NCBI RefSeq assembly: GCF_000003815.2
Contig: NC_049996.1
Span: 16,259,452 to 16,323,451, forward strand
Length of the DNA stretch: 64,000 bases
Origin: Branchiostoma floridae
Lineage: Eukaryota > Chordata > Leptocardii > Amphioxiformes > Branchiostomatidae
Direction: 5' to 3'
The notes under the pieces: generated by a model
The model's database searches: none
What the model saw: only the letters and a program-made list of their open reading frames with translations
What the model was told of the DNA's origin: nothing
Translations under genes and position numbers: made by a program
Part shown: piece by piece, positions 1 to 64,000 of the stretch
Position numbering within the stretch: position 1 is the stretch's first letter
How the letters are laid out: every line of letters starts with the position of its first letter

Positions 1-95
1 AAAAATGTTCGCGGTGGATTTAATTTCGCGGTAAAGTGGTCGCCGCGAAAACCGCGAACATTAATCCACCGCGAACATTTCTGCATTTACAGTAG
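1..95. mobile_element. palindromic MITE 'TACTGTAAATGC', copy 1 (cut by window edge)
   Basis: Right half of the family: AAAAATGTTCGCGGTGG, CCGCGAACATTAATCC and the terminal TGCATTTACAGTA. Confidence 0.8.
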
Positions 96-96
96 T

Positions 97-1060
97 CTAC
101 TGATCAGGGAAAGTTCACTAACAATCATAGTATCAGGGGCCAGGGTAAACAAGTTTCAAGATTTACACCATGAAAACATCACTGTCATGTTCTGAAGAAC
201 CCAATGATGAGCGTTTATGAATCATCCCTGTGACATAGTCAAACAAATAAACAAACAAGTTTTTTGATGAGGCTACATTTAGCAGGCTCCCCCTGCATAT
301 CTAGTGAAGCTTCCCCATGATGCCCAGGGTACATACCACAGACATACCGAAGTCCCAGCATGCTCTAGCTACCAGAGCAAACATGGAAGGTGAAGATCAA
401 ATTCACGCGGGCCAGAACAAGGGAACAGTTTGGTTCTAGTCGAGAAATAAAATCTAAAAAAAATTTAAGAGAGCTTCTAGCAGTTCTGTGTTTGTCATCC
501 ACTATGCTGAATAAAATGATTAGATTAGAAACCAAGTTTCATGTAAAAGGGAGGGTAGAAGTAATACAAGGTCGTCCTCAAGGTTACAGCCATACTTTCA
601 GTATAATTATACTGGAACATTAGGTCATCCTGAAGGCCATTGTTTCCTTCTGACCATAAGAATGTGTGAAGGAGGCATAAATCTGCACACAGGTTCCGTT
701 GGAAGGAAATTGCTTTTTGCTCAATAACCTTGTCGCATTCTAAACACAGTAGGTCATGGCGCCTTCTACAGTCTTGCAGAAAATGGTTTCTGGTTTATAG
801 GACGAGTCCAGAACAGAGTGTACACACTTCGTAAACGTCTGTTGCTTGTGTGAGGAAAATAGATTCACTTCAATTTCTCTGCAAAAGCTGCAGTGCTCCA
901 GCTCCACCTAGTGGGCATATAATGAATTGCACAAGGCTTCAAATACAACATATGCAAGTTTGTGAATGTAAAATTGGTGCTGTGCAAGTAATTTCAGACC
1001 AAGTTTGCGTGAGTGCAAGTGGATTACCCAATAATGGACCACTAGCAATGAGATAATGAT
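97..1060. other. intergenic/intronic, nothing supported
   Basis: AT-rich sequence downstream of the MPP-like exon 2 (inside its next intron). Two short plus-strand ORFs (390-623, 850-1056) lack gene-like features. Confidence 0.5.
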
Positions 1061-1065
1061 AACTT

Positions 1066-1485
1066 ATTAACCTAGTTAGTAATATCAATAACTCACCCTA
1101 ACAAGGGACTTTAGACCCTTCAGCAAGATCAGGTCAGCGATTGGCTAATGCTGACTAATAGACTCATTAACTTATCATTAACTAATTAACTAAGTTATCA
1201 ATATTGTTTTAACTCACCCTAACCAGAGACTTCATGAAAGGGCTGTCCATCAGATCATTAGCTAACATACAGACCAATCAACTCGATAACTAAGTTAGTA
1301 ATATCAATAACTCACCCTAACCAGGGAGTTCATGACCTTTGAGGAAGATCAGGTCGGTGTCCTAGGCTAACTCTTTGACTAATTAACTCATCATTATCAA
1401 CTGATTAACTTAGCTAACTCACCCTAACGAGTGACTTCATGACAGGACTGTCCATCAGACCCTTCAGGAAGATCAGGTCCGTGTC
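1066..1485 (-). repeat. tandem array of MPP exon-2 end plus 5' splice site
   Basis: The functional exon end and donor (1423-1485) are followed at about 1310, 1213 and 1093 by three diverged copies of the same block. Each preserves the GGGTGAG donor core, the sequence coding for the exon's last residues and a stretch of intron (TTAGTTATTGATATT-like on the minus strand). Spacing is about 100-120 bp. Copies differ by substitutions and small gaps, so they are not recent. Confidence 0.8.
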
Positions 1486-1541
1486 CTTCGCTCCGGCACT
1501 CCCAAGATCCTCCATGTTGTCGAGCACGGCCTGAACTGCGG
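1423..1541 (-). CDS. MPP2/6-like exon 2, first L27 domain
   Basis: After a CCCTCCCCCCAG acceptor it encodes AVQAVLDNMEDLGSAGAKDT, then DLIFLKGLMDSPVMKSLVR, to a GTGAGT donor in phase 0. DLIFLKG, the D/ESP motif and KSL are hallmarks of the MPP2/MPP6 N-terminal L27 helix pair, which heterodimerises with other L27 proteins. The reading direction is towards base 1, so downstream exons are outside the window. Three partial copies of the exon end plus donor follow at 1066-1370. Confidence 0.9.
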
Positions 1542-4500
1542 CTGGGGGGAGGGGGGCCGCAAGGTCAAACTCACAAGGTCACACAAAACTCACTGTTTTC
1601 TACTTAATTAGTATTGAAACAATAAACAATACATATGACAGATAGTTAGACATCATAGATTCTAAAGTATGACCATGTCAATGTACTGACACTGTATATA
1701 TAAAACTTTATCAATGGCATTTTACTAGCAAAGAAAAACATGTCATATGTTTGTGCAGTGTCGCTAACATACAGCTCATGTATGTTGAGTGCATAAGATG
1801 TAGCGAGATGTTTCAAAGGAGGGACAAATCATGAGATGTGGAAAGGGGGTGGAGTTCAGGGGAGGAGCAGTTAGTAGAAGTGGGTCCATCTCAATGCAAG
1901 GAGAGAGCATGATATGTACAAATAGCGAAAGGTGTTTTTCCTAGACTATTTAATCACAGTAACTATAACGCTTTACCCAGTTCCTCATATGGCTGCAAAA
2001 GAACATATTTCCTACTACAAACAATGGCACAAAGTCATGCATGAAGCTGAGAAGGAAAAAACGATGATTGTCGACGTTATAAAACAAGAATGGAAAACTG
2101 GCCTCACCAATACAATCTTTTGCTTCCCTGTTGGCAAAATTTTCTGACAACCAAATGCAACATGACAGACACGTCTGTCTATTGTGCAATGATAAGAACA
2201 TATTTTCTACTTGGAGGGTTACAGTCAAATAAATGCAGACTAGTTTTGCAGAAAATAATATGGAAAACAAGACATTGTACTGGTTTGGCCTTTCAGTGAC
2301 CTTTGACCTACCATCATATTCTTTATGAACGTTTGTGACGTAGTCCATAAACAAGGCTAGAAACAAGATGATAAACAATTTGTTTGTTTGTTTATAAACT
2401 TTGTTTATATCCTATAAACAAGGCTTGAAACAAACAAAACCAGAAAGTTTCTTGTTGATAAATGTTTCTAAAATGTCAATGCTATATGATAAACAGGGAT
2501 GATAAACAACTTTTTTGCAGAAACAAAATTGGTTTTCGCTATAAATGAAGCGCAGCACAGCAAACGTACAAATGATGCTAAAGGTGACCCAGCCATATTG
2601 TCCTTTAAGTATTGATACATATGATATATTATGGTCACACCAATCTATTTTCTCGTAGACATTTTCAATCAAAATTTCATCAAGAAATCAAGATGAAGAC
2701 AAGGGCTGGGAGAAACAGGACAGTTATTTCTTTCCCTGAAACTGTGTACCAAGGTAAAGACTTTCCCTCAGACTCTGTTTTCTTGTTGATCGTCAAAATC
2801 CTCACGGCAAGAAAATAAATTCATGTACTAGTAGCCTAACCAAAAAACTGCATCCCCTCTGCCCAGACCAGCCATCCACAAAATGGAGCTAACTACAGAA
2901 TCATGAAACCTGAGCACAAATCAATACTGCACAACCTCAATGTCAGGCATACTGCAGATGGAGGCCAACATCACATCCAGGTTCAGGTTCAGGTACAGCA
3001 AAGAACGGGAATCTAGTCAGGGTTTTACTATCAATGTCAGATACTGCAGATGGAGGCCAATATTGCATCCAGGTTCAAGTTCAAGAGGGAAAAGAGCTGT
3101 AGAAAATTGTCTATATGGACCATGTCCATGTCAGATACTGCTGAAGGCCAATATCGCAAAAAGGTTCAAGTTCGGGTTCAACAAGGAATAGAACTGTGGG
3201 CAATCATGATCATCTATTCTAGGTTTTACTGTTTATGTCAGATATTGCAACTGGAGGCCAATATTGCATCCAGGTTCAGGTTCAGGTTCAACAAGGAAAA
3301 GAACTGCAGAATAATCTATTCTGGGTTTTACTGTCCATGTCAGATACTGAAGGCCAATATCACCTCTCAAGTTCTGGTTCAGGAATCATGTAACACAGGA
3401 ATCATGAATTCCAGGAACTACAACGGTATCTATTCTGGGCTTTACTGTCTATGTCAGATAGTGACAGATAGTACTGAAGCTGAAGGCCAATCAAAGTTTA
3501 GCTTCAGGAATCATGTTTTCCAGGAATGATCTATTCCAAGAATTATCTAGTCCAGGAATTATCTATTCTGGGTTTTACTGTCCATGTCAGATACTTGAGC
3601 CAAAGGCCAATATCACCTCTTTGTTCATGTATCCAGGAACTATCTATTCCAGGAATTATCATTCCAGGAATTATCTATTACAGTAATTATTAGTTCCAGT
3701 AATTATCAATTCCAGGCATTATCGATTCTAAGGATTATCTGTTCCAGGAATTATCTGTTCCTGGAATTATCTATAATTCCAGGAAGAATTATCTATTCCA
3801 GGTTTCCAGTCTGAGAAATGTTAGATCTGATAGTTTTAGGCACTCGATTTCAGAATACGTTTTATTGAGGAGGACATTTCCAAGATGCTAATCAGTTAGT
3901 GCTTTTCTGTCAGTAGTATGTCAACTTAGTATGTCTCTGCAGCAAGAAATTATTGGTGCATGGGGAGATTATGATTGTGCAAATGTCATGTTATAGCTGT
4001 ACTTATATATAGCTAGCCCAATATTGTATCGCCATATCAGCCAGTATCAGCCTGATATGGTTCAATGGAATAATGTATAATTTCAGTTCTCAATGAATTT
4101 GAAACCGCTGTATTTCTAAAGCTGCCAAGTACATTGTATATATTGTAATTTGTACTCCTCGAGTACTGTGCTTTTTATACACATTTCATTCAACAGTTTA
4201 AAAAAGCATGCTGTTCATGACGTAATTCAGACGCAGGAGAAATGGACGTATATTTGGCAACCTCAGCGTTACTAAGACCAATGTAGCATTACTGCATGGG
4301 TAATTTATATGTAGATTTCAACCTTTATTGTCTATCAGCAGAGTGAAAGTCATTTTCCCTATCCAGAGGCAGAACCAGGCAATAAAGCAGTGATCCTAAC
4401 TGTATACTCAGGCAACACCAAGTTAATTTGTTGGTTCCCATACTTATCAAAACTGAACTGGAAACTCTACAGCTTTTTTTTTTCTAGTTAGCTATACTTG

Positions 4501-7500
4501 TATAGCCGGAGTACCATGTGCATCCTCCATAGTGACCGCTGGCTCACTACTTTCGTTAGCAAGCGAAAGTACTGAGCCAGCGGTCACAATGGAGGATGGT
4601 ACTCCGGCTAGTACTTGTATTGAATTGCTTCTTCCAGTTCATCATCGTGATGCCGAAAAAGAGTGATGGATGTCACTCAAACCGTTGGGAAGGAAATCAA
4701 TTTTTTTTTATACAGTTGTAGAGAATGAATTGTATAATACATTGTTTATGTAGATGTCTAACCTTTATAACCTCACCAACATGAGTATGGGAGCCCTGGT
4801 AAACTTAGAACAAGGCTGATACTCAGGAAAATCAATGTGAAAACTGAGTTGGAAAGAAACTAGGAAAGTCTGTACCTTGGTGCACACAGTTTCAGGGAGT
4901 GGATATAGTCAGACTCAGATTCAAGTTTTCTTCCAGATTTGTTTACATCTTGAAAACTCACTGAATTCTTACTGAGAATGTCTAAAAAACTGTAGAAATG
5001 GATGTGGCTAAAGCAATCCATAGAATTCTTACTGCAATGAATAATACATTCAAATATTGAAAAATCAAACTGAAGAAATCTAGCAGATCAGCGATGTTGA
5101 ATATTGTTGAAAGAAGAGCAATATGCAATACATGTAAATATTGTACTAGATGTTCATAATTCATGTGGCATATTGGAAAATCCTGCTACAGTAGCAATAA
5201 TGTGTAACATGATCTGATGGTTATGCACAATATACCATGGGTAATGAAATTCTTAATCCCAATAGTTTATTGGGGAAAACTATTGGGATTCAGGGGAAAA
5301 TGAACCAACTTTTCTACGATCTTGATTCATCAAAACTAAAGATATCAGATAATATGACAAATACGATCCTTAATTGATAGATATGGAAATATCCAAGTTC
5401 TAAGAGACAACAGAATAGAACATACTTTGTTGGACAAATTTTGAATTCACATATTTTGACTGAGGTGTTTGGGAGATGAGTAAGAATCTGCTAACTGCAC
5501 CTTAAACAAGAGAGAATCTCATAAGCTAACGCATTTTATTGCAAGTTTTATTTTACCACCTATTCCTGATTCCCAAGGCCAATGTCAATTCTACAGAGGA
5601 GAAAGTAAAAGCTCCAAGTAAAAGTTCCAATAAACAAGCAGCTGCGTTAGTTTTGCCAGCTAATTAAGTCAGGTCAGAAATAATGAAATGACTGAGTTTT
5701 TGCTTATCACAACTAATGAAATCATTGTGTGTAGCGAATGTACGGCTGGGAGAAGCAACACATTTAAATGTGTCCAAATTAGATTTCGCTACACGGTCCG
5801 GTTTGCTTGGATCTGTGACGAGAGTCTATATTCAGGCTATCTGGGTCAATGGGAAAGGGATGGTTCATTAATTCTGTTTAATGAGGGGGAGGTTCATTAT
5901 ATACCCATCTCACAAGGGATGCACCTTAATTTCCAATTAGGGAGTCCTGCTGCATTCATTCTCAATCAGGTGCCACACTATACTAAGGAATCAATGATAT
6001 TGGGATGGATGTAAACATGTCGGAAAGAAATTCAGCATTACAAGTAAATGAAAAAGGTTGGCATAGATATTTGTGGACAGCTCTTTCTATCACAGCTTCT
6101 TGTGACTAGAAAAATGTAACTACAGTTCAACGTTCCGGGGAAATTCCCATTTATGGTTCAGGAGCAATAAACCATGATTTGATGTATTATAGGGAGTGCA
6201 AAGCAACGCATTTAGGAGAAAAAGACATCTCAGCCAGTAGTTAGACAGTCCTGTGATGTCCAAAGATCGCCAAGATCTACAACAAAGTACAACTTCTTTG
6301 TCAGTTTTATTTCCTGGCGATAAACCGGATAGTGACTGTGTATTCTACCAATTTATGACACCAGACATAGTCAAGAGGTAAAACTAAAAAAAAACACTTT
6401 CCTCAATTTCCTGTAGAGATAGTCTAGATGGGTTTGCTAGAAGATCTTAGATTTATGGCCATACAGAGTAGAACTAAAAGCACTTTGCAGCACACGGGAA
6501 ATGATGACCCAGCGATAACCCTACACTACTCCACTGTACTCTCCAAGCTGAGGTTCTTTTCTAGCTGTTTTATTGTGTTTTTAGGCTTTTTTAGCAGGTT
6601 TCCTACACTGCTGGGGAAAACATACTCTCTAAGCAGAAGTTTGGCTTCGGAATCCACTGTTTTTTTAATGTGTTTTAGGTGTATTATCTGGCTTTCTCTT
6701 TTGTGCTGTCTTCCATCCATAGAAGGCAGCGCCTCCAAAGATGGTTCTCCACATAGGTCTGAAGTGGGCTACCTTCTAGGCAGTGTTTAAGTCTAGGTTT
6801 CTTTGTTTGTTTGGTAGTACAACAATTGTCATAATCTGATATTTTCCTAAATTGTCCCACATAAAAGATTAAAATTGGTTTCTGAAATCTTTAAGGATGA
6901 TTTTAAAACCTGACAAACACACAACATGCCTTCTTGGTCCTGTGTATGTCCCACTAACAAACCAGGCTGCTGGGAAAATCTTTATCTCAGGTTCTCACCT
7001 GCCTATCACACCTGTTATTTCACACCTGGCTGCACACCTGGTACAGGTAAGGTGAGCTATCCGCTGACCCCATGACCTCTGGTGACCCCAATTTGTTGAG
7101 TTGCCATCAAGAGGAAATGTCTCACAAAATCTATTCCATTTTAAACCCACGTCAATAGATTTTCACGTCAAAATATAGTGCTTACCAACAAGCTTTCGAT
7201 AAGTCCTCTGATCCTTCTCAAGTTGAAATGACCCAGAGCCTAAGTCAACTTGAGAAGGATCATAGGACTGATCGAAAGCTTGTTGGTATTACGCGCTTTA
7301 TTTTGTGCACGGATATAAAGTCTTAAAATTGTAACATAATGTACCATGAGGTTAAGGTAGTGACGAAAGGATGAGCTCTACAGGAGTTTGACAGCATCTG
7401 ACTACATTCACTCCCTGAAACTGCCACTGACAATTACTTGTTTTGTCACATTGAGAAGCTCATATCTAAGGCAGAAAACAAAAACCACCTGCATTTTAAA

Positions 7501-10500
7501 ATGGTCAATCTGAAGCAGATGCATTTTACTGCAATTATGGAAAGTCTTATTTTACCATCTATTCCTGATTCTCCAATTCTATTTAACACTTTGTATGTTT
7601 ATTTTCAAGGTCAATATCAAGCCTTTTTTCTTTGTTCTGTTTCTCTCTCTGGTCTTGTTGGGACCTGATTATTATTTCATGATGAGCACAATGCACAGCT
7701 GGCCTCATCAACATATTTCTAAGAATTCTAACATGACATTGTGAATTTTTTATGGTATCGAAACACAGCTGTTTTCTGTATTGCTTTGTTTGGCACTTTT
7801 TTTTATCTGCTTGGCCCTGTGTGCATTTCAGTAAAGCTTTCAAATTGGAAAATGTTGATATGGCTGAAACTGCAAAATTTAATGATTTGTTCAGTTCTAC
7901 TTCTACAGGCGAACAAGTGCCTCACAGCACATCGTGTCTTGGATTTTAATGCATATTACACACCAAATTGTCTTTTAGTGTTACAATTCATTTCACAATT
8001 TAATAGAAGAAATAAAAGAATTTTGCCTCTGATGAATAAAAAAGCTACAACTACTGTAGACATCAAATACACTGTACAGGCAATTTTATCCTGCTTTTCA
8101 CACATTTCAATATTTGTCTCTTTTTTTTGGTAGCTGATTATTCATTTATGATTCCTCAGAATAGACCAGTTCTGTCTCTTTTTTGGTAACCAATTATTTT
8201 TCATTTATGATTCCTTAGTACAGACCGATCCCATCAATATGCCAAATATTTCTGACATGTCCAATATGCTGATGAATAAACATCCCAGTGATAAGATCCG
8301 TGATACAAAAGCCACAGAAGCAAGGTAAGTTTTGTAAACTGTCAGACATTTCAGACAGCATCTACTATCTTTTATGAGTGACTTTCAACATACTGATTAT
8401 GCTCAATGTTGCTTTTTGATGTAATTTTTCATAATGGATTTCACAGCACCATCTTCTTCTCTGCGTGTCACAGTAACAACTATGGGTAATTATCTCCTCT
8501 ATAAAAACACTCATCAATGGAAATTAACCATTCTCAAGGGAATTCCCTGCCAGGGCTAACTGAACAAATTAAATAAAATAAAATGGAGTTTTTATGAAAA
8601 ATATGGAAAACACGGCACATCTTTCTGTAGAAAAATATGGCACGGTTCTACAGCTGCATTTTATGAATGCTTGGAAATGATATATTTCCCAAAACGTGAA
8701 TTTTTCTCTTTTAAACTTTGAAGACATGTTTCTGATGAATCTGCAACANNNNNNNNNNNNNNNNNNNNNNNNNNNNNNNNNNNNNNNNNNNNNNNNNNNN
8801 NNNNNNNNNNNNNNNNNNNNNNNNNNNNNNNNNNNNNNNNNNNNNNNNNNNNNNNNNNNNNNNNNNNNNNNNNNNNNNNNNNNNNNNNNNNNNNNNNNNN
8901 NNNNNNNNNNNNNNNNNNNNNNNNNNNNNNNNNNNNNNNNNNNNNNNNNNNNNNNNNNNNNNNNNNNNNNNNNNNNNNNNNNNNNNNNNNNNNNNNNNNN
9001 NNNNNNNNNNNNNNNNNNNNNNNNNNNNNNNNNNNNNNNNNNNNNNNNNNNNNNNNNNNNNNNNNNNNNNNNNNNNNNNNNNNNNNNNNNNNNNNNNNNN
9101 NNNNNNNNNNNNNNNNNNNNNNNNNNNNNNNNNNNNNNNNNNNNNNNNNNNNNNNNNNNNNNNNNNNNNNNNNNNNNNNNNNNNNNNNNNNNNNNNNNNN
9201 NNNNNNNNNNNNNNNNNNNNNNNNNNNNNNNNNNNNNNNNNNNNNNNNNNNNNNNNNNNNNNNNNNNNNNNNNNNNNNNNNNNNNNNNNNNNNNNNNNNN
9301 NNNNNNNNNNNNNNNNNNNNNNNNNNNNNNNNNNNNNNNNNNNNNNNNNNNNNNNNNNNNNNNNNNNNNNNNNNNNNNNNNNNNNNNNNNNNNNNNNNNN
9401 NNNNNNNNNNNNNNNNNNNNNNNNNNNNNNNNNNNNNNNNNNNNNNNNNNNNNNNNNNNNNNNNNNNNNNNNNNNNNNNNNNNNNNNNNNNNNNNNNNNN
9501 NNNNNNNNNNNNNNNNNNNNNNNNNNNNNNNNNNNNNNNNNNNNNNNNNNNNNNNNNNNNNNNNNNNNNNNNNNNNNNNNNNNNNNNNNNNNNNNNNNNN
9601 NNNNNNNNNNNNNNNNNNNNNNNNNNNNNNNNNNNNNNNNNNNNNNNNNNNNNNNNNNNNNNNNNNNNNNGCTGATTGGTCTGTGCCTCGTCCAATGGGA
9701 GAGTGTCGGTGCTCTCCAGAAGGTGTCGACTTTCTTCCTTCGTTAGGAGCGACATTCTTAAGGCAGCGCTGCGTCTTATAGATGTCTTAAACAATCCTTA
9801 AACTGCACTCCTGTGTCTTACAAAGGTTGGCAAGGACCCTTAATCCAGTGGCCTTGAGTTCAATCCGTCTCAGGGTTTTTTAAGTGGCACTTTTTATGTT
9901 GTTCATCCGTCTCACAAGGATTCTTCAAGTGTTGTCCTTGACACGAGCTTCTTAACCCGCACTCCTCGGCCTCACATACGTCTCAGAAGGACCCTTAACC
10001 CGAAAGATTAAGCAGGCACATGAGAGGAAGTGTCTCAGTCGAGGGGGAAGGTCTAATGGCACTCCTGGTCTCCACAGTGGTGAGAAACCTTGAGTCAGGC
10101 AGATGAAGACTCGGTGAGGAGAGTGACCATTAGTTATGCTACAAGTGTTTGTCCTGTAATCCACACTGAGGAGAAACCCTGGTGTTACATGTAGGTCAGG
10201 TAATGGTACAGTTTGATGGAGACTCGGGTGGGAGAGTGACCGTTTGTTATGCCACACGTGTCCGTCCTGATCCGCACAGGAGACCGACCCTCTAACAGGG
10301 ACAGGCCTGATGGAATTTTACAGTCCGTTCGACCTTAACATGCTACAAACGTGGTTATAAATCCTGTCAGCACTCGCACTGGAGACAAACCCTGTAAAAT
10401 ATCACTCCACAGTGGAGAGGAACCCTTGAAGCAGGCTGTAGGGGTCCTTTGGTTACATCAGTGTCATGTAGATTCTATTGATCACCCACACAGGGGAGAA

Positions 10501-13500
10501 ACCCTGGAAATTCTGCACAGGAGAAACTCTCTCATCAGTAACTATAGTACTGTAGGTGTCTCACTCCTAGTCGCATTCCAGAATGAAGATTGATCTTGTT
10601 GTTGCACATGTACTCTTTCACTTTTACACCCTTCCTTGGAAGCATCCAATGACTCCTTGTAGGGTTCCACGTTGGAAGTATTTCACTCACTTTCTCTCTT
10701 GTAGAACAGATTCTGATAGCTCTCCACAATGGAGAGTAACCCTTTGGTTCAGCATATAATCCACATTCACTGGTGCAGAGAAACCCTCTTGTTGTTATCA
10801 CTGCATCTCCTTATGTAACAGTCCACCTTCGGCAATGTAACAGCTGGACAGTCACCTTTCTGGCACACCTGTGCGTCACACTTTCACTTGTGAATTCTGC
10901 CGTGGCCCCACACAGGAGAGTAACCCTCCGTCCCAGTTTAACCTTGGCTAGCACGTTCCGCCAACACGCTGACAGCAGAGGTCACACACTACACACCAGC
11001 TGGCACGGCGGCCATCTTGGATCTCCTAACACACCCTACTGAGCACGTGCAGACCACAGCTAGCCACGTCTGTCCTCCCGCACCACAGGTGTGCTCACAG
11101 GTGGGGTTACTGCAGGTGACACGACAGGTGTGATGATGACGTTGACGTCCCACTAAACCTCACACTGGGGAGGAACCCTTTGATCAGTGATACACACACA
11201 AAGAAGACGAACCAACCGATATCCACGCTGGAGAGCAGCCCTCAGTATCTACTGATCCATCAATGTATATGAGTGGGCAGGTTCAAATCAATGGCCTGGT
11301 TCGCATCAACACACAGGAACTGTACATAGATGGAAACAACTCTATCTTCGACACTCACACTGGAGAGCAACCTTCAGGAATGCTTTCTACACATCCATCA
11401 ATGTATATGAGTGGGCAGGTTCAAATCAATAGCCTGGTCCACATCAACACACAGGAACTGTACATAAATGGAAACAACTCTATCTTCGACACTCACACTG
11501 GAGAGCAACCCTCAGTACTGATATCTACACATCCATCAATGTATATGAGTGGGCAGGTCCAATTCAATAGGCATGTTTGCATCATAACACAGGAACTGTA
11601 CAATATATATGATATAGGAACAACTATCCCTCTGACATCCACACAGGAGAGCAACCCTCAATATCGACATCTACATTCAGATGCAGCAAACTATACTACA
11701 ACAGTTACAATTCAATACACTGTTTCACATCGCTAGTTTTTTTTTTAATTTATTTATTGATTGATTTACTGGTTTGGCTGTTCAGCACACACAGCCAGGG
11801 CTGCCCAACTACAGCCTGTGGCTATTACAAAGGGCTTGCATGAGTTACAAAAAAAAAAAAAAAACTGGAATAGTAGTTTGGACGGAAATAACAATTTGCA
11901 ACACTACTAATTATATGAAATTTGATGACCCAGATACAGAGATGAAAGCCTGGAAAATACCCGGGAGCCAGCGACCCAGTTTTGCTCCAACCTTATCTCC
12001 ATGGTAATCAGGGCTTGTTGTAGACTCTCGCCTCGGGGCTAATTACAGGTAATAACACGATGGAAGGGACGTAATTGACTGCATGGAAAGGGCGGAAAAA
12101 CACGAGTGAAAACTTCTATTTGTGATGATAACAGCGAGTGGCTATATATAAGGATTGACGGTTTTATTTTGAAGCAGTAAAAAAATGATTTGACCCATTT
12201 TTGTTTGACAAGACAAAATTCAATGAAAGAAACTTTATTGCAAATTCTTTCCCGTGGGCTAATTGCTGGTAAACATGAAAGGGTACAGTGTACATTACTG
12301 TAAATGCATTTGAGTTCGCAGGGATTTCATTTCGCGGAAGCAGGAAAAATGACTTTTCGCGGTGGATTTAAGTTCGCGGTAACAACACAGACTGCAGTCT
12401 AATACCATAATAGAAAAATGTTGCAAAAACCGTGAACATTAATCCACTGTGAACATTTCTGCATTTACAGTATTGCCAGTGTCTACTCTTGTCTAAAAGC
12501 TAAAACTAACATTCTGTGTTATTGCACATCAGGGAATAGACATACTTCCTGTACAGCGCACTGTATATTCAGGTCGAAAGTACATTAATTGTTACAGTAA
12601 AATTGCTTTTTCAATAAAAGCAATAAAGAATGGAACACAGCTTAGCATGCAAAGATCAAAGACTTTCTGCTCTTCAAGCACGAACAAGTCGGCAAGCAAC
12701 AACAGCTAGGATTCGAACCCTGAACTGCCTGATCCAGAAGCACTAGGTCGCTAAGTGTCACACCGAGCGATTCCATTTCAAGTCACTGAAAAGGCCATCG
12801 AATCCCAACAATAGAGCCATTAAATTTTAAAGCTCGCGTAGGTCCCCAATGAGCCGATATTTTTCCTACCACAATGGCTGGTGAAGGGGACAAACAGAAT
12901 TATCTATTCAGACTGACGGCTGACACTAGCATGGACTGTAGCCTATATAAAACATGAATGCCACGATAACAATTCAACTACAAATATACAAAAATATCCA
13001 ATATTGAGGCCTATTGATCTATTCGTCTGGTTCTTTGTCAGTTTTAGGTATACCCCAGTCACATTTGACGATTCTGCGGCAATCGCCCAAGCCTTGCTTA
13101 TAATAATAACTCTATTGCACAACATTTGTACAACAAGGTACAAAGTGTGGCTTATATGTGACAGGGACGGGTTTCAGGTGAAAAATATGTGCAACCCTCT
13201 GTCGATCTTAAATATGGCCGATTTTCCATCGATACGCCCGAAGATCGTGGATAATGTAGGGGTAGTAGCAATTCACAAGAGACTTGGTGGAAATCTTGCA
13301 CCATGACCATTTTGTGCTCCACAATGGCTGGTGAAGGGGACAAACAGAATTATCTATTGAGACTGATGGCTGACACTAGCATGGCGGCTGCTGGGTTGTA
13401 GCCTGCTGAGCCTTAAATCATTTTCTGTCCCCTCGTTTTGAGTCGTATCGAGTGCCCTATAGGTGCGAGATGTCTTAGGGGGTCCCGGGGGCATGCACCC

Positions 13501-16500
13501 TCTGAAAATTTTGAAATCTAGACCCTCTGACATGCTATTTCCTGCATTTTTAAATGCAAATTTTGCTGTTAAACTAACCTGTTTTGGTGAAAAATTATAC
13601 AAGGGAGACAGTTTTAATAAATCTTTACATATGAATTCTTGTCCATCACAGAGGACGGAATGGGCAAATTTTTTTCTGTCCCCAGCTACAAAATTCTGTC
13701 AAAGGACGGAAGGACGGATGCTGGCTACAACCCTGCTGTACCCTATAAAACATGGATGCCACGGTAACAGGTTATCCTTTGAGTTATCTACAAAATACAA
13801 AAATATCCATATTGAGGCCTATTGATGTATTCATCTGGTTCTATGTTTTATGTAGCAATTCACAAGAGACTTGGTGGAAATCTCGCACCATGACCATATA
13901 CTGACTCATCAGCATAAATGTTGACAAATAATCTGAATGCTGACACTAGCATGGCGGCTTCTGGGTTGTAGCCAGCCTTAAATCATTTTCTGTCCCCTCT
14001 ATTTTGAGTCGTATCGAGCCTCCAGAAAATTTTTAATATCTAGACCCTCTGAAATGCTATTTCCTGCATTTTGAAGGGTAAATTTTGCTGTTAAACTAAC
14101 CTGTTTTGGTGAAAAATTATACAAGGGAGAAAGTTTTATTATATCTTTTCATATTGGTTTTTGTCCATCACAGAGGACACAATGGGCAAATTTTTTTTCC
14201 GTCCCCAGCTGCAAAATCCGTCAAAGGATGGAAGAACGGGTGCTGGCTACAACCCTGGATGGCACGGTAACAGGTTATCCTTTGAGTTATCTACAAAATA
14301 CAAAAATATCCATATTGAGACCTATTGATCTATTCGGCTGGTTCTCTCACTGGCACCTGAGGTGTCAGAAGCATAAATGTCAACAAAAAATCTGAATGCC
14401 ACGGTAACGGTTTATCCTTTTGAGTTGTCTAAAAATACGAAAATATCCATGTGAGGCCCATTGATTTATTCGTCTGGTTTCCTGGAAATTCACTATTGTA
14501 AAAATTCAACTAAAGGGAACAAGAGACCAGGTGGAAAACTTCTTGACTATATATGATACAGTTTAGTGTTGGACTTTAGACTATAGTCGTTGCTTACTAT
14601 ACTGTGTACCATGGTTGTCTGTCATATTTTTGTCACTTGCAATTAGCCCTCAGGCAAGAACTTGCAATAAACTTATCAATTAGATCTGCTTTCTGAAACT
14701 GTGTACCAATTGAGGTACAGTACTACAGACTCTCCCTCAGATTCTGTTTTCATGTAGATCTTTCAGTTTAGCATTATCTACTACTGTAAATGCCTTTAAG
14801 TTCGCGGTAGCGGGAAAAAAAGACTTTTCGCTGTGGTTTTAAGTTCCCGGTTCCACTGTAGTCTCTTATTGCCATGGAAAAATGTTCGCGGTTTTAAGTT
14901 TGTGGTGAAGTGGTCACAGCGAAAACCGAACATTAATCCGCCGCGAACATTTCTGCATTTACAGTATATTACAAGCATGGCACTTTGTCGTTAGCTACAT
15001 GTACAAAGTCATGTTACAGTTACTAGTAGTGCAATGTGGCATTGCTATGGCTCATATATTCAGCCATTTAAGCACACAATACTATCATTAGAGATCAGAA
15101 TTATATCAAATCAATGAATCAATGAAATTCCTTCAGGATAAGGCTCCTTGAAGTTTGTACCTCTCAATATTTGTTTCTATCTAAAAATTCACATCCTTCA
15201 AGCTTCAAAGTTTTATTGAGTATAGCGCTGACTGACTGCTGATCACTGCTCTTACTGATGCCTGGTTTGGGGATGACACGTTTTCTTACTCCATCCCAAT
15301 TGTATATCTGATGATAGCCAGCTACATGTATATCAGTATTGATTTTGGCCTGATGTCAGGAAATAAAACCGACCAGGCAAGTTTCCGGGACTTCCAGCCC
15401 ACAAATCATGTCAGCAAATAGTTACAGTTTAGTACTTATTAGCTGTAGGGAAGAAAAGCTTAAAAAATATGAGAAAAAGATGTATTAATGTTTTCCCCGA
15501 TAGGAGAATACATGATATTATTGTTTTTGCTGACATGATCTTTTTATTTCTTGTCAGAGATCAGCTGTTTATTGTAAATATGAGCATTTTTTTACTCCCA
15601 TACAATACTTTATTGTAGCTTGACAAAAGGCTATAACATGCATTGGCATAATACCGGTCATAAGCCTTAGACCGGTCGATTAAAAATACTGGAACTTAAA
15701 GAGATCTACACATGCAACAATAGTTATTTCTGAGGTATGCACACTTCAGACATCTAGGTGTCCAATACGTAATTTACAAAGCATCGATAACAATGCATTC
15801 AAAGACAACAAGGCCAAAAGTTTTCAGGTCATTTTCGGGGCAGGCGAGCTCGTCGTGGGACAAACACACTGTCACGTTCATCGCCAGATTTGTAGATAAT
15901 AATCACATGTGCTCACGGCACAAGACGAGCATGATTCAACAGCAATCTTGAATTTCTTTTGGTGACCTACAACTCGTGTAAAAGTGTGAGGAACCGTTGC
16001 ATAATAGCCCGGATCTACGGCTGAATGGGTCAAATTGAACGTACGCCGCCATTTTCCCGCCATTTTTAATGCTACGGCCAGCAGTAAAGTTTTACGTCAT
16101 AGCGGTTGTGACGGACCAAAATTAAATGAAAATTCTTGTCAGTATACGCCCATTTTCTCATGACTTTTTGTATGCTCATGCAGATTTTTGTTTTGTGCAA
16201 CTACTAACAGGAAAGAAAGGAACAACAGAGGATGAATAAAGGTACATAGCGGCAGTTTATTGTGCCGTGTTTCGTTCGACCGGTATAGTGCACCCCCTTC
16301 CAACCACGCGCCCGTTCTCCGTGCAATTCCGCGGTGTGTTCCAATTACGATATTATGTTTTTAGCGGACCAGAGAGACAAAATAATTTACACAGAAGAAG
16401 TGGCAAAGGTAAGCTGTAACAGCAACATGTAACTGGAGAAAATGATGCGTTGATCATTTGCCAAATTAGCATTGCTTGAGAAATTGCAGTAAACCGACCG

Positions 16501-19500
16501 GTATTATGCCAATGGATGTTACAGGGAAAACAATATGCATTTTCACTAAAATGTTACCTTTCTAGTTGTTATTAAAATTGTGAGAATGCTGTTTAAAACA
16601 TCTAATTACTTTTTTCAAGAAACATATTTTCCATTATACAGAAGGTCTGCACTTGTAATTTGTGTGCGATGCCATCCATACAATCACATTTGTGTGGCCA
16701 GTAGTTAGTCTGAAACGTGTCTCCTTTGTGTTTCAGTACAACCTGTTCACAGGGTGACAGATGTGGAGGTATTGATCCTGAAACCTGACTTCTAAGCAGT
16801 CTACATTATCGTACACGTCAGCCGCTTTTTACTTTTGACGTACAGGCTAGGGGTGGGTGCCGGTACAGAAAATTCAGATCCAGGTCCGGTTCAGGTCAAG
16901 AGGATCAGGTCCAGGTTTGGACCTGAACCTGGACCTGATTCACTATGTGAACACTTGTGAATGGGCGATACTCAAAACAATGGTCCATTTCGCTACAAAG
17001 AATCTGTTTGTGGTATATTCGACTACCACTGGCGTTTTAAAATCCTACAAGGCTAACTGCCTCTGTACTCTGTATTGCAAAAATTGGTAGAAATGACTAT
17101 AGACTCTATTAATGAGTATTATACTTTGCTCTTGTTATTTTCGTCAACAGGTAAGCCCCAAAACGTATGGATGCCTGATCAATCAACCTTCCAACACCTT
17201 GTTGTAATTGCTGCTACTCTTCCAATGCTGATTTTTGCAACTGTAACTCTACTCAGTAATGCCTCCTATCTGCCATGATTGGTACTGCACCACAGTACAA
17301 TCTATACTCTCCTCCTATGCGTTTTGATAGCACATCTTGAAAGGCATTTAATAATATTATAATAGAAGCATAACATCAGACTGACAGAGCAGATAGCTTT
17401 AAGTTAGTAACATGTCAACAAAACTATGGGTTCAGGTTTTGACATAATGCCAAAGACACATTTCTAATTAAACAAGAGTGTCCTACTGTAATTTTGTTCT
17501 TGGTGCGACCATTTCATCTAGAACTACAAGCTCACCTTCCCTCTGCTGAGGGCTAGTATATCCAGTATGTTTAGGAGCAGACTAGCTAAACTTAGCTGCA
17601 AAAGGGTTAAAATTACAGTACAAATTAACTAGCTTGAGTATTCAAAACGAAAAGGCATCACTAGAGACCTGCAACCTTCTGGTGACAATTTCTGTTCTGT
17701 GTTGTCTAACAAGACCCACAAATACAGTAAAGATATCAAGATAAGAATCACAACTAAGTACAACACTAAGACATGATGTACAAAACTACTGCATCTTAAA
17801 GACATGTAGAGATTTTTATAAGAAGTACCTGAAGTCTTGTCTTCTTGTCCTACCCTGCAGCGTACCCACTTGGTCTGTCTTCTAACCAAATATGGCAGAG
17901 TTTCCGTTAAGCCCTGATGACTTTTCACTTCCAAGCAAACGAGTAAACAACACTCCGGCTCAACACAAACAAAACAAGTAAACAGGATGGCTCAATGCAA
18001 ACAACACCATGCACACTAATGCAACTAATGATCATTTGTATAACGACCCAACAAATAAGACTGTTCCATAGTAGTATACATTAGAGAGCTTTAGAAAAGA
18101 CAAACACTTCAAGTTCAACTGTAAGCAACTTAAAATTCCAGGAAATAGAATGTAGCAGTAAGCCTTGGAACCGTTCCAGGAACTTTACTCCTTCAGTTGA
18201 TTGCGCTCATCTAAAAAAAACTATCATAATGGAATCTCAAGTTCACAGGAAAGAAACACCTCTGAATAGTGTGAATAATGTTGATGGGGGTTAGACATCT
18301 GGTAATGAGATACAACAAGGCACGATCTAGACACAGTTTTTCCCGATATCGGCGAGCCTACAACCTCTCGCCGACGGCTTTTTTTCAGCGTCTAGATGGA
18401 ACTGCAATATCGCCATAATGATATCGGGAAAATTTCTCCCGAAAGGTCCGGACCATTCGCCCGATAGCTTAGCAGGGGTCCCCGATAGCTTAGCAGGGGT
18501 CCCCGACAGCTTCCGCGCATGTAGATGTGTCCAGACTTCGGGAGGGCTCATTAGCATATAACGCAGGCTCATTAGGCTATATAGCTGTTTATGACTGCAA
18601 GAGCAACGTTCCAGATTCCTCCCGACATCTCCACAGATATCGGCAAAAACTGTGTAACTTGACAGGTGGGATGTCCCTGTAGCTCAACTGGTAACAGCCT
18701 CACGGTTGAGCTCCTTGTTCTGATTAGTTGGGAACTGGGAGACCCCGGTTCAAATCCAGGAAGGGCATTGCAGTTGGGGTTGCACATTAATTTAGCATTT
18801 AGCAACCCTTCCATATAAATATACTTTTGTACACAGTATACCCTACTACTGAAACATCAAGGAAACCTATGCAAGGGATGCCCTATGCACAAACAACAAC
18901 AGATGTACCACTAGGTTTTACAAGATGAACAACAATCATCAGCGGGCAACATAATATTGTCAGCTAAATGTGGATCTGAATAAAATCAAAGTCAAAGTCA
19001 AGGCTGATCAACTCCAGTGATTGTCTGTGCAGCAATGCCAGGAAAAACACTTATTTTATAAGCACATTCCTGGAAACTATCCCAGCTGATAAAAAGAAAC
19101 TGGCGCAAAGGCGCATGCTGCCATGGCAACAATGTTCCAGATAGGGAGAGGAAGCAATGGATTGGGGGGGGGGGGGGGAGGATGGATGGAAGAGATGAAG
19201 AAGTCTGCATATTGGGTGTGGATGTAGTAACTGTGAATGTGGTAACTAACACACACATTCCTATTATGTCAATCATTGTACGGTAATGGTACAAAAACTG
19301 ACAAAAGAGTGTGTTGCAAAGTCAATAAAACCTATGAACTAACGAAAGCATTTGTAGGTCCACTACCATATTGTCTAAAAAACCTGAATCACAAATTATT
19401 ACCACACACAAATGTATGTAGACATGTTAATACAGTACTACTACTAGTGAATACATAGATAGACATTGATTGAACTACAGATTGAAACAGTACAAGAACA

Positions 19501-20579
19501 GCACATGTTAGGTGCTATTGTAGCACAGTAACAGTATGACAACAGGACGAGAACAGGACACCTAACTTGTCCATACTCCTCCTGCACTACATGCATGCTT
19601 CAGTACAAAATATATGTACTAGTATGAGAATAGTTGTTGTTGGACAGTATACTAGTAACATATGAGAACAGATGCCATTGCAGCACAGTCAAAGTATGCC
19701 AACAGGAAGAGATAGTCACTCACATTGGCCAGACTCTGCCTGTGCTACATGCATTCTTCAGCACGATAGTAGTATGAGAATAGTTGTTGTGGTACAGTTC
19801 TAGTAATAGGATGAGAACGGTACGTGTACAGGATGTGCTAGGTGCCATAGTAGCACATTAACAGTACAAGAACAGGATGAGTTAGACACCAACCTTGTCC
19901 AGACTCCTCTTGCGCTACAGGCATATTACAGTACAGTACTAGTAAATGAGACCAAATGGATGTTGAAGTACAGTATCAGTACAAGAACAGGACATGTTAG
20001 GTACCATATTAGCACAGTAACAGTATGAGAACAGGACACCCACCTTGTCCAGACTCCTCCTGCGCTACAGGCATACTACAGTACTGTAACAGTACTAGTC
20101 AGGGTTCTAGCTAGTGCATTTTGGCGTAGTGGGCCCCTACGCTAAAATTTGTGACCACTACGCTAAAATATGGGCCACTACACTAATTTTTCACTAGTGT
20201 AGTGGTGCTTTGCTATCATTTGCTTGTTCAATAATGTCTAATCAATGTCTGAACAATGAAATATGATGATATGCCATTCAAAACTGACCAAAAAATCCTT
20301 CAAATTACTTAACTTTTAACTCTACATTGTCAAAATCTCACCGCGGAGGGGCCAAGACCCCCCTTCCACACCAATCTCCTGATTGGTCGCTTCGCTACCA
20401 TACCATTCCCACTACGCTAAATTGAAATCCTGGCTAGAACACTGCTAGTTAATGAGCCAAAATAGATGTTGTAGCACAGTTACAGTACAAGAACAGGACA
20501 TGTTAGTACCATATTAGCACAGTAACAGTATGAGAACAGGAGACCAACCTTGTCCAGACTCCTCTTGCGCTACAGGCAT
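1423..20579 (-). CDS. MPP2/MPP6 (PALS2)-like MAGUK, 5' part of gene
   Basis: Two coding exons, 20549-20579 and 1423-1541, with matching phase (1 nt + 2 nt), joined by a 19-kb intron. Together they encode a 50-residue N-terminus beginning MPVA, with a spacer then VLDNMEDL and LDLIFLKG-like L27 helices. This matches the MPP2/MPP6 group of membrane palmitoylated (p55) MAGUK scaffolds better than MPP7, MPP5 or CASK. Family members are cortical scaffolds (L27-L27-PDZ-SH3-GUK) that organise cell junctions and synapses through LIN7 and cell-adhesion receptors. The remaining domains must lie to the left of base 1. Both visible exons carry donor-spanning tandem arrays. MPP2 versus MPP6 cannot be separated here; a pre-duplication orthologue of both is the natural expectation in an invertebrate chordate. 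Confidence 0.82.
1542..2934. other. MPP-like intron 1, proximal part
   Basis: No element ends seen. The overlapping ORFs at 1932-2378 and 2412-2818 are unrecognised and have no splice signals in a sensible order. A piece of the dispersed CTGTGTACCAAGGTA repeat lies near 2745. Confidence 0.45.
2935..3625 (+). repeat. ~110-bp degenerate tandem repeat
   Basis: Six to seven units sharing CATGTCAGATACTG, GAGGCCAATATTGCATCC and AGGTTCAGGTTCA, interspersed with TATTCTGGGTTTTACTGT. The small ORFs in this stretch (including one of 159 codons) are simply the repeat read through and show the same repeating words; no gene is called. It lies within the MPP-like intron 1. Confidence 0.75.
3535..3805 (+). 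repeat. short tandem repeat, 'TTCCAGGAATTATCTA' unit
   Basis: About 14 imperfect copies of a 16-19 bp unit follow directly on the 110-bp repeat and appear to have arisen from its end. Low-complexity intronic sequence. Confidence 0.8.
4503..4610. mobile_element. foldback (MITE-like) element, 108 bp
   Basis: A near-perfect inverted repeat. TAGCCGGAGTACCAT and GTGACCGCTGGCTCA in the left arm recur as the reverse complement in the right arm, separated by a loop around TTAGCAAG. It would form a hairpin of about 50 bp per arm. No internal gene. Confidence 0.75.
4611..8199. other. MPP-like intron 1, mostly unannotated
   Basis: Apart from the foldback element at 7183-7288 I see only scattered dispersed-repeat pieces (CACACAGTTTCAGGGAGTGG near 4885 and a relative near 7410). 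The 108-codon plus ORF at 5688-6014 matches no family that I know. Confidence 0.4.
7183..7288. mobile_element. foldback (MITE-like) element, 106 bp
   Basis: TACCAACAAGCTTTCGAT and GATCCTTCTCAAGTTGA in the left arm are matched in inverted order by the right arm (TCAACTTGAGAAGGATC and ATCGAAAGCTTGTTGGTA), with a short spacer. No relation to the 4.5-kb element. Confidence 0.75.
8200..8325 (+). other. possible plus-strand exon, unrecognised
   Basis: TTCCTTAG precedes an open stretch with an ATG (8239) reading MPNISDMSNMLMNKHPSDKI, then RDTKATEA and a GTAAGT donor. It is exon-like in form but I recognise no family, and a similar TTATGATTCCTCAGAATAGACC block occurs just upstream, so it may be repeat-derived. 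It is antisense to the MPP-like intron. Confidence 0.2.
8749..9670. other. assembly gap (922 N)
   Basis: Unsequenced. It lies immediately left of the decayed zinc-finger region; ORFs crossing it are artefacts. Confidence 0.99.
10030..11735 (+). pseudogene. decayed C2H2 zinc-finger (KZNF-type) array
   Basis: About 14 copies of the inter-finger linker HTGEKP survive in altered form on the plus strand: HTGEKPW near 10490, RTGDKPC near 10370, HSGEEP near 10405, HTEEKPW near 10160, HTGEEPF near 11163, HTGEQPS near 11355 and 11490. Spacing between linkers is irregular and the Cys-Cys/His-His zinc ligands are mostly gone. Stops and frame changes break any long frame, so no protein is made. The last part has reorganised into a 138-bp tandem repeat. 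A fragment (RTGEQP) recurs near 20756. It probably derives from a multi-finger gene or retrocopy; the gap at 8749-9670 may hide more of it. Confidence 0.6.
11240..11660 (+). repeat. 138-bp tandem repeat in zinc-finger debris
   Basis: Three units, two almost identical, translating to MYMSGQVQIN...INTQEL...NSIFDTHTGEQPS. The 157-codon ORF here is an open stretch across the repeats. The 46-residue period does not match the 28-residue period of functional C2H2 fingers. Confidence 0.75.
12296..12472. mobile_element. palindromic MITE 'TACTGTAAATGC', copy 2
   Basis: Ends in TACTGTAAATGCA and its reverse complement TGCATTTACAGTA. The interior has GTTCGC-GGTGGATTT motifs in both orientations (TTCGCGGTGG, GTGAACATTAATCC). 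One of six clear copies in the window. Confidence 0.85.
12695..12785 (-). mobile_element. possible tRNA-derived SINE fragment
   Basis: On the minus strand GGGTTCGAATCC (a pol III B box) is preceded by an A-box-like TTAGCGACCTAGTG. The box spacing is short and no SINE tail is seen. Confidence 0.35.
13393..13734. mobile_element. TIR element 'GGGTTGTAGCC', copy 1
   Basis: Perfect 11-bp terminal inverted repeats (GGGTTGTAGCC / GGCTACAACCC) bound a 342-bp sequence with no gene. Shared internal words: TCTAGACCCTCTGA, GCTATTTCCTGCATTTT, CAGAGGACGGAATGG. Confidence 0.8.
13963..14255. mobile_element. TIR element 'GGGTTGTAGCC', copy 2
   Basis: Same termini and internal words as copy 1, with a small internal deletion; part of the segmental duplication. 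Confidence 0.8.
14782..14966. mobile_element. palindromic MITE 'TACTGTAAATGC', copy 3
   Basis: Full-length (185 bp), with both TACTGTAAATGC-type ends and inner TTCGCGG repeats. Confidence 0.87.
15641..16514. mobile_element. inverted-repeat element, ~0.87 kb
   Basis: CATTGGCATAATACCGGTC at the left end is matched by GACCGGTATTATGCCAATG at the right end. The interior is GC-richer than its surroundings, with an ATG-containing stretch near 16353 and a GTAAGC donor-like site at 16409. It could carry promoter/exon fragments captured from a gene or an old transposase; I recognise no protein. Confidence 0.55.
16515..18667. other. MPP-like intron 1, nothing supported
   Basis: Contains a short palindromic stretch of AGGTCCAGG/CCTGGACCT repeats (16876-16942). 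The IR-like segment around 18340-18500 has a short direct repeat (CCCGATAGCTTAGCAGGGGT twice). No gene. Confidence 0.4.
18668..18830 (+). mobile_element. tRNA-derived SINE
   Basis: GTAGCTCAACTGG (A box) and GGTTCAAATCC (B box) in tRNA-like spacing, with extra sequence in the variable-arm region and a non-tRNA 3' part. The internal pol III promoter appears intact, but it does not fold as a canonical tRNA with CCA-ready acceptor pairing, so it is not called a tRNA gene. Confidence 0.65.
20100..20444. mobile_element. TIR element with CTAGT target duplication
   Basis: CAGGGTTCTAGC at the left and GCTAGAACACTG at the right are inverted repeats, flanked on both sides by CTAGT (20095-20099 and 20445-20449). 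The interior repeats CACTACGCTAAA and carries no gene. It sits within the MPP exon-1 array, between copies, and so is younger than the array. Confidence 0.8.
20549..20579 (-). CDS. MPP2/6-like exon with start codon
   Basis: Encodes MPVAQEESGQ plus one base, to a GTTGGT donor. Human MPP2 also starts MPVA. The phase matches the CC-GCA start of the L27 exon. The segment from before the ATG to beyond the donor is repeated four more times between 19530 and 20100, so the true start exon among the copies is chosen as the outermost, 5'-most one next to unique, GC-rich upstream sequence. Confidence 0.72.
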
Positions 20580-20656
20580 GCTTCGTTTGCGGCAACGTGC
20601 GGTTAGAAGGGCGGCGCCTCGCTGTGATGAGGGACCGCTTTTAGTAACACCACGCT

Positions 20657-20722
20657 GGTGAGAGACCCGTTACGCTGGTGAGAGACCCGTTACGCTGGTG
20701 AGAGACCCGTTAGCACCACACA
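20657..20722 (-). repeat. 20-bp tandem repeat of an acceptor-like motif
   Basis: Three perfect copies of CGCTGGTGAGAGACCCGTTA on the plus strand. On the minus strand each reads GGGTCTCTCACCAG, a good polypyrimidine-AG acceptor, just upstream of the MPP start-codon exon. Either one of them, or the later TCATCACAG, could start that exon's 5' UTR. Confidence 0.55.
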
Positions 20723-22316
20723 GTGGGAGACCCGAGGTTAGGATGACGACTCGCACTGGAGAGCAACCACAACCAGCACTACAGCGGCAACACAAGACAC
20801 AGGGTTAGACCATTAGTTAGGGGGGGGGGGGATTTTCACTATCCACAAATGCAGCAATATCACCTTGGAACAGCTCATTTAAAGAAGGGGGTAAAGGAAA
20901 TAGGGGTAGCATTTTAAACTTGCACATAGAATCAAACATGCAGCTGTTACAGTTACACTAACAATTGAAGGCAAGGAAAGCAGCAATGTCTTAATGTAAC
21001 CCATTGTCTTACAACCCCAACAACTGGGGTGTGTTTCATTCAGGTCCAGCTTTGGAGTGGATCCATGCTTGAAGCTGTACCTGTACCTGTGCTTAAACAT
21101 GGGATTTTACTGGAACTTCACTGTAGCCCAGTACCAGAGACTGCAGTTACGTACATGAACCTGGACCTGATGTTATATTTGGAATCCAGACCCAGTTTCA
21201 TTTATAATCCAGATACAGTAGAAGCCAGTTAATTGCACAACGGATTACTGTGCTTCTGTTAATTGCACAGAATCCCAAAATCCCAAATCAGTGCGATCCA
21301 GCCAGATAACTTTGCATTGTTGCACCAGCCGGATAATTGCACAAAATACGCTGGCTAATGGGGTGTGCAATTAAACGTGTATTTGTACACTGGATCTTCA
21401 GCAACTTCTCCTCTCCCTCCAGCTGCATTACACAAAACTGCAGCTCTTGTGAGATTTATCAAGTAAGCTGCCGGCAACTCCATTTTTCTCTTGTGCTTAT
21501 CTTTATTCATGGGTGCACTTGTATGTGCCTTGCTCATAGATATGTGCGGATAACACATTGCCACAGGAAAACTGTACATGTGTTTGTGTGTATGCATGGT
21601 TTGTACCTCTTTAAAATCAAACTGTAATTTGTAAACGGACTCATTTTCTGGTGCTTTTGAACTCAATCTTTTGCTATCGATGACTTATTGAGCCTCCTCC
21701 CCAACTTGCTATGACTTATAGATATGAGCCGATAACACATTACCACCAGGAAAACTGTACATGTGTTTGTGTGTGTGCATGTTTTAGTACCTCACAGCTT
21801 TCCATGAAAATCGACTAAATTATGGACTTATTTTGCAAGCCTGATACTGCATAGTCTCAATCTATTGCTGCCAGTAATTTATTGGGACTCCTCCCCAAGA
21901 GCTTCTGGCTAAGTTTCTTTCCCACTCTTAACTTTAACTAAAGTTTAGAGTAGGGAAGAAAAATCAAATCGTCTGACATTAAACACTAACTTGTTACTTC
22001 ATTCATCAAGGTATGTAGTACCTTCCAGTCCGGACTCAACAAAGTTTGAATAACTGCCTCACTCCCTAAAAGGCCTTCTAACAGTCTAAGTAAGTCCGTC
22101 GTTCACACCCAGTAGACTCGCTGTATGTAATTAAGGACATGATAGACGACCGGCCGGCAGGTAAAATTGCAGTCTTATGGGCCGAGCAGGTGATTTAGTG
22201 TCTGCTGTGCTCCTTAAGGGTCGTAAGACGTGAGAGAAGGAAGTGTCGGGCCAAGACAAGTCGTCTACCCGGAGGTCGGACATTTGGGCAACACAAGGCA
22301 TGATTAAAGCAAAATC

Positions 22317-22648
22317 GTTGGACAAGTTTTCTAAAATTCACTTGTCAAATCGGGCAAGTACCAAAAAAAAAACTCACTAGCCCGAACCAACTTTTCACTG
22401 TCTGAATGACATGCTTCTATATGTTTTCACTTCCAGCTGCAGAATTCTTAGCTCTATTTTCCTGTGTTGACCAATGCTTGATGCCATGACTGTGATGAAA
22501 AGCACCAAGTACATTTTTGTGTATCAAAATCTCACTCATGGAAAAATCTAACTTGCCCATTTGGTCAAGTTGGTAGGACATGCACTTGGCCGATTGGCAC
22601 TTTCACTTGCGCAAGATAATCGGACTTGTGAACTTGTCCAACCCTGGA
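22317..22648 (+). repeat. dispersed element, copy 1 (AACTTGTCCAACCCTG end)
   Basis: Shares ACAAGTTTTCTAAAATT, GGGCAAGTA, AACTTTTCACT and the terminal TTGTCCAACCCTG with an inverted copy at 37752-38086. Probably a non-autonomous transposon. Confidence 0.6.
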
Positions 22649-24666
22649 AAGATTCAGAATCCAGATGTTTTAGAGTTTGTAGACTTAGACATGGATTGTT
22701 TCAGTGTGACATTTTGTCTGACGCTTTAAAACCAGTTGTCGACTTATGTCTACAAACCAGTGTGTTCCACAAGTTGCGTTTATATCAGCTGAGTAATACA
22801 GTTGCAGATTCTATCTGTGTCTGCGTTTAGATATTTGCCACAAAGTCTTTGATTTGCAACATAAAGAATGTTGCATTTGCTACGATGCTCAAGATCTGCT
22901 ACAACATGCCACGCCCACCCACTATCCTGCCACAGATGTCCCAATTAGCAGTAATTACTGACGAGGCAGAAAATTAGGCACTTAATTGGCCCACGATAAA
23001 AGATAAAAGGAAGAAAATTACAGGGGAGGTAGAGGAAAAAATGTGAAAACATTGGCCAGTGCGGACAGTTGTAGTTTACATCTTGTCAACATAGGGGGAG
23101 GCATCATTTAGAGTACGTACCTGTTACAGGGGGGAGGGGGGCCGACAACATACCTGAGCTGTTTTGCCAACAGAAGTCTGACTCTGAAGGTGACATTCAA
23201 CGGTAAACTTAAGGTCACAGGAAGGCTATACGACCTAAAAAAACTATGGCGATGACCCGAGGTGTTTCTATTCTATTTTGCAGCAATTAGCTTATGGGAA
23301 AGGTTGTTTTTTTGCTGTGTTTTGAGTTCACAACTTAAATATTTTTGTGGTACTGTATTGTGCAGATTCGTTTGACTATCAGAGCCACACATCTTACTAT
23401 TAGTATTACAGCACTCAGTATCGGCAGCACCGAGGCTTGAGTACAGCTAAAACCATGTCAGGAGTCACTCAGAAACACATTCTGGTCCACTTAGTACAAC
23501 TCTACAGACAGAACACGGTTTAAATGGAGCTGTGCTGAAAAAATCAATTAAATCAATAATGAATTCCAACATCCAAATCTGCTCTGGGACAATATTCACC
23601 TCTGCATGGTTCACTGCAGGGGTTTTGTAGATAAACATTAGATCCAATTATTTCTTGGACAATTTTTTGGCAAACGCTCACCGAAAAAACTGTTCACAAT
23701 ACTTTGTCGATGGAGGTTACCGTCCAGTCACAAAGTAAAAACACTAAATTGTGCTTCTTGTTTTAGAGGGACTAACCTAAGCTTCGGAGATCACCAATCA
23801 CAACGGTTGATTCAGGGAACTGTTACTGGCTCGATCCTGTGCTGATTTTATTGGTGGGGCTAACATATAAAGGGGCCTCAGACTCTGTGGCTTGTTTGTG
23901 CATTGTTTTTAAACGAAATAATGACACATGTGCTAGTACAGTAAAGTACATGTCATTGTCATTGTCATGCAGGTGGTCTTATCCAAAATATTTCCAGTTT
24001 GAACGCTTTGGGCTCCTTTAATTTTTAAGTGTGAACAGGTACAACAATAGACAGGTGCGTGGTTCTACCTATCTCCATTCTTACCTGCGGTACCACCTGT
24101 ACAGGTGTGGACAGGTAACCAGGACGGAATGTTCATCCAGCCATTGTCTACTAAGATAATGCCATCACTGATCTCTTGTGAATCTTTTTGTGAACAACAC
24201 AGAAATAAACTTTTTTGCTACACCCCTCAACACAGAGTGGAATGAACCAATTCCATTGATGTTTGATCATAATTGGGCCAATCCATTGAATTAACAGGTA
24301 AAAACAATTTTTTTCTCAAAATTTTCATTTAATCAAAGTCCCTCCCACCCCTCACTGCACAGTGGTATCACCCAGGTTCTTCAGTTTTTGTCCGTCACTG
24401 GACTATTCCATTATCAAAACAGGTAAGACAGGTGGATTGATACAGAAGGTGCTGATGAATAGCAGAGATAACATTGATGACAACAAAAGAAAATATCCCC
24501 TTTGTGCCTGTCATACCGGCTTAGATTTAAACTTTAGATAAACAAAGACAATTTGACAAATGGAGCGGAAAAAAACAGGTAACACTTTAGAGCTTGTCAT
24601 TATGAGAAATTTAGTCACAGTGTGGGTGTAATTTTCAAGAAATCTTAAATCTGCTGCCTACCTCCA

Positions 24667-24971
24667 CAGGGTTCTAGCTAGTGTATTTTAGCATAGTGGG
24701 CCACAGCGCTTTAGTATAATTTGTGACCACTGCGCTAAAAGAAGGGCCACTCAATAATTTTTAACTAGTGTAATGGTGCTTTGCTATCATTTGCTTGTTC
24801 AACAATGTCTAATCAATGTCTGAACAATGAAAAATGATGACTTTTAACTCTACTTTATCGAAATCTCATCGTGCAAGGGCCAAGATCCCCTTCCACACCA
24901 ATCTCCTGATTGGTCACTTCGCTACCATGCCATTCCCACTACGCTAAACTGAAATCCTGGCTAGAACCTTG
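24667..24971. mobile_element. second copy of the CAGGGTTCTAGC element
   Basis: Same ends (CAGGGTTCTAGC / GCTAGAACCTTG) and interior (GTGCTTTGCTATCATTTGC, CACTACGCTAAA) as the 20.1-kb copy, with internal deletions. Confidence 0.78.
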
Positions 24972-25647
24972 CTCTATAACCAACAGAGAATGTTATCCAA
25001 ACTTTAAAAGTTTAAGAAGATGTGACAAGATGAAACTTTGAAGGTTGGGAGCAACACTTGAATCTGACTACATGTACAGACATTCCCTCAGACTGTTTCT
25101 AGTTCGGCACTATTCTTTTGAATTACTAGAGAACCAACAACAAAGTTTTCTGGTCTAGGTCCAACTTTAAAAAAAATTTCTTCATTTTCTTCTCACGCAA
25201 GATGACCTTCCAGCTGTGCATTCTGAATGCACCAACTTAACAAGTCCATAAAACAAGATTTAACATGCCAGGCGAGTATTTCCTTCATGTTGAGCGGCCT
25301 CGACCCCTTTCGTGACTAGTTTTCCATGAATTTCTGATGAAGGACTGTAAAAGTGTAATTATAAAGGGAGTCATGTCATATAGCCAAGGTACTCAATATT
25401 GCCGGCAAACAACATACACAGACTCAAAAAAGAGGAGTTCTACAAAATGATGATAACAATTAAGACATCTATTTTGTCCAACCCTTACCACTTCCTTCGT
25501 GACCTCAATGAAAACAGCCTGCAGGCCATTTTGAGTTTTCATGAATAAACAAAGGTTCAAACAAACAAACATGAAAATGGAACAATAAACTACAATCCAT
25601 CATGCCAAAACAGGATTAATCTGATCAAACGCATGAAAATGAAGTAT

Positions 25648-25850
25648 GGATGTCCCTAGGCCTGTAGCTCATAGTTCAGCTCCTGGTTCAATCCTGAACA
25701 GGGCATTTTGGTTGGGGGCTGCATCATCTTTCAGATGGGACCTAAAATAGGCGTCCCATGTTTGGGAAGATACCCCTCCTTGTAAAAAATATACCATGTT
25801 ATGGAAACAACAAGGATTTTGTGCCACTTTACACTAAAAGGTGAATAATT
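25648..25850 (+). mobile_element. tRNA-derived SINE, internally deleted
   Basis: Begins GATGTCCCTAGGCCTGTAGC (A-box side), with GGTTCAATCCTG (B box) and a central domain TTTCAGATGGGACCTAAAAT. Shares the 'GTCCCTGTAGCTCA' start with the SINE at 18.7 kb. Confidence 0.6.
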
Positions 25851-25990
25851 ACAACAACAAAAACAGGTTATTGCATTCCTCTAGCCATAACTGCAGAGTG
25901 CGGAGGTAATAAACAAGAGTGATGGAGCGTTGGGGTGATAAAATTCGCCCTACAAAAAAAACCTATCAAGCCCTGCATGCATTACTGGTG

Positions 25991-26230
25991 CAGTCAAACC
26001 TGACTAATAGAGTATACTATAGGGACTTCCGAAGGGACAGGGGGAAATGGTCACTGTAGAGGAGTGGTCACTTTTCACAGGGTTGGATCCATGGGTAATA
26101 TGATTTTTGGGAGGTACCACAAAAAAGTGGTCCTTATGTAGAGGTGGTCACTAGTACAGGTTTGACTGTATATCACTGGCCAGGCGGTCCTTATATAGAG
26201 GTGGCCACTATTATGTAGATTCGACTGTAT
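25991..26230. mobile_element. MITE-like element, CAGTCAAACCTG ends
   Basis: CAGTCAAACCTG (25992) and CAGGTTTGACTG (ends 26169) are inverted repeats around 'GTGGTCAC' motifs, a type widespread in invertebrate genomes. A partial repeat of the interior continues to 26230. Confidence 0.65.
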
Positions 26231-26599
26231 ACATACATGTAAATAAACCCAACCCTGAACAGACTACCTCTAACCATAATCCTACATTGGATGAAATGTT
26301 GAACCTCTCTCAGGTCATTCCAACATCCCTAATGGAAAAACAGGGTCATTCCGACACGGAAAGGACTCAATCCATGACAGGGAATAATTCTCTCTATCTA
26401 CAAATTCCGCACTTTGTTTATGAACGACATGAACTAACCACAATACCAAATTTCGTGACAATCCATCCATAGTGTCTTAAGTTATGTTGCTAAACCACAC
26501 ATTACCAACGCTACCAAAAACATAACCTTCCTGGAGAAGGTTGTAAATCAGGTACATGTGTGTGTAGCTGCATATAAAACCCTGGACAGTCAGCTCAGT

Positions 26600-26875
26600 T
26601 TTTAGCTAGGATTTTATGATAGGTGGCCCGAATTTCTTGGTGAGTCACGGCAAGTGATATAGGGGCGAGTATTGTAGGGGGTCCGGGGGCATTCACCTTC
26701 CATGGTGCTGAATTTTGAGAATTTTAAGTTAAAATGGAGCATTCTCAGATACATGTTGTATCTTCAGGGGAAAAATTACTATCTGGGAGGTGACCTGGTA
26801 CTGTGGTAGCATCCCTGGTCAATCAGAATTTTATGCTTGTTAGAGGATCTACTCCCCAGTGTAAGGGCATCTAGT
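26600..26875. repeat. dispersed repeat, copy at 26.6 kb
   Basis: Shares GCATCCCTGGTCAATCAGAA, GAGGATCTACTC and TAAGGGCATCT with 30265-30450. Start and end are approximate. Confidence 0.55.
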
Positions 26876-29800
26876 TTACAACAAAGTCTGACAGCTAGCT
26901 CAGCTATAATACAATTTATGCAGACTGGAGGAAAATAAAGCAGAACTGAAGGCTGTATACTAGAGCTGGAACAGTGGCTTGGGAATTCTTCAGATATCTT
27001 CCCAACTTGCGGGTTAAATTTCTGACAAACGTGCAAACTATTCAGGCAGTGTCAACACATGATGTTACCATAATTTGACATGTACAGTGTTCCAATTTAT
27101 AATTTTCATTGGGAACTGGTATGACCCCCCCCCCCCCACACACACTCTCTCTCTCTCAAGAATCTCATTCTCCAACCAAAAGGCTGTAATTGTGTGGTTA
27201 CCATGGAGATGACAGACATTAAGATGAAGCAGAGTTATCCATCAGTTCTACACAAAGGGCACAGAACATCTATTGTGGGTCAAATGTCAAAGGGCGGGGA
27301 TCACCATGGCAACTATAGAACATTCCAGGTCACACTCAGGAAAACATTTCTACCACATTCTGAGCACTGGATATAAATTCTAAGCATACAAGTCAACTGC
27401 ATAATCAAATACTGGATATACGTCTATCTGAATCGGAATTGTTATGAAAACTTATCAATGAATACAATCTGGTGTTTGACATATCTTTTCCAGGCAAGGA
27501 TGTCCACTGAATAACCTGGTAAAGAAATGAGGTTGTCCAATAATACTGTGGTCTAAAACAGTTACATGTCATAGTTTTATGTAACCCACGAAATTTGATC
27601 CATTTGCCCAAACAGTGGGCCGCGTTTTGTTACCACTAGTACCACAGGAAACAAAGCAAACCTTTCATTTCGGTTCTTTCACTTTCTCACTTTCTGTTTC
27701 CATATTAAACCTAATAACAAGTCATACTCATACACAGCAGGTCTGACTGAGGTTTGCGGTGACCTCAGGTGACCTTACCTTTTCTTCTTCATACCTGGCT
27801 TCCGAACATGGCTTCAGGCTAACATGATAAATTTAATCAATTTACCACCAAGTTTCTGTAATTTGATTTCTTTCTGATTTCTCTGTATCAAATTTATTGT
27901 CGACCTAAAACAGAAGCAACAGTTCCAAAAGAGAGTAGAACTAGAAGTAGAATATCAATATAGACTAATCTAGTTTGATTCACAGTTTTACTTAATTTAA
28001 CATTTTTTGGGCCATATTATCTAATATCAATATATCAATAGTAATAACATATCTAAATAGAAGTGTATGTACATGTATCTGTACTTTGTTCGGCTTTTTT
28101 ACTCAGTTTTTGGAGTTTCATGCTTTTTCAACCCATTTCTTGGATGTTCTACAGGTCTGTCCTCATCAGGTGCACCCCTGCTGGCTTCCTACTAGTAGCA
28201 TTGCTTCAGGCTAACGTGATGACCGTAATTAATTTCCTACCGTGTGTGTCTGTGATGTGATTTCTTTCTGATTTCATTATTTCATTTGTTATATATCACA
28301 AATAAAATTTGCCGGTATAGACAATCTTCACACATGCAGTTATGGAGGCCAGGGAAAAAAAAAGAGATTTAAAGCTGGTGCTGGGAAATTTTGACAACTT
28401 GTGATTTTGAAGCATCAAAAGAAGATATGTAACAGTTTGTGTGGCCAAATGTACTACAGGGTAATCAAACAGATACTTCATTCTCAAGAAACAAGGAGGT
28501 TTTATGGGGACAACTAAAATTGATTGTTAGAACAAGCAGGAACTGTTCAACAATGGTCCCGACATGTGATATTGACCTTTGCATCTTTCCTCTGCACAAC
28601 CTTACATGTAAAGTGGCTATACATACATTGTAACAATCAAACTGCTAAATCATAGAGTAAACAATACTTATGTTGTAGCCAGCCTGAAATAATTTTCCGT
28701 TCCCTCGATTTTGAATCCTATCAAGCGCCCAAGGTGCAAGAGGTTATGCGACGTTTCTAGGGGGGTCCAGGCATGTTTCCCGGAAATATATGGAATTTAG
28801 ACCCTCTGAAACGCTATTTCCTACATTTTGAGGTGTAAATTTTGCTGGTAGACTAAGCTGTTCAACGGCATCTGTTTTGGTGAAAAATTACGCAAGGGAA
28901 ACAGTTTTATTATATCTTTACATATCAATTTTTGTCTGTCACAGAGGACGGAATGGGAAAAAATTTTTCCCCCCCAGCTTCAAAATTCCGTCAAAGGACG
29001 GAAGGACGGGCGCTGGCTACAACCATGAACCCACGTCTCGATTTTACAGACAGATTAACCTTTGCGAAGGGATGAAATGTTGCATTTATTTTTGGACCCT
29101 TTGAGTGGATCCATCGCCGTTAGTTCTTCACAATCAAAGGATAAAACTTATCGCTTCAAACGTCCAGAAATAAACGCCGTATCTTATCCAGTTGGAGAGA
29201 ATACATTAATAATGATAATAATAGATTGTCTGTACATATTGCAATTGTTTACCTTGATGTCTAACCTTCTTATATGTCTCAGAACAACATTTCAGTCAAA
29301 AGTACACACGTGACACTTTTGTTTGCATGAATGACAGAACCTCATGAAAAAGTACTTAGGTAAGTAAATTGTGTGCTGTGGCCTCAATATTTATTCACAG
29401 CTATAAAAAGAAATTGTTCAATATTTATTCACAACTGTATTAAAAAAGAAATTGTTCAACAGTGCAAGGGGAATTTTTTAATGAGGGAAGTACAATGAGC
29501 AATTAATGCAATGTATACCAAGTACACAGTATGACTATGAGTTGGGGAGGGGGGCAGGTTTGATTATAAAGTACTACTGCAAATTGTGAGTCAGCTTAAA
29601 AACTGTCTATATTGTAGTACTGGTGGCCACCCCCTCCAATCCAAACTGATGACCTTTGTACTGTGCCCTGTACACGTTTACATGTGAAATGTTTGAAACG
29701 TGTTCAAATGTCTGTCAAGCAGCATTCAGACCAGTAATTGCTTTGTTTAACACAGCTAAATATACATTTCAATTATCATCACCATTCACTGTCAAACACC

Positions 29801-30264
29801 AAGTGATACCTCCTCATAAACGATGAAGTGAAAAGATCAGGTTTTATGTCCTTATATTATATTTCTGTAATGATTAAGGCCGCTCTGACTACATGTTGAA
29901 CAGTGGAAACCAGAGCACAGGACCGTGCGATATGGAGAAATTTGACAGAGGGGCAAGGGGCCAGTCCCTGCAACCACATGTAATTGTAACCTTCTTGTTT
30001 CTGAGATCTAATGAACAATCTAAGATTCTGGGAGTTGGAAGTCACAATCTTCGTTTTGTATAACAGATAAACCAGTTTTGTACAGTTGGTGCAAACTGCA
30101 AAATATTGGACTGGAAAATTTACAAAAGAATAGGGGTCCTTACTGGCATGATTGGTTCTTGAACTTTACAGTACTTTTATACAGTACTCTTTTTTATTTT
30201 ACAGTGGTGGTCCAACATGCTCGAGGTATTTGTGTCCTTAAAACAGCGGGCTGTCAGTCACTGT
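26876..30264. other. upstream of the MPP-like start exon, nothing supported apart from TIR copy 3
   Basis: AT-rich sequence with poly-C/CA simple repeats (27126-27160). Several short ORFs show no family signature. Presumably part of a long 5' intron if the 32-kb promoter candidate is right. Confidence 0.35.
28672..29024. mobile_element. TIR element 'GTTGTAGCC', copy 3
   Basis: A dispersed copy 15 kb away with matching ends and interior (TTAGACCCTCTGAAACG, CAGAGGACGGAATGGG). It confirms that the family moves independently of the tandem duplication. Confidence 0.78.
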
Positions 30265-30450
30265 GAAATTCGGAGACCCTATAGAATCCTAGCTAAAATC
30301 CTATATCAAGGGACTAAATGGGAGTGAAGTTTTAGATGGTACATGCTGAGGTATCCTGAGGGGCAAAATTACTGTCTGTAACAGCATCCCTGGTCAATCA
30401 GAATTTTACGCTTGTCAGAGGATCTGCTCTCCAGGATAAGGGCATCTTCA
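30265..30450. repeat. dispersed repeat, copy at 30.3 kb
   Basis: Second copy of the 26.6-kb repeat. It abuts MITE copy 4 and begins near TCCTAGCTAAAATCC, corresponding to the inverted or altered TTAGCTAGGATTTTA start of the other. Confidence 0.55.
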
Positions 30451-30475
30451 GGCCATCCTATTTGTTACTGTAAAT

Positions 30476-30660
30476 GCATTTAACTTCACGGGGATTTACT
30501 TTCGCAGTAGCGGGAAAATGGAGTGTTTGCAGTGGTTTTAAATCTATGGTAGCACCATAGACTGTAGTCACATACTGTAATGGAAAAATGTTTACAGTGG
30601 TTTGAAGTTTGCGGCGAAGTTGCCACTGTGAAAACTGTGAACGTTTCTGCATTTACAGTA
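30476..30660. mobile_element. palindromic MITE 'TACTGTAAATGC', copy 4
   Basis: Full-length (185 bp), CpG-decayed: inner motifs have lost several CG pairs to TG/CA, as expected for an older methylated copy. Confidence 0.85.
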
Positions 30661-31479
30661 TTCTTTTTAGAGCAGGGATTTATCCTATCCTATGCAACAC
30701 AGTAGAGTCCACAAGACTCAAGAGAAAGTGTTTCAGTCATACCTGGTACCTTACCTGTATCCTCAAACAAATGACTTAAATATTCACCAGCAGGTGGTGC
30801 AATACTGATTATATTTACCTGTAATGTTATTATCCACTTAATGGAGGATTCAAAAATCCACTTGATGTTCATTTTTAAGTAAATCATCACACAATCATGG
30901 TACTAGTAACTGTAATAAACACTGTTCTGCTGTAGTCTGCTGTAGCAATTTTTCTAATCGTACCTGCGGCTCTCTTGTACCTGTGTTGTACCTGTGCGTA
31001 ACTTACAGGTGAGGTACAAACACTTGTAAAGCACAGGTGAGTAGCAAAGTAAGATATGCCTTTCCCTTGGGCTCAACATTAGAGCAAGTCAGGGGATGCT
31101 AACTCTAGTCCCCTGGACACACACATACTACACTGATTGTGCAATAATTCATGATTGAATTATTGTTTGTTGGTTATTGAAGTACTAGTAATGTATTTTG
31201 AGCACTCTAAAAGACACATAACCACAGCACAGGTAAACGTTACTAACCACAGGTAGAGATCCTAGCACACATCTGTGCACCTAATTATCACCTGTATGGC
31301 CATTGTAACCGTGGAGGAGGGGGGGGGGCATGTACAGTATGGTTTATAGTAAATTCTACATAGTTTCACACCTTGTGTGGATTTTGCACACACAGGTGAG
31401 TACTAAGACTACAACATACGGTATTACCTGTGCCCACAGGTGCCTTACCTGTGCCCAGGTGTACCAGGTGAGCCCACGT

Positions 31480-32100
31480 AGGCGGGGCCGACCCGACCCG
31501 GTTAGAATGTTACGTGGGTTTCATGTTTCTGTTCTTTATAATTATTTCCCGCCCTCCCCCACCTTACCCACCCACACAGTAACTACAGTTCCCCTCCCAA
31601 ACACGCAAATCTAACCGCTAACTGGGGTAAAACCTGCTCACAATATCCCTACGCTATGTTTCCTGTACACACACTCAGGTAAAAACATCGCAGGTTTTAA
31701 ATTTTCATGCGATCGGCGGAAAAAAACCCTGTCCAAGCCGCCATGTCAGCGGTTGGGCTCCCGGTCCAGGTGTAGCAAACTGGGGCCCGGCTCGCTACAC
31801 TGTGGCGCCGACTCGCCACACTTCGCTACAACAGGCTCGCTACTTCCCGTTGAAACTGTGGCAAACAGCATTAACACTTAATAACAAACACAAACAAGAT
31901 AAAAACATAGGAAATTCCGAAACACCCACCTTGGACTTGTCTTCTTCTTTACACGCTTGGGACGCGCGACGGGACAGAAGCTAGCAGCCGATTCGTGCGC
32001 AGATTCGCACCGACAACCACCTGACGGCTTTTGGGGACATTTCGGGGCATTAACGTTGCCAATGACAACCGGCCGTGACGTCAAAACAGGGATTTGGGGT
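31480..32100 (-). promoter_or_regulatory. candidate CpG-rich promoter / 5' non-coding exon (MPP2/6-like gene)
   Basis: A GC- and CpG-rich patch in otherwise AT-rich DNA. It has a palindromic CRE (TGACGTCA, 32076-32083), a CCAAT motif (32059-32063), and an exon-like stretch on the minus strand ending AAG|GTGGGTG at 31930. The long minus-strand frame across it has no ATG start in frame, so non-coding 5' UTR is more likely than protein. Linking it to the MPP-like gene rests only on strand and position (11 kb upstream of the start-codon exon). Confidence 0.35.
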
Positions 32101-33119
32101 TTTTAGATGTCCCGAGTCCTGGTCTTTTAAGGTCACACAGAAGTACTGATGGTTTCTTTTATGATATGGGGACAGTTCAGTTGATGTTTGGGGCTGGTGT
32201 CAACTGAGGGCAATGGTAATGCTGAAGAAAGGGCTGATAAACGAAATTGAAGTTTGATACACAACTTGAAAAAAAATTCTATATTACGAAAAGGAAAATG
32301 TCATTAGATAAAACTATTTCAATAAATTCACTAAGGATGAAAAACAATGGTTGAACAGCTAAGCAGAAAGCGAAAATGAAAAAAAACAAACACTATAAGT
32401 ATAACAATACACCCACTCACTGATTTATTCAAGACCTACACTACTTGGAAGTTGGTTGCAAGGAGGTTCCTCAGCTTCCTTGGAAGTTGGAACGCAAAAA
32501 AGTTGGAACGCAACAGTAATGTCACCAAAAAGAAAAACATTTCAGAGTACAGTAATTCTTCAACATTCCTTTACAGCGAAACGTTATTTGCTCATGGATA
32601 AATCCTCCGAACTACTTTACAGTGGAACATGTATCATGAAAGTTCACACGAGCCTTTTCATGAGTAATCTTTTAGCAAACTACATGTACGTAATACTATA
32701 GAAATCAAATCTTAATGAATATACTGTATGTACATGTGTAACGTTATATTGATCCAAGTCAGCTGAATCTGCAGTTTGCGAAGAAAGCGCTAGGTTTTTC
32801 TCACCTGGGGTCCGGTTTCATTGGGGTAGTGACCTATGGTTTGAAAGATCTGCTGTGATTGGCTGATTCAGACCAGGAAATGTGAAGGGTCTTTATTAGT
32901 TTCTTTGCAAAAAAAAAAGCCTAAAAAATCTTAAAACTTCACCAGAATAGCACCAATTTGCTACTGCCAAACAGTTCTGTTGATGTATTTGCTTTTGTAC
33001 CACTTAATTGAGCTGTAACAGTGGTGTTTAAAGTACCGCCTACCGTCCTTGACCAATAATGGAAATGCTGATTTATCCATTTGGCCAGTCACAGCAAGGA
33101 CCTTTTTACATATAATGCT

Positions 33120-33327
33120 AGTTCACCTTTAGCCGTAGGGTAAGCTTTATCCGTTCTTTTTAAGAACAATGTATTTAGGGAAATCAAGTCGACAGATGAT
33201 GGTTTCAAACTGCAATATTTTCAAAATAGTACAATTTGAAACTACCTTCCGTCGACTTGATATCCCTAGATACCCTGTTTAGTAACACAGCGCATATAGG
33301 TTACCCCACAGATAATGGTGAACTAAC
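33120..33327. mobile_element. foldback element, ~208 bp
   Basis: GTTCACCTTTAGCC, AATCAAGTCGAC and GGTTTCAAACTG in the left arm are mirrored by GTTTGAAACTACC... GTCGACTTGAT... and GGTGAAC in the right arm, with imperfect pairing between. Confidence 0.65.
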
Positions 33328-34286
33328 GTTACTTGCATTGATTGCCTGACCAGTACAGCACACAGCACAATTTCATTGGATTGTTTTATTACTGCCAGTT
33401 ACCTCTGTGAAATATGTATTTTTTTTTTACCTCAGAGAAGGTTCACCTGGGGGTGGTGGCAGTTACAGCCCTGAACAGCGGAGTTTGAGTTACACAGACT
33501 ACCCGTACTTTATGGTCTGGCATTTAGTCAGGAACACCTGTTAACAGTTGTGGCTGCTAAAGTGCACTCTCACTGCACTTGCGTCACCGCAGGGTTCGAA
33601 AGATACTCAACAAATTTCATAGATGAAGAACAAATTTTCTTCCTTTTTGTGTATTTTTTCGTCTTGTAAGTCATACTTTTACGTATTTCGCATTATCTAA
33701 ATTGTAAAAAATCAGAGAAAATAACAGAACAGTGACGCAGTGAACGAGCCCCACAGTGATACAAGCTTGACACAAATACAGTTTGAATGCACCTTTAGCT
33801 GTGTGAGTTTGTCACTGTGAGACGAACAAGCTTGGATTAGTCTGACGTATAAGGTGGATTTGATTGTCTGAGCCCAGCATCACATTTAATGTTATCTATG
33901 CTGAACGTGATCTTCAGTTTTACTTGCTTTTCAAAATGGTAGGCTCTGGACTACTTGGAACAACATTTGCTTAAAATGTCTAGCTGTACTTCAAAATTTG
34001 TGCATGCTGACAATGTTGACAAATCAAATATTTTGCAAGGCATACTGGTATAGCCTATAATAAATGTAATTTTGTCCTAAGGTTTCATCAATTGTAAGTG
34101 AAGAAGATGTGAAGGAACAAAAATGAATAACTACTGTTCTGTATTCAATACTTTGTGTGTTTTTATTCACACACGCTCAGTTTTGGGGTTCCCAGAAGAT
34201 GTCATCTGTATAATCAAATCAACATGGCCTGTATCTGTATCTGTACCTATATAGCAAGTATAACCGCCCTTCGGCGTAACACACTA

Positions 34287-34380
34287 GTCTGTGTAACGCA
34301 AACTCCGCTATCCGGAGCTTGTAGACTCCTCCCCGCGGCAGTATGACGGGCCTGAGAAGCGCAGTTAAATCAGGCTAGTA
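34287..34380. mobile_element. short element, GTCTGTGTAAC...TCAGGCTAG family
   Basis: Shares GTCTGTGTAACGCAAACTCC and the terminal TTAAATCAGGCTAG with sequences at 33462-33510, 38094-38190 and 56938-57713. Together they define a dispersed non-autonomous family ending in CTAGCCTGATTTAA. Confidence 0.5.
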
Positions 34381-34608
34381 ACACACCAGCTTTACAGGCA
34401 CGCGGCACGGCAGCAGCTGGTTATACATGTAGTACACTGAACGACCTGTCACACCTAACTTTTGCACATCTATCTGCAAGTGTTCTTTAAAACTATCCAG
34501 AGAAGATGCCCCTACTGTACTTGGTTTGAAGTTTGAAGGCTGATAAAATAAGTAAGAAACAGTCAAAGAAATCACAAACATCAAGCATTACCAATAGAAT
34601 AATTACAT

Positions 34609-36985
34609 TTTATTCCAGTAGTCGAGGACGTTACAACTTGTATGCACAAAGTGAGGCTCCAAAGCACTAACATTACACCTTCCCCCGTTAAACCAAGAAA
34701 TCGGAAGGCAAACTCCCCGGTTAACAAACCCATCCGATATCAGGCCCTTCCACGTTTCCATGGCGATAGTTTGGAACACCAGGTGATGGTAACCATGACG
34801 AAAAAAACATGAAAACAAAAACAAGATTTTGGGCAAACATAATAGAAAGTGGAAAAACGATGCTATCTTTACAATGCTGGCAAAATGAAGAGTACAAATC
34901 TGTGTCATGTCTGTTATTTTCAACTCAATGTGGAGTAACAATATGCATAAGGACACATGTTCAGTGCATAAGAATGTGCGACAATGTTCAGCATGATGAA
35001 GTGATGGAAACAGTACAGTAATAGCATGATAATAGCATGGGTACAAACTATTGGATAACCACAATACACAAGATGAGGAAAATTATAATGAAAACCATGC
35101 AGTGGTCTTGAAATCCTCTACAGAAATATTCACAAACTATCCAGACTCCCCCACCACAGAATGGTACATTCTACAGATCAGTATTATCATCATATACATG
35201 GTACAAAGCTGGACAAGTCTACATTGAAATGGGGGGTACACAGGTTTTTACAGAAAATGAAAGAAACATGAAAGCTGCAAAAACTTTCTAACAAAAAAAT
35301 AGATGCATACAAAAATCATACATTACATAATCAGTAGATGCATTTTTATGACACTATGAAAATTCTAATATATAGAAAAAAAATGACCCATGTCTATGAG
35401 GTGTTCCAAAATATCTTAGCCTTCCGATTTCTTAAACGTTAAGACGACTTTGGGCTGAAGTGGGTGGACAAGAAAATATTGACGGCTAGCTCTTGCACTG
35501 ATACATACACAAGATTTGCGCAAGGAGGTTTTAAGCTCTTTGCTCTGAGCTACGTTACTTACAATGAGTAAGGAACCCTACCACAGCCCCAAGTCGTCTT
35601 AAACCTCGACTCCACATCTTGACACTACTCCTTTGTGCTTCTTGCCTCCGAAACTCAAGATTATGATACATTGAGACGTCTAAGCACCTATCAATGCTAC
35701 CCTAGGGGGTAGGAATATTGTACCAATGGTGCTGCCCCTATAGGGTGTAATGAATGTTGGAAGTGAGAATAAAAATGGCCCTTAGTAAGTAAGTCTGGGG
35801 TTTACATTGATAGGAGCCCTAGTCCTTGGATTCACAACCCCCCTGTGCCCCTATCAAGGTAAGGACATCACAAAAATGGTCCAGGAAAGGTAAAGATTTT
35901 TTGGATTGCCTTGGTGAAAAGGGAGTGGACAGTATACACAACGAAGACTGGAATTACTTTGCCATGTAGTTAGCTGTCTTTTCTGTGACCAAGAGTTCAA
36001 ATTTGAATCCTGATACAGTAGTGTATGTTTTGTAACTGACTTTTCTTTTGAACAACCGGTAATGTCTCTTTTCTTTCTTTCTCAGAGTTCCTGACTGACG
36101 TGCTGCTTCTTACCCTTGAATGTAGCCGATGTAGGTAGTGCATTTGTGGCAAGAAAATCACAAGTTTGTATCCCACATTTGGAATTGTGTTCTTGCTGCA
36201 TAAGCTCCACCTACATCGGGTTAATATGGCCGCAAGAAGCATCACTCCATTCACAAGCTTTGAGGAAGATGTCTATTAATTATTGAAATGTAATTGATTG
36301 AACTGGTTGTATGCAAGAAAACTCCAGTATCTGATACAAGGTCTGAAATTCGTCCATACCACGACAGGTACTCCAATATATGGTATTTTATATATCTGGT
36401 ATTTTATATATCTGGTTTGTCCTTACCATGACAAGTACAGAGGGGTGGTCGTGCTAGTGCAGGGAATCATGTACAACAGAACTTACAACCAAAAGGAACA
36501 AGAAACTCGTCCCAACAAGAACTAATGGTGCGGACAGTTCCGATTCGTTCGGCGCCGACCGCTTTTGTAAATCCTTTGTTCCTTACGAAGCGCCTCTGGC
36601 ACGATTCGGTACCAAAAACTGCTACAGCTAAATTTCGTTACAATTCTGCTTCATTTTTCTGTCTTTTATACTCCTAAAACGAGGGAACAAAACTAGTACA
36701 TACAAGCAACGAGAACCATAGTTACAGGGCGGTCTCCATGGCTACAAGCGGTTTCCATGGTTACAGGCAGTTTCCAGTGGTTAACCTGTCCCTTTACACA
36801 ATCAGGTTGGAGAGGAACGTTACGTCGTGCTGAAATGTTGCGTTCGGATGTAGCGAGTCGACTGTAGCGAGCCACGAAGGATACAGCACCCGGCAATGTT
36901 GCGGAAACGTTGCGAAGGAACATCAGTAATGCACACGGTCGGCGGGATGTACCAAGTGCATCCCTACAGAGGGGGGGGGGGGCAG
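34609..36985 (-). other. probable WAC 3' UTR / downstream region
   Basis: About 2.4 kb after the WAC stop with no transposon ends and no supported coding frame. The short ORFs show no protein-like features. An AATAAA polyadenylation hexamer on the minus strand (34614-34609) is a candidate end of a long 3' UTR, which vertebrate WAC also has. The extent is inferred; nothing marks the cleavage site firmly. Confidence 0.3.
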
Positions 36986-37055
36986 CTACCAGGGGAACAT
37001 GTTCTGATTCTTCATCTTCTCCAGATGTTGTATCTGCTGTCGTAGAAACAGTATC
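36986..37055 (-). CDS. WAC: WAC exon 17, C-terminus and stop
   Basis: Completes the Arg codon and encodes [20 protein letters not shown] then PW and a TAG stop. It is equivalent to human [20 protein letters not shown], ending two residues later as in human. Acceptor TGTTTCCAG. A poly-G run (971-982 of the 36 kb block) lies just past the stop. The overlapping 127-codon ORF in another frame is not used. Confidence 0.96.
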
Positions 37056-40000
37056 CTGGAAACAACAAAAAAACAAACATTCAGCCTACTGATAGCCATA
37101 TCTTTTTCCGTAGAAACGGCAATGTTTTGAGTCCGTTTGGAAGTGTGGCATTCGAACTGTTTGCATCTTCAAATAAAGAGGAGTTGAGTTCAGGAATCTG
37201 TAGCTTCCAGACGTGTTTCCTTGTTGTCCGTCTGTACTTCTTACATAATTCCCTGTGACGAACTCTTGTCTCAGCGGTATTCCCAAAGAACCAGGGAAGA
37301 ACTCCTATCCCTCTTACATTGCGACAAGTTAATAAATATGTAAAAAAGATAACTCCAGGTGTGTCTCACCTCTGTTCCTGTAATGTGGCCTGGATTTCTG
37401 AGACTCTGACCAGCGAACGAGCGAACTTGAGATCCACCGAAACCTGGGAGCTGTGCAGGCTGCCCATCGCATGGCCCTCTTCATCTAACCTCTGCGCCTA
37501 AACAACAACAATAAACAACAACAATGAAAAACAACAAAATCAATAAACAACAAGTAATGTGCAGGCTGCCCATCGCATGGCTTTCTTCATCTAACCTCTG
37601 CGCCTAAAGGTAATAAACAACAACAAAAGCAACAATAAATGGCCATCACTTAACAGAGTCACTGAGTCCTATCAGTATAACATGATGTCACAGTAGTGGA
37701 TTGCTTATTCCTTGACAAAGCCTGGAGACCAACTTGTGTGTTGGTAATACCAGGGTTGGACAAGTCCACTATTCCGATTTTCGATTGTCCAGGCCAAATG
37801 AAAGTGCTGATCAGGCAAGTACATCTCCTATTCCACTTGCCCAAATGAGCAAGGTATTTCCATGGGTGAGATTTTCATATTCATTACTTTTCACAGTATT
37901 GGCATCAAACATTGGCCAACACAGAAAAATAGAGCCAGTAATAAAAGAATTCCATCACTGGAAGTGAAAATATATAGAATAATGTCATCTAAATTTTGGG
38001 CAAGTGAAAAGTTTGTTCGAGCAAGCGAAATTCTTATCTACTTGCCTGAAAGGACAAATAAATTTTAGAAAACTTGTTGAACCCTGAATACCTAGCCTGA
38101 TTAAATCTCGCTTATAGCAGCCATCCAGCATCCGACGGCCTCCGAGAACAGCCCCGGACAGCAGAGTTTGTGTTACACAAACTACTCAATACCTGTTCAA
38201 ACAAACAAACAAACAAACAAACAAACAAACAAACCGACCTGTCTCTCGGCATGCTCCGCCTGCCAGCCCTGTGTATGTCTGATGAGACTCTCCTTGTAGT
38301 ACTTGACTAGCGAGGGCGTAACAAAACAAACAAACAAACAAACAAACAGACAAACCTGTCTCTCGGCATGCTCTGCCTGCCAGCCTTGCGTATGTCTGAT
38401 GAGACTCTCCTTGTAGTACTTGACTAGCGAAGGTGTGACAAAACAAACAAACAAACAAACAAACCTGTCTCTCTGCATGCTCTGCCTGCCAGCCTTGCGT
38501 ATGTCTGATGAGGCTCTCCTTGTAGTACTTGACTAGCGAAGGTGTGACAAAACAAACAAACAAACAAACAAACCGACCTGTCTCTCTGCATGCTCTGCCT
38601 GCCAGCCTTGCGTATGTCTGATGAGACTCTCCTTGTAGTACTTGACTAGCGAAGGTGTGACAAAACAAACAAACAAACAAACAAACCTGTCTCTCTGCAT
38701 GCTCTGCCTGCCAGCCTTGCGTATGTCTGATGAGGCTCTCCTTGTAGTACTTGACTAGCGAAGGTGTGACAAAACAAACAAACAAACAAACAAACCGACC
38801 TGTCTCTCTGCATGCTCTGCCTGCCAGCCTTGCGTATGTCTGATGAGACTCTCCTTGTAGTACTTGACTAGCGAAGGTGTGACAAAACAAACAAACAAAC
38901 AAACAAACCGACCTGTCTCTCGGCATGCTCTGCCTGCCAGCCCTGCGTATGTCTGGTGAGGCTCTCTTTGTAGTACTTGACTAGCGAGGGCGTGACAAAA
39001 CAAACAAACAAACAAACAAACAAACCTGTCTCTCGGCATGCTCTGCCTGCCAGCCCTGTGTATGTCTGATGAGGCTCTCCTTGTAGTACTTGACTAGCGA
39101 TGGCAGGACAAAACAAACATCTACATCTACATCTACATAGGATACCCCCAAATGACCCCGCGAGGGGCAAAAGTAGGGGGGGGAGCTGAGGCTCCCGGGT
39201 TAGGGCGGGCAGGCCGCCTGCCTGGCATGGAAGTGCTCAACGTTGGGAGCGCTTACAACCGTGCCAGGCAGGGCATTCCACTCGGGAATTGTGCGTGGGA
39301 AAAAAGAATGTTTGTAGATATCGGTGCGTGCAAATATGTGTTGATATTTGAAGTCGTGACTACCCCGGGTGCGCCCTTGGGCAGGCTTCAGAATATTGCT
39401 GGCGTCTATGTTAATATTATTGTTGACTACTTTATAGAAAAAGGTGAGGCGGGCGTTCCTCCTCCTTTCGGAGAGCGGGCGCCACTGCAGGTCTGAAAGC
39501 ATTTGTGTCATGCTGCTAGTCTGCCGGTAGTCATTTAGGGTCACTCGGGCTGCCCTGCGCTGGACGGCCTCCACCGCCTGTATCCCTTTGTTGGTGTACG
39601 GGTCCCAGACGATGGCACTATATTCCAAGTGAGGCCGTACCAGCGCTTTGTAACAAGTGGCCTTGACCCTAGATGGACAATGGGTCAAGTTGCGCCGAAT
39701 GACTCCTAGGACCTTACCAGCTTTGCTAGTGGCGTGGTTGATATGGGTGTCCCACCGCAAATCGTCGGACAGTTGTACTCCAAGATAGGGGTGGGACTTA
39801 ACACCGGTAAGGGCTTCTCCACAGAGGGAGTACTGAGTTATGATGGGGTGCTTTTTACGGGTGATATGGAGGATGTGACATTTAGAGGGGTTGAACGACA
39901 TGAGCCAACGATTTTGCCATTCTGTTAGCGCATCGAGGTCAGACTGCAGCCCTTGTGCGTCAGAAGGCTTGCTGATAGTTCGATAAATCAAGCAATCGTC

Positions 40001-43000
40001 AGCAAACAGTCGAACATGTGAGTCTACGGAATCGGGTAGGTCATTAATGTAGAGCAGGAATAGCAGAGGGCCTAACACAGTACCCTGCGGAACTCCAGAG
40101 GTGACCTTGACAGCTTTAGATGTTCCACCGTCAAAGACAACGCTCTGGGTTCTCTCCGTAAGGAAGGCCCTAAGCCAAGACTGAAGGAGGCCAGAAATAC
40201 CATAGTGCTCGAGCTTGCTCAGCAGACATTCGTGTGGCACAGTATCGAATGCTTTGCTAAAGTCAAGCACCGCGGCATCGACCTGTTTGTTCTGGTCCAT
40301 GTTCTTGGCCAGGTCTTGGAGGGTAAGCACCAGCTGGCTCTCGCAGGACAGACCCTTCCTGAAGCCGTGTTGCGCAGGGGACAGAATGCCATGAGCGTCT
40401 AGATGTTTCATCATGTGGCTGTGCACGATGTGTTCGAGCACTTTACCACAGACCGATGTCAGAGACACCGGCCTATAGTTTGATGGCAAGGTTCTGTCCC
40501 CCTTTTTGAAGATTGGAGCGATGTTAGCTGTTCTCCAATCTTCAGGAACATCTCCCGTGGATATTGACTGGGAGAATATGACCTGTAATATTGGCGCAAT
40601 TTGTTCGGCTACGGTCTTCAGGAGGCGAGGTGGTAATCCGTCTGGTCCTGTGGCCTTGCTGGGGTTAAGACAGGAGAGCTGTTTGGCTACCCCCTCCACT
40701 GTGATGTTAAGGGAGGGGATAGTTGGAGCTTTGGGTTCGCCAAGGGTAGGAACGGTGGTCTTATCCTCCCTGGTAAACACTGACTCAAACTGGGCCCCCA
40801 GTGCATCAGCCTTTTCTTTGGGGTCAGATGTTAGCACCCCCTGATGTCTTAGGGCGGACGCACCAGTAGAGTCTTGTCTGATGGATTTGACATAGCTCCA
40901 AAAGGCCTTGGGATTATCCTCGATGTTAGACTCCAGGTAATTGGAGACATAATCCCTATGGGCCTTCCTAACTCTCTGCTTAACGCCCTTCCTACACCTC
41001 TTGAACTTTGCCCAGGCTTCATTGGAGTTGGATCTCCTAGCCTTGGAAAAAAGTTCAGACCGCTTACGCATAGCTTTGCGAATCTGGGGAGTTATCCAAG
41101 GTTTGTTGGATTGTGGCCTCACTTTTTCCTGGGGACATGCTTATTGGCAGCACCACTAACGGCTGCCTTAAACAGCTCCCAGTTTTCTGAGGCAGTGTTG
41201 TGCTGAGCCTGGTCTGCAAACTCTTGACTGTATGTTGCCATATCCTGCTGGAGTGCATCGATGTTAGCTTTCCTCCACAGGTATATGAGCCGATCTTTTG
41301 AGTTTGATGTTTGGGGCTTTACTTGAACATCAATCAGCGGGATGTCATGATCGCTGAGACCTGGTAAGATTTTGACTCTCTCCACTAAGGTGGAATTTGT
41401 GGTGAGAAACAGATCCAGGGTGTTCGAAGTTTGCCCCACAGTACGAGTTGGTTCACAGACCATTTGTTCCAGACCACAGTCATTGGCAAGGCTGATGTAA
41501 TTGCTAGTGAGAGTGGATGGATTGGAAGCGGTGGTATTAGCTTCAGGGTTCCAGGTCGCATCAGGCAGGTTGAAGTCACCTGCTAGCCAGATGTGGGCAT
41601 TGTTGTTATTAGCCCGCTTTTGCAGCACTGATCTTTCTAGTGCTACAAAATCATCATGACCAGCTGAGGGGGGGCGATAGTAGGCCCCTATGTAGATGGA
41701 CTTACTGTTGGCCAGATGGACCCGGACCCAGGTCAACTCGCAGGGACAGTCCGGGTCTGGGTGGTGGGTTGCTATGATGTTGTTCTTTACAGCAACAAGC
41801 ACACCCCCTCCCCGGCCAGCTCTGTCTCTCCTGAACACATTGTACGTGTCCGGAAAGATTTCGCTGCTGCCCACTGACGAGTCCAGCCACGTCTCAGTGC
41901 CAACAACAATGTCTGGTTGCACAGCTTCGCAAAATGCATGCAGTTCAGGTACCTTATTGCGGATAGATTGAAAGTTGATCACACAGGTCCTGACTGGTTT
42001 GGTATGTGTGCGGTCGCGAGGCGGTGGAGTAATACCATATCCGATAGGCGAAGACGTAGCGATAGGTCTCAACAAACAAACAAACAAACAAACAAACAAA
42101 CCTGTCTCTCGGCATGCTCTGCCTGCCAGCCCTGTGTATGTCTGATGAGGCTCTCCTTGTAGTACTTGACTAGCGAGGGCAGGACAAAACAAACAAACAA
42201 ACAAACAAACAAACAAACAAACCTGTCTCTCGGCATGCTCTGCCTGCCAGCCCTGTGTATGTCTGATGAGGCTCTCTTTGTAGTACTTGACTAGCGAGGG
42301 CAGGACAAAACAAACAAACAAACAAACAAACAAACAAACAAACAAACCTGTCTCTCGGCATGCTCTGCCTGCCAGCCCTGTGTATGTCTGATGAGGCTCT
42401 CTTTGTAGTACTTGACTAGCGATGGCGTGAGTTCGATAGACGGCGGCAGAACCGTCTGTACCGCGGTTGGCGTGGAACTGTGGACCACAGTGTAACTGCT
42501 GCTCACCGCCCCGTCCGCGTGGCTTCTGAAAACGGAAAAACAGATCCACAATCAGTTCTCGCAAGAACTAGGTCACTCCGTGATCATGATGGACTGAGTC
42601 ATCAAAAATTTGGAGGTATGTTTGCTTACCTGTCAAAACTAGTCACTGATTGATGAAAAATTCAATTAACTGTTTACATACGTGACTGATAAATTTCTTC
42701 AACCACAACCAGTTCATATTTTTGACATGCTCAACCTTTTTCTACACTGGTATTGAATTGTTCTGCCAATTCATGCTGACGCTAAAGAAGACTCAAAACG
42801 TCCAGAAGTAATCTCCAAATCTTATCCAGTAATACTTGTAGTATTGTTTACCTGGATTTCAGGGCTGTCTCCAACCCTAACTATTTTTCCATCCCTCTCA
42901 TTATTTGGGAGCCAATGTTGTTGATTTCCTTTGTAAAATCTGTCATTTTATGTACTGAACTTCAGACTCTTGGGGACGGATGGGCTAAAAATTTTCCAAC

Positions 43001-46000
43001 AAGCAAATTTCCAAAAGACTGAAACAAACGTACCCTACAGATTTCTGGCTATGTACACTGTGAGACTGAAAGAAACGTACCCTACAGATTTCTGGCTATG
43101 TACACTGTGAGACTGAAAGAAACGTACCCTACAGATTTCTGGCTATGTACACTGTGAGACTGAAAGAAACGTACCCTACAGATTTCTGGCTATGTACACT
43201 GAGACTGAAGGAAACGTACCCTACAGATTTCTGGCTATGTACACTGTGAGACTAAAAGAAACGTACCCTACAGATTTCTGGCTATGTACACTGTGAGACT
43301 GAAAGAAACGTACCCTACAGATTTCTGGCTATGTACACTGTGAGACTGAAAGAAACGTACCCTACAGATTTCTGGCTATGTACACTGTGAGACTGAAAGA
43401 AACGTACCCTACAGATTTCTGGCTATGTACACTGTGAGACTGAAAGAAACGTACCCTACAGATTTCTGGCTATGTACACTGTGAGACTGAAAGAAACGTA
43501 CCCTACAGATTTCTGGCTATGTGCACTGTGAGACTAAAAGAAACGTACCCTACAGATTTCTGGCTATGTACACTGTGAGACTGAAACAAACCTACCCTAC
43601 AGATTTCTGGCTATGTACACTGTGAGACTGAAACAAACCTACCCTACAGATTTCTGGCTATGTACACTGTGAGACTGACAGAAACGTACCCTACAGATTT
43701 CTGGCTATGTACACTGTGAGACTGAAAGAAACGCACCCTACAGATTTCTGGCTATGTACACTGTGAGACTAAAACAAACGTACCCTACAGATTTCTGGCT
43801 ATGTACACTGTGAGACTGACAGAAACGTACCCTACAGATTTCTGGCTATGTACACTGTGAGACTGACAGAAACGCACCCTACAGATTTCTGGCTATGTAC
43901 ACTGTGAGACTGACACAAACGTACCCTACAGATCTCTGGCTATGTACACTGTGAGACTGACAGACACGTACCCTACAGATTTCTGGCTATGTACACTGTG
44001 AGACTGACAGACACGTACTCTACAGATCTCTGGCTATGTACACTGTGAGACTGACAGACACGCACTCTACAGATTTCTGGCTATGTACACTGAGACTAAG
44101 ACAAACGCACCCTACAGATATCTGGGTATGTACACTGTGAGACTGANNNNNNNNNNNNNNNNNNNNNNNNNNNNNNNNNNNNNNNNNNNNNNNNNNNNNN
44201 NNNNNNNNNNNNNNNNNNNNNNNNNNNNNNNNNNNNNNNNNNNNNNTCTGGCTATGTACACTCGTGAGACTGAAAGAAACGTACCCCACACATTTCTGGC
44301 TATGTGCACTGTGAGACTCAAAGAAACGTACCCTACAGATTTCTGGCTATGTACACTGTGAGACTGACAGAAACGTACCCTACAGATTTCTGGCTATGTA
44401 CACTGTGAGACTGAAAGAAACGTACCCTACAGATTTCTGGCTATGTACACTGTGAGACTGACAGAAACGTACCCTACAGATTTCTGGCTATGTACACTGT
44501 GAGACTGAAAGAAACGTACCCTACAGATTTCTGGCTATGTACACTGTGAGACTGACAGAAACGTACCCTACAGATTTCTGGCTATGTACACTGTGAGACT
44601 GACAGAAACGTACCCTACAGATTTCTGGCTATGTACACTGTGAGACTGAAAGAAACGTACCCTACAGATTTCTGGCTATGTACACTGTGAGACTAAAACA
44701 AACCGTACCCCTTACAGATTTCTGGCTATGTACACTGTGAGACTGGGCAGAAACGTACCCTACAGATTTCTGGCTATGTACACTGTGAAGGACTGAAGGG
44801 AACGTACCCTACAGATTTCTGGCCTTATGTAACACTGTGAGACTGATAGCCACTGTGAGACTGAAAGAAACGTACCCTACAGATTTCTGGCTATGTACAC
44901 TGTGAGACTGAAGCAAACGTACCCTACAGATTTCTGGCTATGTACACTGTGAGACTGATAGAAACGTACCCTACAGATTTCTGGCTATGTACACTGTGAG
45001 ACTGAAAGAAACGTACCCTACAGATTTCTGGCTATGTACACTGTGAGACTGAAGCAAACGTACCCTACAGATTTCTGGCTATGTACACTGTGAGACTAAC
45101 ACAAACGTACCCTACAGATTTCTGGCTATGTACACTGTGAGACTGACAGAAACGTACCCTACAGATTTCTGGCTATGTACACTGTGAGCAGGTGACGCTG
45201 TGCTGGTGACCGCCTCCGGCTGCTGACTGGAGCTGGGCTGCACAAACAACACACAAAACTGGTTAGACTCTCAGAAGCACTGGGGAAGATAGGATGGTGG
45301 CCTTAGTAAAATAAACAGCATATCGCCCCATTAAATCTAATCATACTGTTGGCCTCCTTCAAGCACAAGTTGCTGGTATGCTATGCAGACATTTAGGTAA
45401 GGGAGGGGGGGGGGGGGCGTCAAGGTGTCCCCGGGACAATGTACCATTAACAAAGATTAGACACCTCTTTTTCAGCAAGAGCCTTTGTTATAAAACATGT
45501 ACTGTTGTCCACGTAATACTGCATAAAAACAGGTTTACATTGCTTGAAATGCCCATCTGGTTAACGTAGCACACCCCCACCCCGATTTCATGTATGCCCA
45601 GTCTATAAATCAAAGCTAAAAGCTAGAAGTTGTTATGTGATAACTCATGTGGTACCTGTGGTGAGAGCTGGGACTGGTACGGGGAGGACATGTCTGATAT
45701 TGACGTCCGCATTGACACTGGGGAGGAGTCAGAAACATCTGGGGGGAAACAAACAAACATTAACAATAAAATAATGCTCTTGCAGTTCTGGCAAATGCTC
45801 CAAGAGGGCCCAAACCTATGTCATCATATTCCCCAACATAAGAGCTATTTACCATCCAAATATCAGGACCATAGCTTTTCAGAACACGAAATATCAACAT
45901 CAGAAGTTCTGCATTAGTACCATGGAAAGCCACCAGAGGGCCCGAAATCTAATCAATTCTTTTATAGGACAAGAGCAAAGAGCAAATTTCATGACAATTC

Positions 46001-49000
46001 ATCCATCACTTCTAAAGTTACGCTGTTTTACCACTTACATACAACAGAAATACATACAACACACACACATACATAGTCTTACTCTACTGAGTTGTAGCAT
46101 TTGCATACATACAAATGCTACCAAAAACATGAACTTCTCAGTGAAGGTAATAACACAGTGAAGTCAGGCAACATATGAAAGATAAGTTTGCTCACTGGAA
46201 GGGGGGACAGTTGTGGACGCCTGCGGCTGCTGGGCCTGCAGTGCCTGTTGGGTCAGCAAGGTGGCGTGCTGCAACAGCTGTAAGGACTGCTCTACTCCTA
46301 CATTGTGAACTGGTGGCAAAACAAAAAGGCATAAACGTCAGGAATAAAAAAACAAAACACAACTTGACTTAACTTGACTTACACAACACATTACTGTAAA
46401 AGTTTTAATTTTGTGTGTTTTTTCACGGTGGTTTTTAATTACTGGTTGAAACAAGGCGGTACATGTTGTTGAAGAAGTCAGAACAAGCATTTTTCCTGGT
46501 AATTTTTAGTTTTCCAGGAAGAAGTTACTGTGGAAACTGTGAACACTTTTTATCTTCTCCTTCTTGTGCCATCACTACACTCTAGTACTGTGAACACTAG
46601 ACTGTCGTGAAAATTTCAACATTTACAATGATCTGGCAAAACACTTGCATGCCTGATGCTTACTTCCGTGTTTCTCAAGCAAATATCTTCTGACATGAAA
46701 ACAACAGAGCCAGCAAAGTGATTTCTTAGCTGACTTTCATACTGCAGAAACAGAAACTGATGAGGAGTTGAGTTCTCCTTACCTTGGGATATACTACTTG
46801 AGCTGGAGGTGGGGGGGAAGAGCTGCTGCACCAGGGAGGAAGGGATGGTGTGGGAGGTGGGGTGGGTGCGCCCCAGGGAGGGGGTTCCAGGTGAGGGGGT
46901 GTTCTGCACCGCAGGGGACTCTGCAAGGGGTAGAAACATTGGTGTGAGATATACTGTGATGTCAGCAAACATGGGTGTGATACTGAAATGTCAGCAAACA
47001 TCGGTATGAGACATACTGTGATGTCACTTTACATTGGTGTGATACTGTAATGTCAGTAAATATTGGTGTGAGACATTCTGTGATATCAGTAAACACTGGT
47101 GTGATACATTGTGATGTCAGTAAACATTGGTGTGAGACATTCCATGAAATGTCAGTAAACATTGGTGTGAGACATTCAGTGTGATGTCAGAGGGAGCAGA
47201 TAGATTACAACTGCTCCTCTCCAAGCAGATGTGGGTTGGGCTGCATCAGGCTTTGATCGTGACCTACACGGACATTGGTCCTATCAGTGTAAAGCCTCAT
47301 CATATGCAGGGGGTATGCCGACCTTACAGACTTCACAGCAATACAGCTGGTGGAGCTCTGTCTGTGTTCTATGCCAGGTCTCCAAGGTAACAGGACATTA
47401 CAACTTTTCTCTGACAGTTCTACACCAGTTGCCAGGTAACAGATGTTTCAAGTTGTTCTACTCCTGTTGCAAGGCAAAAGCTATTCTGCTGTTGTTGCCA
47501 TGCAACAGTTGGCTTGACCTGTTCTAACTTCTACTCTTGTTGCAAAGTAACAGCTGTTCTGAACTATTCTACTCCTGTTGCTAGGCAACAGATGTTCTGA
47601 GATGTTCTGCTGTTGCTAAGTAACAGCTGCTCTGACCTGTTCTACTCCTGTTGCTAAGTAACAGCTGCTCTGACCTGTTCTACTCCTGTTGCTAAGTAAC
47701 AGCTGCTCTGACCTGTTCTACTCCTGTTGCTAAGTAACAGCTGCTCTGACCTGTTCTACTCCTGTTGCTAAGTAACAGCTGCTCTGACCTGTTCTACTCC
47801 TGTTGCTAAGTAACAGCTGCTCTGACCTGTTCTACTCCTGTTGCTAAGTAACAGCTGCTCTGACCTGTTCTACTCCTGTTGCTAAGTAACAGCTGTTCTG
47901 ACCTGTTCTACTCCTGTTGCTAGGTAACTGACCTGTTCTACTCCTGGTGTAGATGGTCTGCAGATGTTCGGGGGTTGTTGAGATGTCCATGCGGTCGCTG
48001 CCCTGTCCGGGGGTGCCTCGGTGAGCGCTGGGGGTGCCCTGGGATGAAGAGGGGGTACCTGGAAAAGGGGGGGGGGGGGGTCTTGTTACAATTCACTGAT
48101 GATGGGGACCTCATTATAGATCCACCGATGAGGTGAGGTGCTTGTAAAGGATGCACTTAACAAGGTATTTAGCTTTCACATGATTTATTCCTTTACACAA
48201 AGCAGAAAGATTGGAATATACACAAATGTTTTCTTAACAAGGGAGGAAAAAGACAACTTTCAGGTTCAATTTTGAGGTTCTTACCTGTTCTATTGAGAGA
48301 CTTGTGTCTTACCTGTTCTATTGTGAGACTTGGGGGTGTCTTTGTGCCTTACCTGTTCTATTGTGAGACTTGTGTCTTACCTGTTCTATTGTGAGACTTG
48401 GGGGTGTCCTTGTGCCTTACCTGTTCTATTGAGAGACTTGTGTCTTACCTGTTCTATTGTGAGACTTGGGGGTGTCCTTGTGTCTGTCCAGGGCCGGCTG
48501 ACCGGAGGCGCGGGGGGACGGGTCCGTGGAATGCTTGTGATTAGATGCTGCAGAAATGTAGAAATCACCATTAAAACCTGCTTCGGGGGAGTTTTTACAT
48601 TAAGGAGACATGGTCACCAGTATAGGTTGACTGTTGATACGAGACATGTACTTGGATACTTCGCGCTGATACCTAGGAGTACCAGTTGGGTTAGGGGTGT
48701 GCAGAGGTGGCTAGTGGTTAGGCCTGGAAAAAATGTGTTTCCTGTTGTCCGCAGTGGAGTCACATAGTTTCCAGGTAGAATTTTTATTCAACCTGCATCC
48801 TATTGAAGTAAAAAGACTGCTTGCCTCTCCGATGAAGGATAAATGTATCCATTATGCACAAAATTTAATGCATTTGAATTTTACTTTGAAACTGTATTGT
48901 ATCATGACAGTCTTAGCAAGTCTTAAACAAAATTACAAGACACAAGAAGTAAATCCCTACCTACCGACCATAACGTTTTCAGGACTGAATCAGGAAACAC

Positions 49001-52000
49001 AACACCCTTTTTTCCGAGGCCTTCCTAGTATAGTATCTAAGTGCACTCACAGCTAGGAGTACCAGTTGTACAGGTTATACTGTAGTAGTGTAGTAGTAAC
49101 CAGTAGAAGTGTAGTAGTTAAAGGTAGACGTGTTGTAGTAGCCAGTAATAGTGCGATAGTAACCAGTTACCTATACTCCCAGCTAAGGGTACCAGGTGCT
49201 ATAGAAGTGTTATACAGGTTATAAAAGTGTAGTACATTTGTAGTAATATTTAGTACATGCAATACTCACAGCTAGGAGTACCAGTTGTTATAAAAGTTAT
49301 AAAAGTGTTATACTGGCTACAAAAGTGTAGAACATTAGTATCTAGTAATACTCGCAGCTAGGGGTACCAGTTGTACAGGCTACAGTTATAGTATAGTAGT
49401 AACCAGTAGAAGTGTAGTAGCTAAACCAGTAATTAATACTCACAGCTACGAGTACCAGTTGTATAGGTTATACTGTAGTAGTGTAGATGTAACAAGTTAT
49501 CTATACTCACAGCTAGGAGTACCAGTTGCGCTGCTGCTGCCAGCTTCTCTGCTGTTGGTTCCATGGGAGGAGGAGGAGGAGGAGGCAGTGGCTGAAGAGG
49601 AGGCCGTTTCCTTGGCAACAGGCTTGTCTTTGTGTTTCGACTCTCCGCTATCTTTTGGGCTGAGGGGTGAGAAAACATGACTACATGTAACCCTATCTGG
49701 TATTGGACGATGCTACAGAGATACATAAATATGCACTCAAATTAACCAATCAAAACAAATGATACATCTTGGTATTCTTAGGTGACACCAATCAAGTATG
49801 TTGGTTCTGGGATTTTGTAACGATAAAGCTGAACTTTAAGATCATCCGATATAAGTGTGGCAGAAACATCAACAAGATATTGGTGGCTGCCTAAACACAA
49901 AGATGAAGAAAAGAAGAAGATCAGAGCAGAGTTTTAAAGGTAAAATCTTGCACACACAATTACAGGAAGTAAATATAAAGTAGTCAGATTCAAGTTTTCA
50001 TCTCAGCCTTCTGTTTCCATGTTGCCCTCTTGCTGATTAACTCAAACAAACTGTTAACTGACCAGTCCCTATTCCGAATAAAGAGACTCTTTTTACACAA
50101 CCATTGCTTAATTCACATCAACGTTTCGGTGACCGTCTGTCACCTTCTTCAGGGCAATATAATAAATCAGCAATGGTTGTGTAAAAAGAGTCTCTTTATT
50201 CAGTGACGTACCAACCTGATGAAACTATTCACAGATGGTCTCTATCCCTCCTTACTCAGGGAAGTAAACACACGAACAAACACATACATACATGTAGAAC
50301 AGCATGTATATTCAGTTTGAGCCTCTACATCTAGACTAACTTTGCATAACTTCCCAGAGGGCTCAGTCCACATGCGCGGACTGTTTCATTAGTGGGGGAC
50401 CTACACTACTGTAAATGCAGAAACTTTCGCGGTGGTTTTCACTGCGAAAAGTCCATTTTCTCGCTACCACTAAATTAAATCCCCGCTAACTTAAATGCAT
50501 TTACAGTATTCTAAGTAATCTAACACAAACACCCCACCTCTCCTGCCATCCGGGTGGTTTCTCCCACTGCGACACCTCAGTCTTACAGTTGTAGTAGTAT
50601 TTCTTGCCGGAGGAACTGATGTGTTCCGACCAATCCCCTTGTGCCTTTCGGTAAGCCTGCACAGAAATAAAAATTGTTTCTGTAAGATTTCCGCTGCAAA
50701 CATCTTAAACAAAAGACAATCTTACAATTTGTCACCTACTTTGTCAGTTATTACATGGTGGATAGAAATAGCTTTTTTATAGCTTTTTTTTTGTATTCTG
50801 TAATGTCTCTTTGTATGTATCAAGGGACACTTGAAAAACTGGCCACAGACCTGGGTGTGACCAACTGGTAAAATAAAGTAAAAATGAATGAAAATTGAGA
50901 CCCACCCCCCAAATCTCTTGAAGGTGACAACTCCCTTACCTTTGTATTAGCTGCTGTAGCACTGGAGCTAGCAGTGCTGGACTGGGTATGCTGGAATATA
51001 AACACAAACATAACAGTCAGGTTAGAACTACACAACTCAACATACAGACACGAACTTGTTTGAATACAATGAAAATTTGAAGGTACATGTTTACGCCTTA
51101 CAATGTGTCACTGATTGAATAACATTCTGTTAACTGTATTCATACATGAACCTCTTAAAGGATGAACTTGCTTAAACTTTCAGGTGGACTTAATTTCATG
51201 TGACAAAGGGGAAAGGAGATTTTGTTCATGTGTTCAGCTTGAGGTAGACACATTTCTTTACAAACATTCTGTGAAACATTTCTGAACGAACATTTCTGTA
51301 ATGTTTCTGTCTCAAAATATGTCTATGTTATATTTCTAGTAAGAAGAAACTTTGCCTGAGGTCTCACCTCAGCGTTTTTCTTCCCCGTGTCGGTATCGTT
51401 TTTCTTGTCTGCGGCCTGGGGCTGCGTCTGTGAGTGGTTGGCGGCGCTGTTGCCCTGTCGGGGCTGGTGATTGGCTGCGTTCTGCGCCGGAGAATCGCTG
51501 GTCCCTGCGCGGATGACAGACAACACAAGTCAACACCACCCCTCAGACTCATCCTCCTACACCCAGTCCCCAACCGCACTAGCCTATTGGGGCACTGCTA
51601 TCTAGATGCCTACCAGCGGTTACTGTGATTGTCGCCACAAACCAGCTGTCAACCAATCAGAGAATATGCTTTTCTTGGGCTTTTTGTTTTCGAAAGCAAT
51701 CTCGTAAAGGCCGCTGGGAAGCTATCAGCCAATCATGTTACGTCTTACATAGCTCCATCCTCCTACGCCCGATCCCCAATGGCAGACTGCCCATATAAGG
51801 GTAAGCTCATTAATATTTATAAGCAGGGCGGTCAGTAACTCATCTGAGTGCACAAGAAAGCAGAGGTGACCACAAGGAGTTTTGACACGACTGTGGTCCC
51901 TCTGCGTAGGAGAATGCTCAGACTATTAATCAGCCATTGGTAACACTTTGCTTTCTGATAGTCTGGTTTGTAACTTGTTTAAGAACTATAGGCTTTAAAA

Positions 52001-55000
52001 AGTTCTCGATTTAAAGAACTCTGTTACAAATTTCATACTTTCAAATATTTCAGGCTTCAAAGTGGCACCTGTTATGGTAACAAATCAGCAGGGTTCTAAC
52101 AGTGACATCACTTTTCCAACCAATCAGCTTTTCCCAGTGAAGAGAAATCAACCAGTGAGCAGTTGGTAAAAAAAAAATCCAACCAATAAGCTGTGTTTGA
52201 AGACATTATCTCTGCTCTCCTCCAACCAATCAGGTGTTGGCAAAGAAGAAAGCTGACCAATGAGCAGTGTTGTAACATTACCTCTACCAGGACATTTCCT
52301 ATAGCCAATCAGGATTTAGCATTGGAGCAATCCCACCAATGAGCTGCATTCAGATACTACCTCTTTCTCTCCTCTAACCAATCAGGTGTTGGCAGAGGAG
52401 AAAGCTGACCAATGAGCAGTGTTGTAACATTACCTCTCCTGTCCTCTCTGTCTCTCCTGTGAGGTCGGTCCCAATCCCCAGGACTGTACCTAGCCCTTTC
52501 TCTCTCTAAAACACAAAACCACACCGCAAGCTTTAACAAAACAACTCTGGGAGGGTCAAACACAGTCGGAAAAAAACACACTTCATGTTAAAGAAAAAAT
52601 GAGTACACAAAAGAAATATGAAGCACACAGAATGACAATGCAAAAGAAACTACAGATGTGAAAATGTGTTACTCAAAAAGCAACGATTTAGCATGGATGT
52701 CAGCGGAGAAAAAACTATTTCTCCTGTGAGGTTTTTTGTTCTGTCATTATCTGTGAACCCGTAAATAGTTTCATCAGGTTGTCGAATAAATTTAATATAG
52801 TCTTCTTCGATACACAACCCTTTTTATTATTCAGAAAAATAAAAGAGGATTGTGTAACAAAGATGACTATCTTCAAAAGAAACCTTTTTGAACATTTGAA
52901 ATCAAAGGACATTGGCATGAATTCTACCTTTTCTGTGGAACTTAACTTTTGACGATTTGAAGGTAAAATTATTTTCAACATAACCAAGGTTGTGTTAGAA
53001 AGATCTCAAACATTTAACCCATGTCAGCTTAAAAGTTAAGACTTATGTGGTAGAGACTATCATTCTCGAATAGGGCTGTTTTGCCAGTGGTGTAGGGCTG
53101 ATGTGAATTGGGATTTTACCATGGTCAATATTGACTGATGGAGGCCATATGTATATATAAAACCTTCAGGTGACTTAAACCTGATATAATGGTGGGCGAT
53201 GTTTAACTGCATATAGTGTGAATCTTATGTTATCTCAGAGTTATGATACCCTTAAATGGAAACTTCTTGAGGCTGTTTTGAGTTTCTCATTTTGATACAA
53301 AACTTTCATCTATTGCCACTAAGGAAGGCTTTGGGTATTTCATGTTCCTGGTTCTCTGAGTCTGATAATTTTGGGCAAAGATTTTGGGAAGAGGACTCGT
53401 GCTATTGTTGTTTTGGTATAGAACTGTTGAAAAATAAAAACTTGAGTTTTCCAGAGTTCCATGAAAAGGATAAGCAGAGCCAAGAATAATTTTTGGTGGA
53501 TTTGAACCAACATTCATTAAATGCTGCAGATTCAACATTGGCAGGTTCAAAACCGTTTTACCAGACTGCTCACACTAAGAACCTGAGTGACATGTTAGGT
53601 AAGTCAGGACTCAAAAGAGGGCCTACAGTTGCCTTGAAGCTAACCAGGCCAGGGTTTGAAATATTTCATTTCTACTTTCTCTTGGCTTAAATGTATGCTG
53701 CAGTGCTACTCCTTGCTGTAGTCTCAAAGCTTGCATTATGCCAATTTATGGGCAGTTATTCACTGAATTTACACCATTTCTTATATTTTTTTTCTTACTT
53801 TTCAAAACTCAGAATAATTTTTTTCAAGAAAAGGCTATCAAAACATTCACCATCAGCCACATTCTGATTGCATTTGGAGATCTTACTTTTCAAAACCGAG
53901 GGAAAATGTTTTCAAGAAACGAGTTCGAAAATCTTGAATATCACTCAGATTCTGATTTTGTTGTCTTCAGCACTGGTTTCAAACAATGGTGACAATTTTG
54001 GTTTCACAAAAGGCTGGTCCAGCTCTAATCCTCACATGAGAAAAACTTGTTTCTCCCTGAAAAGCGAAAGTGTTGGTGTTACTCCAGACACACGCTGCTG
54101 TCGCCATAGTTACGGTTGCCATAGTTACCTCTTCTCTCCCGCTCTCTCTCCTTTTCTCTATATCGTTCTGAATAAGAAGATTTGTTCTTATATCTGTCTC
54201 TATCCCTGTCCCTCTCCCGGTCTCTCTCTCGCTCCCTCTCTCTGTCTCTGTCCCGGGACTCCCACGGACTGTTCCTCTTGCCTGGACTGTCCTTCGTGCG
54301 ATGGAAACCTCCGCTGGGCGAATCCCGCACTCTGTCAATCCGATGGTCGTAGTCATTATACGAGCCGCTGCTGTCACGCTTGGATGGGTACTTCCCCACA
54401 CCAGCAGACTGAAATAAACATAAACAACAACATTAACACATCGGAATCAGCAGTGCAATGCAGCTATCACTTTTCAATGTTGTGCTCTAAAATTTAAAGT
54501 GTATTTACATGAAATTAAAAACAACTTTCAAAAATCAAAGACCAAATTTGTTACTCTGCCCATTGTTAAAACATTTATAGGTTAGTGTTATGTCTATCTT
54601 TTTGTGCTGAAGAAATTATACACCTGTTTGTCTAAGAACTGGTTAATGTACCCAATGATCATAACTTCAAGTGTCCTGTCCGCATGTCGAGGTTTGTGCA
54701 TGATACAGTTTTTGGATATTCTAACTCAGTCTAAGTAAAAACCTTAAATTCCCCCCCCCCCCCCAAATAATAATTGAAGGAAACTAAAATGAATTTCAAG
54801 ATGTCATTAATAACTTAATTTTCCAATGCTGCATTTCTTGAGTCAATTTTTGTCATTTATACAAAAACTCGACCTCAAAGAGAATTTTCTTGCAGTAATA
54901 TTTTCCAAAAGATGCCAAAATTCGTTTATAAAGCTGAATTTCTTGTTTGTTTTGATATCAAATGGGGTGTTTTCCTGTGATCTGCTCATGATGACACAAA

Positions 55001-56114
55001 CTTCATCAGGTGATGATCAGGCCCTTTTCTTCTCAAGAAAACTTCCAAGACTCCTTCTGTTTTAAGACCCTGTCTGTGCCTTGAGTCCAGACAATGTCCA
55101 TGAGTGACACCTGTCTGTCTTTTGTTCTCTGATAAACTATAAACCCTCGGTCAAGGTTGATTGATTGGAATGAACTTTCCACGGTGACGATTTTTCACCA
55201 ATTTCGTCTTTCTGGAGTGATCGAATTAAAAATTCAGAGATTTTTCTCAGCCAGATCGCGTGTTGAGATGTCCTGAACGTCCCAGTCGTATTTGAGAGTG
55301 GCTAATTTTGGTCTGGAGGGCCCGATATTTATGTTTACATCAGAAATTGTGACCACTTCTGTCAAAAATGGAGCTGATGTGAAGTCCCGAGTCTCGTCCC
55401 TTCTCGGCGTACCAACCTGGTAGGGATGGGCCTGGCTTCTGTCGTGGTACCTGCAAAACAAAACAGAGAACGTTAACGTGACAGAAACGGGCACTGGCGG
55501 GGCGGGGAAATCGGAAAAACTCATGGAAACTGGGAGCAATTTTGTAGAATGTCTGGAACAAATATGGCGGACTTCTGTCAATGGAGGAGTGGGGAAACAA
55601 GGTGCTTTACCCATCATTGAGCCGCGGATATTTCCGTGCATGCATTACCATCAATACCATAGAGGCTTAAGGGTGGGGTTTGGTGCAACTCTGGTGAATT
55701 TTCGGCACCGCAAAGGGTCTAAACGCCCGCTTATTTTACACCATCATACACCACCAGCCTCTCTGGAGGGGAGGACGCCATGACACATCCGGGACCTTCG
55801 GATTCCAGCCTGATCGATTGACGTTCGTGTCACGGAAATAATGGGGCTCTCAAAGAGGATTGTGTGGTCACAGATCTGATTTATTTGTCATTTTTAGACA
55901 GTAGAGAGGATATTTTCATCCATATACATGAAAAAATACACTTGCAGAGAAAAAAATGATATCTTAAGCAAAATCTTGTCTTCTGTGTTGGCTTTTTAGC
56001 AATCATACAGAGAAGCTGTAAATACTTCTAACAGACCCTAACACTTGACGGAACTTACCGAGGATTTCCGACTATTTCCGAAGAGCTGCGCTCGTAAATC
56101 TTCGGGTCCTCCAT
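36986..56114 (-). CDS. WAC: WAC orthologue, whole gene (17 coding exons, 648 codons)
   Basis: Orthologue of WAC, the nuclear WW-domain adaptor with coiled coil. In mammals WAC links the RNF20/RNF40 H2B ubiquitin ligase to RNA polymerase II and also acts in autophagy and mitosis; that is family knowledge. Seen here: 17 exons joined by GT-AG introns whose lengths (56, 34, 315, 70, 137, 51, 119, 149, 99, 126, 138, 114, 83, 80, 178, 128, 70 nt) sum to 1947 nt, exactly 648 codons plus TAG, with every phase compatible. Human WAC is 647 aa. The order is an N-terminal basic/RE-rich region (residues 1-160), a WW domain (about 228-258: W230, YYYN 241-244, W252, P255), Ser/Thr/Pro/Gln-rich linkers (260-520), and a C-terminal coiled coil (about 560-648). 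The start ATG at 56114 is followed by a consensus GTAAGT donor. At least six of the 16 introns carry tandem copies of the upstream exon end and donor. Weakest points are the exact exon 3/4 junction and possible upstream non-coding exons. Confidence 0.95.
37370..37497 (-). CDS. WAC: WAC exon 16, coiled coil
   Basis: Encodes [20 protein letters not shown], then [20 protein letters not shown] and EQ, aligning with the human ASRLREEAHNMG...LRSLVRVCEIQATLREQ. Acceptor TTGTTTAG, donor GTGAGA, phase 2 out. The first 45 nt and acceptor are duplicated upstream at 37559-37608. Confidence 0.96.
37559..37608 (-). repeat. partial duplication of WAC exon 16 with its acceptor
   Basis: On the minus strand TTTAG is followed by 45 nt nearly identical to the start of exon 16 (AQRLDEE...HAMGSLH with two changes), then unrelated sequence without a donor. 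It lies 106 bp upstream of the true exon, so it is a decoy acceptor. Confidence 0.85.
37752..38086 (-). repeat. dispersed element, copy 2, in WAC intron 15
   Basis: Opposite orientation to the 22.3-kb copy; it starts CAGGGTTGGACAAGT and ends AGAAAACTTGTTGAACCCTG. It lies between WAC exon 16 and the exon 15 array. Confidence 0.6.
38094..38190. mobile_element. CTAGCCTGATTAAATC family fragment
   Basis: Begins CCTAGCCTGATTAAATCTCG and ends at GTGTTACACAAACTAC, next to the exon 15 array. Confidence 0.5.
38190..39117 (-). repeat. WAC exon 15 partial-exon array, distal block (8 units)
   Basis: Eight units of about 110-115 bp. Each contains the last about 75 nt of exon 15 (coding for [15 protein letters not shown] and WQAEHAERQ), its donor, and a (GTTT)n spacer. 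Copies are nearly identical to each other and to the real exon. The coding part stays intact in all units, and a frame of 246 codons runs through without stops, but in alternating frames, so it is not a protein. The spacer ends TTTTGTCCTGCCCTCGCTAG on the minus strand, an acceptor-like context that the true exon lacks at that place. Confidence 0.92.
39200..41122 (-). CDS. retrotransposon ORF2, reverse transcriptase part
   Basis: About 640 residues in one open frame from [14 protein letters not shown] to the stop at 39202. RT motifs in order: [70 protein letters not shown] (the catalytic YADD-type box as FADD) and [12 protein letters not shown], then the CR1/L2-type C-terminal region ([25 protein letters not shown]). 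The absence of internal stops indicates a recent insertion. It overlaps the endonuclease frame through the one-base shift. Confidence 0.9.
   Translation of the reverse strand: MRPQSNKPWITPQIRKAMRKRSELFSKARRSNSNEAWAKFKRCRKGVKQRVRKAHRDYVSNYLESNIEDNPKAFWSYVKSIRQDSTGASALRHQGVLTSDPKEKADALGAQFESVFTREDKTTVPTLGEPKAPTIPSLNITVEGVAKQLSCLNPSKATGPDGLPPRLLKTVAEQIAPILQVIFSQSISTGDVPEDWRTANIAPIFKKGDRTLPSNYRPVSLTSVCGKVLEHIVHSHMMKHLDAHGILSPAQHGFRKGLSCESQLVLTLQDLAKNMDQNKQVDAAVLDFSKAFDTVPHECLLSKLEHYGISGLLQSWLRAFLTERTQSVVFDGGTSKAVKVTSGVPQGTVLGPLLFLLYINDLPDSVDSHVRLFADDCLIYRTISKPSDAQGLQSDLDALTEWQNRWLMSFNPSKCHILHITRKKHPIITQYSLCGEALTGVKSHPYLGVQLSDDLRWDTHINHATSKAGKVLGVIRRNLTHCPSRVKATCYKALVRPHLEYSAIVWDPYTNKGIQAVEAVQRRAARVTLNDYRQTSSMTQMLSDLQWRPLSERRRNARLTFFYKVVNNNINIDASNILKPAQGRTRGSHDFKYQHIFARTDIYKHSFFPRTIPEWNALPGTVVSAPNVEHFHARQAACPP
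41119..42070 (-). CDS. retrotransposon ORF2, endonuclease part
   Basis: An APE-type endonuclease about 310 residues long, starting near [19 protein letters not shown]. Visible motifs are TETWLD, YYRPPSA, AGDFNLP and GLSDHDIP; the last two hold the catalytic Asp/Asn/His residues. It nicks target DNA for target-primed reverse transcription. The open frame extends upstream into the WAC repeats in a non-WAC frame, which is coincidental. It ends KHVPRKK-stop at an A-run where the frame moves by one base into the RT frame, so ORF2 is broken. Confidence 0.85.
42071..42430 (-). repeat. WAC exon 15 partial-exon array, proximal block
   Basis: Three units including the real exon end (42348-42430), spaced 119-127 bp because of longer (AAAC)n spacers. 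This block and the one at 38190-39117 were one array before the retrotransposon entered. Confidence 0.92.
42348..42525 (-). CDS. WAC: WAC exon 15, start of C-terminal coiled coil
   Basis: A 178-nt exon encoding [20 protein letters not shown], then [20 protein letters not shown] and [19 protein letters not shown]. It aligns with the human [29 protein letters not shown] segment, among the most conserved parts of WAC. Acceptor TCCGTTTTCAG, donor GTTTGTTTG. The donor runs straight into a (GTTT)n tract, and the 3' half of this exon is repeated about ten more times downstream. Confidence 0.95.
43014..45190 (-). repeat. 47-bp array of WAC exon 14 end plus 5' splice site (~46 units)
   Basis: On the minus strand the unit holds GTACATAGCCAGAAATCTGT, then AGG|GTACGT and TTCTNTCAGTCTCACAGT. 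The first 23 bases are the end of the coding exon (HSQKSV), and AGGGTACGT is its donor. Units are 85-100% alike. Some have GTGCGT or GAGTACGT in place of GTACGT. The array fills nearly all of intron 14 and is broken by a 100-N gap, so copy number is uncertain. 47 is not a multiple of 3, so using any single decoy donor shifts the frame. Confidence 0.95.
44147..44246. other. assembly gap (100 N) inside the exon 14 array
   Basis: A round-number gap, normally of unknown true size; the array is collapsed or unresolved here. Confidence 0.99.
45158..45237 (-). CDS. WAC: WAC exon 14
   Basis: Encodes [20 protein letters not shown], then HSQKSV plus two bases (GG), to a GTACGT donor. Acceptor TTGTTTGTGCAG. 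The segment from the middle of the exon through the donor is the founder of the 47-bp tandem array that occupies almost all of intron 14. Confidence 0.88.
45656..45738 (-). CDS. WAC: WAC exon 13
   Basis: Encodes [19 protein letters not shown] and then PYQSQLSPQ, matching the human SDASSPRSYVSPRIST region. Acceptor TTTCCCCCCAG, donor GTACCA, phase 0 out. Confidence 0.88.
46196..46309 (-). CDS. WAC: WAC exon 12
   Basis: Encodes [19 protein letters not shown], then [19 protein letters not shown]. It is Gln/Leu-rich and probably helical, equivalent to the human [20 protein letters not shown] segment. Acceptor TTTTGCCACCAG, donor GTGAGC, phase 1 in and out. Confidence 0.88.
46392..46628. mobile_element. 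possible diverged MITE of the 'TACTGTAAATGC' family
   Basis: Starts TACTGTAAAAG and ends ACATTTACAATG, with TCACGGTGGTTTTTAATT inside. Resembles the family, but the ends are imperfect. In WAC intron 11. Confidence 0.35.
46783..46920 (-). CDS. WAC: WAC exon 11
   Basis: Encodes [20 protein letters not shown], then [20 protein letters not shown], aligning with the human SPVPQSPIPPLL...LLRQLLPAL stretch. Acceptor CCCCTTGCAG, donor GTAAGG, phase 1 at both ends. Confidence 0.9.
46936..47200. repeat. ~35-bp tandem repeat in WAC intron 10
   Basis: Seven degenerate copies of AACATTGGTGTGAGACAT plus CTGTGATGTCAGTA, starting about 16 bp from the exon 11 acceptor. It does not include exon sequence, unlike the donor-spanning arrays. 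Confidence 0.8.
47380..47950 (-). repeat. 38-bp array of WAC exon 10 end plus 5' splice site
   Basis: Eight nearly identical and about five older, degenerate units. On the minus strand each reads CAGGAGTAGAACAG|GTCAGA, GCAGCTGTTACTTAG and CAA. CAGGAGTAGAACAG is the end of coding exon 10 and GTCAG its donor. Units decay with distance from the exon. Confidence 0.93.
47933..48058 (-). CDS. WAC: WAC exon 10
   Basis: Preceded by a C/T-rich acceptor (CCCCCTTTTCCAG). It encodes [20 protein letters not shown], then [20 protein letters not shown] and RT, to a GTCAGT donor. Exons 9 and 10 both end in an RT-G junction on the same ten bases (TAGAACAGGT), hinting that they may be old duplicates. The exon end plus donor founds the 38-bp array at 47380-47950. 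Confidence 0.87.
48284..48485 (-). repeat. array of WAC exon 9 end plus 5' splice site (6 copies)
   Basis: Three composite 68-bp units (28 + 40 bp), giving six copies of CTATTG-type exon end with the AGAACAG|GTAAG donor. The 40-bp half carries more of the coding exon (GACACCCCCAAGTCTCAC on the minus strand). The real donor is the one at 48448-48447. Confidence 0.93.
48449..48547 (-). CDS. WAC: WAC exon 9
   Basis: Encodes [20 protein letters not shown] and then [12 protein letters not shown], ending with the first base of a Gly codon at GTAAGA. It is Ser/Pro/Thr-rich linker sequence with no recognised fold. The acceptor is TTTCTGCAG. Its last 35 nt plus the donor are copied five more times downstream. 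Confidence 0.87.
48660..49540 (-). repeat. degenerate array of WAC exon 8 end plus 5' splice site
   Basis: The block ACTGGTACTCCTAGCTGTGAGT (minus strand, written here in two parts: ACTGGTACTCCTAGCT and GTGAGT) recurs near 49439, 49352, 49265, 49166, 49045 and, without the donor, 48666. Spacing is 70-120 bp, with TA-rich filler (TACTACACTACTACAGTATA). Older than the exon 9 and 10 arrays. Confidence 0.85.
49511..49659 (-). CDS. WAC: WAC exon 8
   Basis: Encodes [20 protein letters not shown] followed by a poly-Ser tract and TGTPS, matching the human ERKESTSGDKPV segment. Acceptor CACCCCTCAG, donor GTGAGT, phases 2 in and 1 out. The last about 20 nt plus the donor recur as degenerate copies through the intron (48660-49460). 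Confidence 0.9.
50076..50201. mobile_element. foldback element in WAC intron 7
   Basis: GAATAAAGAGACTCTTTTTA and CACAACCATTGCT are repeated in inverse at the other end (AGCAATGGTTGTG, TAAAAAGAGTCTCTTTATTC). The 30-bp arms are nearly perfect; the loop holds ACGTTTCGGTGACCGTCTG. Confidence 0.85.
50407..50508. mobile_element. palindromic MITE 'TACTGTAAATGC', copy 5
   Basis: Internally deleted copy (102 bp) with both termini, in WAC intron 7, ending 30 bp from the WW exon donor. Confidence 0.87.
50538..50656 (-). CDS. WAC: WAC exon 7, WW domain
   Basis: The most diagnostic exon. It encodes [19 protein letters not shown], then [37 protein letters not shown] and TEVSQWEKP are essentially identical to human WAC. 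All WW hallmarks are present: the first Trp, the YYYN aromatic block, the second Trp and the Pro three residues after it. WW domains bind proline-rich peptides; in mammalian WAC this region contacts phosphorylated RNA polymerase II. Acceptor TTTCTGTGCAG, donor GTGGGG, phase 2. Confidence 0.97.
50940..50990 (-). CDS. WAC: WAC exon 6
   Basis: A 51-nt, phase 0-0 exon encoding [17 protein letters not shown], between a TATATTCCAG acceptor and a GTAAGG donor. A symmetrical cassette, so it could be skipped without a frame change. It leads directly into the WW exon. Confidence 0.87.
51368..51504 (-). CDS. WAC: WAC exon 5
   Basis: A 137-nt exon after a GCGCAG acceptor, encoding [20 protein letters not shown] and ending GKKNAE at GTGAGA. 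Asn/Gln/Ser-rich, like the human segment just upstream of the WW domain (SSNPSNNPSKTSDAP). No recognised fold. Confidence 0.88.
52185..52440 (-). repeat. duplicated blocks around the WAC exon 4 donor
   Basis: The segment with CCAATCAGGTGTTGGCA, AAGCTGACCAATGAGCAGTG and TTGTAACATTACCTCT occurs twice (52208-52285 and 52376-52440), with further partial matches to 52080. TTACCTCT is the reverse of the exon 4 AGAG|GTAA junction, so the donor is again inside the repeated unit. The frequent CCAAT words are part of the repeat, not a promoter. Confidence 0.75.
52434..52503 (-). CDS. WAC: WAC exon 4
   Basis: Encodes [20 protein letters not shown] followed by DRR, ending one base into a Gly codon at a GTAATG donor. 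It corresponds to the human RERDGGTSYSPQ region. The acceptor is one of three overlapping AGs (TTTTAGAGAG); the phase-0 AG at 52505-52504 is the one compatible with exon 3. The donor lies inside a tandem repeat (52185-52440). Confidence 0.78.
52504..54093 (-). other. WAC intron 3
   Basis: 1590 bp, AT-rich. Short ORFs on the plus strand (53292-53992) are unrecognised. No transposon ends found. Confidence 0.6.
54094..54408 (-). CDS. WAC: WAC exon 3, basic and RE/RD-rich region
   Basis: Starts after TTTATTTCAG with [15 protein letters not shown], aligning with human ALKYSSKSHPSSG. It then runs into a long Arg/Asp/Glu alternating tract ([18 protein letters not shown]) and [17 protein letters not shown]. 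It ends GDSS with a GTGTGT donor in phase 0. The tract is far more repetitive than in human WAC and lies on an AG-rich low-complexity DNA stretch, so length variation is likely. The other GT steps in the GTGTGT string give different phases; only the first (or, less well, the second) fits exon 4 without a stop. Confidence 0.88.
55417..55450 (-). CDS. WAC: WAC exon 2
   Basis: A 34-nt micro-exon after a TTTTGCAG acceptor. It completes the Arg codon and encodes [11 protein letters not shown], equivalent to human CHDRRGDSQPYQ. The donor is GTTGGT and the exon ends in phase 0. The surrounding frame stays open for about 130 codons, but the homology stops exactly at this GT. Confidence 0.88.
56059..56114 (-). 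CDS. WAC: WAC exon 1 (start codon)
   Basis: Encodes [18 protein letters not shown] plus two bases of an Arg codon, ending at a perfect GTAAGT donor. It matches human WAC exon 1 in length and in leading directly into the YHDR/CHDR motif of exon 2. The ATG at 56114-56112 is preceded 11 nt upstream by an out-of-frame ATG (56125) that opens a short overlapping uORF. A CACAG acceptor-like site upstream leaves room for a separate 5' non-coding exon. Confidence 0.85.
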
Positions 56115-56464
56115 ATGATACTCATTGTGAGAGGGACAAGCTGTGTGGCCGGTGGGGCGCAAGACGTTCTGGCACCGTTACATCTTACTTCTTACCCCCA
56201 GCGTCTTGGGTTCCACTCAAGAAGACTTTAAGGTGAGTAGAGAAGACAGAAGGCTCACCTGTATGATGTTTTAGTGTAGCTAGGCACCCGTGGAACACCG
56301 GTGTTGTGTCTGTTTATTTTATGTCTGGTGTTCTAACGTGGAAGCGATGTTCATGTTGGTGAAAACCACACGATCCCTTTCTGTGAATCTGTCTGTAGTT
56401 TGGTGTTCCTGTTGTGTTTCTGTTGTGTAAGGGAACATGGAGCTTTTGTTGTTGTACCAGATGG

Positions 56465-56735
56465 TTTTTGGTGTGTGCCTGTGTGTGTGTGTCTGTGTCT
56501 GTGTATGTGATTGTGTGTTTGTCTGTACGTGTGTATATGTGTGTGTGTGTGTGTCTGTGTGTATGGACATCAGTGTGTGTGTGTGCATGCGTGTGTGTGT
56601 GTGCGTGTGTCTGTGTGTGATTGATTGTGTGCGTGTGTCTGTGTGTGATTGATTGTGTGCGTGTGTGTGACTGTGTGTGTGTGAGTGTGCACACATGCAC
56701 GTTACATGCATGTGTGTGTGTGGTGTGTGTGTGTT
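56465..56735 (+). repeat. (GT)n microsatellite
   Basis: About 270 bp of GT/TGTC-rich simple sequence in the region 5' of WAC exon 1. His/Thr and Cys/Val ORFs on the two strands are artefacts. Confidence 0.95.
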
Positions 56736-56937
56736 TATATCCCACTTTTATCTTACATTAACATTATATAATTCAAAATCATGCGAGGAACTGTAAATCG
56801 AGTCCTCCAAGCCTCCCCCCTCTATTTCCACAACAATGGGAGTAAACAGAAACAGACACTTTACATGTCAACTAATATTTACTCAGGGGTGGGCTGGAGA
56901 CAGGTGTCTATACTATAGCTCAGGCCACACCGACTTA

Positions 56938-57713
56938 TAGTCTGTGTAACACAAACTCCGCTGTCCAGGGCTGTAACTGGCCCTTCCCCATGGCAAATGT
57001 TTGGCGGGCTGCTATAACGGTGCACACACCAATTCTTCCGCGACAGGGGTCCGAGATAGTGCGCGACAAAAATGTGACGAAAGAGTCACGAGGGTCCGTG
57101 TTTGACACTTTGAGTTCAAATTTCTCATAATCTGCTGCGAAGTGGCATTTGATACTGGCATGGCTAAAAAGCGTAAGAAGTGATGTGTTTTTGGTGCAAA
57201 TTGGTTTTGGGCCCGAGTGTCACTTCCTTGTATTAATACGCGTTGGAAGTGATTCGCCCGTTGACCCAGATTCCCCGTCCATATGCGGTCTGTGAGCCGT
57301 GTTGCTATGCCTCGCGCGTCGGGTTATTGTAAAAATCTCAGTGTTACGATTTTCTTTATTTTTTGCTTGATTAATCTTAGGTGTATTCTCTTTCCGACAA
57401 TATCAGTCATTTTCATGACTAAACTATAGGTGATGGGTTTATTTCCACGTCAAAATTCCCCTTTTTTTGCATCCTTTTTTACGTGAAAAAAACTTATCTC
57501 CCCCCAAAATTATGAAAAGTAGAGAGAGTAGAGAAACTGAAACCCGACTGTTCTTAAAGCTGGAGCGATACCCTTCATTCCCATATACGGCTTTTCTACT
57601 TTAGATTTATTTTCTTGAAGAGACGGCCTCTCGACTTGAGGGTGCGCAGCCTCGATTTGAGACCCCAAATAAACTGGGGTGTACACCGTTAAGCGAGATT
57701 TAATCAGGCTAGC
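56938..57713. mobile_element. CTAGCCTGATTAAATC family, longest copy
   Basis: From AGTCTGTGTAACACAAACTC to AGATTTAATCAGGCTAG, about 0.78 kb, with no coding potential that I recognise. Confidence 0.5.
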
Positions 57714-58171
57714 CGACTTACTGTAGATTTATTTACTTTTGCAGTGATTTTATTTCACCGTAGTTTTCAATTCTGTGGTTGAGACAATTGGTTTTGTAAA
57801 AGTGGGGTTCAAGCGCCACCAACTGACCAGTCCAACTTGTCTTGACCTTTTGCATAATTGTCTTCATTGAGTTTAGCATATTTACATACATGTTAATTCT
57901 CAGATGAGAAAACAAAATACTGAACTTAGAGTTCAATGGGAAGTCTGTACTGGTTTGCACAGTTGTGGAGTGAATGTTGTCAGGTTAGAGTTTTCCTTTT
58001 ATTTAATTTGTTTTCATTTCAGCCATAAACTTTTGAACCAGCAATGGACTGTCCCCTAACCATCACAATGTACTTCCTGTACAGGTGCAGCCCTTCATGC
58101 ACACAATGGACCATCCCCTGGCCATCACGGAATCATATTTTCTATACTGTATACAGCTACAAATCCTTCTA

Positions 58172-59749
58172 AGGGACTGTACGATATTTATCAGGGGGGG
58201 AGGGCTGGTGCATTAGGGGGGGAGGGCCATGTTAATTTTTTTTTAGGTGGGGGGAGGGCCATGTTAATTTTTTTTGCGATAGGGGGGAGGGCCATGTTAA
58301 TTTTTTTCAAAGAATTGTTTATACTATTTTTTGTTTTGATATCTTGACATGGCCCTAAAACTGATAAAATAAGCCTTCTGAATAGCCTAAAATGCAAGAG
58401 CTTCCGGGGGGCTTCGCCCCCCTAGGTCCCCCAAAGTGGCGCTGCCCTGGACCAGCGTTCCCGCCAGGCATACATCATTCCGTCTACGGACTTATTTTTT
58501 TCTGGAAAGACGCACTCGGCTCGGCTGAGTTTCCCCAAATATTTAAGTTACAAAAGCGGTGCGCGGTTAATATGTGAAGAATCCAAAACTATACACTTTA
58601 TTTTTTAATTACAACATTTCTTTTGTTTCAAAAGGACAAAATTTGCGGCAGAAAAGGGGCCGCAATATTGACATATTGTTGTCAAGCGTCGATCGACAGC
58701 ACATGGCGCGGCACGCCCCCCTCCCCAGACGGACTGTCGATCGCACGCACGTTGGGACGTCTTTTCGGGCTACTCCTTCAAGGCTACACCGGCACTGATC
58801 ACTGCCAAAGACGCAGCAGATCACCATCCTTCGTATAATGTTTAACGTTCTTGGTCTACTCTACTCTATGTCAAAAGAAATCCAGCGGTGAGCCAAAGAT
58901 TTCACGCCGAAAACGGGGTTACCTGAGGTCGCACGAAACAAACGCACGCTCCTGGAAAATGACGGCGCGGCCTTGTAAAACCCGACCGATTCGATAAATG
59001 ATAAATTTGAGTAAAATCATCGGGCAAAATAGAAAAAAGAAAGTAGAAAAAAACACAAGGTGTGATGGCGCCGTCATTCTATCCTCTGGAAAAACTGATT
59101 TGATGCGGGAGGGCGCAACATCGATCGCACGAGGTAGGCATTTTTTATTCAATGCCGGAAAAAAATTGGCAGGATTTTTCCATGGGCTGACGAACTCACT
59201 GGCTAGAGCCCTGTTTGGAAGCATCAAAAACCCAAAATTTTCATATAGACATGACTGGACAAATAATACCCGGGCCAGATCACGGACTGCTGATTCCCCG
59301 AGCTTATAGTAAAGTTATAACGTATTTTGGGGGAGAGGGCAGACGTCGATTACTGAAAAACGGGAGTAAAAAAGGCAACCGGCATCCAATCTCGAGGGCA
59401 TAATTTTCCTCTCAAATTGCAAGAAATTCTGTTTTAGAGGGTCTGAAAATCCAAATTTTCCCGGGGGAGCATGCCCCCGGACCCCTGCCCCGACGCTGTG
59501 AAAAAATCCAGGTGTGGCAAGAACACTGGCGCTCTTGTGCCCTGACGTCGATTAAGATTATTTCATCGGTTGTTTTTCTACCCGTTTGATTTTGCCTGTC
59601 GGGGGGGAGGGCCATGTTGATTTTTTTGAGGTGGAGGGGGAGGGTCACGTTAAATTTTTTTGAGATGGGGGGGAGGGCCATCAAAAATTTTTTTGATCAG
59701 ACTTCCAATGCACCAGCCCTCCCCCCCCAATAAATATCGTACGGTCCCT
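58172..59749. mobile_element. 1.58-kb TIR element with subterminal repeats
   Basis: AGGGACTGTACGATATTTAT at the left and ATAAATATCGTACGGTCCCT at the right are inverted repeats, extended by GGGAGGGCTGGTGCATT / AATGCACCAGCCCTCCC. Inside each end lie two to three copies of GGGGAGGGCCATGTTAATTT, in the same orientation at both ends. The interior is GC-rich, with no recognisable transposase; a non-autonomous DNA transposon is the best reading. Confidence 0.75.
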
Positions 59750-61916
59750 AACAATATACTGCCCCAACTCTTCCTCTACGTTTGCAACCATTCTGACCAA
59801 CATGACCAATATTCGACCCTTCTGATCAATACTGTACTATCCCCTAACCATCACATTGTACTTCCTTTCTAGCTAATAACCTAAAACTAACAATGCACTA
59901 CCCCTATCCCTTCCTGTACAGCTGCGTTCCTTCAAAGCTGATGACAAATTTATTTCCTCAGTGACAGCTGTTTAGGGGAGATTCAGAAAATTTCTTAGGA
60001 GTGAGGACTTGATATAGCCACACTCGTACACGTAGTTTGCCAAATAGAATTACCATATGACCCAGAAAACATATAGTGTTAGAAATAGTTCTGCAAAGCA
60101 GAATTGTACTGGAAGCCAGAAGGGTACCTTTTGCCACCTACCCCATGGTGAAGTGGATCTCCCCTGTACATATGATTCACCATGCCTTCAGAGGAGATCT
60201 GCAGGGTTTTGTGTTGTTTCTGAGTCAGTGTTTTGCCTAGTCTGTTGGAAGTGAAGTCTTTAACAAAGGTGTGGAAAGACGGGTCAGCGAAGGTTAGAAA
60301 TCCAGGTAACGTGATACACAAGGTAACGTTTACTCCTGGAGTACATTTACAACTGAATAGATCTGTAACCAGACCTGTAGATGTTTCAGCTAGTAATACT
60401 AATAGTCTAGTATCCATCGCTGTTGTCTTGCATCAGTGTCACTGACAGAAGACAATGGAGGTTGTCTGAAACTTCTGTCCTTTCCAAAGTCATATCCAGT
60501 TACTTGAGTACCTGCTTTTTGGTGTATACTAGTAGTACCCATTACTTTCAGGTACTGTGTGCCTGAGTTACTCCTACTAGTTTGTTTCCTTGGAGTTGGA
60601 TCCCCTTGTATGTCCAAACTTATGATGTAGCATAAAAGGACAATGCACAGCAAACTAAGGACAACAGGGCCAGGAAGAAATACGTAATCTTAGTGTGTAT
60701 CTTAGGAGATTAGAGTAGAATAGAGTAGTTCTTCTTACGCAGGTTTCAATTTAGGCCGCTTTTCATTTTCAGGTCACCGTCATTCCCTGAGTACTAGTAT
60801 ATCATGCATATATATGGAGGATGGCAGATGCCAACAGTGTACTAAGTACATGTATATCTGTCCTGTTGTGTACACGTAGTTCACACAATGTACTTGGTTA
60901 TGTACATGTTATGTACAATGTATATGTTATGTACATGTAACGTTACGTTACAAACTACAATGTACACTATACATGCATTTATATCATCAGGCCAAAACTG
61001 AGTGTGGTCTACTACCATAACTCTTAGTGCACACATGTAAGTCCTTCAAGACTTCATACATCTTGGAAGAAGTCTTGTGAGTTGAGATGTCACCACCTTC
61101 AGGTGCTTAGAATTAGATGTAACGAAGTGAATCCAAACGTCTTATCTTTCCTCCTTGTGTTTCAGGATGTCTTACTGAGAAGACAGCTGTCTCCTTGAGG
61201 AGTTCTCCAACAAAACTTACTGCCTGATGCAGCTGGGAACGTCTTGGAGAAGTTGAAGCCAAGGTCATAACTTTGTCAAGGTTAGTCAGAATATTCCTGC
61301 AAATGAAATACACAGTATGCGTGTTTGTGTGTGACTTTGTGTGTGTATAACCCTAGTAGCTTTCTAAGCTCCATGCATCTCTAACTTTAAAGGGAAAACA
61401 GAATGATCAGTGTGCTGTCTGAGCCTGGAGGTGACCTTGAAACAGCTTAAAAGGTCAGCTGTCATGGCTGCCACTGAGTGTTCCTTGTTCCGTTCATGTT
61501 TGTGTTGGAGTCATGTGACTACTCAACTTCTTACACTGGATTCTGAACTTCCTGGGAAAATTGACAGAGACTAGAGAGGACCTGTTTGTTTTTGTGCTTT
61601 TTTAAGCTAAAAAGAAAGAATGTGTAAACTCAAGGTCAAACTATACTTCGTCCTAAGCCATCCAAGTGCTGCTAAACGCCACAGCAGTTTATTTCTTCTG
61701 ACGGTTTAGTAAATATTTAGAAAGAGGAAATGAAAACAGCGGGCTGGGAGGAAAACATGACATGAAATTGATGAAAATACTTTTTTTAAAGCTTAGAATG
61801 ATCGATATAACAATGAAAAGCAACAACATGTTTTCCCAAATAATAAGTGGGGACGGGGAAAAAATGAAAGATGGAGACAGCCCTGGTACCACTGTACAGA
61901 CTTTCCTTCCATTATT
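59750..61916. other. upstream intergenic, nothing supported
   Basis: Contains a TACATG-rich simple stretch (60840-60970) and ORFs without recognisable features (the minus-strand ones at 60079-60653 and 61113-61313 have no donors or acceptors in order). Confidence 0.4.
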
Positions 61917-62168
61917 TACTGTAAATGCAGAAACTTTTGCGGTGGTTTAATGTTCGCAGTTTTCGTGGCAGCCGCTTCACCGCGAATTTTAAATCACTGC
62001 GAACATTTTTCCATAACAGCAAGGACGTTATATCAGATATAGCGTCCTTGATAACAGTAAGAGACTACAGTGCTTTTGGTGGTACCGGGAAATTAAAAAC
62101 ACCGTGAAAAGTCTACTATCCCGCTACCGCGAAATTGAATCTCCGCGAACTTAAATGCATTTACAGTA
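61917..62168. mobile_element. palindromic MITE 'TACTGTAAATGC', copy 6
   Basis: The longest copy (252 bp). It contains an additional nested hairpin (AGGACGTTATATC / GATATAGCGTCCT) between the arms. Confidence 0.87.
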
Positions 62169-62631
62169 CATGTACTTTCACCTCAGGCTCTGTTTTCTTG
62201 TAAATTTTCCAGTTATTTTCTTAAAACCCGAGAACCAACAACTAAATTTGGTTTGGCCCCAATGAGTTGACAGACATGATGATTACAGATGACATGATTT
62301 CCCCTGACAAGCTGATTGTTCTTCACACAGCAGGGAAATTTAATTTATCCCGTCCATTCATCAATCAATACAGCCTCCCCACCTCCGGTACAATGGCCTG
62401 ATTATACCGCCTCGTTAGGAAATTAATTATTGACGATGTTCAGAACAAAGGGCGTGACATCTGCGGCTGCTAAGCTCATCAGGAGAAAGTTAATTATTTA
62501 GATTTCCCTGCGGGGAGGTTCGGCCACATCAGGTTAATTTGTTGGTTCTTAGATTTTTAAAAAAATCAATGTTGAACAAGATCAGTCTGAGGGAAAAGTC
62601 TGTACCTCAGTACACACGTGTTTATGAAGGG

Positions 62632-62952
62632 CTCGAAATACCCACTTGCCCACTTGAAAATGCAACAACATTTTGCTTTGCGCAACTTAATTTCAAACCC
62701 AGGTTGCACACTGCGCAAACTGAAATTTTGCAGTTAGAACACTACTTTTTCCCCACCTACGTGCATATGCTTTTGTATTTATTTTTTTAATAACAAAAAA
62801 CATATTACATACTTACAAATGGAAGAAAAGATAATGGATAAGTAGATGATTTAAAGAAAGTGGGACAACCTGAAATGTTGATGGCGCAACTTGGCTTTTG
62901 ACTCAGGTTGCCACTTGGACAACCTGGATGAAAAAAGTATTTCGGGCACTGG
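62632..62952. mobile_element. possible MITE, GCTCGAAATAC ends
   Basis: GCTCGAAATACCC at the left is matched by AAGTATTTCGGGC at the right. Internal CACTTG and GCGCAACTT words recur in both orientations. No gene. Confidence 0.5.
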
Positions 62953-63669
62953 TTAGACATCCCGGTGAACAATATTCAAATACAACTCAATCTCTACAAC
63001 TGGATAAAAATGGAGATTTACATCCGTATATTTCAAGTGACATCCATCCCTCTGCTTCAGCATCACCAGAATGAACTGGTACACACAGTTTTAGGGAGTG
63101 GATTAGAATGATAAGATGCATGTTTTCTCATCCCTCAGTCTGTTGTTATCAGGAGGTTTTGAAGAATTTCTGTTTTTCTGATGTCCAAAATACATGTGTA
63201 CCAAGGAATTGAATTTGTGTGATGTGGTGTCCAATTGGAGGTTGGCACTTTCCTACTACAGAGCATTTTTCATTTTACGCACTGCTCCATACACAAATTC
63301 TGGAGACAACCAGAGAGTACCTAATGGAACAGACTGTGAACTGTGTTTGACCTAAAATGTCAGCAGAGTTGACAAATTCCATGTTCAGTTTCTCCAGTCT
63401 GACCCTTTGACCTTGGGAATCAGAATTCAGTAAGAACAGCAGTGACAAGGTCACATTCTTCACCTTGCAAGGAACAGAAGGAGTGGTAGCACGTTTCTAA
63501 AGTTCCAAATCTGAGGAAATTGGGAGGTTTTACTTCAGATCTATTCTGTGTGCAGCTGTGCCCCCTGTCTGCTAAGAGTTGGAACTGCAGCCAGGATCTT
63601 CAGCATTCAGAAGATTATGGAGAACAACTGTTGAGATTTCTTTAATTCCTCACATCACTCAGGTTAAAT

Positions 63670-63915
63670 GACTAGCTTTGGCTAGGGATGTCCCTTGGAT
63701 AAGACATAAAACCAGCGTCCTGTGTGAGAGCCACACCTCAAGCATGTTAAAGAATCCACCACATTTACAGAAACTGAGAAAGTGAGAAACAAGCAGGGTT
63801 CCTTCCCAGTGTGAGTGGATCAAACCTCACAGTCTGATCTTACACAGCTTGTACCTTAGACTGTCCAAAACATGTGCTATGCCCAAAGGTGGTTTATCGG
63901 TTATGCAATACAAAC
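63670..63915 (+). mobile_element. SINE central-domain fragment
   Basis: GGATAAGACATAAAACCAGC followed by GTCCTGTGTG resembles the same 'AGATGGGAC-TAAA-GGCGTCC' type domain seen at 25.7 kb; the tRNA head is missing or diverged. Confidence 0.4.
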
Positions 63916-64000
63916 AAACAAATTCCAAGTTAACCCTTGTGTCTTAAACTGTGCCATCTGCTGGTAGAAACAGGACTGAGGTTGTAGCTATTTGAAGTGT

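Follow-up and report, generated by a model that had tools for sequence, protein, structure and literature searches.

Why should the end of an exon, together with its 5' splice site, recur as a tandem array in the intron that follows, and why at several exons of one gene? The WAC orthologue of the lancelet Branchiostoma floridae raises this question. It lies in the window analysed here, a stretch of 64,000 nucleotides (assembly GCF_000003815.2, contig NC_049996.1, positions 16,259,452 to 16,323,451), whose own numbering we use throughout. A preliminary description had reported such arrays at exons 4, 8, 9, 10, 14 and 15, and had proposed that duplications start preferentially at 5' splice sites or that copies containing a donor are selectively kept. 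We modelled the exons with tblastn as a guide, the query being human WAC.

36986..56110, minus strand: WAC orthologue, 17 modelled exons in one continuous frame, with a WW domain (PF00397).

All junctions of the model are crossed by a single open frame, and the WW domain was found by a domain profile search. Exon 1 is modelled from position 56110, and an earlier start is possible. The C-terminal part of the protein gave no match in a comparison with the PDB at E values up to 0.01.

We scored the last 30 nt of each exon against the following intron, with 200 single-letter shuffles as control. Scores reached 60 at exons 9, 14 and 15, each against a shuffle maximum of 24, and were also above all shuffles at exons 8 (36 versus 21) and 10 (29 versus 22). 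Exon 4 is marginal: it scored 21 for a shuffle maximum of 20, its best copy shares just AGAG of the exon, and 14 nt of the exon are repeated in a gapped BLAST alignment. The six arrays reported earlier are thus recovered at five exons, with the sixth on the margin. At the remaining 10 of the 16 WAC donors, recurrence of the exon end gave p > 0.1 in the same 30-nt shuffle test.

52115..52447, minus strand: exon 4 donor-side array, spacings of about 73 and 152 bp, about 4-14 nt of exon, marginal.
48673..49529, minus strand: exon 8 donor-side array, degenerate, spacing 67-88 bp, 19 nt of exon.
48279..48485, minus strand: exon 9 donor-side array, units of 28+40 bp, up to 37 nt of exon.
47409..47949, minus strand: exon 10 donor-side array, 38-bp units, 17 nt of exon; use of the first decoy would extend the reading frame by 10 residues.
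43014..45188, minus strand: exon 14 donor-side array, 47-bp units, 41 decoy copies by core match, 31 nt of exon, 100-N gap at 44147-44246.
38199..42430, minus strand: exon 15 donor-side array, 109-125-bp units, 10 decoy copies, 83 nt of exon, with a LINE-like element inside.

The layout is tandem and minisatellite-like, with TRF rows at exons 4, 9, 10, 14 and 15; the degenerate array of exon 8 was picked up by the repeat finder. Unit lengths are close to those first given, except that no 165-bp unit was found. The units are unrelated in length and in exon breakpoint, and the depth to which the repeat enters the exon varies from about 4 to 83 nt, and a start of the duplications at the splice site itself is not supported. 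The idea that these introns consist mainly of decoy exon ends fits intron 14, where the array covers 2144 of 2632 bp (N gap counted in). About half of introns 8 (493 of 963 bp) and 10 (about 516 of 1012 bp) is array, as are 170 of the 390 bp of intron 9. The idea does not extend to intron 4 (just 333 of 929 bp) or to intron 15 (just 1280 of 4850 bp), in which the LINE-like element takes up more.

39120..42070, minus strand: LINE-like element inserted in the exon 15 array, identified from the open reading frame list and a match to RVT_1 (E = 1.1e-34).

This element of about 2.95 kb, whose ends were placed by eye, splits the array, and its reverse transcriptase frame occupies 39200-41140. We considered it as the maker of the exon 15 array and rejected this, as array copies flank it on both sides; by eye, the other five donor arrays are without such an element.

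Are the arrays a property of donors? The window also contains a case on the acceptor side, absent from the preliminary description, and an array that enters no exon.

37452..37626, minus strand: exon 16 acceptor-side duplication, spacing 106 bp, about 46 nt of exon plus the AG.
46934..47190, minus strand: interior array of intron 10, which stops 13 nt before the exon 11 acceptor and does not enter the exon.

At exon 16 the 3' splice site and the start of the exon are duplicated upstream (37452-37502 copied at 37558-37608) in two copies only, with a score of 50 against a shuffle maximum of 28. Therefore, the boundary effect in WAC is not limited to donors. A second exon-free array lies in intron 3 (53793-53957). 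A weak repeat pair at 51550-51779 does not touch an exon. Both kinds of boundary are also affected at an Adh3-type exon of the same assembly, which has an acceptor array of 59 bp, with 26 nt of exon, and a donor array of 33 bp, with 19 nt. This agrees with the amphioxus "mirages", published from either end of introns in genes for Adh3, troponin C, globins and PGBD5 as tandem repeats across exon-intron boundaries (PMC3087553, PMC3902484). The donor specificity originally suggested is not supported by these cases.

The WAC arrays are real, their units span exon-intron boundaries on the donor and the acceptor side, and the same structure is found at the Adh3-type exon and in unrelated genes of this assembly. 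We give a probability of roughly 70% to the reading that they are lancelet mirages, i.e. ordinary minisatellites that happen to include an exon edge and are tolerated by splicing. Such minisatellites would arise by local tandem duplication and grow by slippage or unequal exchange. When a duplication crosses a donor, the exon-proximal donor would still set the exon end and the copies would turn into intron; when it crosses an acceptor, the last acceptor would still set the exon start. The arrays would persist because splicing renders them silent. For WAC, we infer from the genomic sequence that duplication took this course, that splicing tolerates the copies and that the first donor is used. 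In its passage on splicing, the globin paper takes the data on Adh3, together with its RT-PCR of globins, to suggest that regular splicing is undisturbed (PMC3087553). The mirage reading is favoured by these published precedents, which concern 5' and 3' boundaries under the same definition, by the Adh3-type exon as a positive control, by arrays in independent genes and by the unrelated lengths and breakpoints of the units. It is also favoured by the coding effect of the decoys: 69 of the 70 are predicted to cause a frameshift or a stop if used, the exception being the first decoy of exon 10. The open frame of WAC requires the first donor, exon 10 possibly excepted. In intron 14, for example, at least 41 copies lie downstream of the real donor; 35 of them score at least as high as the real donor by a simple consensus score, and all of the 41 would shift the frame or introduce a stop.

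The decoys could instead have been kept because extra donors are useful, e.g. as spare splice sites, or by binding U1 and so guarding long introns from premature 3' end formation. The GT is indeed retained in 68 of the 70 decoys, and in the exon 14 array there are fewer changes on the exon side (28 in 31 columns) than on the intron side (60 in 16). The first figure gives no independent support, since copies were chosen by resemblance to the donor core and the arrays are homogenised; homogenisation explains the column pattern equally well and makes the conservation of the decoy GT columns uninformative as a test of selection. In each of the four arrays checked column by column, at least one GT column varies or the two are conserved no better than expected by chance; they were not both invariant in the full-unit comparisons of exons 14 and 9. 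Acceptor arrays also occur, and nearly all decoys would disrupt the protein. We thus regard selective retention of donor copies, the second of the two initial proposals, as improbable. The lower exon-side variation of the exon 14 array also weakens the mirage reading, as neutrality without homogenisation does not explain it.

An assembler might also have created, lost or misplaced repeat copies. The 100-N gap lies inside the exon 14 array, so that 41 is a minimum for its copy number, and in its account of BflGb6 the globin paper notes that this mirage looked misassembled in the draft genome and was reconstructed from traces (PMC3087553). Copy numbers in the WAC arrays may still be wrong. An artefact as the origin of the arrays themselves is very improbable: the copies differ among themselves, a transposable element sits within one array, and the stretch of exons 11-13 has a single full-length match in the whole assembly, with no second one that would indicate another haplotype copy. 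The PGBD5 repeats, moreover, are backed by re-examined and new sequence data, according to the passage concerned (PMC3902484).

Do repeats overlap boundaries more often than expected? We surveyed introns of chaperonin, myosin and dynein genes in the same assembly. The family matches listed numbered 312 (60 PF00118, 142 PF00063 and 110 PF12774); 209 were entered (60, 63 and 86), being those judged likely to fall in analysed sequence, and 181 of these did, and 14 aldehyde dehydrogenase matches were left out of the intron sample. The first sample had 86 introns, the later set 153 and the merged set 161. As an array detector, BLAST self-comparison overlooked short-period arrays near the main diagonal and was replaced by an ungapped diagonal scan. 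The latter gave 0 matches in Markov-shuffled controls of 86 introns; at exons 4 and 10 it overlooks the gapped part of the exon match, and the two arrays were scored as interior. We set the thresholds ourselves (score 22, 6-nt overlap) and ran several variants on overlapping material, so the P-values of the survey are descriptive.

Among the 161 introns, 7 of the 12 arrays detectable in the intron alone span a boundary, where 3.3 are expected under uniform placement (P ~0.015). The same intron-only detection in WAC, a gene chosen post hoc, gave 5 of 8 arrays against 0.87 expected. The earlier argument that random placement would rarely hit the boundary so often is thereby supported, and the boundary excess in the sampled introns is suggestive. 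The 7 arrays comprise 4 donor and 3 acceptor cases, which does not support donor specificity. In the 153-intron set the enrichment was confined to donors (9 of 19 arrays, P = 0.0016), against 1 strict acceptor. This set lost C19 and C12 acceptor arrays found in other cuts, excluded 2 exon-only arrays from the test, skipped 82 neighbouring exon pairs (no phase-consistent splice pair, a gap, or too long) and possibly includes array copies annotated as exons. On its basis a donor lean is possible; a preference for donors over acceptors is unproven. Local repeats include 10 of the 155 donors and 6 of the 158 acceptors examined in the independent genes, one dynein gene on C11 supplying 4 and 3 of these rows, respectively; for control points in introns the proportion is 2.7% to 7.5% (e.g. 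7 of 143 at +100 and 5 of 140 at -100).

Uniform placement alone does not predict this excess, in the sample or in WAC, and this counts against the mirage reading. The number of affected donors is also high, with six in the 16-intron WAC versus 6 in the 86 introns of the first sample. These results would be accommodated if lancelet exon-intron boundaries, at both ends and perhaps more so at donors, were hot spots of tandem duplication, for instance via transcription-linked breaks or local structure. Such a mutational process would seed intron growth and turn introns into exact decoy libraries from which the spliceosome reliably picks the exon-proximal site. Besides the intron-only excess and the donor enrichment in another cut of the same material, it is favoured by the closest copies: 5 of the 6 sample arrays whose best copy is at least 0.90 identical are boundary arrays. 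Yet the sample is small and dominated by the dynein family, several detector settings were tried, 2 of the 9 donor rows of the 153-intron set come from two myosin loci with identical junction letters and may represent a single event, and the breakpoints show no clustering at the splice site. Exon constraint also lengthens detectability: a conserved exon copy keeps the match visible longer, so ascertainment can account for some of the boundary excess. We therefore hold boundary-targeted duplication to be unlikely, though the most credible of the alternatives. If the arrays are mirages, WAC would be an extreme draw picked after the fact: the gene has 16 introns, and several percent of the boundaries sampled in this genome bear arrays.

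Mirages serve as a natural experiment and a stress test for how splice sites are chosen, and WAC offers seven cases of differing age within one gene. Exon-edge arrays are also a possible source of new introns, a route already proposed for mirages in a passage of the globin paper (PMC3087553). Our small sample suggests that boundary arrays exceed chance, and their genome-wide status is testable in any annotated lancelet genome.

This kind of structure is already published, and WAC is an extreme new case of it. As far as the passages on the mirages of Adh3, troponin C, the globins BflGb6 and BflGb9, and PGBD5 go, these share with WAC tandem units that span the exon-intron boundary, measure 10-160 bp, differ in sequence between genes, occur at both intron ends and keep AG/GT signals in many copies. 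WAC is denser in such repeats than the genes described there, with six donors affected (one of them marginally) and one acceptor across its 16 introns. Intron gain by tandem genomic duplication, in the part of the Rogers model considered here (PMC3443670), similarly copies splice signals within a gene; there, duplication of an exonic AGGT yields a new intron, whereas in WAC existing introns are lengthened. Amphioxus VCBP3 likewise has copies of adjacent exon sequence with canonical splice sites inside introns, reported as data not shown (PMC2632668), but the passage on these partial exons does not describe tandem arrays of exon edges like those of WAC.

The window (contig C18, 16259452-16323451) contains a WAC orthologue on the minus strand. 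We drew its exons from splice signals and the human WAC protein, and obtained 17 exons (36986 to 56110, minus strand) in a single unbroken frame through to the stop. A domain profile search of the translation retrieved the WW domain (PF00397, E 3.1e-10). The numbering of the preliminary description, which reported tandem arrays across the donors of exons 4, 8, 9, 10, 14 and 15, agrees with this model. We then aligned the 30 nt of exon edge only to the adjacent intron, with 200 single-letter shuffles each, at all WAC junctions (16 donors and 16 acceptors). The list of arrays proved largely right. The donors of exons 8, 9, 10, 14 and 15 scored above every shuffle, exon 10 being the weakest of the five (29 versus a shuffle maximum of 22), but exon 4 only just did so (21 versus 20). 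The best exon 4 copy has just four exon letters, so this array begins practically at the donor. The list was also incomplete: it lacked the acceptor of exon 16, which is clearly duplicated (50 versus a shuffle maximum of 28); a copy lying 106 bp upstream carries its AG together with 46 nt of the exon. At introns 4, 9 and 16 the acceptor edges reached p values of 0.015-0.02, but their scores did not surpass the shuffle maximum and they were not counted. Other arrays and elements of the window are as follows.

46934-47190, WAC intronic array without exon contact
53793-53957, WAC intronic array without exon contact
51550-51779, WAC intronic array without exon contact (weak)
39120-42070, WAC orientation, LINE-like element whose open frame of 646 residues includes a reverse transcriptase domain; it sits within the CAAA-rich exon 15 array, whose copies flank both ends
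45803-45959, WAC intron 12, dispersed repeat matched at 69-80% identity by at least 40 further sites (354 candidates, of which 40 were scored); 38 of these 40 are on other contigs, and most align to 45803-45959 itself
11223-11665, 138-bp tandem array with a 181-residue open frame and repeated THTGEQPS
58217-58307 and 59601-59696, short arrays 1.3 kb apart with a nearly identical 32-33 bp unit

Around the WAC donors we counted 70 decoys, i.e. intronic copies of the donor region downstream of the real donor. The GT is intact in 68 of them (1/1 for exon 4, 3/5 for exon 8, 5/5 for exon 9, 8/8 for exon 10, 41/41 for exon 14 and 10/10 for exon 15), a count biased toward intact GT by picking decoys for their resemblance to the donor core. 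Per-column counts over full units (exons 9, 10, 14 and 15) showed no special constraint on the decoy GT. The GT columns are not both invariant in the exon 14 and exon 9 arrays, and their invariance is expected by chance at 0.70 in exon 15 and 0.95 in exon 10. Of the 41 decoys in the exon 14 array, 35 equal or outscore the real donor. Use of 69 of the 70 decoys is predicted to cause a frameshift or a stop. The sole exception is the first exon 10 decoy, which would add 47903-47932 (10 residues in frame) and could possibly yield an alternative isoform.

The preference for boundaries was analysed in chaperonin, myosin and dynein genes with exons located by Pfam (220,889 bases in 55 segments). Local repeats lay over 10 of 155 donors, 6 of 158 acceptors and 2.7-7.5% of intron points; one dynein gene on contig C11 supplied four of the donor and three of the acceptor rows. 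A dynein heavy chain gene on C11 (segment L091, G000:C11:20521813-20522184) has three matches to the same 27-28 residues, spaced by ~142-146 bp; this is a donor-side array of a length that shows up as repeated exon matches. A diagonal scan of 86 complete introns gave 6 donor, 2 acceptor and 5 interior arrays, versus 2.0, 2.0 and 9.0 expected for these 13; three further arrays copy exon letters with <6 nt across the junction. With extra exons found by paralogue comparison (153 introns), there were 9 donor, 1 acceptor, 5 interior, 4 exon-part and 2 exon-only arrays (donor P 0.0016, acceptor P 0.98), and strict boundary arrays numbered 10 of 15 versus 5.4 expected (P 0.0044). Since a conserved exon copy prolongs the visibility of a match, we repeated the detection with exons masked. 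This left 12 arrays in 161 introns (4 donor, 3 acceptor, 5 interior), with 3.26 expected at boundaries (P 0.015; donors alone P 0.062, acceptors P 0.215), and 8 in WAC (5 donor and 3 interior, exon 4 being entered as interior), with 0.87 expected at boundaries. From these counts, an over-representation of arrays at exon-intron boundaries is suggestive, but a preference for donors over acceptors is not established. The earlier interpretation, that duplications begin preferentially at 5' splice sites or that donor-bearing copies are selectively retained, was half right.

One version of it had duplications starting at the splice site itself. The evidence speaks against this, because array breakpoints inside WAC exons are scattered, ranging in depth from about 4 to 83 nt. 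A neutral account is the most economical one. In it, local duplications would arise anywhere within or close to introns, and those altering the mRNA would be eliminated; those inside an intron or over one boundary would be silent and free to expand. The exon 14 array has 28 changes in 31 exon-side columns versus 60 in 16 intron-side columns; this lower exon-side variation counts against plain neutrality, but is hard to weigh because array growth spreads shared variants. The leftover excess over uniform placement would be the interesting part, if upheld genome-wide; we recognised no genome-wide test of array position among the matches listed in the open-licence literature.

Lancelet tandem repeats whose unit spans an exon-intron boundary are known as mirages, with Adh3 as the prototype gene. 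The best match in the assembly to class III alcohol dehydrogenase (TIGR02818, profile search) is one exon on contig C6 (E 2.9e-37; a single exon, under the whole-protein cut-off), which we took to be Adh3. Its segment, L092, has further arrays at 576-717, 1021-1261 and 1371-1440. The arrays at the edges of the exon are as follows.

L092:1464-1868, acceptor-side array, 59 bp x 6.9 copies, reaching 26 nt into the exon
L092:2054-2377, donor-side array, 33 bp x 9.8 copies, including 19 nt of exon

In the exon-only edge test, the acceptor was clear (52 versus 23) and the donor modest (24 versus 22). As this exon carries arrays across both edges, the structure of WAC is of the same kind as that of the prototype. 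Mirage-type arrays were already published by 2010 at the latest, in a paper that cites earlier work (PMC3087553). PGBD5 was added as a mirage gene in a text that cites troponin C (PMC3902484), partial exons with splice sites are mentioned for VCBP3 introns (PMC2632668), and intron gain through tandem duplication has been reviewed (PMC3443670). A search of the open-licence literature for WAC, amphioxus, intron and tandem gave no match. WAC is a new, dense and useful example of an already published kind.
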